In this document: positions 1-37,526 of the stretch, one piece after another | Layout of the letters: each line of letters opens with the position of its first letter | Position numbering within the stretch: the stretch's first letter is position 1 | Assembly: GCA_007134865.1 (NCBI GenBank) | Contig: SLJW01000114.1 | Span: 1-37,526, forward strand | Length of the DNA stretch: 37,526 nt | Reading direction: 5' to 3' | Origin: Paracoccaceae bacterium | GTDB lineage: Bacteria; Pseudomonadota; Alphaproteobacteria; Rhodobacterales; Rhodobacteraceae | Program-made: the position numbers and the translations under genes | Notes under the pieces: model-generated | Told to the model about the DNA's origin: nothing | Databases searched by the model: none | Seen by the model: only the letters and a program-made list of their open reading frames with translations

Positions 1-1329
1 GACGAACATGAAGACGAACAGGTAGAAGACCGCACCAACGTTGCCGTAGGCCCCCGCCATGCCCGAGATCTGCCCGGTCACACGCCGCTTGATCGAGGGG
101 ATGATGCCGAAGGTCGCGCCCTCTGCACCCTGCACGAAGAACGAGCACATGATGGTGATCGCGATGGCGATGATCAGCGGCCAGTTGCTGTCCAGCAGGC
201 CCATCAGCACGAAGCCCACGCCGATACCGAACATATAGGCCATCATAACGAAGCGGCGGTTGCCGAAGCGGTCAGATACCAACCCGCCCATGGGCCGCGC
301 GAACAGATTGACGAAGGCAAAGCTCGCCGCGATTAGTCCGGCTGCCACTGCTGTCAGCCCCCAGGTTTCCTGGAAGAACATCGGCAGCATCGACACCACG
401 GCCAGTTCCGCACCGAAATTGGCGAAATAGGTGATATTCAGCGCCGCGACCGAGGAGAACGGATACTTGTCGTCTTCCGGCACACCCTTTTTCAGGATCG
501 GCACATTGACCCGGATCGCCTGCCAGACCTGCCAGGCCACGACCACGACGATGGCGCCATAGCAGATGGCTGCCGTCATGGCGTCGATATAGCGCATCAA
601 CTGCACGCGATAGACGAGGATCGACAGGATACCGACCAGCGGCACCGTAAAGATGCACAAGAGCACCAGATCACGCCAGCTCGACACTTCCAGCGCCGAG
701 GCCTTGCGCGGCTTCTTGTGCGTGTCTGCCGTGGGGCCATCCGTAATGGCAAACCAGTAGAACACGCCGTAAGCAGCGATCACCAGACCCGAAGTCGCCA
801 TCGCCCACCGCCAACCATCCTCGCCGCCATACATGTGCAGCGCGATGGTGGGCAGCGTGATCGCAGCGGCGGCCGAGCCGAAATTCCCCCAGCCTGCGCC
901 GAAACCCTCGGCAAAGCCGATGGAACGCGGCGGGAACCACAGCGCGATCATGTGGATGGTGACAACAAAGCTTGCCCCGATCGACGACAGCACCAGGCGC
1001 GACATGAAGAGCACTTCGCGTGAATCACCAAAGGCAAACACCCAGGTCGGGATTGCCATCAGGATCATCAGCACCGAGAAGACCCGGCGCGGCCCGTAAC
1101 GGTCCAGCGCCATGCCGACAATGATACGGGCCGGGATGGTCAGGGCGACATTGGCGATGGCAAAGAGGCGGATATCGTCACGGGTCAGCCAGTCCACAGA
1201 GGCGAGCATGGAACTCGCCAGCGGGGCCATATTGAACCAGACATAGAAACTCATGAAAAAGGCAATCCATGTCAGATGGAGCGCCTTGATTTCGGCATTC
1301 TTGAAGCGGAATAGATCGCTGACTTTCAT
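1..1329 (-). CDS. narK: NarK-type nitrate/nitrite MFS transporter (3' end truncated by window start)
   Basis: Continuous minus-strand reading frame from ATG at 1329 (MKVSDLFRFKNAEIKALHLTWIAFFMSFYVWFNMAPL...). Typical NarK N-terminus plus later MFS motifs. Runs off position 1, so it is absent from the ORF track. Confidence 0.88.
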   Translation of the reverse strand, partial: MKVSDLFRFKNAEIKALHLTWIAFFMSFYVWFNMAPLASSMLASVDWLTRDDIRLFAIANVALTIPARIIVGMALDRYGPRRVFSVLMILMAIPTWVFAFGDSREVLFMSRLVLSSIGASFVVTIHMIALWFPPRSIGFAEGFGAGWGNFGSAAAAITLPTIALHMYGGEDGWRWAMATSGLVIAAYGVFYWFAITDGPTADTHKKPRKASALEVSSWRDLVLLCIFTVPLVGILSILVYRVQLMRYIDAMTAAICYGAIVVVVAWQVWQAIRVNVPILKKGVPEDDKYPFSSVAALNITYFANFGAELAVVSMLPMFFQETWGLTAVAAGLIAASFAFVNLFARPMGGLVSDRFGNRRFVMMAYMFGIGVGFVLMGLLDSNWPLIIAIAITIMCSFFVQGAEGATFGIIPSIKRRVTGQISGMAGAYGNVGAVFYLFVFMFV

Positions 1330-1347
1330 GTCAGACCTCGAATATCA

Positions 1348-1382
1348 GGTGTGGGTCGGGATCATTCGGTGTGGGTCGGGAT
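1348..1382. repeat. Short tandem duplication (15-bp identical core GGTGTGGGTCGGGAT, 20-bp period)
   Basis: GGTGTGGGTCGGGAT at 1348-1362 and 1368-1382, at the 3' end of the UspA gene. Confidence 0.9.
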
Positions 1383-1835
1383 GATCAGAAGCGGACAAGG
1401 TGCGCGGCGCGCGAGAAACGCGCTGGTCGAGCCGAAGGTCATGTGGTCGAACTCCTCGACCAGCGCATCCAGCCGCTTGGTGATAAAATTGAACGGCCCG
1501 GCATCGGGCTTGTGGCTGTGGCGCGCCATGACCAGCAGATCGGGCTGACGCTCGTCAATCGCGCGTAGGATCATCTTGCGCGCATCACCTTCGGCGATCA
1601 GGACTGCCGCCTCGAAACCATCCGCAGCCAGTCCGGCGGCCGCCTGTTCTGTGCCTGCCTTCTGATCGGCATATTGCGCGGAAAAGAGTTCATCCGCATC
1701 CGCGGTGGCGCTGCCGACTTCCTCGACCACTGAAATCAGTGTGATCTTCGGTTTAAGGGCTGCCAGCAGGTCACGCACGGCATCCAACGCGATCCTTGCA
1801 TTGCGGGAATTGTCATAGGCCAGCATCACATGCAT
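1362..1835 (-). CDS. Universal stress protein (UspA family)
   Basis: MHVMLAYDNSRNARIALDAV... and C-terminal DALVEEFDHMTFGSTSAFLARRAPCPLLIIPTHTE. AAGGAG ribosome-binding site 6-12 nt upstream of ATG 1835 favours this start over ATG 1862. Confidence 0.85.
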   Translation of the reverse strand: MHVMLAYDNSRNARIALDAVRDLLAALKPKITLISVVEEVGSATADADELFSAQYADQKAGTEQAAAGLAADGFEAAVLIAEGDARKMILRAIDERQPDLLVMARHSHKPDAGPFNFITKRLDALVEEFDHMTFGSTSAFLARRAPCPLLIIPTHTE

Positions 1836-1910
1836 CGCCGTCTCCTTGGAGTTCAGATGCACTCACGCATCCGTTCACAAGCAGACAGGCACAGCCGGAA
1901 TCGACAAAAC

Positions 1911-1924
1911 TTGATCGAGATCAA
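1911..1924. promoter_or_regulatory. Perfect FNR/DNR box TTGATCGAGATCAA
   Basis: Exact TTGAT-N4-ATCAA palindrome in the divergent uspA/regulator intergenic region. Confidence 0.85.
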
Positions 1925-2046
1925 TATTTACGAAGGCGTTTTCGAAATCGCACCTGATTTGAAAAACGCAAAATAAATTGATTGGAAACGTCTTATTGAG
2001 TAATGACTATTGTCGCCGCAATTCTTGATGTACTCGCATCTTGGAT

Positions 2047-2060
2047 TTGATTTATATCAA
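2047..2060. promoter_or_regulatory. Perfect FNR/DNR box TTGATTTATATCAA
   Basis: Exact TTGAT-N4-ATCAA palindrome ending 20 bp upstream of the preferred regulator start (GTG 2080). Confidence 0.85.
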
Positions 2061-2079
2061 TCGCTGGAGAGGCAACCGC

Positions 2080-2817
2080 GTGCGACCTGAAGAACTCCCT
2101 GAGATTCGCCACCTGCATCTCTTTCGCGACATGGGCCAGGCCAACTTTGAGTCACTGATGGCCAGTTCCTATGCACAGAATTTCCCGCAAGGGCTGGAGA
2201 TGATCCGTCAGGGTGACCCGGCAGATTTCCTGCATATCGTGCTCGAAGGGTCGGTCGAACTGTTCGCGCAATGGTCAAATCGGGAATGCACCATGGCCGT
2301 GGTCCGCCCGGTCGCAACCTTCATTCTAGCGGCCTGTATCCGCGATGCGCCCTATTTGATGTCCGCCCGCACATTGGAGCGCACGCGCATCATCCTTGTG
2401 CCCGCCTCGGATTTGCGCGCCATGTTTCGCCGTGACAGCGAATTTGCAGTCTCTGTCATCAATGAACTCGCCGCCAGCTACCGATCCGTCGTGCGTAACG
2501 CAAAGACCCTGAAACTGCGTAACTCCCGCGAACGGGTCGCCTCCTACCTGCTGCGACAGTCTTTGCTGGCCGGTGGTGCGGCGTCCTATATCCTGCCTGT
2601 CGAGAAACGTTTGCTGGCATCCTATCTCGGAATGACCCCGGAGAACCTGTCACGCACCTTACGAACCCTCGAAAGCGATGGCGTCAAGCTCGACGGGCCC
2701 CGCGTCATCATCACCAATCGCGAAAAACTCACTGCCCTCGCCCAGCCAGACCGCCTCATCGACGGACCAGATGACATCGCAGATGCAAGCGGATCCGCAC
2801 TGCCCAAGATATCCTAG
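2080..2817 (+). CDS. Crp/Fnr family transcriptional regulator, DNR-like (no Fe-S Cys cluster)
   Basis: Cyclic-nucleotide-binding-like domain (LHLFRDM...IRQGDPADFLHIVLEGSVELF) plus C-terminal HTH with FNR-type ENLSR recognition motif. GGAGAG ribosome-binding site before GTG 2080; the track's TTG 2041 start would place an FNR box inside the gene. Confidence 0.85.
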   Translation: MRPEELPEIRHLHLFRDMGQANFESLMASSYAQNFPQGLEMIRQGDPADFLHIVLEGSVELFAQWSNRECTMAVVRPVATFILAACIRDAPYLMSARTLERTRIILVPASDLRAMFRRDSEFAVSVINELAASYRSVVRNAKTLKLRNSRERVASYLLRQSLLAGGAASYILPVEKRLLASYLGMTPENLSRTLRTLESDGVKLDGPRVIITNREKLTALAQPDRLIDGPDDIADASGSALPKIS

Positions 2818-3010
2818 CGCGCTTTGCCGAAAGAAGGCCTGCTGACGCCTTTGCTACTCCAGATCTTGATTGCCCGGATGCGCGTGGCATGAACCGCGCT
2901 GTGTTTGCCGGAGGCTGATTAGGTTTGTCCGGGCCGCGGCCGGGCGTTCTTCGGGGTGCTTCCTGCGCTTGGTCTCGCCATCGAATTGCCAGCATCATGC
3001 AGCGCAGGAC

Positions 3011-3027
3011 GCGTCGACTCGCGTCAG
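3011..3027 (-). promoter_or_regulatory. Candidate operator CTGACGCGAGTCGACGC (read on minus strand)
   Basis: Two TGACGC-like half sites 10 bp apart, upstream of the CocE gene; matches two other sites in this module (see findings). Confidence 0.45.
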
Positions 3028-3109
3028 CCTCCGGCCGATGGCGCAATTGTGCCTTGCATCTGGCCATGTCGGTATATTCCAGAAATGCCTGCGCTGAGGG
3101 AGCCGCCAT

Positions 3110-5131
3110 ATGAGGGATCGCGTCCACCCGCCCGAGATCTCTGATCGCGATGTGTATGAGGTCCGCGACCCAGAATGGATCGAGATGCGTGACGGTACCC
3201 GTCTTGCCGCGCGCATCTGGCTGCCGCAGGATGCAATGGCACAGCCGGTGCCGGCGATCCTCGAATACCTGCCCTATCGCCGACGCGATGGCACGTTGGC
3301 GCGCGACGAACTGCATCATGCCTGGTTCGCGCGCAATGGCTATGCCGGGGTGCGCGTGGACATCCGGGGCAATGGCGACTCCGAAGGCGTCATGGAGGAC
3401 GAATACTCCGAGGAGGAGCTCGACGACGGCGTCCAGATCATTGAATGGTTGGCGCAACAACCTTGGTGCTCGGGTGCGGTCGGAATGATCGGTATCTCCT
3501 GGGGTGGGTTCAACGGGCTGCAGCTTGCCGCCCGGGCGCCCGAAGCGCTCAAGGCCGCAGTGACGATCTGCTATACCGACGACCGCTACGCTGACGATAT
3601 CCACTACATGGGCGGCTGCCTGCTGACCGAGAATATCGGCTGGTCGTCGCAGATGCTGGCCTATTCCTCGCGCCCGCCCGACCCCGATGTGGTGGGCGAG
3701 CGCTGGCGCGAGATGTGGCGCGCGCGGCTTGAACGGCAGCCGCTGCTGCTAGAGACCTGGCTGCGTCATCAGCGACGCGACGCTTATTGGCGGCGCGGAT
3801 CGGTGTGCGAGGACTGGGGCTCTGTCCGTGCGGCGGTCCTGGCGGTCGGTGGCTGGGCCGATGCCTATTCCAACGCGGTGCCGCGCACGCTGGCGGGCAG
3901 CCCGGCCCCGGTGAAGGGGATCGTCGGCCCCTGGGCGCACAAGTATCCCAACGTCGCATACCCCGAGCCCCGCATCGGCTTTCTGGCGGAGTGTCGGCAG
4001 TGGTTCGACCACTGGCTCAAAGGCACCGAAAACGGTGCCGAGGCGCTGCCCGCCTATCGTGCTTTCGTGATGGATTCGATACCGCCCGCACGCCGCATCG
4101 ACCACCGTCCGGGCCGCTGGGTGGCAGAGCCAGAGTGGCCATCGCCACGGATCGAGCACTGGAACCTGGCGCTTTCGGACGACACGCTCGGTGCGCAGGC
4201 TGGCAGGGCACCCATATCAGTTGGCGGACCGCAGACGCTGGGCGCGGCCGCTCAGCGGTTCTGCCCCGGGCTGCGTGATCTTTACGAGATGGCGGCGGAT
4301 CAGACCCCTGACGACGCTGCGGCCACGAGCTTCGACACCGCGCCGCTGGAGGGGGACGTAGACATCCTGGGCGCGGCCGAACTGCGCCTTCGGGTGACGC
4401 CAGACGCGCCCACCGGTTTCGTCGTTGCGCGGCTATGCGACCTGCGCCCGGACGGCACCAGCGCCTTCATAACCATGGGTGTGCTGAACCTCACCCATCG
4501 CAACGGGCATGACAGGGTGGAGCGGATGACCCCCGGCGTGCCAGTCGACGTGACCGTGGCCCTCAACGACATTGCCTATCGGCTGCCCGCGGGGCATCGG
4601 CTGCGGTTGTCACTGTCCACGAGTTATTGGCCGATTCTGTGGCCCGCAGCGGCACCGCTGAGCCTGCAGATTGACCCTGCGGCAAGCATGCTCGGCGTGC
4701 CGCTGCGCCCGGCGCTGGACGAGCCCGAACCGCAATTCGGCCCGCCCGAGGATCAGCGCGAGGGGGCGTCCGAAACCCTGCAGCCTGAGAGCTCGGAGCG
4801 CTGCGAGGACGTTCTGGCCGACGGCACGCGCCGGCTGCGCATCGTCACCGATGGGGGGCGCGAGCGGTACCGGTCCACCGGAGTGGAATCGGGCCGGCGT
4901 ATCGAGGAGACCTGGGACATCCACCCTGACGATCCGCTCACCGCGCGCATGGAGACGCGCTGGAGCTACGAGATTGGTCGCGGCGACTGGCAAACGCGCA
5001 CCGATTCGCGCACCGAGGTGACCTGTGATGCGACGCATTTTCACATTCGTGCGGAGCTGCGCAGCTATGAGGGTGGACGCCCCTTCGTGAACCGCGAATG
5101 GCACCTGAAGATCCCGCGCGACGGTGTTTAA
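3110..5131 (+). CDS. CocE/NonD family hydrolase (peptidase S15 / X-Pro dipeptidyl-peptidase-like)
   Basis: RDGTRLAARIWLP, RVDIRGNGDSEG, nucleophile elbow GISWGG, VGGWADAYSN, GPWAHKYPN; C-terminal jelly-roll region. Confidence 0.88.
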   Translation: MRDRVHPPEISDRDVYEVRDPEWIEMRDGTRLAARIWLPQDAMAQPVPAILEYLPYRRRDGTLARDELHHAWFARNGYAGVRVDIRGNGDSEGVMEDEYSEEELDDGVQIIEWLAQQPWCSGAVGMIGISWGGFNGLQLAARAPEALKAAVTICYTDDRYADDIHYMGGCLLTENIGWSSQMLAYSSRPPDPDVVGERWREMWRARLERQPLLLETWLRHQRRDAYWRRGSVCEDWGSVRAAVLAVGGWADAYSNAVPRTLAGSPAPVKGIVGPWAHKYPNVAYPEPRIGFLAECRQWFDHWLKGTENGAEALPAYRAFVMDSIPPARRIDHRPGRWVAEPEWPSPRIEHWNLALSDDTLGAQAGRAPISVGGPQTLGAAAQRFCPGLRDLYEMAADQTPDDAAATSFDTAPLEGDVDILGAAELRLRVTPDAPTGFVVARLCDLRPDGTSAFITMGVLNLTHRNGHDRVERMTPGVPVDVTVALNDIAYRLPAGHRLRLSLSTSYWPILWPAAAPLSLQIDPAASMLGVPLRPALDEPEPQFGPPEDQREGASETLQPESSERCEDVLADGTRRLRIVTDGGRERYRSTGVESGRRIEETWDIHPDDPLTARMETRWSYEIGRGDWQTRTDSRTEVTCDATHFHIRAELRSYEGGRPFVNREWHLKIPRDGV

Positions 5132-5149
5132 GCGCAGTGCGCCGCCTGC

Positions 5150-5166
5150 CTGACGCAACCTGACGC
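5150..5166 (+). promoter_or_regulatory. Candidate operator CTGACGCAACCTGACGC
   Basis: Perfect TGACGC-N4-TGACGC direct repeat in the promoter region of the XRE regulator. Confidence 0.5.
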
Positions 5167-5212
5167 GGTATTGTCTTGCGCTTTCGCGCCGCTGCGTTAG
5201 GCTGCGCGCGTC

Positions 5213-6040
5213 ATGGATCAGCCCAACCTCGCCCGCAACCTTCGCCTGCTTTGCAGCTATGCGCCGTCGATCTCGGCGGTATGTCGCAGCGTCGGCATCA
5301 ACCGGCAACAGTTCACCAAGTATCTCAACGGTGCCTCGCGCCCCTCGGCGCGGAACATGCGCCGGATCTGTGATCATTTCGGTGTCGAGGAGGATGAACT
5401 TCTCGCACCGCATGGACGCTTCGCCGAGATGATCTCGCTGCGTCCGCGCGCGCGTCACCTGATCCGGGCGCTTGGCCCGGCGGCCACGCATATCGACGCG
5501 ATGTTTACCCGCTCGGCCGAAAACCTGAAACCGTACTGTGGCTATTATTTCTATTACTACTACACCCCCTCACGCCCCGGAATGATCCGCCGGTCGCTAC
5601 TGCGCATCAACGAATACAAGGGCGTTTACTACACGCGGCTGACCGAACGCATCCAGCCTTCGGAGAGCCCGCTCGGTCGCTCGCATGTCGTGCGTTATGT
5701 GGGAGTTGCGGTGCTGCTGGGGGGGCGGATCTTCATTATCGACCACAATGCACGCGACCGGCGTTCGGTCTCGCAGACAGTGCTCTTCACCACGCAGTCG
5801 GGCGAGGTGGAGTTCCTCACCGGCATGACACTGGGCGTGCAGGGGCGCACCGCGCGCGCGCCCTTCGCGGCGCGGGTGTTCCTGGAATTTCTGGGCCGAC
5901 AGACCGATCTGCACGCCGCCGTCCGCCGCACTGGCATCTTCGACGCCGACGGCGCCGACCTGCCACGCCATATAGCACGAATGCTCGCCTCAAGCGGCAG
6001 CGAGCCGCAGATGCTCACGGCGCTGGAACTACCTATCTGA
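5213..6040 (+). CDS. XRE-family helix-turn-helix transcriptional regulator
   Basis: N-terminal HTH: LARNLRLLCSYAPSISAVCRSVGINRQQFTKYLNGASRPSARNMRRICDHFGVEEDELL; large C-terminal putative sensing domain. Confidence 0.82.
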   Translation: MDQPNLARNLRLLCSYAPSISAVCRSVGINRQQFTKYLNGASRPSARNMRRICDHFGVEEDELLAPHGRFAEMISLRPRARHLIRALGPAATHIDAMFTRSAENLKPYCGYYFYYYYTPSRPGMIRRSLLRINEYKGVYYTRLTERIQPSESPLGRSHVVRYVGVAVLLGGRIFIIDHNARDRRSVSQTVLFTTQSGEVEFLTGMTLGVQGRTARAPFAARVFLEFLGRQTDLHAAVRRTGIFDADGADLPRHIARMLASSGSEPQMLTALELPI

Positions 6041-6053
6041 CGCGATGTGACGC
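6037..6053 (+). promoter_or_regulatory. Candidate operator CTGACGCGATGTGACGC
   Basis: Perfect TGACGC-N4-TGACGC direct repeat overlapping the XRE gene stop codon, upstream of the ABC operon. Confidence 0.5.
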
Positions 6054-6164
6054 ACCCTTAGCGCAAACTGCCTGCGCGTTTGGACCTGCTGCGCAATTGT
6101 CTGACGACGGCATGGCCCGCACGCTTTCGCGAAAGAAAAATACCACATGACCGGGAGACTGAAG

Positions 6165-7745
6165 ATGCCCAAGACCGAAATGCACCGCGCCTTTCCCGTG
6201 CTGAACCGCCGCCAGTTGCTGGCTGGGGCCGCCGGGGTTTCTGCCGCCGCCATGCTGCCCGTGAAGGCCTGGGCGCAGGAAGGACGACTCAATATCCGCG
6301 TTTACACCGAGCCGGATGATTTCGACCCCGTCGATGCCTCGGGCTTCGGCGAGGCACTGCTCTACGGCGCAATCTACCGCAACCTGATCCAGTACGAATC
6401 CGGCGACGACTGGAGCTATCGCCTCGATCTGGCGGAGTCCATCGAGCAGACCAGCGACACCACCATCGAGTTCACCCTGAAGGAAGGGCAGATGTGGTCC
6501 GACGGCTATGGCGAGATCACCGCCGAGGATGTGGCCTTCACCTTCGAGCGCATCCTCGACCCGGAAATGAATTCGCGCATACTGCCCGATGTTGGCACGC
6601 TCAGCCGCGTCGAGGTGACGGGGCGTTATTCGGGGGTGTTCCACTTCGACGAGGCATTCGCGCCGTTCTGGTGGATCGCGCTGCCCTATCTGGCGGGGAC
6701 GATCGTGTGCAAGGCGGCGATCGAGGACGCCGGCGGGCGCATCACCACCGAAGTGCCGCCCACCGTTTCCGGTCCCTACCGCGTGCGCGAGTTGCGCCCC
6801 GGCGAGCGCTGGGTACTGGAGCGGAACGAAGACTACACCGGCGATATCCCGGCCGAGTACGAGCGTCTGGACATTGTCTATATCGGCGACGAGGCCGCCG
6901 CCGAGATCGCGCTGGAAGCGGGCGATCTGGACTTCACCGAAGTCAGCCCGGGATCAGTCGCGCGGCTGCAAAGCAACCCGCCCGCGGGCACCGCGATGTC
7001 GATGCACCCCTCGCTGTTCTATGTCTGGGTCGGCATGAACATGGAACACCCCAAGTTCCAGGACATCCGGGTGCGACAGGCGCTGCAATACGCGATCAAT
7101 GTCAATGCGATCATCGAGGCTGCGTGGTATGGCGTTGCCGAGCCCTCGACCGGGATTATCGCGCCAGGGCTGATCGGCAACCGTCCCGAATCGCTCATCC
7201 CGCCGCAGGGCGACCCGCAACGCGCGCGCGCTCTGCTGGAAGAGGCCGGTGTCGAGAACCTTGAGGTCACGCTCAACGTGCTTAACGACGTGACCTTCAC
7301 CACTGCCGCGCAGGTGATGCAGGCGACCATGGCGCAGGCGGGCATCCAGCTGAACATCGAGGTGCATGAATCGGGCTCGTTCTGGACGCTTGGCGTGGAG
7401 GCCGATGGCGACCGCTGGCGGGATCTGGAAATGATCATGAACCGCTTCTCGATGCTGCCCGACCCGTCCTACGCGACCGCCTGGTTCGTTACCGAACAGA
7501 TCGGTGACTGGAACTGGGAGCGTTTCTCGAATGAGGAGTTCGACCGCCTGCACCGCGAGGCAGGCACCGAGACTGACGACGCGCGCCGCGACGAGATGTA
7601 TCGCCGCGCTCAGGACATCATGGAGGAATCGGGCGCCTATCGGTTCATCACCCATGGCGTGACGCCGAACCTGTTTTACGACAACACGGTGCCGGGGACA
7701 CGCCCGGACGGGCTGCCGCTGGCGCAATACTTCCGCCGCGCCTGA
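6165..7745 (+). CDS. Peptide/nickel-type ABC transporter substrate-binding protein (family 5), Tat-type signal peptide
   Basis: NRRQLLAGAAGVSAAAMLPVKAWA signal; extracellular solute-binding protein family 5 pattern (YRNLIQYESGDDWSYRLDLAESIEQTSDTTIEFTLKEGQMWSDG...). Start at 6147 also possible. Confidence 0.88.
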   Translation: MPKTEMHRAFPVLNRRQLLAGAAGVSAAAMLPVKAWAQEGRLNIRVYTEPDDFDPVDASGFGEALLYGAIYRNLIQYESGDDWSYRLDLAESIEQTSDTTIEFTLKEGQMWSDGYGEITAEDVAFTFERILDPEMNSRILPDVGTLSRVEVTGRYSGVFHFDEAFAPFWWIALPYLAGTIVCKAAIEDAGGRITTEVPPTVSGPYRVRELRPGERWVLERNEDYTGDIPAEYERLDIVYIGDEAAAEIALEAGDLDFTEVSPGSVARLQSNPPAGTAMSMHPSLFYVWVGMNMEHPKFQDIRVRQALQYAINVNAIIEAAWYGVAEPSTGIIAPGLIGNRPESLIPPQGDPQRARALLEEAGVENLEVTLNVLNDVTFTTAAQVMQATMAQAGIQLNIEVHESGSFWTLGVEADGDRWRDLEMIMNRFSMLPDPSYATAWFVTEQIGDWNWERFSNEEFDRLHREAGTETDDARRDEMYRRAQDIMEESGAYRFITHGVTPNLFYDNTVPGTRPDGLPLAQYFRRA

Positions 7746-7768
7746 GGGTGCGCGGCAGGCGGTCTTAA

Positions 7769-7801
7769 TCGGCGCGGGCGCACGATAAGCGTCCGCGCCG
7801 A
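7769..7801. other. Intercistronic hairpin (13-bp stem, 7-nt loop) between SBP and permease genes
   Basis: TCGGCGCGGGCGC-ACGATAA-GCGTCCGCGCCGA; 12 Watson-Crick pairs plus one G.U. No U-tract follows. Confidence 0.8.
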
Positions 7802-7819
7802 ATTAGCCGGGGACACGGG

Positions 7820-8764
7820 ATGATCCAGTACACCATTCAACGCGTCGCGCTGGCGCTGGGCATCGTCTTCGTGGCGATCTCGGCCCTTTACGGCGTGATG
7901 ATCGCGCTGCCGGGGGATCCGACATCGGTGCTGCTGGGGCCGCGCGCCACGCCCGAGATGCGCGCGCTTTTCCGCGAGCAGATGGGCCTCGATGATCCGC
8001 TGGTGATGCAGATCCTGAACTTCTGGGGGCGTGTGCTGAGCGGCGATCTGGGCACGGATTTCTTCCGCAACCGCCCCGTGGCGACGGCGGTGATGAGCGC
8101 GCTGCCGCATACGGTCGCATTGGTTTTCGGGGCGATCTTCTGGTCGGCCACGCTCGGGATCCTGCTGGGCGCGTTCTCGGCGGATCGGCGCAACAGCCTG
8201 CTCGACCGCGTCACCGGTGTGATCTCGGTGGCCTTCATCGCCGCGCCGTCCTTCGTGGTGGCCCTCTATAGTCTGCTGCTGTTCGCAGTCACGCTGCGCT
8301 GGTTCCCCTCCATCGGCGCGGGCGAGCCGGGCGACCTGCTCAGCCGCATCCAGCATCTGGTGCTGCCATCGCTCGCGATCGGGCTGGCCTGGGTGGGCTA
8401 TGTGGCGCGGATCGTGCGCGCCTCGATGCTCGAGGCGATGGGCGAAAGCTACATCCGCACCGCGCGCGCCTTCGGCCTGCCGCGCCGGCGGGTGGTCTAC
8501 AACTATGCGCTGCGTGTGGCGATCCTGCCGGCGGTGCAGGTGCTGGGTGTGGGCATCGGGGGGATGCTGTCCAGCGCTGTCTTCGCCGAGATCGTCTTCT
8601 CCCGCCCTGGGATCGGCACGCTGATCTACACTTCCGTGTCGGACCGCAACTACCCGGTGGTGATGGGTGCGATGCTGGTGGCCATCGGCTTCTTCGTCAC
8701 CTGCGCGTTGATCGCCGACCTGATCAACGCCGCCCTCGACCCGCGCCACAGGAAGACGCAATGA
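7820..8764 (+). CDS. ABC transporter permease (DppB-like)
   Basis: MIQYTIQRVALALGIVFVAISALYGVMIALPGDPT...; EAA-loop region MLEAMGESYIRTARAFGLPRRRV. Confidence 0.9.
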   Translation: MIQYTIQRVALALGIVFVAISALYGVMIALPGDPTSVLLGPRATPEMRALFREQMGLDDPLVMQILNFWGRVLSGDLGTDFFRNRPVATAVMSALPHTVALVFGAIFWSATLGILLGAFSADRRNSLLDRVTGVISVAFIAAPSFVVALYSLLLFAVTLRWFPSIGAGEPGDLLSRIQHLVLPSLAIGLAWVGYVARIVRASMLEAMGESYIRTARAFGLPRRRVVYNYALRVAILPAVQVLGVGIGGMLSSAVFAEIVFSRPGIGTLIYTSVSDRNYPVVMGAMLVAIGFFVTCALIADLINAALDPRHRKTQ

Positions 8765-9609
8765 GCAGCTTCAGGCATACGCTGATCGGGCGGCTGACCC
8801 GCGACCCACTGGCTGTGATGGCCATCGTGATCATCGCGGCGCTGGTGGTGATGGCGGTCTTTGCTGACCTCATCGCCCCCTACGACTACACCGCCATGCA
8901 CATGACCGACCGCTTCGCCGCACCATCGGCGGAGTTCTGGCTGGGGACTGACAATCTGGGCCGCGATACGTTCTCGCGGCTGCTGCAGGGCGGGCGCATC
9001 GCGCTGACGGTCGGGCTGACGGCGGTGATCATCTCGGGGCTGATCGGGCTTGTGCTGGGGATGATCGCAGGCTTCGGGCCGCGCTGGCTGGACAATGCGC
9101 TCTTGTTCTTCTTCGACACGCTGCGCGCCTATCCGACCATCATCCTCGCGCTGGCGCTGGCCGCGCTGATGCCGCGCGGGCTGACCACGGTGATCGTGGT
9201 GGTGGTGATCACATCCTTCGCGGAATACGGTCGGGTGGTGCGCACACAGACGCTGTCGCTCAAGCATTCCGAGTTCATTCTGGCCGAGCGCGCGATGGGC
9301 GCCTCCTTCGGGCGGATCGTGTTCCACCACATCCTGCCCAACGTGCTGGGGCCGTTTTTCATCCTCGCGGCGATGAACCTGCCGGTGGTGATCACCATCG
9401 AGGCGGGGATGAGCTTTCTTGGCGTGGGCGTGCCGCCGGGCACGCCAAGCTGGGGCTCGACGCTCAAGGACGGGTTCGACCATATCCGCCAGACACCTTG
9501 GTTGATCCTTGCGGGCGGGTTGCCGCTGATCCTGGTGACTCTGGGCTTCACCTTTCTGGGCGAGGCGCTGCGCGATCAACTCGACCCGAAGCTCAGGAGC
9601 GGGCGATGA
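8761..9609 (+). CDS. ABC transporter permease (DppC-like)
   Basis: HWLGTDNLGRD-type motif (FWLGTDNLGRDTFSRLLQGGRIAL); 4-bp overlap with the preceding gene. Confidence 0.9.
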   Translation: MSSFRHTLIGRLTRDPLAVMAIVIIAALVVMAVFADLIAPYDYTAMHMTDRFAAPSAEFWLGTDNLGRDTFSRLLQGGRIALTVGLTAVIISGLIGLVLGMIAGFGPRWLDNALLFFFDTLRAYPTIILALALAALMPRGLTTVIVVVVITSFAEYGRVVRTQTLSLKHSEFILAERAMGASFGRIVFHHILPNVLGPFFILAAMNLPVVITIEAGMSFLGVGVPPGTPSWGSTLKDGFDHIRQTPWLILAGGLPLILVTLGFTFLGEALRDQLDPKLRSGR

Positions 9610-10580
9610 CGAACACACTGACCGTCAAGGACCTCTCGGTGAGCTACGATACCCGAACTGGTGCGTTGCAGGCATTACGCCACGTCTCGATTGACGTGCC
9701 CGCAGGCGAGATCGTGGGCGTGGTGGGCGAATCGGGCTGCGGAAAGTCCACCCTCATCGGCGCGCTGCTAAGTCTGCTGGCCGAAAACGCTCGCGTGGAT
9801 GGCGGCGAGATCCGCCTTGATGGTGAGGACATCCTGCGCGCTTCGCCCCGCAGGCTACAGGCGATGCGCGGGAACGAGATGTCGGTGGTGTTCCAGGATC
9901 CGATGACCTCGCTCAACCCGGTGCTCTCAATCGGACGGCAGATGCGCGACATCCAGTATCGCGAGAGTATCTCCGATGCCGAGAAGTCCCGCCGCGCTGC
10001 CGCGATGCTGGGCCGGGTCGGCCTGCCTGACCCCGAGGCGAAGCTGCACGCCTATCCGCATGAGCTGTCGGGCGGGATGCGCCAGCGGGTGGCCATCGCC
10101 ATGGCGGCGCTGATGGAGCCGAAACTTTTGATAGCGGACGAGCCGACCACCGCGCTGGATGCCACGCTCGAGGTGCAGATCATCGAACTGCTCAAGGAAA
10201 TCCAGCGCGAGATCGGCTGCGCGATCCTGTTCATTTCGCACCATCTGGGCGTGATCGCCGAGCTTTGCGACCGCATGGTGGTCATGTACGCCGGTGAGGC
10301 TGTCGAGGAAGGCCCCGTCGCGCAGGTCTTCCAGAGCCCGGCGCACCCCTACACTGCCAAACTGATCGAGTGCGACCCGGGCCGACTGCGCGAACGGGTC
10401 GAGTCACTGCCCGCCATCCCCGGCAGCTTGCCCGACCTGACCGATCCGCCCGCGGGCTGCATCTTTCGCGACCGCTGCGATATGGCCACCGAAATCTGCG
10501 CGCGTGTTGTGCCGCCACGTGAGACAGTATCGCCCGAGCACTGGTCGGCCTGCCACCATGCAAAGACGGTGAGCCCATGA
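9606..10580 (+). CDS. ABC transporter ATP-binding protein (DppD-like)
   Basis: Walker A GESGCGKST, signature LSGGMRQRV, Walker B LLIADEPTTALD; C-terminal oligopeptide-transporter extension with Cys residues. ATG 9606 overlaps the preceding stop. Confidence 0.92.
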   Translation: MTNTLTVKDLSVSYDTRTGALQALRHVSIDVPAGEIVGVVGESGCGKSTLIGALLSLLAENARVDGGEIRLDGEDILRASPRRLQAMRGNEMSVVFQDPMTSLNPVLSIGRQMRDIQYRESISDAEKSRRAAAMLGRVGLPDPEAKLHAYPHELSGGMRQRVAIAMAALMEPKLLIADEPTTALDATLEVQIIELLKEIQREIGCAILFISHHLGVIAELCDRMVVMYAGEAVEEGPVAQVFQSPAHPYTAKLIECDPGRLRERVESLPAIPGSLPDLTDPPAGCIFRDRCDMATEICARVVPPRETVSPEHWSACHHAKTVSP

Positions 10581-11575
10581 CATCCGACGCGCTGCTGGAG
10601 CTCAGGGACGTTACCGTGGAGTTTCCCGGCGCGCGCGGGCTGCGCGCCCTGACCGCCCCGCCCGAGGCTCGCCGCGTGCAAGCGGTCAGCGGCATCTCGC
10701 TGCGCGTCGACCGCGGCGAGACGCTTGCGTTGGTCGGCGAATCCGGCTCGGGCAAAACGACGCTGGCACGCGCGATCAACGGGTTGGTGCCGCTTGCGCG
10801 CGGCAAGGTGTGGTTCGACGGCCAGCCCCTGCACGCGCGCCCCGACTGGCACGCGGTGCGCCGCCGCGTGGCAATGATGTTTCAGGACCCGGTCGGCTCG
10901 CTCAGCCCACGCAAGACGGTGCGCGAGTTGATCCTGGAACCCTTTGCTATCCACGGCGTGCGGGTCGGCGACCGCAAGGCGCGGGCGCGCGATCTGCTGG
11001 CGGCGGCGGGGCTGGCGCCCGATTTCCTCGATCGCTATCCGCACCAGCTTTCCGGCGGGCAGGCGCGGCGCGTGGGCGTGGCGCGCGCGCTGGCGCTTGA
11101 TCCGGCGCTGGTGCTGGCCGACGAGCCCACCGCCGGGCTGGACGTGTCCATCCAGGGCGAGATCCTGAACCTGATGAACCGCGTCAAGCGCGAGCACGGG
11201 CTGACCACGCTGATCATCACCCACAACCTGAACATCCTGCGCCACATCGCCGACCGGGTGGCGGTGATGTATCTGGGCCGGATCGTCGAGATCGGCCCCG
11301 TGGAGCAACTGCTCAGCACCCCCGCGCACCCCTACACACGCGCGCTGATGGCCGCCAACCCCGAGCCCGACCCCACCGCGCGGCGCGAACGGATCGTGCT
11401 GGGCGGCGAGACACCGGCGCTGAGCGCACGCCCGCCCGGCTGCGAGTTTCACCCCCGCTGCCCGGTCGCGCGCGCCGATTGCGCCACGCGCGCGCCCGCC
11501 CTCGCCCCGGCCCGCACCGGTGGCGCGGTTTCGTGCCACTACCCGCTGGCCGCCGATGAGCGGATCGGCGCATGA
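10577..11575 (+). CDS. ABC transporter ATP-binding protein (DppF-like)
   Basis: GESGSGKTT, LSGGQARRV, LVLADEPTAGLD; 4-bp overlap. Confidence 0.92.
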   Translation: MTSDALLELRDVTVEFPGARGLRALTAPPEARRVQAVSGISLRVDRGETLALVGESGSGKTTLARAINGLVPLARGKVWFDGQPLHARPDWHAVRRRVAMMFQDPVGSLSPRKTVRELILEPFAIHGVRVGDRKARARDLLAAAGLAPDFLDRYPHQLSGGQARRVGVARALALDPALVLADEPTAGLDVSIQGEILNLMNRVKREHGLTTLIITHNLNILRHIADRVAVMYLGRIVEIGPVEQLLSTPAHPYTRALMAANPEPDPTARRERIVLGGETPALSARPPGCEFHPRCPVARADCATRAPALAPARTGGAVSCHYPLAADERIGA

Positions 11576-12999
11576 GCTACGGTCTTTACATCGGGCGGCG
11601 TCATACCGCCGACGGCATCGCCTATCTGGCTGGCTATGGCGACGAGCCCTCGGGTCACTGGCTGGAAGTTGCCGCGCGCCAGCGCCATGCGCCGGGCAGC
11701 ACCATCACCGTCGGTGTGACCCCGCAGGCCGACCTGCCCGGAGAGTTGAGCGAAATCCCCCAGGCGCCCGAGACAGCGCGGCTGATGCGCGTCAACTACA
11801 GCTACTACCTAGGGGTCCCCGCGCCGCTCACCAATGGCGGGCTCAACGAATACGGCGTGGCGGTGCGCGATATCTGGGCGCCTTCGCGCGCGGAGCTGGT
11901 GAAGGTGACCCCGCCCAACCAGCGCGGGCCGAATTATTCCGATCTGGCGCGCATCGTCGTGGAACGCGCGCGCACCGCGCGCGAGGGGGTGGAGCTGATC
12001 GGCGCGCTGATCGCGGAGCATGGCTATTCCAGCTATGGCGGCAATTCGCACATGATCGCCGACCCTGAGGAATGCTGGGTGGTGCAGGAGTTCGCTGGCG
12101 GGCACGGGCTGTGGGTGGCCGAGCGGTTCGGGGAGGATGCAATCCGTGCCTCGCGCCCCGGTTACATCCATGAAATCCCGCCCGAGCCGAATGCGGATTA
12201 CCGCTTTCCGCCGCATTTAATCGCCACCGCGGTGGAACTGGGCTGGTATGACCCGGCAGATGGCCCGTTCGACGTCAACCGCATCTATGGCGACGGCAAG
12301 GGTCGCTGGGAAGGTGTCGCCTGGATTGAGGATGAAATGCGCCAGCGCGCGGCACGCCCCGGGGGCATCACGCTTCAGGATGTGTTCTGGGCCATCCAGA
12401 CCGAGGTTCTGACCGGCGACACGGCGGGATACGGCCAGGTCGTCCCGCTGGAACACCCCGCCCATCCCGCGCTGCGGATGCTGTGGCACGCCCCGGTCGG
12501 CCCGGTGACCGCGCCACTGGTGCCGCTCTTTCTCGGCATGACTGAGGTGCCCCCCGAGTATCGGCGCCATCGCTACCTTGAACGCGGCGAAAGCGCGCGT
12601 TTCCTCGACACCCGCAAGGCCGGCGAAGACCCCGACACCGTTTCGCATGTGCCGCAGGGGGTCGAAGTGACGCGTTCGGCAGTGCAGGTCTTCAAGCGGC
12701 TGATGCATCTGGCGTTTCAGGCGCCCGAGCCGCAGTTCCGCGAAGTCTGGGACCACTGGCGCGCGCATGAGGCCGCGCTGATTGCGGATGCGCCGCAGTT
12801 GCGGCGCAGCGCGGAGATCCTGCTCGATGCGGGCGAGGCGGCTCTGGCGGCGCGGCTGCTGACGGATTTCGGCCGCACGCGGTTGCTGGCCGCTCTGGAC
12901 GAGGCCGAGGCGCTCGCCGATGCGTTGGAGGTCCGGTTGCGCTGCGCGGGTCGGCTGAACATGGAGTCGACGCCCGTCACGCCAAAGCAGATTTGGTGA
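11572..12999 (+). CDS. C69-family dipeptidase-like Ntn hydrolase, Ser2 in place of the catalytic Cys
   Basis: MSYGLYIGRRHTADG aligns to the C69 N-terminus (CTTILVGKKAxxDG); NEYGVAV, YSDLARIVVERARTAREGVELI, IADPEECWVVQ, WVAERF. 4-bp overlap with dppF-like gene. Confidence 0.82.
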   Translation: MSYGLYIGRRHTADGIAYLAGYGDEPSGHWLEVAARQRHAPGSTITVGVTPQADLPGELSEIPQAPETARLMRVNYSYYLGVPAPLTNGGLNEYGVAVRDIWAPSRAELVKVTPPNQRGPNYSDLARIVVERARTAREGVELIGALIAEHGYSSYGGNSHMIADPEECWVVQEFAGGHGLWVAERFGEDAIRASRPGYIHEIPPEPNADYRFPPHLIATAVELGWYDPADGPFDVNRIYGDGKGRWEGVAWIEDEMRQRAARPGGITLQDVFWAIQTEVLTGDTAGYGQVVPLEHPAHPALRMLWHAPVGPVTAPLVPLFLGMTEVPPEYRRHRYLERGESARFLDTRKAGEDPDTVSHVPQGVEVTRSAVQVFKRLMHLAFQAPEPQFREVWDHWRAHEAALIADAPQLRRSAEILLDAGEAALAARLLTDFGRTRLLAALDEAEALADALEVRLRCAGRLNMESTPVTPKQIW

Positions 13000-13164
13000 G
13001 CATGTCCTGTTTCGGGCCATCCTCAGGCTGACTGCAAACTGACCCGGTGGCTGACAGTGCGGCACGTGAGAGCATAGGTCGACTGTGTTGACGACTTGGT
13101 GTCCACGTGATCCGGCGAGAGAGATGGGACAACGTTCCCGTTCGGTGACTATTCCGGCCCGGTG

Positions 13165-14412
13165 CTAGATAAGTAGCGGCAGATAGGCGATGAGCACCAG
13201 CACCAACACCAGCACGGCCAGGTAGGGCAGAACCGCCCGCGCGATCTGCTCCAGCCCCAGCCCGGTTACCGAGGACGCCACATAGAGGTTGATTGCCACT
13301 GGTGGCGTGATCATCCCGATGGCCAGCCCGACCACGATGATGATGCCGAAATGCACGGGGTCTATCCCCAGTTGCACGGCCAGCGGCAAGAGGATCGGGG
13401 TCAGGATGATAAGCGCCGAGGCCGTCTCGATGAAGATACCCGTGAGCAGGATCAGAAGCAGGATCAGCGCCAGCAGCATCCATGTGTTGGTTGACAGGCC
13501 CAGAACGGAATTGGCGATGGCAGAAGGCACCTGCCAGCTTGACAGCGCCCAGCTCAGCGCCGCCGAGGCAGAGATCACGATCATGATCACCGCCGTGGTG
13601 ACGGCAGACCGTATCAGCACATGGTAGAGATCGCGTAACGACAGGTCGCGATAGATGAAGAGTGCGACGAGTATTGCATAGTTGACGGCGATCACAGCTG
13701 CTTCCGATGGCGTGAAATAGCCCGAAAAGATGCCGCCCAGGATGATCACTGGCGTCATCAGCCCCCAGAACGCGGCGCAGAAACTGCGCCAGATGGTGCG
13801 CAGAGAGAAGGCGGCACCGCGCGGATAGGCCCTCCGATAGCCCTGCACCAGCGCAATCGCCATCAGCCCCACCCCCATGGCGATGCCTGGAATAATTCCC
13901 GCCAGAAACAGCCGCGCCACCGACTCCTGCGCGATAACGGCATAGATGATGATTGGCACCGAAGGCGGAATCACCACGCCGATGGTGCCGCTGGCTGCGA
14001 TGAGGCTGGCCGCTGAGGCCGGGTCGTAGCCCTTGCGCTTGAGTTCGGGGATCAGGGTCGAGCCGACCGCCGCCGTGGTGGCCGCGCCCGAGCCTGATAT
14101 TGCTGCAAAGAACATCCCCGCAAGCACCGAGACGATGGACAGCCCGCCGCGCAGGAATCCGAGCAGCGCCTCGGCCAGCGCCACCAGTCGCTCGCTGACC
14201 TGCCCCTTCGACATGATATCGCCGGCAAGGATGAACATCGGAATCGCCACAAGCGCGAAGGAGTTGATGCCCTGGAACATCTGCTGCGGCATGACCAGAA
14301 GCGGTGTGCCGGCCTGGTCGAGCGCGATCATCGTGCCTGCACCGATGGCCACCGCAATCGGCACCCCCATGGCAAGAAACAGCAGGAAGAGCGCGAAGAG
14401 AAGCAGGCTCAT
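13165..14412 (-). CDS. dctM: TRAP transporter large permease (DctM)
   Basis: MSLLLFALFLLFLAMGVPIAVAIGAG...FALVAIPMFILAGDIM, ASGTIGVVIPPSVPIIIYAV; ATGA overlap with the preceding DctQ gene. Confidence 0.9.
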   Translation of the reverse strand: MSLLLFALFLLFLAMGVPIAVAIGAGTMIALDQAGTPLLVMPQQMFQGINSFALVAIPMFILAGDIMSKGQVSERLVALAEALLGFLRGGLSIVSVLAGMFFAAISGSGAATTAAVGSTLIPELKRKGYDPASAASLIAASGTIGVVIPPSVPIIIYAVIAQESVARLFLAGIIPGIAMGVGLMAIALVQGYRRAYPRGAAFSLRTIWRSFCAAFWGLMTPVIILGGIFSGYFTPSEAAVIAVNYAILVALFIYRDLSLRDLYHVLIRSAVTTAVIMIVISASAALSWALSSWQVPSAIANSVLGLSTNTWMLLALILLLILLTGIFIETASALIILTPILLPLAVQLGIDPVHFGIIIVVGLAIGMITPPVAINLYVASSVTGLGLEQIARAVLPYLAVLVLVLVLIAYLPLLI

Positions 14413-14912
14413 TGCCCTGCGCCTCCTTGCATCGGCACCTTGCCGCCCACAAGCAGGCGCAGCAGGTCCGACAGCGCGAACCACGCCATCAGCGCTGCGC
14501 TGAGCGGGATCACGGTATAAACGCGTCCCATCGACAAGCGCAGCGCCGCCGAGCGCTGCCTGCCCTGTGTGCCCATGTAGTCCAGCCCCACCTTGACCAG
14601 CGCCACCATGAAGCCGATCACCACGACACAGGCCGCGATGCGCACAAGCCGCGCATAACCTACGGGCAGGGCATCGACCAGCGCGCCCACCGCGATGTGA
14701 CGATGCTGATGCCAGGCCAGCGCGGCGCCGAGAAAGGTGATCCAGATCACCAGAAAGCGCGAGACCTCTTCGGTCCAGCCCAGCGCCCGGAAGAACAGCC
14801 GCGAGCCGACCTGCAGCGAGATCGCGACGATCAGCGCCGCCATGAGAAAAAAGAGAACGGGGCGTAGCACCGCCCCGATCCCCTTGTCGATCAGGTCAAG
14901 CGCGCGCAGCAC
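14409..14912 (-). CDS. dctQ: TRAP transporter small permease (DctQ)
   Basis: 167-aa membrane protein with GWTEEVSRFLVIWITFLGAALAW motif, between DctP and DctM. Confidence 0.88.
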   Translation of the reverse strand: MLRALDLIDKGIGAVLRPVLFFLMAALIVAISLQVGSRLFFRALGWTEEVSRFLVIWITFLGAALAWHQHRHIAVGALVDALPVGYARLVRIAACVVVIGFMVALVKVGLDYMGTQGRQRSAALRLSMGRVYTVIPLSAALMAWFALSDLLRLLVGGKVPMQGGAGQ

Positions 14913-15911
14913 TTACTCGAGCGCCGAAAGGATCCGGCCGAGATACTCGCCATAAGCGTCGCCATAGCGTTCGTATATCGGCTGAACAGCCGCCTGAAAC
15001 GCAGCGAGATCGGCGTCATCCACAATCTCCATGCCGCGCTCACGCAGTTCTTCGAGTTGGCCTTCCTCCATTTCCATGTTGACCTGGCGGACATGGGCCG
15101 AAGCCTCACGCGCCGCCTCGACCAGCACGTCCTGCGCAGCCTCAGGCATCCCATCCCAGACACCTTGCCCCATCACGAAGATCGCCGGCGAATAGGTATG
15201 GCGCGAGAGGGTCATGTAGGTCTGAGTCTCGTCGAGGTTGAATGAGTGGATCACCCCGACCGGGTTTTCCTGCCCGTCGATGGTGCCCTGCTGCATGGCT
15301 GTCAGCGCCTCGGTCCAGGCCATGGGCTCGGCATTGGCGCCAAGCTCACGGAAGGTATCGACATAGACAGGGTTCTCCATCACGCGGATACGCATCCCGT
15401 CGATATCACCTGGCGCGCGCACCGGGCGCTGGCTGTTGGTGAGATTGCGAAAGCCGCGCTCGGCATAGGCCAGTCCCTTGAGATTGACCTCACTCAGCCT
15501 GTCCAGCAGTTCCTGGCCGATCTCGCCATCAAGAATGCTGTAGGCCTCCTCAGCGCTGGCGAAGAGGAAGGGCAGCTCGAACACTGCAATCTCTTCGAGA
15601 AAATTCGCCACCGGACCATTGGTGATCACGCCCATATCCACAGTGCCGATCTGCATGCCTTCCAGCAAGGTGCGCTCGTCGCCCAGTTCGGCATTGGGAT
15701 AGATTTCGATGGTGACAGCGCCCTCGGTGCGTTCCGCGACCAGTTCCTGAAACCGCGTTGCGGCGATGTGGAATGCGTCCTGCTCGTTCACGACATGGGC
15801 CAAACGCAGCGTGGTGGGGTCCATCTCGGAAAAATCGGCCATTGCCCAGCCTGCAGTGGTCATGGCCATGACTGCGCCTAGTGTCGTCGCTCTCGTCAGT
15901 GTATTGATCAT
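14913..15911 (-). CDS. dctP: TRAP transporter substrate-binding protein (DctP)
   Basis: Signal peptide; AHVVNEQDAFHIAATRFQELVAERTEGAVTIEIYPNAELGDERTLLEGMQIGTVDMG; RVMENPVYVDTFRELGANAEPM. Confidence 0.92.
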   Translation of the reverse strand: MINTLTRATTLGAVMAMTTAGWAMADFSEMDPTTLRLAHVVNEQDAFHIAATRFQELVAERTEGAVTIEIYPNAELGDERTLLEGMQIGTVDMGVITNGPVANFLEEIAVFELPFLFASAEEAYSILDGEIGQELLDRLSEVNLKGLAYAERGFRNLTNSQRPVRAPGDIDGMRIRVMENPVYVDTFRELGANAEPMAWTEALTAMQQGTIDGQENPVGVIHSFNLDETQTYMTLSRHTYSPAIFVMGQGVWDGMPEAAQDVLVEAAREASAHVRQVNMEMEEGQLEELRERGMEIVDDADLAAFQAAVQPIYERYGDAYGEYLGRILSALE

Positions 15912-16077
15912 GATCCCAATTTCCTCCCATATTCCGGCTTATCGGATGTGCATCGTTAGCAAAGCGCTGGTCGAGGTCAACCCGACATTCTTTAAACGGC
16001 TTGTCGCCGGTTGGCATGCATCCCCGCGCAGATTGTGGATTGGGGGTCCGGACAAGATCGATCTGCTGTCGCTTCCC

Positions 16078-16728
16078 TTATGTGACGCGGCAGAGGGTGT
16101 GGATTACCCGAATTTCATCCGCGAACTCTTCGTTTCCGGGCAAGTAGAGCATCGGTTCACTGACCTTCTGACGCTGCCAGAGACCGTCGGCCTCCATTTC
16201 CATGATCATTTGGTCGAAGCCACGTTCGTCCCAGAGATCGGTGCGCTGGGTGAAAGCAATCACACCGCCTTTACGAACGGTGCGGCACAGATCACGCAGC
16301 AACGTTTCGGCATCGCCAATGTAGGTCAGCACGCCAACTGTCGCGGCGATGTCATAGTTGTTGGCACCTACCGGTAGCGGTGTCTTCTGCAAGTCGTGCT
16401 GCAGCAGTGAGCCATAGATGCCGCGTTTTTTCGCCTGTTCCAGCGAAGCCGACGAGATATCTATACCGTCCAAAGCAATTTCGGCATGTTTGCGCAAAGC
16501 CTGGCCCAGTTGGCCTGTGCCGCAGCCTATGTCGAGGACGCGTATTCCAGCCTTTAGCAGTGGTGATAGTAGGTTGGCGGCGTCCTCGGGCGCGCGATAT
16601 TGCCAAGACTGCAGCGTGGCATCGTAGCACTCCGCCCAATCGTCATAATACGCCTGCACGGCACGCGCGTTGGTCGTGCCCTGCTTTAGCGAGATGAGTG
16701 GTTCGTCATCATCCGAATGTTCGGCCAC
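16078..16728 (-). CDS. Class I SAM-dependent methyltransferase
   Basis: Motif I VLDIGCGTGQLG; YDDWAECYDATL N-terminal motif. Confidence 0.8.
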   Translation of the reverse strand: MAEHSDDDEPLISLKQGTTNARAVQAYYDDWAECYDATLQSWQYRAPEDAANLLSPLLKAGIRVLDIGCGTGQLGQALRKHAEIALDGIDISSASLEQAKKRGIYGSLLQHDLQKTPLPVGANNYDIAATVGVLTYIGDAETLLRDLCRTVRKGGVIAFTQRTDLWDERGFDQMIMEMEADGLWQRQKVSEPMLYLPGNEEFADEIRVIHTLCRVT

Positions 16729-17039
16729 CGTGCCTCCAATGCATGATTATGGTGGGGTCAGGATAGCAGCGATAGTCATAGCGGCACCCATATGCCTACT
16801 GGCGAAGGCAGCGAATTGCAATCTCAGCACCCTGTCGGCGGATTGGCAGCGCTCATCATTGCTACCGCAACCATGACCCGACGCGCAGTTGGAAGCATAG
16901 CGCAAGCAAGAGCGTGCAACGCGCTGCCAGTTTCCGCGCAATCGCGCGGTTACGCGCATAGGGCAAGGCGCTCCAACAGGCGAGAATGCCTCCAGTGTAT
17001 GCACACAGCGCGATCAGCTGTATAGGTACGCGACGGGAG

Positions 17040-17252
17040 GTGTGGGAAACCCCGAAGGCCGCGCCTGAACCACCCATCGATCTGAAGACCCAGCATGCGA
17101 AGGTCGAAGCAGAGACGCCGAAGGACACTGCTGCGCCAGACTTTCACAAGCCCATTGGGGCCACGGTCGTCCTAACTCTCGCTCAAGATAGCCGCCGCCG
17201 CGAGTTTCGCCTTGAACGCCCGGCTATGAGCCCGGTGTTTTCGTCTTGCCAT
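17040..17252 (-). pseudogene. IS3-family OrfA transposase remnant, frameshifted
   Basis: Minus strand ATG 17252: MARRKHRAHSRAFKAKLAAAAILSES*, then in other frames ESLAQQ / SFGVSASTFACWVFRSMGGSGAAFGV. Together these resemble IS3 OrfA (FKAKVALEAL...LAQQFGVHxSTIxRWK...). Confidence 0.65.
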
Positions 17253-17532
17253 GGTGTCTTCCTTGCTCGCAGCATCATGCCGCTGTTGCAGAGAACCCCC
17301 CGCTTATCCGACCTGCTCATGTTTCCGGAACCACCTCGAGATGATCACAGACACACTGAGCGCTGCGAGATCCTGGCAGCATCGCAAAGTCAAGCGGTAT
17401 CTGGCAGACTGTAAGGTCACCGGAGAGCGAAACAGGGTTTTGGGAGCATAGCCAAGGCATGACCAGTTCGTTGAAACCTTCCGACAACTGCATGACCGGA
17501 AATCCGGATCTTGGTCGCTGGTCAGTGGATAG

Positions 17533-18213
17533 ATGCGACCTGCAAAGCAGCGAGGCATGGCGATGATCGACCCGCTCGATGACCCTGCCGCGACCGTGGT
17601 GCGCTTCCCGCACCTCAAGCACGCCCCTGCGACAGCGCGCAACCGCGCTCCGATCGCTGCGGTCTTGTCGGAGGTGCTGCCAACCGCGCCCTGCACGGTG
17701 CTGGAGATTGCCTCGGGCACAGGCGAGCATGCGCCCTGGATGGCGCGCAATCTGCCGCAGGTGACATGGCGACCCAGCGAGACCACGCTCGCAGGGCTGG
17801 CCGCCATAGAGGACTGGCGCGAGCTGTGTCCCGATCTGGACGACCGGGTGCATCCGCCTGTGCTGATCGATGCTGCCCGCCCGCCGTGGCCAGGCGAGAA
17901 AGTCGATGCCGTCTACACCGCGAACCTGACCCATATCGCACCATGGCCGGCAACCAAGGGCCTGATCGCAGGGGCCGCCGCGCGGCTAGGGCAGGATGGT
18001 TTGTTGCTCATCTACGGTCCGTTCAATGAAGGCGGTTCTTACACCGGTGCCGGCAATGCCGCTTTTGATGTTGATCTGCGCAGGCGAAACCCCGACTGGG
18101 GCCTGCGCGACCGCGAAGCTGTCGAAGAATTGGCGCTGGCCCATGGCTTCACCATCGAACGTCCCCGCACAATGCCTGCCGATAACCGTCTGTTGGTCTA
18201 TCGCCGTATGTGA
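17533..18213 (+). CDS. DUF938 family SAM-dependent methyltransferase-like protein
   Basis: VLEIASGTGEHAPWMARNLPQVTWRPSE, ANLTHIAPW, GLLLIYGPFNEGG, NPDWGLRD: typical DUF938 signatures. Start may be ATG 17566 or 17569. Confidence 0.85.
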   Translation: MRPAKQRGMAMIDPLDDPAATVVRFPHLKHAPATARNRAPIAAVLSEVLPTAPCTVLEIASGTGEHAPWMARNLPQVTWRPSETTLAGLAAIEDWRELCPDLDDRVHPPVLIDAARPPWPGEKVDAVYTANLTHIAPWPATKGLIAGAAARLGQDGLLLIYGPFNEGGSYTGAGNAAFDVDLRRRNPDWGLRDREAVEELALAHGFTIERPRTMPADNRLLVYRRM

Positions 18214-18270
18214 AGCTGCACCGCGCATCGTCCGTTACACTCCGCATCCCCAAGGCCGTATCCCTGCAGC

Positions 18271-18599
18271 TTACAAGAACCGCACCAGCAAGACCCCTAC
18301 CAGAGCGATATGGGCCAATGTCACAACGCCCGACAGCCCATGCAGCTATTCGAACCGCGACATCGGCCCCTGACCCTTGGGCCGATTGATCGCGGGCATC
18401 AGGAACGGGCGCGCCGGCGGCGTCATGACTTCAATTGCGGCAAGGATAATCGCGCTGATGCCGTCGGAAGGTTAGATCAGCAACGCCGCGAGAACATCTG
18501 TCGAAATACCGAACATATAGAGATGTGAGAAGGGCGGCGGATTGTCGGCCCGGTCACTGTCGCCGGAAGCGCCGTGGTCAGCAGTGCCACCGCAGTCAT
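18271..18599 (-). pseudogene. DUF4149-like membrane protein, degraded (frameshift/deletion plus two in-frame stops)
   Basis: ATG 18599 overlaps the upstream TGA (MTAVALLTTAL...), then in another frame PPPFSHLYMFGISTDVLAALLI*PSDGISAIILAAIEVMTPPARPFLMPAINRPKGQGPMSRFE*LHGLSGVVTLAHIALVGVLLVRFL*. Confidence 0.7.
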
Positions 18600-19303
18600 G
18601 CGGTTTCGCCTGCCTTGCGGGCGCTGCCCATATACAGGATCGTCATCAGGGGCACGCGGCCGAATGTAAGGTCACCGCGCCGGGTGATCCCGCGTGGGCC
18701 CAAACCTACAAATGGCCCCGGGGTCAGACCGACCTGATGTAGCCCTGCGCGCAGTTCCTGCGGTGTGATGAACATGGCTGGATCATGCGTGCCGCGCGGC
18801 AGCAGGCGCAGGATATCCTCGGCCATTGTGATAGTGGCCAGCCGCGCCAGCAAATTGCGGTTGATTGTGTCGAACAGGAACAGTCCACCGGGACGCAGGA
18901 CGCGCGCTGTCTCGGCCAGCACGCGCGTCAGGTCCTGCACATGTTCGAGCACATCGACGCAGACCACGGCATCGAATGCGGCGTCGCCATAGGGCAGAGC
19001 CTCACCTTGGCCAACATCATAGCGGATGGTGCGATCCTCTTGTGCTGCATGGGCGCGCGCGGCTTCTATCGCCTGTGCGGCGGGATCAATGCCGGTAACG
19101 CGCGCGCCGCGCGCGTCCAGCGCCTCGGCCATGAAGCCACCGGCACAGCCCAGATCCAGCACATCCTTGCGGGCCCAGTCGATCTGCCTGTCCATCCAGG
19201 ACAACCGACCCGGAACGAGGTTTTTCAAAGTCCGCACCCAGCGTATGTCATCCGACCACCAGTGATCGGCTACGCTGTCATAGATCGTCAGGTCATTGCG
19301 CAT
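18596..19303 (-). CDS. UbiG-like class I SAM methyltransferase
   Basis: DVLDLGCAGGFMAEALDARGARVTGIDPAAQAIEAARAHA; FDAVVCVDVLEHVQD; LFLFDTINRN. Confidence 0.82.
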   Translation of the reverse strand: MRNDLTIYDSVADHWWSDDIRWVRTLKNLVPGRLSWMDRQIDWARKDVLDLGCAGGFMAEALDARGARVTGIDPAAQAIEAARAHAAQEDRTIRYDVGQGEALPYGDAAFDAVVCVDVLEHVQDLTRVLAETARVLRPGGLFLFDTINRNLLARLATITMAEDILRLLPRGTHDPAMFITPQELRAGLHQVGLTPGPFVGLGPRGITRRGDLTFGRVPLMTILYMGSARKAGETA

Positions 19304-20147
19304 CTGGCGGTCTCCGGCGGAATTTGGGGATCATATACGGCACCGAGGCACGGTAGCGCGCGAAGCGGTCGCCGTAGCGCGTTTCGAAGCGGCGCTCCTT
19401 CAGGCAAGGGGCAAGCAGGCAATAGGCCGTGAAGACGATGGCCAACGCCAGTTGGTCAGGTGTCCAGACCGGCACTGTCCAGAGCGTCAGCGCGAACGCC
19501 AGATAGATCGGATGACGGATCACACGGAACAGGCCGAGCGTCGGCATGTCGGGAAAGCGTGGCGCGATCCGGCCCATCAGCGACATCCAGCCAAGTGCAC
19601 CCGATTGCACCTCGGCCCCGGCGTCGAAACTGGCCTTCACCAAAAACAGCCATGCGCCGGCGTAGGTCGTGCAGATTATCCAGAACAGCGCACCCTCGGC
19701 ACGCCACCACACGATGCCCGAGGGCGTCCAGAGCGCGAACAGCATCAGCAATTGTGTTGACGCGATCAGTGCATAGGTCGTCGTGGCCAGCGTCGCGCCA
19801 TGCGGCCCCGGAACCAGGCGCGCGAGTGCGCGGTTACCTCGTGGTGTCAGCAGGAGCGAATGCATCAGCGGGAATTGCAGGATCAGGAAAGCATTTGTCA
19901 CAACACTCCAGGGCGCAGGCACGCGGCCCAGGCTTTCGCTCATCCCGAAGAACATCGCCGCTATCATGGCGATCACACCAGCAGCGAAGACCAGATGCGT
20001 GAGTAGCCCCATCCCCAGCGCGAGCATGATCCGGCCTGCGCCAGCGGGCGGGTTGGCGGCTGCTTGAACCAGCGAGACAAGTCCCGCCGCCCGTGGGTCG
20101 GCGAGCAGTCGGTGCGCACGGGTATGCGTGGTCCTCCGGTCGAGCAT
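19293..20147 (-). CDS. NnrU/ICMT-superfamily methyltransferase, MddA (methanethiol S-methyltransferase)-like
   Basis: HSLLLTPRGNRALARLVPG...TTTYALIASTQLLMLFALWTPSGIVWW; C-terminal ICMT-like RVIRHPIYLAFALTLW...EERRFETRYGDRFARYRASVPYMIP. AGGAG ribosome-binding site before ATG 20147. Confidence 0.68.
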   Translation of the reverse strand: MLDRRTTHTRAHRLLADPRAAGLVSLVQAAANPPAGAGRIMLALGMGLLTHLVFAAGVIAMIAAMFFGMSESLGRVPAPWSVVTNAFLILQFPLMHSLLLTPRGNRALARLVPGPHGATLATTTYALIASTQLLMLFALWTPSGIVWWRAEGALFWIICTTYAGAWLFLVKASFDAGAEVQSGALGWMSLMGRIAPRFPDMPTLGLFRVIRHPIYLAFALTLWTVPVWTPDQLALAIVFTAYCLLAPCLKERRFETRYGDRFARYRASVPYMIPKFRRRPPDAQ

Positions 20148-20267
20148 CAGCGGGAACTCCTGATTCCGGTCAACGCGGTCACATATGCCGGTCGCCACGC
20201 GGTTCAATTGACTTCACCCCTCTCTGCAACAGTTCGCCGCAGCATGAGCGCGCTGCCGGAGATGCAC

Positions 20268-20837
20268 ATGACCCATGATCCCCACCCTTGGGCCACCACT
20301 TTGCCTTCGCTGCTGGATGAGGTCTGGAGACGCCTTGCCCGCGGTGTGCATGACCGTCGCGCTGCGGCGCGCCATCCGACACTGGCGACAATCTCACAAA
20401 GCGGCGCACCGCAGGCGCGTACGGTCGTCTTGCGCGCTGCTGACCGGTCTGGCGCATGTCTGCGCATCTATACTGACCTTCATTCTGCAAAAGTGGCCGA
20501 GTTACAGGCGCGACGGCAGGCGGCCTTGCATATCTGGGATCGCGGGGCGCATCTGCAAATGCGGTTTTCGGCGAGCGTTACCATCCTGACAGGTGCTGAG
20601 GTCGCAAATCTCTGGGCGCAGTTGCCGCAAGGCGCGCGGCTGTCCTATGGTGGCGCGCCTGAACCGGGCCAGCCGCTGTCCGACGCGCTGGCCTATCAGA
20701 AATCACCAGACCCGGCTGCATTCGCCGTATTGCATCTCGACTTGCAAGAGATGGATATCCTGCATCTCGGCTCGCAGCACCGCCGCGCCCGATTTGCGCG
20801 CGCTAACGGGTGGGCAGGGATGTGGTGCGCGCCTTGA
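20268..20837 (+). CDS. Pyridoxamine 5'-phosphate oxidase-like flavin-binding protein
   Basis: ARHPTLATISQSGAPQARTVVLRAADRSGACLRIYTDLHSAKVAELQARRQAALHIWD and C-terminal HLGSQHRRARFARANGWAGMWCAP. GGAG ribosome-binding site before ATG 20268. Confidence 0.8.
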   Translation: MTHDPHPWATTLPSLLDEVWRRLARGVHDRRAAARHPTLATISQSGAPQARTVVLRAADRSGACLRIYTDLHSAKVAELQARRQAALHIWDRGAHLQMRFSASVTILTGAEVANLWAQLPQGARLSYGGAPEPGQPLSDALAYQKSPDPAAFAVLHLDLQEMDILHLGSQHRRARFARANGWAGMWCAP

Positions 20838-20846
20838 AGGTCCGGT

Positions 20847-21269
20847 TCAATCTGGCCGTGCACGATACTGTGCAAGTGCCTCTCGTCCCAGTTGCAGCCG
20901 AACCCCCAGGGTACCCGTGTCGCCGAGCACTGGGCGTTTGCGCAGGCAGATATCGAGCGCGATGATCTGCGGATAGGCCGCGCAAGCATCGACAATCCGC
21001 GACATCAGGTATTCCTGTGTCTCATAATGACGGTCCCCTGCGATCCGGTCGATATCGGCGATCAGCGGATCATAGTCGAAGATCAGCGCCATCGCATCGT
21101 TCTTCACCCAGACATGGTCCGGTGAAATCTCCAATGTCAGGTCCAGAATATGCGCATCTGGAACCACATCGCCAGGTCCATAAGTGCCGATCGATGTCGT
21201 GATCTGCAGGTCGCGCAATTCGACAGCAGCATAGCAATGTGTCTTGGTAGAGATGGGGCGGTCGCTCAT
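20847..21269 (-). CDS. FolB/dihydroneopterin aldolase-fold protein (canonical catalytic residues apparently absent)
   Basis: VELRDLQITTSIGTYGPGDVVPDAHILDLTLEIS, YDPLIADIDRIAGDRHYETQEYLMSRIVDACA, ICLRKRPVLGDTGTLGVRLQ. Confidence 0.72.
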   Translation of the reverse strand: MSDRPISTKTHCYAAVELRDLQITTSIGTYGPGDVVPDAHILDLTLEISPDHVWVKNDAMALIFDYDPLIADIDRIAGDRHYETQEYLMSRIVDACAAYPQIIALDICLRKRPVLGDTGTLGVRLQLGREALAQYRARPD

Positions 21270-21463
21270 GACAGGACATCCCCTTCGGTATCTAGCCCTT
21301 GGCTGACAAGCTGCCGTGTCAGAAGGTTCTTGTAGCGGCGCTGTCGGCGGCGGGCTCGCGCGCCATCAGCGCGCCAGGCGACGCGCTTGTCCTCGACGAG
21401 GTACTCCAAGTCCTCCGCCTCTTCGATGAGCTTGGCATCTTTGGGTGTCGTGCGTTTTTTCAT
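21266..21463 (-). CDS. Small highly charged hypothetical protein (65 aa)
   Basis: MKKRTTPKDAKLIEEAEDLEYLVEDKRVAWRADGARARRRQRRYKNLLTRQLVSQGLDTEGDVLS; 4-bp overlap with the FolB-like gene. Confidence 0.6.
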   Translation of the reverse strand: MKKRTTPKDAKLIEEAEDLEYLVEDKRVAWRADGARARRRQRRYKNLLTRQLVSQGLDTEGDVLS

Positions 21464-21619
21464 GAGGTCTGAGCCTGCGTAACAGATGGTCAGACCGAGT
21501 GATCTGGTGCGCCCTTGTGCCAAGCCAAGCCCCAAATTGTCGCATGACGTCCTGCCAACCGCACAGTTCCTCCCTTGCAGCCGTGAAGTTGAGTCAGTTC
21601 AAGTTACGCAAGATGAGTG

Positions 21620-22963
21620 TCAGGGATGCATCACAAACCCCAGAAGCGTCAGCACACCGCCTGCGATCAGGCTTGCCACAAGTGTAAAAAGCCCATTCCA
21701 GGCCGTGCCCACGCGCCACGCGCTTTCGCCGGCGACACGCCCGATGCTCATGGTCGCCGCCGCCGCCGAGCTAGACCCGACCGCAAGTCCCCAACCAACC
21801 ACAAGCGCAAGCCCCATCAGCGTCGGGTCAATCCCGATACTGGCCGGACGCGACAGGATCGAGGCCAGCGCCGCCACGGTGATGAGCGGGTTGAGCCCTG
21901 CCTGACCAAGCAGCACCACCACCCATAGGCACAAGGCGGGCACAAGCACAACAGGCAGCGCGCTGCCCAGCAAGGCGAGCAGCGTCTGCTGTGGCAGAAG
22001 CGTCGCGATCAAGGCGCCACTCAGGGCCGCATTGCCCAGAACGGCCACCTCGTTGCGCTGCATGGCGATGTCTTCACCCAGGTAACGCGTGGCCTCGGCC
22101 CGCGCACTGGCTGGATCGAACAGCCAGAACAGGAAAATGGCGGTCAACGGCACGAACAGGATAACTCCGTGAACGAGCGCCGCAGGGGTCAGAATATCAA
22201 CCAGCGCCGCAAGCGCCGACAGCCCGACAAGCAAGGCAAGGATGGGGAACAGCGCAGGCCAGCGAAAGGGTTCTGTCACTTGCCCTTTTGCCTGCGCGCC
22301 GGACGCCATGTTGAAACGGCGTCCAAGCCCAATGACCAGCATCGCAAGGCAGATGCCCGCCGCAGTCATCAACGGCCAGTCCAGCCCCTCGATCGTCGTC
22401 GTGGTTATGGCATAAGCAACGGTCAGCGGACACCAGAACATCACCACCGAAAACCCACGCAACAGTGCCAGCATCAGACGCTTTTCCTGTGCGGGGCTTG
22501 CGCCGGGCTGCGCGGCTTTTACCAGCCCTCCCATTAGCGGTAGTACACCGAAATTCAGGACCGAGCCGAACAGTGTCGTCCCACCCGAAAGCGCGTAATA
22601 CTGCCGACCCGGCGGCTGGCGGACCAGCATCTCTCCTGCCGCGATGAAGGACTGGTTGCGCATGACTGCGTTCTGCAGCATGCCGAGCGATGAGAAGAGC
22701 ACCATTATGAAGCTTGCGCGGAAGGCTGCTGCGAGGAAATCCTGTCCAGCCGCGTCTGACACAAGCCAGACTGCGCCCGCAAGTGATGCGCCCACAGTGA
22801 GATGCAGCCGGGTCAGACGCGATGTCGCGAGAGCTTCGAGTGCCAGAAACCCCAGCACAGCGCCGACCGCGATCTGTTCTGTCGGCAGGCTGAACAACGC
22901 CGCGCCCAGGATCGCGGCCCAGGCAAGCGCCATTAGCGCCCCGGACAGCGCCGCGCGAGTCAA
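21620..22963 (-). CDS. Uncharacterised polytopic membrane protein, putative permease
   Basis: 447 aa with many hydrophobic segments and conserved-looking RQPPGRQYYALSGGTTLFGSVLNFGVLPLMGGLV and LLRGFSVVMFWCPLTVAYAI; ATGA overlap with the acyl-CoA synthetase gene. Confidence 0.6.
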   Translation of the reverse strand: MTRAALSGALMALAWAAILGAALFSLPTEQIAVGAVLGFLALEALATSRLTRLHLTVGASLAGAVWLVSDAAGQDFLAAAFRASFIMVLFSSLGMLQNAVMRNQSFIAAGEMLVRQPPGRQYYALSGGTTLFGSVLNFGVLPLMGGLVKAAQPGASPAQEKRLMLALLRGFSVVMFWCPLTVAYAITTTTIEGLDWPLMTAAGICLAMLVIGLGRRFNMASGAQAKGQVTEPFRWPALFPILALLVGLSALAALVDILTPAALVHGVILFVPLTAIFLFWLFDPASARAEATRYLGEDIAMQRNEVAVLGNAALSGALIATLLPQQTLLALLGSALPVVLVPALCLWVVVLLGQAGLNPLITVAALASILSRPASIGIDPTLMGLALVVGWGLAVGSSSAAAATMSIGRVAGESAWRVGTAWNGLFTLVASLIAGGVLTLLGFVMHP

Positions 22964-25095
22964 CCCTGCGCCACCGCAGGGATGATCAGCGCATCCAGGG
23001 CCACGGCCCCGTCCCGCCGCACGAGCAGCGGGTTGACCTCGATACTGTCGATCTGTGCTGCCTTTGCTGCGCCCAGACAGGACAGCGCCGAAAGCGCCTC
23101 CGCCGCGGCTGCGATATCGGCGGGCGGTCTGCCGCGCACGCCTGTCAGCAGGGGCGCGGATTTCAGCCGCAAAATCATCGCGCGGGCCTCCTCGACCGAG
23201 ACGGGGGCTCGGTGCAGCACGACGTCGCTCATCACCTCGGCATAGATGCCGCCCATACCCACCATCGCGACCGCCCCGACCACTGGGTCCACGCGCAAGC
23301 CCAGGATCAGTTCCTGCCCGTCACCTGCCATGGGTGCGACCAGCACGCCGTCCAGCCGCGCATCGGGCGCGTGCGTGGACGCGGCGTCGATCAGTCGGGC
23401 AAAGGCTGCACGCACCGCGTCTGCCGTCTTCAAACCCAGCGCCACGCCACCAATCTCGGTCTTGTGCGCGATATCGGGCGAGACGAGTTTCATCACGACC
23501 GGCAGGCCGAGATCCGTTGCCGCGGCGACGGCTTCATCGGCATTATTCACCAGCCGTTCGGGCAGCACAGGCACCCCGGCCGCGGCAAGAATCTGTTTGG
23601 CGGCAGCCTCGCCCACTGCCTCGGCGGGGATGTCGGGCAGCGACGGAACAGGCGCGGGCACAGCTGCACGAGCGGGCCGGTCGAAGGCTTCGGCAAGCCC
23701 GGCAAGGGCAGCCATCGCCCCTACAGCCCGGTCAGGGTCTGCAAAGACGAGAAGCCCATCCGCCTCATATTGGGCGCAGATGGCATCTTCGGCGGTGATC
23801 ACCAGTGCATGAGGGCAATGCGCATAGGTGGGTTGCGAAGCCTTGAATTCGGCATGCAGTTGCGGCCCCAGCACTTTCGAGGCAGGCCAGGAGGTGAAGA
23901 ATGAAGCCAGCATGTCGTAGCCGCCATCGCGGACCATGCTTTCCAGCCCATCTCGCACCAGCGAGAAGTCGTTGACTGCATTCGCTGTCACATCCAGCGG
24001 GTTGGCAAAGCTCGCAAGCGGATTGCGCGCCAGCAATGCCTGTTGCGCGGGCTCGGGCATGGGTGGTGTGCTCAGCCCGTGATGGGCGGCACTGTCGGCC
24101 AAGATTACCCCGCCCCCGCCCGAGATGGTCAGGATCCCCAATTTGCGCCCGCGCGGTAGTGGCGCGCGGCTGGCGGCATAGATGACATCCAGAAGCTCCT
24201 CTGTGGTGCGGCAGCGCGCCACACCAAATTCGCGCAAGGCTGCGTCGAAAACATCATCGGCAGCGGCAAGCGAGGCAGTGTGCGAGGCCGCCGCTGCAGC
24301 CCCCGCCACCGAGGTGCCGACCTTCATCAACACCACAGGCTTGCGCGCCAGCCGCGCGCGTTCCAGCGCGGCAAACAGCAGGTCGGGGTGATTCACCCCC
24401 TCAAGATAAACGCCAATCACGTCGGTTTCCGGGTCGGCCACCAGATAGTCGATGACTTCAGCCACACCGATGTCGGCCTCGTTTCCGGTTGAGACCCAGT
24501 AGTTCACCCCGATCCGACGCGCCCGCGCGAGTTCCAGCAGATGCGTTCCGTAGGCCCCGGATTGCGTAACCAACCCGACCCGGCCCGGCAGAGGCATACC
24601 GTTCTGCAGCGCACTACTGAAGGTCGGGCAATGGCCGATGGCGGCGTGGAACATGCCAAGGCAATTCGGCCCCAACAGGCGCACCCCGACCTCCCGCGCC
24701 CGCGTGCTCAGCGCATCTTGCAGCGCCGCGCCTTCTGCCCCCATCTCGGCAAAGCCTGCGGTGAAGATCACGGCCCCTTGCGCGCCCTTATCGGCCACTG
24801 CGTCAAGCGCGCCCAGAAGGTGTTGCGCAGGCACTGCCAGAAGCGCACAGTCAATTGGCCCGGGCAGGTCGGCGACGCTCGGATAGGCGCGATAGCCCTG
24901 GATTTCGGCCCGATTGGGGTTGACCGGATACAGCGCGCCGTTAAAGCCTGCGCGACGGTAGTAATCCACAGGGCGCCCCCCAATGCGGGCGGGGTCCGCC
25001 GACGCGCCAACAATCGCCACGGCCTTGGGCGCCATCAGCCCGTCAAGTGTGGGACGCGCGGGACCTTGGTCCAGCGCGCGTGCGGTAATGCTCAT
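22960..25095 (-). CDS. Acetate--CoA ligase (ADP-forming)-family acyl-CoA synthetase, CoA-binding plus ATP-grasp fusion
   Basis: PKAVAIVGASADPARIGGRPVDYYRRAGFNGALYPVNPNRAEIQG; GPNCLG; ISGGGGVILADSA; ATP-grasp LPVVMKLVSPDIAHKTEIGGVALGL. Confidence 0.9.
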   Translation of the reverse strand: MSITARALDQGPARPTLDGLMAPKAVAIVGASADPARIGGRPVDYYRRAGFNGALYPVNPNRAEIQGYRAYPSVADLPGPIDCALLAVPAQHLLGALDAVADKGAQGAVIFTAGFAEMGAEGAALQDALSTRAREVGVRLLGPNCLGMFHAAIGHCPTFSSALQNGMPLPGRVGLVTQSGAYGTHLLELARARRIGVNYWVSTGNEADIGVAEVIDYLVADPETDVIGVYLEGVNHPDLLFAALERARLARKPVVLMKVGTSVAGAAAAASHTASLAAADDVFDAALREFGVARCRTTEELLDVIYAASRAPLPRGRKLGILTISGGGGVILADSAAHHGLSTPPMPEPAQQALLARNPLASFANPLDVTANAVNDFSLVRDGLESMVRDGGYDMLASFFTSWPASKVLGPQLHAEFKASQPTYAHCPHALVITAEDAICAQYEADGLLVFADPDRAVGAMAALAGLAEAFDRPARAAVPAPVPSLPDIPAEAVGEAAAKQILAAAGVPVLPERLVNNADEAVAAATDLGLPVVMKLVSPDIAHKTEIGGVALGLKTADAVRAAFARLIDAASTHAPDARLDGVLVAPMAGDGQELILGLRVDPVVGAVAMVGMGGIYAEVMSDVVLHRAPVSVEEARAMILRLKSAPLLTGVRGRPPADIAAAAEALSALSCLGAAKAAQIDSIEVNPLLVRRDGAVALDALIIPAVAQG

Positions 25096-25098
25096 CTC

Positions 25099-25887
25099 TC
25101 ACTCCTCCCAGTGTAACGGCGCGCGGAACAAGGCCCGCCCGATACGTTGGCCGACAGTGGCCAATTCAACGCCCAATTGATGCAGCGCCGCCTCCTCGAT
25201 CTGGCCCTGGATCGATACCGCACTCAGCCCGTAGCGCGGCTGGCCCTGGGCGTCGGGTACAATCGCGGCGACACTGTCAACACCTGCGTACAGCACGCCC
25301 GGGTCGCGTCCGTAGCCGTGCTGTTCTGCCGACCGGACGCTGTCCAGATAGGTCTCGAAACTCAGCGGCCTCTGCCAGCGCAGTTTTGCGAAACGCCGGC
25401 GCAACTCGTCATCGCTGAGCTTGCGCGCGGCCATGATCGCGCGTCCGATTGCGCCCACCGAACTGGGCAGCCGCTTTCCCACTGGCAAATCGACCCGCAC
25501 CGAACCCGGGTTCCAGGCCCTGTCCAGTAGCACCACGCGCTCGGTATCGGTGATCTGCCAGAGGCAGATCAGCGCAGGCGCATTGAGCGCCAGCCGTTCC
25601 AATTCCGGGCGAATCAGATCGCCATGGTTGGTGCCCATGAGCCCGACAGCGAGTTCCAGAACGCCCATACCCAATCGGTATTGCTTGGCCTCCGCGTCGA
25701 AAACCACTAGCCCCTCGGCGGCCAGCGTACGCAGGATATTGAAACAGGTCGAGGTATTGGTCTGAGTGGCTCGCGCAATCGCGCTTACCCCTTCGGCTTC
25801 GCCCGAGGCAGCCATATGGCGCAGAATGCGCAACGCCTGAACAACAGCGCCGACCGCGCGGGTGCCATTCTGCGCCACCTCGCTCAT
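25099..25887 (-). CDS. IclR-family transcriptional regulator
   Basis: AVGAVVQALRILRHMAASGEAEGVSAIARATQTNTSTCFNILRTLAAEGLVVFD; effector domain AIGRAIMAARKLSDDELRRRF, SVAAIVPD. ATG 25887 overlaps the ECH stop. Confidence 0.9.
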   Translation of the reverse strand: MSEVAQNGTRAVGAVVQALRILRHMAASGEAEGVSAIARATQTNTSTCFNILRTLAAEGLVVFDAEAKQYRLGMGVLELAVGLMGTNHGDLIRPELERLALNAPALICLWQITDTERVVLLDRAWNPGSVRVDLPVGKRLPSSVGAIGRAIMAARKLSDDELRRRFAKLRWQRPLSFETYLDSVRSAEQHGYGRDPGVLYAGVDSVAAIVPDAQGQPRYGLSAVSIQGQIEEAALHQLGVELATVGQRIGRALFRAPLHWEE

Positions 25888-26660
25888 CTTTCCGAGAACT
25901 CCGGCGGGCGCTTGTCGCGAAACGCGGCCAGACCTTCTGCAAAATCCTCTGAGGCGAAGAGAAGCGGCTGACCGTCGCGCTCCATCGCAAGGACGTCCTC
26001 GAGCGAGGGTGTGCCGCGCGCAAAACCGGCCTTGATCTGCGCAACGGCCAGCGGCCCGCCTGCGGCCAGCACTTGCGCCTGTTTGATGGCGCTGGCCATC
26101 AGGTCGGCGAGCGGGCAGACTGCATCTGCAAGCCCCATCGCCTGTGCCTGTTCCGCGTCCAGCACCTGCCCGCTCAGCATCAGGCCACGCGCCCGCGCGG
26201 CGCCCACGCGCTGCGGCAGTGACCACAATAGCCCCGCATCCGGCATCAGGCCCAGCCGCACGAAAGAGGCCGAGAAGCGCGCTGTTGTTTCGGCCGCGAT
26301 AACGTGATCGGCAGCAGCGGCCAGCGCCATGCCCGCGCCGAAGGCGGGGCCATCGACTGCGGCCAAGACGGGGCGCGGCCCGGCAGCGACGGCGCGGATG
26401 ATATCCTGCACGATCCCCAACCGGTGGCGTGCGCCTGCCGGATCATCGCGGCGCATGGCGGCCAGATCGCCGCCAGCGCAGAATGCCCCGCCTGCTCCCG
26501 TCAGCACGATGGCGCGGCAGTCTGCGTCCTGCCCCAGAGCCTGCAACCGCTCACGCAGCGTGGTGCGCAACTCCATACTCAGAGCATTGCGTCGGTCGGG
26601 GTCGTTCAGCGTCAGGATCGCAACAGCGCCCTGCCGCTCCTCGATAAGACATGTGCTCAT
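25884..26660 (-). CDS. Enoyl-CoA hydratase/isomerase
   Basis: VAILTLNDPDRRNALSMEL, ADCRAIVLTGAGGAFCAGGDLAAMR, AAVDGPAFGAGMALAAAADHVIAAETTARFSASFVRLGLMPDAGLLWSLPQRVG. Confidence 0.92.
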   Translation of the reverse strand: MSTCLIEERQGAVAILTLNDPDRRNALSMELRTTLRERLQALGQDADCRAIVLTGAGGAFCAGGDLAAMRRDDPAGARHRLGIVQDIIRAVAAGPRPVLAAVDGPAFGAGMALAAAADHVIAAETTARFSASFVRLGLMPDAGLLWSLPQRVGAARARGLMLSGQVLDAEQAQAMGLADAVCPLADLMASAIKQAQVLAAGGPLAVAQIKAGFARGTPSLEDVLAMERDGQPLLFASEDFAEGLAAFRDKRPPEFSER

Positions 26661-27805
26661 AGCGTTGCCTCGCTCCCCAGAAGGGCGGTGACCTGCGTCG
26701 AGAAGGCCCCGCCATTGCCATGCACAAGCGCCACGTCAGCCCCCTCGATCTGCCGCGCGCCGCAAGAGCCGCGCAACTGGCGCACGGCTTCGATGATCAA
26801 GAATATCCCATACATTCCCGGATGCACGCAGGACAGACCGCCGCCATTGGTATTCACGGCCAGCCGTCCACCCGGCGCGATACCCCCGCCCTGCACGAAA
26901 CGCCCGCCCTCGCCCTTGGGGCAGAAGCCCAGATCTTCCAGAAACAGGAGCGTGTTGATAGTGAAGGCGTCATAGAGCGCCAGCACATCCACATCCTGCG
27001 GCGTCATCCCGGCCATTGCATAAGCGGCCTTGCCGGACTGCACTGCTGCGGTGGTGGTCATGTCCGCCATCTGCGCGATGGAGCGATGCGACAGCGCTGT
27101 CGCACCGCCCAGAAAAAACGCTGGCTTTTGCGGAAAATCGAGCGCACGGTCGGCCCGCACCATGATCACCGCACCGCCGCCATCGGTGACAAGGCAGCAA
27201 TCCAGCACGCTCAACGGGTCCGAGATCATGCGCGCAGACAGGACATCCTCGCGGCTCAGAGGATCACGCTTCCAGGCTTCGGGGTTGAGTTGCGCCCATT
27301 TCCGGGCGGCCACGGCAATCTCTGCCAGGTCGTCACGCGTGGTGCCATATTCGTGCATGTGCCGCGCCGCGACCAGCGCATAGGCGTCGATCGGATAGCG
27401 CAAGCCATAGGGGCGCTCATAGGGTTGGGGTTCGGTCATGCTGACCAGTTTGCCGCCCGCGCTGCGCTGGTTAGACCCGTAACAGATCAGCGCGACCTCG
27501 CATTGGCCGGTCATCAGCGCCATGGTGGCGAGCTGCAGATGCGCGACAAACGAGGACCCACCGATCATGCTGCCATCGGAAAAGCGTGGTGCGATGCCCA
27601 GATATTCCGCGACCGAGACGGAGGGCATAGAATGAAACGACGATGCGGTGAACAGCCCGTCCACATCGGCCAGTGTCAGGCCCGCATCCTCCAGCGCGGC
27701 GCTCACCGACAGGCCGAGAATATCCAGCGCTGAATGGCCCGGCATCTCGCCCAGACCGGCCTGCCCAACCCCAATGATCGCCGCTGCACCCCGCAATCCG
27801 CTCAT
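26657..27805 (-). CDS. Thiolase-like / SCP-x-type protein (DUF35-partner class)
   Basis: AAIIGVGQAGLGEMPGHSALDILGLSVSAALEDAGLTLADVDGLF; VAARKWAQLNPEA; ALYDAFTINTLLFLEDLGFCPKGEGGRFV; NTNGGGLSCVHPGMYGIFLIIEAVRQLRG. Confidence 0.88.
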   Translation of the reverse strand: MSGLRGAAAIIGVGQAGLGEMPGHSALDILGLSVSAALEDAGLTLADVDGLFTASSFHSMPSVSVAEYLGIAPRFSDGSMIGGSSFVAHLQLATMALMTGQCEVALICYGSNQRSAGGKLVSMTEPQPYERPYGLRYPIDAYALVAARHMHEYGTTRDDLAEIAVAARKWAQLNPEAWKRDPLSREDVLSARMISDPLSVLDCCLVTDGGGAVIMVRADRALDFPQKPAFFLGGATALSHRSIAQMADMTTTAAVQSGKAAYAMAGMTPQDVDVLALYDAFTINTLLFLEDLGFCPKGEGGRFVQGGGIAPGGRLAVNTNGGGLSCVHPGMYGIFLIIEAVRQLRGSCGARQIEGADVALVHGNGGAFSTQVTALLGSEATL

Positions 27806-28197
27806 GCCGCACCCTCTGCCGGGGCGAAGCGCAGCACCGGGCCGTCCTCCGAGTGCTCGAGGCGGGCGTGTACGGGCATGCCAATCTTTACCTCTTCTGG
27901 ATCGATTCCCGTTACTTGCGACATCAGGCGCGGCCCCTCGATCAGCTCGATGATGGCGATATTGCGATTTCCCCCCTGTTCCGGCCTGCGGCGGCTGACA
28001 GTCGTCGAATAGACGATGCCTGAGCCGCTGACCTCGACCCAGTCCGGTGTGCCAATCCCGCGCCCCGGGATGGTAGCGCGCGGAAAGAAGAACAACGTGC
28101 CGCTAACCGGGTCGCGTTGCAGCAGCACACGGCCTTCATCGAGGGCTGCTCGGAATATCTGGTCAGGACCGCGCAGGTCCGGCGCTTCTGACGTCAT
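27802..28197 (-). CDS. DUF35 OB-fold protein lacking the zinc-ribbon cysteines
   Basis: FRAALDEGRVLLQRDPVSGTLFFFPRATIPGRGIGTPDWVEVSGSGIVYSTTVSRR...IAIIELIEGPRLMSQVTG; directly upstream of, and overlapping, the thiolase-like gene. Confidence 0.85.
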   Translation of the reverse strand: MTSEAPDLRGPDQIFRAALDEGRVLLQRDPVSGTLFFFPRATIPGRGIGTPDWVEVSGSGIVYSTTVSRRRPEQGGNRNIAIIELIEGPRLMSQVTGIDPEEVKIGMPVHARLEHSEDGPVLRFAPAEGAA

Positions 28198-28305
28198 TGT
28201 TCCTCCCTGGATGCCCGCAACCCGGTCAGGGCGCATGAACTCTTGCCTCGCACTATGCCGAAAAGCCCTACCAGAATTCAAGTATATTTTTTTCTAGACA
28301 GAATG

Positions 28306-28329
28306 GTATTTCTTTGAGAGAAAGTATAC
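28306..28329. promoter_or_regulatory. Candidate hyphenated inverted repeat in the divergent promoter region
   Basis: GTATTTCT-TTGAG-AGAAAGTATAC, with a further GTATATTTTTTTCT upstream at about 28282. Confidence 0.3.
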
Positions 28330-28397
28330 GCTGCAAGAGGGTGGAGCCTGGCAGCAAAAAGTCGCATCACGTGACTGGTATTCAGGGAGGAGAAAAT

Positions 28398-29525
28398 ATG
28401 ACCTGCAAATTCACCGGCGCGGCCATGCTGGGCGCGTCGCTTGTTGTAGCCAGTGCCGCACAGGCCGGCGATCTGCCGCGCTCGATGGTTTGGAGTTCCT
28501 ATGACGTTGGTAGTTCGGGCTATGTCGAGGCAAGCGCCATTGCCGATGCGCTGGCGCGGGCAGAGGATGTGCGCGTGCGCATCATGCCGTCCGGCACTGC
28601 CATCGGGCGAATGCTGCCGATGCGTACGGGTCGCGTCGATTACGGTTTTCTCGCCAATGAAGTCTTCTTCGCGACCGAAGCCATCTACGAGTTTTCAGCA
28701 CAGGAATGGGGGCCGCAGGATCTGCGTGTCCTGCTGGGACGTCCGGCAAGCTTCGGGATGGCCGTTGCGGGTGACGCCGGGGTAGACACGCTGGAAGACC
28801 TGCGCGGCAAGCGCGTCGCTTATGTGCAGGCCAATCCGTCTGTCAACATCAAGGTCGAGGCGATGCTTGCCCTGGCCGGACTGACATGGGACGATGTGGA
28901 TCGCATCGAAGTGCCGAGTTTTGCGGCCTCGACCCGCGGCCTTATCGAGGGCACGATTGATGCGGCCGGAACTGTCACCACGGGTGCTAATCTTTACGAG
29001 CTGGAATCCAGCGCGCGCGGCATTGTCTGGCCTGATCTCCCGCCTGAGGAAGATACCGAAGCTTGGGATCGTCTGCGCGAGGTCGCGCCCATCTTCGAGG
29101 CGATGAGCGAGCCGATCGGCGCGGGTCTTTCTGAGGACAACCCCGCGATCCTGATGTCCTATCGCTATCCGATGGTCACAGTTTATGCCGACCACGATGC
29201 CGATGAGGTCTATGCCATGACCAAGGCCATTGCCGAGCATTTCGACCTCTACAAGGATGTCAGTGCCGCAATGCCGCGCTGGAGTGTCGACCAGGCAGGC
29301 ATTCCGCCCACCGATGCGCCCTTCCATGAAGGCGCGATCCGCTATCTGACCGAGATCGGCGTCTGGACAGACGAGCATCAGGCGTGGAACGATGCGCGGC
29401 TGGAACGGTTGAACGCAGTCATCGAGGAATGGGAGAAAGCACAGGACGCCGCGCTCGAGCAGCAGATCCCCGGCAATCAATGGGCCGGCTTCTGGGCCGA
29501 TTGGCGGGACGAGAACCTGGACTGA
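28398..29525 (+). CDS. TAXI-family TRAP transporter substrate-binding protein
   Basis: Signal peptide; SSYDVGSSGYVEASAIADAL...VRIMPSGTAIGRMLPMRTGRVDYGFLANEVFF; LEDLRGKRVAYVQANPSVNIKVEAML. GGGAGGAG ribosome-binding site before ATG 28398. Confidence 0.87.
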   Translation: MTCKFTGAAMLGASLVVASAAQAGDLPRSMVWSSYDVGSSGYVEASAIADALARAEDVRVRIMPSGTAIGRMLPMRTGRVDYGFLANEVFFATEAIYEFSAQEWGPQDLRVLLGRPASFGMAVAGDAGVDTLEDLRGKRVAYVQANPSVNIKVEAMLALAGLTWDDVDRIEVPSFAASTRGLIEGTIDAAGTVTTGANLYELESSARGIVWPDLPPEEDTEAWDRLREVAPIFEAMSEPIGAGLSEDNPAILMSYRYPMVTVYADHDADEVYAMTKAIAEHFDLYKDVSAAMPRWSVDQAGIPPTDAPFHEGAIRYLTEIGVWTDEHQAWNDARLERLNAVIEEWEKAQDAALEQQIPGNQWAGFWADWRDENLD

Positions 29526-29535
29526 GCCCACTTTT

Positions 29536-29569
29536 GCCCGGCCAGTTTCGCAGCTGCGACTGGCCGGGC
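29536..29569. other. Intercistronic GC-rich hairpin between TAXI SBP and permease genes
   Basis: GCCCGGCCAG..CTGGCCGGGC outer arms with an inner TCGCAGCTGCGA palindrome. Confidence 0.75.
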
Positions 29570-29574
29570 TGTTT

Positions 29575-31563
29575 ATGCACAGGCAGACCGAGATGCAGGA
29601 AACCCGCGCAGAAGATCATTCCGCGGATGCGCCAGACACAGGCGCGTCCTCATGGGGCTGGCAACGGCAGGAAGGCCGACTGACAGGGGTCGCATGGTTC
29701 GTCGTGCTTGCACTTGGGTCGCTGGGCATTGTGCTGGTGGTAAACCAGATCTTTTCGCTCGCCCTGTTCGGTTTCAGACCGCTGTCAACGGCCTATTATT
29801 ACCTCGTGATCGCCCTGTTCCTGCCCGTGGCCTATCTCGCCTTTCCGGCGCGACAAGCGGATCAGGAACAAGTGCGCTGGTATGACTGGGCCCTCGCGCT
29901 TCTGGCGCTGGCGACTTGCGGTTATCTTGCATCTCAGGCTGTCAACATCATCACGCGTGGTTGGGATATCGACGCACCCCCATTGCCAACATCAGCCGGC
30001 GCGCTGCTGGTGCTTTTGTCACTGGAAGGGGTGCGGCGTTGCGGCGGAACAATCCTGTTCGTCATCTGCAGTGTCTTCGCGGTCTTCCCGCTCTTTGCCG
30101 ATCATATGCCGGGCGCGCTCTGGGGCACCCAATACACGGCACTGGAGGCCGCGCGCGCGCATGCAATGGGGGTCGAAAGCATCATCGGCATCCCGATGCG
30201 GATTGTCTCGGAATTGCTGATCGGTTTTCTGGTGTTCGGCTCGGCGCTGATCATCTCGGGAGGGGGCGCGTTCTTCATGAATTTCGCCATGGCGCTGATG
30301 GGCGGACGGCGGGGTGGCCCCGCAAAGGTCTCGATCCTGTCCTCGGCCTTTTTCGGCTCACTTTCGGGCAGCGTGATCTCGAATGTCATCTCGACCGGGG
30401 CCATGACCATCCCCACAATGCGCAAATCTGGCTATCCGCCGCATTACGCGGGCGCGGTCGAAGCTTGCGCCTCGACCGGGGGCACATTGATGCCGCCGGT
30501 GATGGGCGCTGTGGCTTTCATCATGGCTTCATTTCTGAATGTCAGCTACGTCAGTGTGATGGCGGCTGCCCTGGTCCCGGCAGTGCTGTTCTACATTGCG
30601 TTGATGCTGCAATCGGATTGCTATGCTGCACGCGTGGGGCTGAAGGGCCTGCCACGCGCTGCCTTGCCCCGGCTGGGCCCGGTGCTGCGGCAGGGCTGGG
30701 TCTATCTCGTCAGCCTTGGCGTTCTGGTCTGGCTTCTGATCGGCTACCGGATCGAATCGATGGCGCCCTTCTATGCCTCAGTGCTGCTGGTGCTGACAGC
30801 GATCTGGCTCAATCGTGGTGCAGGGCGCGTGCAGGTGGTGCTGGACCTGATCGTGGACGCAAGCCGCAATATCGGTAATCTGGTCGCGATCCTCGCCGGG
30901 ATCGGACTGGTGGTGGGCGCGCTCTCGATCACCGGGGTCGGCACGGCGTTTTCGCGCGAACTGGTCAATCTCGCAGGCGGCAATGTATTCCTGCTGCTGA
31001 TCCTTGGGGCGCTGACCAGTTTCATCCTCGGCATGGGTATGACGGTCAGCGCCTGCTACATTTTCCTTGCTATCGTACTGGCGCCGGCGCTGGTGCAGGC
31101 CGGGTTGAACCAGATGGCCAGCCATATGTTCATCCTCTATTGGGGGATGCTCAGCTTCATCACACCGCCAGTGGCGCTGGCGGCTGTCGCAGCCTCGGGC
31201 ATCGCGCGGGCGCGGCCGATGCAGACAGCCTTCACCTCCATGCGTTTGGGATTGCCGCTTTTCCTGCTGCCCTTCATGTTCGTGCTGAACCCGGCCCTTA
31301 TCCTGCAGGGCGAGACGGCGGCCATCGTGCAGGCTGTCGGCACAGCGCTGGTCGCGATCTGGATGCTGTCATCCGGGCTGGAGCGCTATGCATATTTCGC
31401 AGGGGTGCTTGATCGCAAGATCGCTGCGCTGATCTTTGTCGGTGGCCTTGCGCTTATCGTGCCGGAATGGCGCAGCGACCTTGCAGGGCTGACCCTGCTG
31501 GCGCTTGGCTACGCGTTGCGCCTTGTGTTTCCGCCTACCCCTCAACCAACGGAGAATGTCTGA
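29575..31563 (+). CDS. TRAP transporter fused permease (4TM/12TM)
   Basis: 662 aa; LLIGFLVFGSALIISGGGAFFMNFAMALMGGRRGGPAKVSILSSAFFGSLSGSVISNVISTGAMTIPTMRKSGYPPHYAGAVEACASTGGTLMPPVMGAVAFIMA. Confidence 0.9.
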   Translation: MHRQTEMQETRAEDHSADAPDTGASSWGWQRQEGRLTGVAWFVVLALGSLGIVLVVNQIFSLALFGFRPLSTAYYYLVIALFLPVAYLAFPARQADQEQVRWYDWALALLALATCGYLASQAVNIITRGWDIDAPPLPTSAGALLVLLSLEGVRRCGGTILFVICSVFAVFPLFADHMPGALWGTQYTALEAARAHAMGVESIIGIPMRIVSELLIGFLVFGSALIISGGGAFFMNFAMALMGGRRGGPAKVSILSSAFFGSLSGSVISNVISTGAMTIPTMRKSGYPPHYAGAVEACASTGGTLMPPVMGAVAFIMASFLNVSYVSVMAAALVPAVLFYIALMLQSDCYAARVGLKGLPRAALPRLGPVLRQGWVYLVSLGVLVWLLIGYRIESMAPFYASVLLVLTAIWLNRGAGRVQVVLDLIVDASRNIGNLVAILAGIGLVVGALSITGVGTAFSRELVNLAGGNVFLLLILGALTSFILGMGMTVSACYIFLAIVLAPALVQAGLNQMASHMFILYWGMLSFITPPVALAAVAASGIARARPMQTAFTSMRLGLPLFLLPFMFVLNPALILQGETAAIVQAVGTALVAIWMLSSGLERYAYFAGVLDRKIAALIFVGGLALIVPEWRSDLAGLTLLALGYALRLVFPPTPQPTENV

Positions 31564-31566
31564 CGC

Positions 31567-33666
31567 ATGACCGCGCCTGTCACTTATAGCCGCGACGGCG
31601 ATATCGCCGCCATCTGTATCGACAACCCGCCCGTCAACGCGATGGGGGCGGATGTGCGCGCGGCCCTTGTCTCGGCTTTCGAGGAATTCTCCGCAGACAG
31701 CGCCGCCCGAATTGCCGTGCTCTATGGCACGGGGCGGACCTTCGTCGCGGGGGCCGATATCCGCGAATTCGGCAAGACCCCGAAAGAGCCGCTGCTGCCC
31801 GACCTGATCAATCGAATAGAGGCGCTGGACAAGCCAGTACTTTGCGTCATGCACGGCAGCACGCTGGGCGGTGGGCTGGAACTGGCAATGGGCGCACATG
31901 TCCGGCTGGGCCTGCCGGGGCTGAAACTGGGGCTGCCCGAAACCAGTCTCGGTATCCTGCCCGGTGCCGGGGGCACTCAGCGCCTGCCGCGCCTGGCCGG
32001 TATGGAGGCTGCGCTTGAGATGATCGTCTCGGCCCGGCATGTCGGTGCGGAAGAAGCACGCGCGCTCGGTATTCTTGATGCGCTGGCTGATGAGGGGGCC
32101 GAGCCCCTGGCCGCCGGGCGCGAAATGGCCGCGCGCCTGCTGTCCGAGGGGGTCGCGCTGCGCCGCACCTGCGATCTGCCTGCCCCGGAAATCATGGCCG
32201 AGAAGCTGGCCGAAATCCGCGCGTATGCGGTGAAACGCTACCCGGGTCAGATCGCGCAACTGACAGCGATTGACGCTGCGATCGAGGGGGCAGCGCTGCC
32301 CTTTCACGACGGTGTAAAACATGAACGCAGATTGTTCATGCGCCTCATAGAAAGCCCTCAGCGCGCGGCGCTGATCCATGCCTTCTTTGCCGAACGCAAG
32401 GTTGCGCAACTGCCCGAACTCGCCGGGATTATCCCGCGCCCACATGGGCAGATCGGGGTCATCGGCGGCGGGCGCATGGGCAGCGGCATCGCGGTTGCGG
32501 CGCTGCTTGCCGGGTTGGACGTGACGCTGATCGAGCGCGATGCCGAGGCTGCGGCCATTGCGCAGGCGGCCGTCGCCCAGACGCTGGGCGAGAGCGTCAA
32601 GCGCGGCAAGCTTTCCAAGGACAAGCGCGCTCACATCCTGTCGGAGAGTTTTCGCGCCGCACATGACCATGCCGCACTCGCCGAATGTGACGTCGTGATC
32701 GAGGCTGTGTTCGAGGATATGGAGATCAAGCGCGACGTTTTCCGCGCGCTCGATCAGCATTGCAGGCCGGGCGCCGTGCTGGCGACCAATACCTCCTATC
32801 TGGAAATTCCACAGATCGCCGCAGCCACTTCCCGCCCGGCAGATGTGCTGGGGCTGCATTTCTTCTCGCCCGCGCACGTCATGCGGCTTCTGGAAATCGT
32901 TGTCCCCGAAGGGACGGCGCCTGATACCGTCGCGACCGGCTTCGCGCTTGGCAAGAAACTACGCAAGGTGTCGGTACGGGCCGGTGTGTGTGACGGATTC
33001 ATCGGCAATCGCATCCTTCAGGTCTATCGCGCCGCTGCCGATCACATGGTACTGGCCGGGGCCAGCCCCTATCAGGTCGATCAGGCTGTCACCGGTTTCG
33101 GTTTTCCGATGGGGCCCTATGCAGTGCAGGATCTGGCCGGGCTCGACATCGGCTACATGACCCGCCAACGCAAAGCCGCCACCCGCGATTCGCGTGAATT
33201 CGTCCCGCGCTGGGGCGATGTGATGCATGAGCGCGGCTGGTACGGGCGCAAGACACAGCAGGGGTACTACAGCTACGGCCCTGACCATCCACGTGGCGCC
33301 CCCTCTGCAGAAGTCGAGGAGATCATAGCCGCCGAGCGTGCTGAACGCGGTGTCACGCCCCGCAGCTTTACCGACGAGGAGATCATCGCGCGATATATGG
33401 CCGCCATGGTGAACGAGGCTGCGAAAGTCGTGGGAGAAGGCATTGCCGCTCGCCCGCTGGACGTCGATGTGACCCTGCTGCATGGCTACGGCTTTCCACG
33501 CTGCCGCGGCGGGCCGATGCATTGGGCCGATACGCAGGGGTTGGAGAGCCTCTTGCACCAGATCGAGGGGTTTCAGAACGAGGACGCCTATTTCTGGCAA
33601 GCCGCGCCCCTGCTGCAGGAACTGGTCGCCAAAGGCGCCACCTTCGCCAGCCTGAACGAGACATGA
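31567..33666 (+). CDS. Bifunctional enoyl-CoA hydratase / 3-hydroxyacyl-CoA dehydrogenase (FadB/FadJ-like)
   Basis: N-terminal ECH (TFVAGADIREFGK, MHGSTLGGGLELAMGAHVRLG) and C-terminal HAD (IGVIGGGRMGSGIAVAALLAGLDVTLIERD, LGLHFFSPAHVMRLLEIV, GFIGNRIL). Confidence 0.92.
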   Translation: MTAPVTYSRDGDIAAICIDNPPVNAMGADVRAALVSAFEEFSADSAARIAVLYGTGRTFVAGADIREFGKTPKEPLLPDLINRIEALDKPVLCVMHGSTLGGGLELAMGAHVRLGLPGLKLGLPETSLGILPGAGGTQRLPRLAGMEAALEMIVSARHVGAEEARALGILDALADEGAEPLAAGREMAARLLSEGVALRRTCDLPAPEIMAEKLAEIRAYAVKRYPGQIAQLTAIDAAIEGAALPFHDGVKHERRLFMRLIESPQRAALIHAFFAERKVAQLPELAGIIPRPHGQIGVIGGGRMGSGIAVAALLAGLDVTLIERDAEAAAIAQAAVAQTLGESVKRGKLSKDKRAHILSESFRAAHDHAALAECDVVIEAVFEDMEIKRDVFRALDQHCRPGAVLATNTSYLEIPQIAAATSRPADVLGLHFFSPAHVMRLLEIVVPEGTAPDTVATGFALGKKLRKVSVRAGVCDGFIGNRILQVYRAAADHMVLAGASPYQVDQAVTGFGFPMGPYAVQDLAGLDIGYMTRQRKAATRDSREFVPRWGDVMHERGWYGRKTQQGYYSYGPDHPRGAPSAEVEEIIAAERAERGVTPRSFTDEEIIARYMAAMVNEAAKVVGEGIAARPLDVDVTLLHGYGFPRCRGGPMHWADTQGLESLLHQIEGFQNEDAYFWQAAPLLQELVAKGATFASLNET

Positions 33667-33676
33667 GGAACCCGCA

Positions 33677-34876
33677 ATGGACCTGACCCTCAGCGCCCGC
33701 GACACGGCTTTTCGGGAAGAGGTGCGTGACTTCCTGCGCGCCGAATTGCCCACCCGCATCAGTGAGAAGGTGCGGCTGGGGCGGCAATTGGTGAAGGACG
33801 ACTACCTTGAGTGGCACGCGCTGTTGCGAGGGAGAGGCTGGCTTGCCGGCAACTGGCCGCGTGCCCATGGCGGTGCGGAATGGAGTGCGGTGGAGCGCCA
33901 TCTTTTCGACCTGGAAGCCACCGCTGCCAATGCCCCGCGCATCCTGCCCTTCGGGCTCGTGATGCTGGGCCCGGTGCTCATGAAGTTCGGCTCCGACGCA
34001 CAGAAGACGCATTACCTGCCGCGCATCCTCAATGACGATGATTGGTGGTGCCAAGGCTATTCCGAACCCGGGGCCGGGTCTGATCTTGCGAGCCTTCGCA
34101 CCAGCGCGGTGCGCGACGGGGATCACTACATCGTCAACGGACAGAAGACCTGGACCACGCTGGGCCACTATGCCAACCGAATGTTCGCCCTCGTCCGCAC
34201 GGACCCGCAGGCACCGAAAAAGCAGGCGGGCATTTCCTTTCTGTTGATCGACATGGAGAGCCCGGGGATCGAGGTCCGCCCGATTCGTCTTGTCGACGGC
34301 ACGGCAGAGGTGAACGAGGTGTTTCTGCGCGATGTGCGCGTGCCAGTGGAAAACCTTGTCGGGCGTGAGAATGATGGCTGGAGTATTGCGAAATACCTGC
34401 TGACGCATGAACGCACCGGAATCGCGGGCGTGGGGTTTGCGCGCGCTGGCTTGGCTGCGCTCAAGCGCATCGCCGCTCAGGAACGCGAAGGTGGTAAGCC
34501 CTTGGCCCGGAACGCGCTCTTCGCGGCCAGAATCGCGCGAGTTGAGATTGCGCTGATGGCGATGGAGACGACCAATCTGCGCGTCGTCGCGGCCGCTGCG
34601 GCAGGGCAGGCACCGGGGCCGGAAAGCTCCATGCTGAAGGTCAAGGGCACGCAGATAAGGCAGGAAATCACCGATCTGATCCGCCGCGCCACCGGCCCTT
34701 ACGCGCTGCCCTTTCAGGCCGATGCGCTGGCCCCTGCCGGAAACACCGCGCCCATCGGGCCAGACCATGCGCCCGCAGCCGCGCCGCAATATTTCAACAA
34801 TCGCAAATTGTCGATTTATGGCGGCTCGAACGAGATCCAGCGCGGGATCATCAGCAAGACCATGCTGGGGCTCTGA
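33677..34876 (+). CDS. Acyl-CoA dehydrogenase (full length, 399 aa)
   Basis: WWCQGYSEPGAGSDLASLRTSAVRDGDHYIVNGQKTWTT...; C-terminus LSIYGGSNEIQRGIISKTMLGL. Confidence 0.92.
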   Translation: MDLTLSARDTAFREEVRDFLRAELPTRISEKVRLGRQLVKDDYLEWHALLRGRGWLAGNWPRAHGGAEWSAVERHLFDLEATAANAPRILPFGLVMLGPVLMKFGSDAQKTHYLPRILNDDDWWCQGYSEPGAGSDLASLRTSAVRDGDHYIVNGQKTWTTLGHYANRMFALVRTDPQAPKKQAGISFLLIDMESPGIEVRPIRLVDGTAEVNEVFLRDVRVPVENLVGRENDGWSIAKYLLTHERTGIAGVGFARAGLAALKRIAAQEREGGKPLARNALFAARIARVEIALMAMETTNLRVVAAAAAGQAPGPESSMLKVKGTQIRQEITDLIRRATGPYALPFQADALAPAGNTAPIGPDHAPAAAPQYFNNRKLSIYGGSNEIQRGIISKTMLGL

Positions 34877-34890
34877 GACGGAGGAAAGCC

Positions 34891-35943
34891 ATGGATTTCA
34901 CCTTGTCCGAGACGCGCGCGATGCTGGCCGACAGCCTGCGCGGAACACTGACGCGGGGGGCCGACTGGGCAGCGCTCGCAGAGCTCGGCGTCCCGGCGGC
35001 GCTGTTCACCGAGGCAGAGGGCGGCTACGGCGGTGAAGGATTCGACATCGCGCTGGTCTTCGAGGAGCTTGGCCGCGCAGGCGCTGTGACCCCGTTGCTC
35101 GACACTTGTATCCTCGCAGGTGGGCTCTTGGCCGAGTGCGGCGCAGACGTGCAGGTCGCCGCGATCCTTTCGGGCGAAAGCCAGGGCGCGTTTGCCCATT
35201 GGGAACCTGGCAGCCGCTACAGCCCCGAGCCGATGCAGACCGCGGCACGCGAGACTGATGGCGGCTGGCGGTTGACGGGTCACAAGGCCGTGGTGGTGAA
35301 CGCGCCCGCTTCCGATCTGATCCTGTGCTCAGCGCGCCTGCCCGACGAGCGAACAGGTCTGTTTCTGGTCGCGTCCGCCTCCAGCGGGGTGGAATTGCGC
35401 GAGACGCCCCTGATGGGTGGCGGTGATGCTGCCGAAATCATTCTCGACGACACGCCCGCGCAGTTGCTCACTTCAGATGCCGCGTCGATGATCGAGGCGC
35501 GCCTCGCCCGCGCCTGCCTCGCCCAATGTGCCGAGGCGCTGGGGCTGATGCAGGCGATCCGCGATCTGACACTGGACTATCTGCGCACCCGCAACCAGTT
35601 CGGCCAACCCATCGGGCGCTTTCAGGCGCTGCAACACCGCATGGCCGACATGCTGATTGAGATCGAGCAGGTGCGCTCGGCTGTCATAAATCTCGCTGGT
35701 CATCTCGCCGCCGACCGCCAGACCCGTGAACACCATGTCAGCGCCGCCAAGGTGCTGACCGGCGAGGTCGCGCGGCTGGTGAGCGAAGAAAGCATCCAGA
35801 TGCATGGCGGGATAGGCCTAACCGAGGAATATGCGCTTGGCCGCCACGCAATTCGGCTGAGCCTGTGCGATCATCGCTTCGGCGATGTCGATTACCATCT
35901 GGCGCGGTTTTCCGCGCTGAGCCATCAGGAGAACCAATCATGA
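34891..35943 (+). CDS. Acyl-CoA dehydrogenase, short partner type (350 aa)
   Basis: MDFTLSETRAMLADSLRGTL; TRNQFGQPIGRFQALQHRMADMLIEIEQVRSAV; IQMHGGIGLTEEYALGRHAIRLSLCDHRFG. Confidence 0.88.
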   Translation: MDFTLSETRAMLADSLRGTLTRGADWAALAELGVPAALFTEAEGGYGGEGFDIALVFEELGRAGAVTPLLDTCILAGGLLAECGADVQVAAILSGESQGAFAHWEPGSRYSPEPMQTAARETDGGWRLTGHKAVVVNAPASDLILCSARLPDERTGLFLVASASSGVELRETPLMGGGDAAEIILDDTPAQLLTSDAASMIEARLARACLAQCAEALGLMQAIRDLTLDYLRTRNQFGQPIGRFQALQHRMADMLIEIEQVRSAVINLAGHLAADRQTREHHVSAAKVLTGEVARLVSEESIQMHGGIGLTEEYALGRHAIRLSLCDHRFGDVDYHLARFSALSHQENQS

Positions 35944-37526
35944 CCGCGCATGTGCACCGCAATATCCCCGATAGTGCAGGGCAGAATGTCTGGCATATGG
36001 ACCCCGATTATGCCGATCTGCTGCGGCTCTATCTGGAGCCCGAAATCTTCGCGCGCGTTGTGCCCCATTTCGAGCGGATGGGCGGGCTGGTCGGCGGCCG
36101 ACTTGAACAGCTTGCGCTTGAGGCTGACCGCAACCCGCCCAAGTTGCATATCCGGGCGCGCAACGGCGCCGATCACGAATGGATTGAAAAGCACCCCGCC
36201 TATGTCGAGCTGGAGCGGGTGGCGTTTTCCGAATTCGGCCTCGCTGCCATGTCGCACCGTCCCGGCGTTTTCGGTCACGACGCAAAACTCCCTGCCGTGG
36301 TGAAGTACGGGCTGGTCTATCTGTTTGTGCAGGCCGAGTTTGGCCTCTGCTGCCCGCTGTCGATGACAGATAGCCTGACCCGGACCTTGGTAAAATTCGG
36401 CGACCCCGATCTGGTCGCGCAGCATTTCGAGGCGCTGACCACGCAGGATTTTGACGCGCTGGCGCAAGGGTCGATGTTCATGACCGAACAGGTCGCTGGT
36501 TCGGATGTTGGCGCGATCGAGACCACGGCGAGGCTGGTGGACGGTCAGTGGCGGCTTTATGGCGACAAGTGGTTCTGTTCGAATCCAGACGCCGCGCTGG
36601 GCATGGTGCTTGCGCGGCCCGAAGGCGGCGCACCGGGCACGCGCGGACTGTCGCTTTTCATGCTGCCGCGCCACCTGCCCGACGGCAGCCGCAACGCCTA
36701 TCGCATCCTGCGCCTGAAGGACAAGATGGGCACCAAATCGATGGCCTCGGGTGAAATTGCGCTGGAAGGGGCAACCGCCTGGTTGGTGGGTGATCCCGGT
36801 CAGGGCTTCAAGCAGATGGCCGACATGATCAACAATTCCCGTCTGGCCAATGGCGTGCGCTCCGCGGGCATGATGCGTCGGTCGGTCAACGAGGCGCGTT
36901 TCATCGCGGAAAACCGCACCGCCTTTGGCCGCAAGCTGATCGACCTGCCGCTGATGCGCCGCCAGATCGACAAGATGACCGCCACCGCCGAGCAGGCACG
37001 CAGCTTTGTGTTGCAGACCGCGGCGATGCTTGACCGCGCGGATGGTGGCGACGAGCATGCGCGCCGCGTGCTGCGCATCCTGACGCCGCTGGTCAAGTTC
37101 CGCGCCTGCCGCGATGCGCGCAAGGTTGCAGGCGATGCAATGGAGGTGCGCGGTGGCTGCGGCTATATCGAGGAATGGTCCGATGCCCGTGTGTTGCGCG
37201 ACGCGCATCTCGGCTCAATCTGGGAAGGGACGAGCAATATCGTCGCCCTTGACGTTGCCCGCGCCACCCGCCGCGAAGGCGCGCTTGAAGCGCTCGATGA
37301 CCATCTGAAGGGCCTGCTGGAGGAGGTGAATGACAGCGACGGCAACCGGCGCGCGCTGGCGGATGCCAGCGCACGCGCAGTCGCATTGATGCATGAGGTC
37401 GCCCATGCGCCGGAGATGGAGTCCGAGGTGCGCCGCGCGGCTTCGGGGCTCTACAATGCGGCGTCGGCCGTGATGATGGGCTGGGAGTCAACCCGCTTGG
37501 CGCGTCAGTCGAACCGTGCCAGCGGC
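35940..37526 (+). CDS. Large acyl-CoA dehydrogenase (AidB-like C-terminus), truncated by window end
   Basis: ATG 35940 overlaps the preceding stop. Open frame MTAHVHRNIPDSAGQNVWHMDPDYADLLRLYL...FMTEQVAGSDVGAIETTARLV...RGGCGYIEEWSDARVLRDAHLGSIWEGTSNIVALDVARA. Runs off the end, so absent from the ORF track. Confidence 0.88.
   Translation, partial: MTAHVHRNIPDSAGQNVWHMDPDYADLLRLYLEPEIFARVVPHFERMGGLVGGRLEQLALEADRNPPKLHIRARNGADHEWIEKHPAYVELERVAFSEFGLAAMSHRPGVFGHDAKLPAVVKYGLVYLFVQAEFGLCCPLSMTDSLTRTLVKFGDPDLVAQHFEALTTQDFDALAQGSMFMTEQVAGSDVGAIETTARLVDGQWRLYGDKWFCSNPDAALGMVLARPEGGAPGTRGLSLFMLPRHLPDGSRNAYRILRLKDKMGTKSMASGEIALEGATAWLVGDPGQGFKQMADMINNSRLANGVRSAGMMRRSVNEARFIAENRTAFGRKLIDLPLMRRQIDKMTATAEQARSFVLQTAAMLDRADGGDEHARRVLRILTPLVKFRACRDARKVAGDAMEVRGGCGYIEEWSDARVLRDAHLGSIWEGTSNIVALDVARATRREGALEALDDHLKGLLEEVNDSDGNRRALADASARAVALMHEVAHAPEMESEVRRAASGLYNAASAVMMGWESTRLARQSNRASG

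Follow-up and report, generated by a model that had tools for sequence, protein, structure and literature searches.

Three units of a peptide/amide gene module are each preceded by a similar operator-like element, which raises the question of whether the XRE-type regulator encoded in the module binds there and, if so, in what arrangement and to what effect. The window, by which we mean the whole stretch of DNA analyzed, comprises 37,526 nucleotides of a Paracoccaceae contig (SLJW01000114.1), in which xre sits between cocE and the sbp-dppBCDF-C69 operon (6147-12999; Table 1). A sequence-only reading had placed a 17-bp CTGACGC-N4-YGACGC element before each unit, and all three (3/3) are present, at the positions and on the strands given in Table 1. 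That reading proposed a genome scan as a check. The motif turned out not to be common: the genome (271 contigs, 3.08 Mb) contains three exact matches, all at the module sites. The idea of a self-contained regulon thus fits this genome, with no exact site outside the module. Allowing one mismatch gave 33 additional genome sites, most of these 33 in coding-like frames, against 20 for a reversed control pattern; a wider regulon in the same genome was therefore rejected. Within the window alone, 11 sites with up to two mismatches were found compared with 6.4 expected, an unremarkable number. Since the motif was drawn post hoc from these same three sites, genome rarity alone proves little, and the real evidence is independent conservation.

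Table 1 Predicted genes and regulatory elements of the module, in window coordinates.
Feature	Position	Strand	Details
cocE-promoter operator (predicted)	3011..3027	minus	CTGACGCGAGTCGACGC; orientation opposite to gene; ortholog sites at about -76 to -109
Predicted cocE promoter	3041..3075	plus	GCGCAATTGT; -35 TTGTGC (3047-3052), 17-bp spacer, weak putative -10 CGGTAT (3070-3075)
CocE/NonD family hydrolase	3110..5131	plus	Peptidase_S15 + PepX_C
xre-promoter operator (predicted)	5150..5166	plus	CTGACGCAACCTGACGC; ortholog sites at about -55 to -62
Predicted xre promoter	5176..5203	plus	Putative -35 TTGCGC (5176-5181) and -10 TAGGCT (5198-5203); directly 3' of operator
XRE-type regulator, 275 aa	5213..6040	plus	HTH about 1-65; beta-strand-rich uncharacterised C-terminal domain about 110-247
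sbp-dpp operon operator (predicted)	6037..6053	plus	CTGACGCGATGTGACGC; kept at 11/12 or better in 16/16 independent orthologs
Third half-site, inverted	6061..6066	minus	7 bp downstream of sbp pair; GCGCAA here (4/6), GCGTCA in many orthologs
Predicted sbp promoter	6091..6125	plus	GCGCAATTGT; -35 TTGTCT (6097-6102), 17-bp spacer, putative -10 CACGCT (6120-6125)
Family 5 solute-binding protein	6147..7745	plus	SBP_bac_5, twin-arginine-like signal
DppB-type permease	7820..8764	plus	
DppC-type permease	8761..9609	plus	
DppD-type ATPase	9570..10580	plus	
DppF-type ATPase	10577..11575	plus	
C69-family dipeptidase	11572..12999	plus	Last gene of the operon

Many Rhodobacteraceae share the gene order CocE-XRE-SBP-DppBCDF, as do Stappia, Hongsoonwoonella and the gammaproteobacterium Nitrincola alkalilacustris; XRE identities range from 56 to 99%, and the C69 dipeptidase is present in those Rhodobacteraceae loci that reach far enough. 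Across Rhodobacteraceae, Stappiaceae and Nitrincola alkalilacustris, the whole CocE-XRE-SBP-Dpp module is 56-76% identical. One genome sampled from the window's own genus (G180) had no XRE match and no motif. The module is likely to have spread by horizontal transfer. Many of the module-bearing Rhodobacteraceae are sediment metagenome bins. Outside the conserved module, a Crp/Fnr-type regulator gene with a cNMP-binding domain (PF00027 and PF13545; 2041-2817) lies directly upstream of cocE, a TRAP transporter (DctM, DctP) occupies 13165-15911, and a second cluster at 28314-34876 contains an NMT1-like binding protein, a DctM-type permease and acyl-CoA metabolism genes.

Conservation was assessed in 16 orthologous loci, with near-identical loci left out. 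A TGACGC-N4-TGACGC site matching at 11/12 positions or better was found in all 16 sbp promoters, in 8/14 cocE promoters and in 6/16 xre promoters. When spacings of 0-12 were scanned in these promoters, a peak appeared at N4 only, and TGACGC (together with its complement) ranked first of 180 letter permutations in each of the three promoters. The alignment of orthologous promoters, also proposed in the sequence-only reading, thus shows a conserved site with a unique spacing. Pooling 45 sites yielded the consensus CTGACGCGANNTGACGC, in which G at position 2 is invariant in both half-sites. At the xre promoter, several orthologs have only a degenerate site and Stappiaceae and Nitrincola have none, so any autoregulation is not universal. 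Conservation of the sbp operator is partly coding, because the first TGA of its leading half-site (6038-6040) doubles as the XRE stop codon, an overlap seen in 15/21 loci, namely the window and 14 of 20 orthologous loci.

The operators also hold fixed positions relative to the predicted promoters. At cocE, where the tandem pair is opposite in orientation, a 13-bp gap to the 11-mer NGCGCAATTG is kept in nearly all orthologs including Nitrincola; the 11-mer NGCGCAATTGN likewise stands 13 bp away from Rhodobacteraceae to Nitrincola. The sbp operator is separated from TGCGCAATTGC by a fixed 35-36 bp in most orthologs, and the TTG of TGCGCAATTGC is compatible with a -35 element, followed some 17 bp later by a weak -10. 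About 30 bp upstream of GCGCAATTG, the promoters of cocE and sbp alike have a GCGTCA-like half-site, oriented the same way in both. In the xre promoter of most orthologs, the operator is followed at 7-9 bp by CTTGC, a predicted -35 element. The -10 predictions are weak. A second shared string, GCGCAATTGT, had been read as a further regulator motif, and it is indeed found at 3041-3050 and 6091-6100, with the weaker GCGGTATTGT at 5165-5174. Its role as a second operator did not hold up and was rejected: the genome contains 72 copies of GCGCAATTGY, too many for a specific operator, and the string takes the -35 place at fixed spacing. GCGCAATTGT is best read as the predicted -35 region in the promoters of cocE and sbp. 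The 72 copies, against one for a reversed control, are a strong over-representation in their own right. The composite pattern GCGTCA-N24-GCGCAATTGY with three mismatches was too loose for use.

The placement of the sites ahead of the predicted -35 elements, in a constant helical phase, makes it likely that the XRE protein activates cocE and the dpp operon. The XRE protein would probably also autoregulate its own promoter. The main competing explanation is that it binds the same sites but represses all three units until released by a peptide/amide ligand. Most characterised XRE regulators are repressors, and among the distant homologs a site can lie between the predicted promoter and the xre start codon; several such sites stand just before the start codon, which suggests autorepression in those homologs. 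However, the window and the orthologs have all three sites placed ahead of the predicted -35 elements, with a spacing that is fixed even across classes, and we regard general repression as possible but rather unlikely.

Whether the XRE protein itself owns the sites can be judged from its more distant relatives. Of 40 promoters belonging to distant XRE homologs (identity mostly 33-43%), 18 carry a site that reaches 10/12 or better at N4, compared with 0-5 at other spacings. In ten more XRE promoters from other alphaproteobacterial families, collected after the 40-promoter result, the mean score was 9.6 at N4 versus 7.7-8.4 elsewhere, and TGACGC again came first. A search of 397 family genomes for TGACGCDANNTGACGC gave 43 exact matches, 10 of them at most about 6 kb from an XRE homolog; the remaining 33 come close to the reversed-control count of about 28. 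In 20 XRE-carrying genomes, a manual tally placed 26 of 56 exact matches in the XRE neighbourhood, where about 0.2 were expected. The same site accompanies XRE homologs of 29-40% identity beside other gene sets: SBP_bac_3 transporters with AstE/AspA-type deacylases in Vibrio and Marinomonas, an amidase in Roseicyclus, and TPP enzymes or a GMC oxidoreductase in other genomes. For the Vibrio homologs (36-39% identity), which reside in lower-GC DNA, sites matching at 12/12 positions precede SBP_bac_3 genes. One genome with a 29% identical XRE protein (G179) has four exact sites, of which two on different contigs (C5:83791 and C19:32058; loci L136 and L135) share 39/40 upstream bases, a pattern resembling duplication of a promoter segment.

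The association with homologs, the varied neighbours, the lower-GC Vibrio genomes and the absence of both XRE and motif from G180 together tie the site to the XRE protein rather than to its target genes or to base composition. The three sites are thus very probably operators of the adjacent XRE protein, as judged from these comparisons. It is very improbable that the sites belong to a different regulator, for example the Crp/Fnr-type protein encoded next to cocE or a global factor. The Crp-type gene is directly upstream of cocE, but among the fetched loci it is retained only in the near-identical L039, while the sites persist; with synteny lost, it was rejected as the owner. Moreover, the motif lacks the TTGAT-N4-ATCAA palindrome, a global factor would show more than three exact genome sites, and the site accompanies XRE homologs into unrelated gene neighbourhoods. 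A chance or compositional origin of these repeats in a GC-rich genome is scarcely credible, despite the unexceptional two-mismatch count in the window, given that they are conserved between modules of 57-75% identity and even between classes, that their spacing is unique and their permutation rank first, and that exact sites occur in lower-GC Vibrio genomes.

The tandem geometry extends beyond the TGACGC sequence. In a motif-free test for 7-base direct repeats in 52 divergent XRE promoters, a period of 10 gave 27 promoters with at least 6/7 matches and nine with 7/7, whereas other periods from 7 to 25 gave 1-13 and 0-2, respectively. The half-sites vary among these promoters and include TGACGC, TTCGCG, TTAAGC and TTATGC. 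The period-10 excess with differing half-sites therefore suggests that the one-turn tandem layout is a trait of the family, within which half-sites drift. This variation suggests that the recognition helix and the half-site co-evolve. Tandem repeats of 10 bp with half-sites other than TGACGC (TTATGC, TTAAGC, TTCGCG) were seen at the XRE homolog loci L152, L155, L158, L139, L034, L013 and L017. The view that the sites are direct repeats and not palindromes stands in its first part, with half-sites one helical turn apart, but needs amending at the sbp operator, where most orthologs add an inverted third half-site to give TGACGC-N4-TGACGC-N7-GCGTCA. This inverted GCGTCA, 7 bp after the tandem pair, matches at 5/6 or 6/6 in 13/16 orthologs.

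The regulator itself has a Cro/C1-type DNA-binding domain. Its helix-turn-helix passes the Pfam cut-offs of HTH_31 (PF13560, 31.3 bits against a cut-off of 27), HTH_26 (PF13443, 30.5 against 22) and HTH_3 (PF01381, 23.3 against 23), and is unusually conserved (INRQQFTKYLNG). No Pfam or NCBIfam model matched the C-terminal domain, and a PDB sequence search gave nothing convincing. An AlphaFold2 model (pLDDT 81, pTM 0.63) places the HTH at the N-terminus, followed by eight main C-terminal strands. The best PDB fold matches were to a retinol-binding protein (E 2.4e-3) and to a designed barrel (E 5.5e-3), with none below 1e-3; the HTH structures of ClgR and C.AhdI were also among the fold matches. 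On the strength of this model, the C-terminal domain may be a lipocalin-like barrel that acts as a sensor.

Our combined reading, which we hold to be quite probable, is that the XRE protein binds the three sites head-to-tail, activates cocE and sbp-dpp, and autoregulates; in it, direct binding, assembly, direction of control and ligand are all inferred. The HTH would recognise TGACGC(GA) half-sites, and two subunits would sit head-to-tail on half-sites 10 bp apart, with a further subunit able to occupy the inverted half-site 7 bp downstream at the dpp operon. Bound XRE would then activate cocE and sbp-dppBCDF-C69, and at its own promoter could serve as either activator or repressor. The barrel-like domain might sense a peptide or amide akin to the transported substrate. 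A broader proposal is tentative and, in our estimate, doubtful: that these proteins form a widespread one-component family of Alpha- and Gammaproteobacteria, combining a Cro/C1 HTH and a lipocalin-like barrel with tandem half-sites of 10-bp period and an optional inverted third box. In such a family half-sites would drift against a constant head-to-tail geometry, and the ligand might shift the protein between tandem and inverted occupancy, thereby turning peptide/amide uptake on.

XRE proteins are usually seen as small palindrome-binding repressors; the subfamily described here appears to use one-turn tandem repeats, an activator-like placement and a predicted small-molecule barrel. The recurrence of the tandem site with relatives of the regulator in distantly related bacteria suggests that a binding rule exists for this regulator family, on which little work has been done. 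With this operator rule, XRE regulons could be predicted in many genomes, orphan CocE, Dpp, amidase and AstE/AspA-type genes are linked to one sensor family, and a direct route toward the XRE ligand is opened. In open-access papers, searches on the motif, on direct repeats in XRE systems and on CocE/XRE brought up no account of this system.

Several known systems resemble it in part. As in other XRE-type systems, half-site operators lie near the putatively regulated genes, including the xre promoter, where the site is not universal. Lambda CI/Cro and ClgR share the Cro/C1-type HTH but bind palindromes, whereas the core here is a tandem direct repeat, with an inverted third half-site at the sbp operator only. 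SinR of Bacillus, which represses biofilm genes, is an XRE protein that binds tandem repeats; its half-site differs from the one found here and it is not known to carry a beta-barrel domain. OmpR/PhoB-type activators bind head-to-tail to direct repeats that are spaced by roughly one turn and precede the core promoter. This likeness is one of mode only, their winged-helix domain, receiver domain and half-site being unrelated to those of the XRE protein. In MocR-type operators, two direct boxes and one inverted box are the commonest arrangement, and PdxR activates its target while repressing its own gene (PMC5320631). Direct and inverted boxes also meet at the sbp promoter, an analogy of mode only: MocR/PdxR proteins combine a GntR-type HTH with an aminotransferase-like domain, neither of which was found by Pfam or NCBIfam in the XRE protein, which pairs a Cro/C1-type HTH with a predicted beta-barrel. 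MocR direct repeats are also spaced by whole helical turns, although these are described as two or three (PMC5320631), compared with the single turn that separates the XRE half-sites here.
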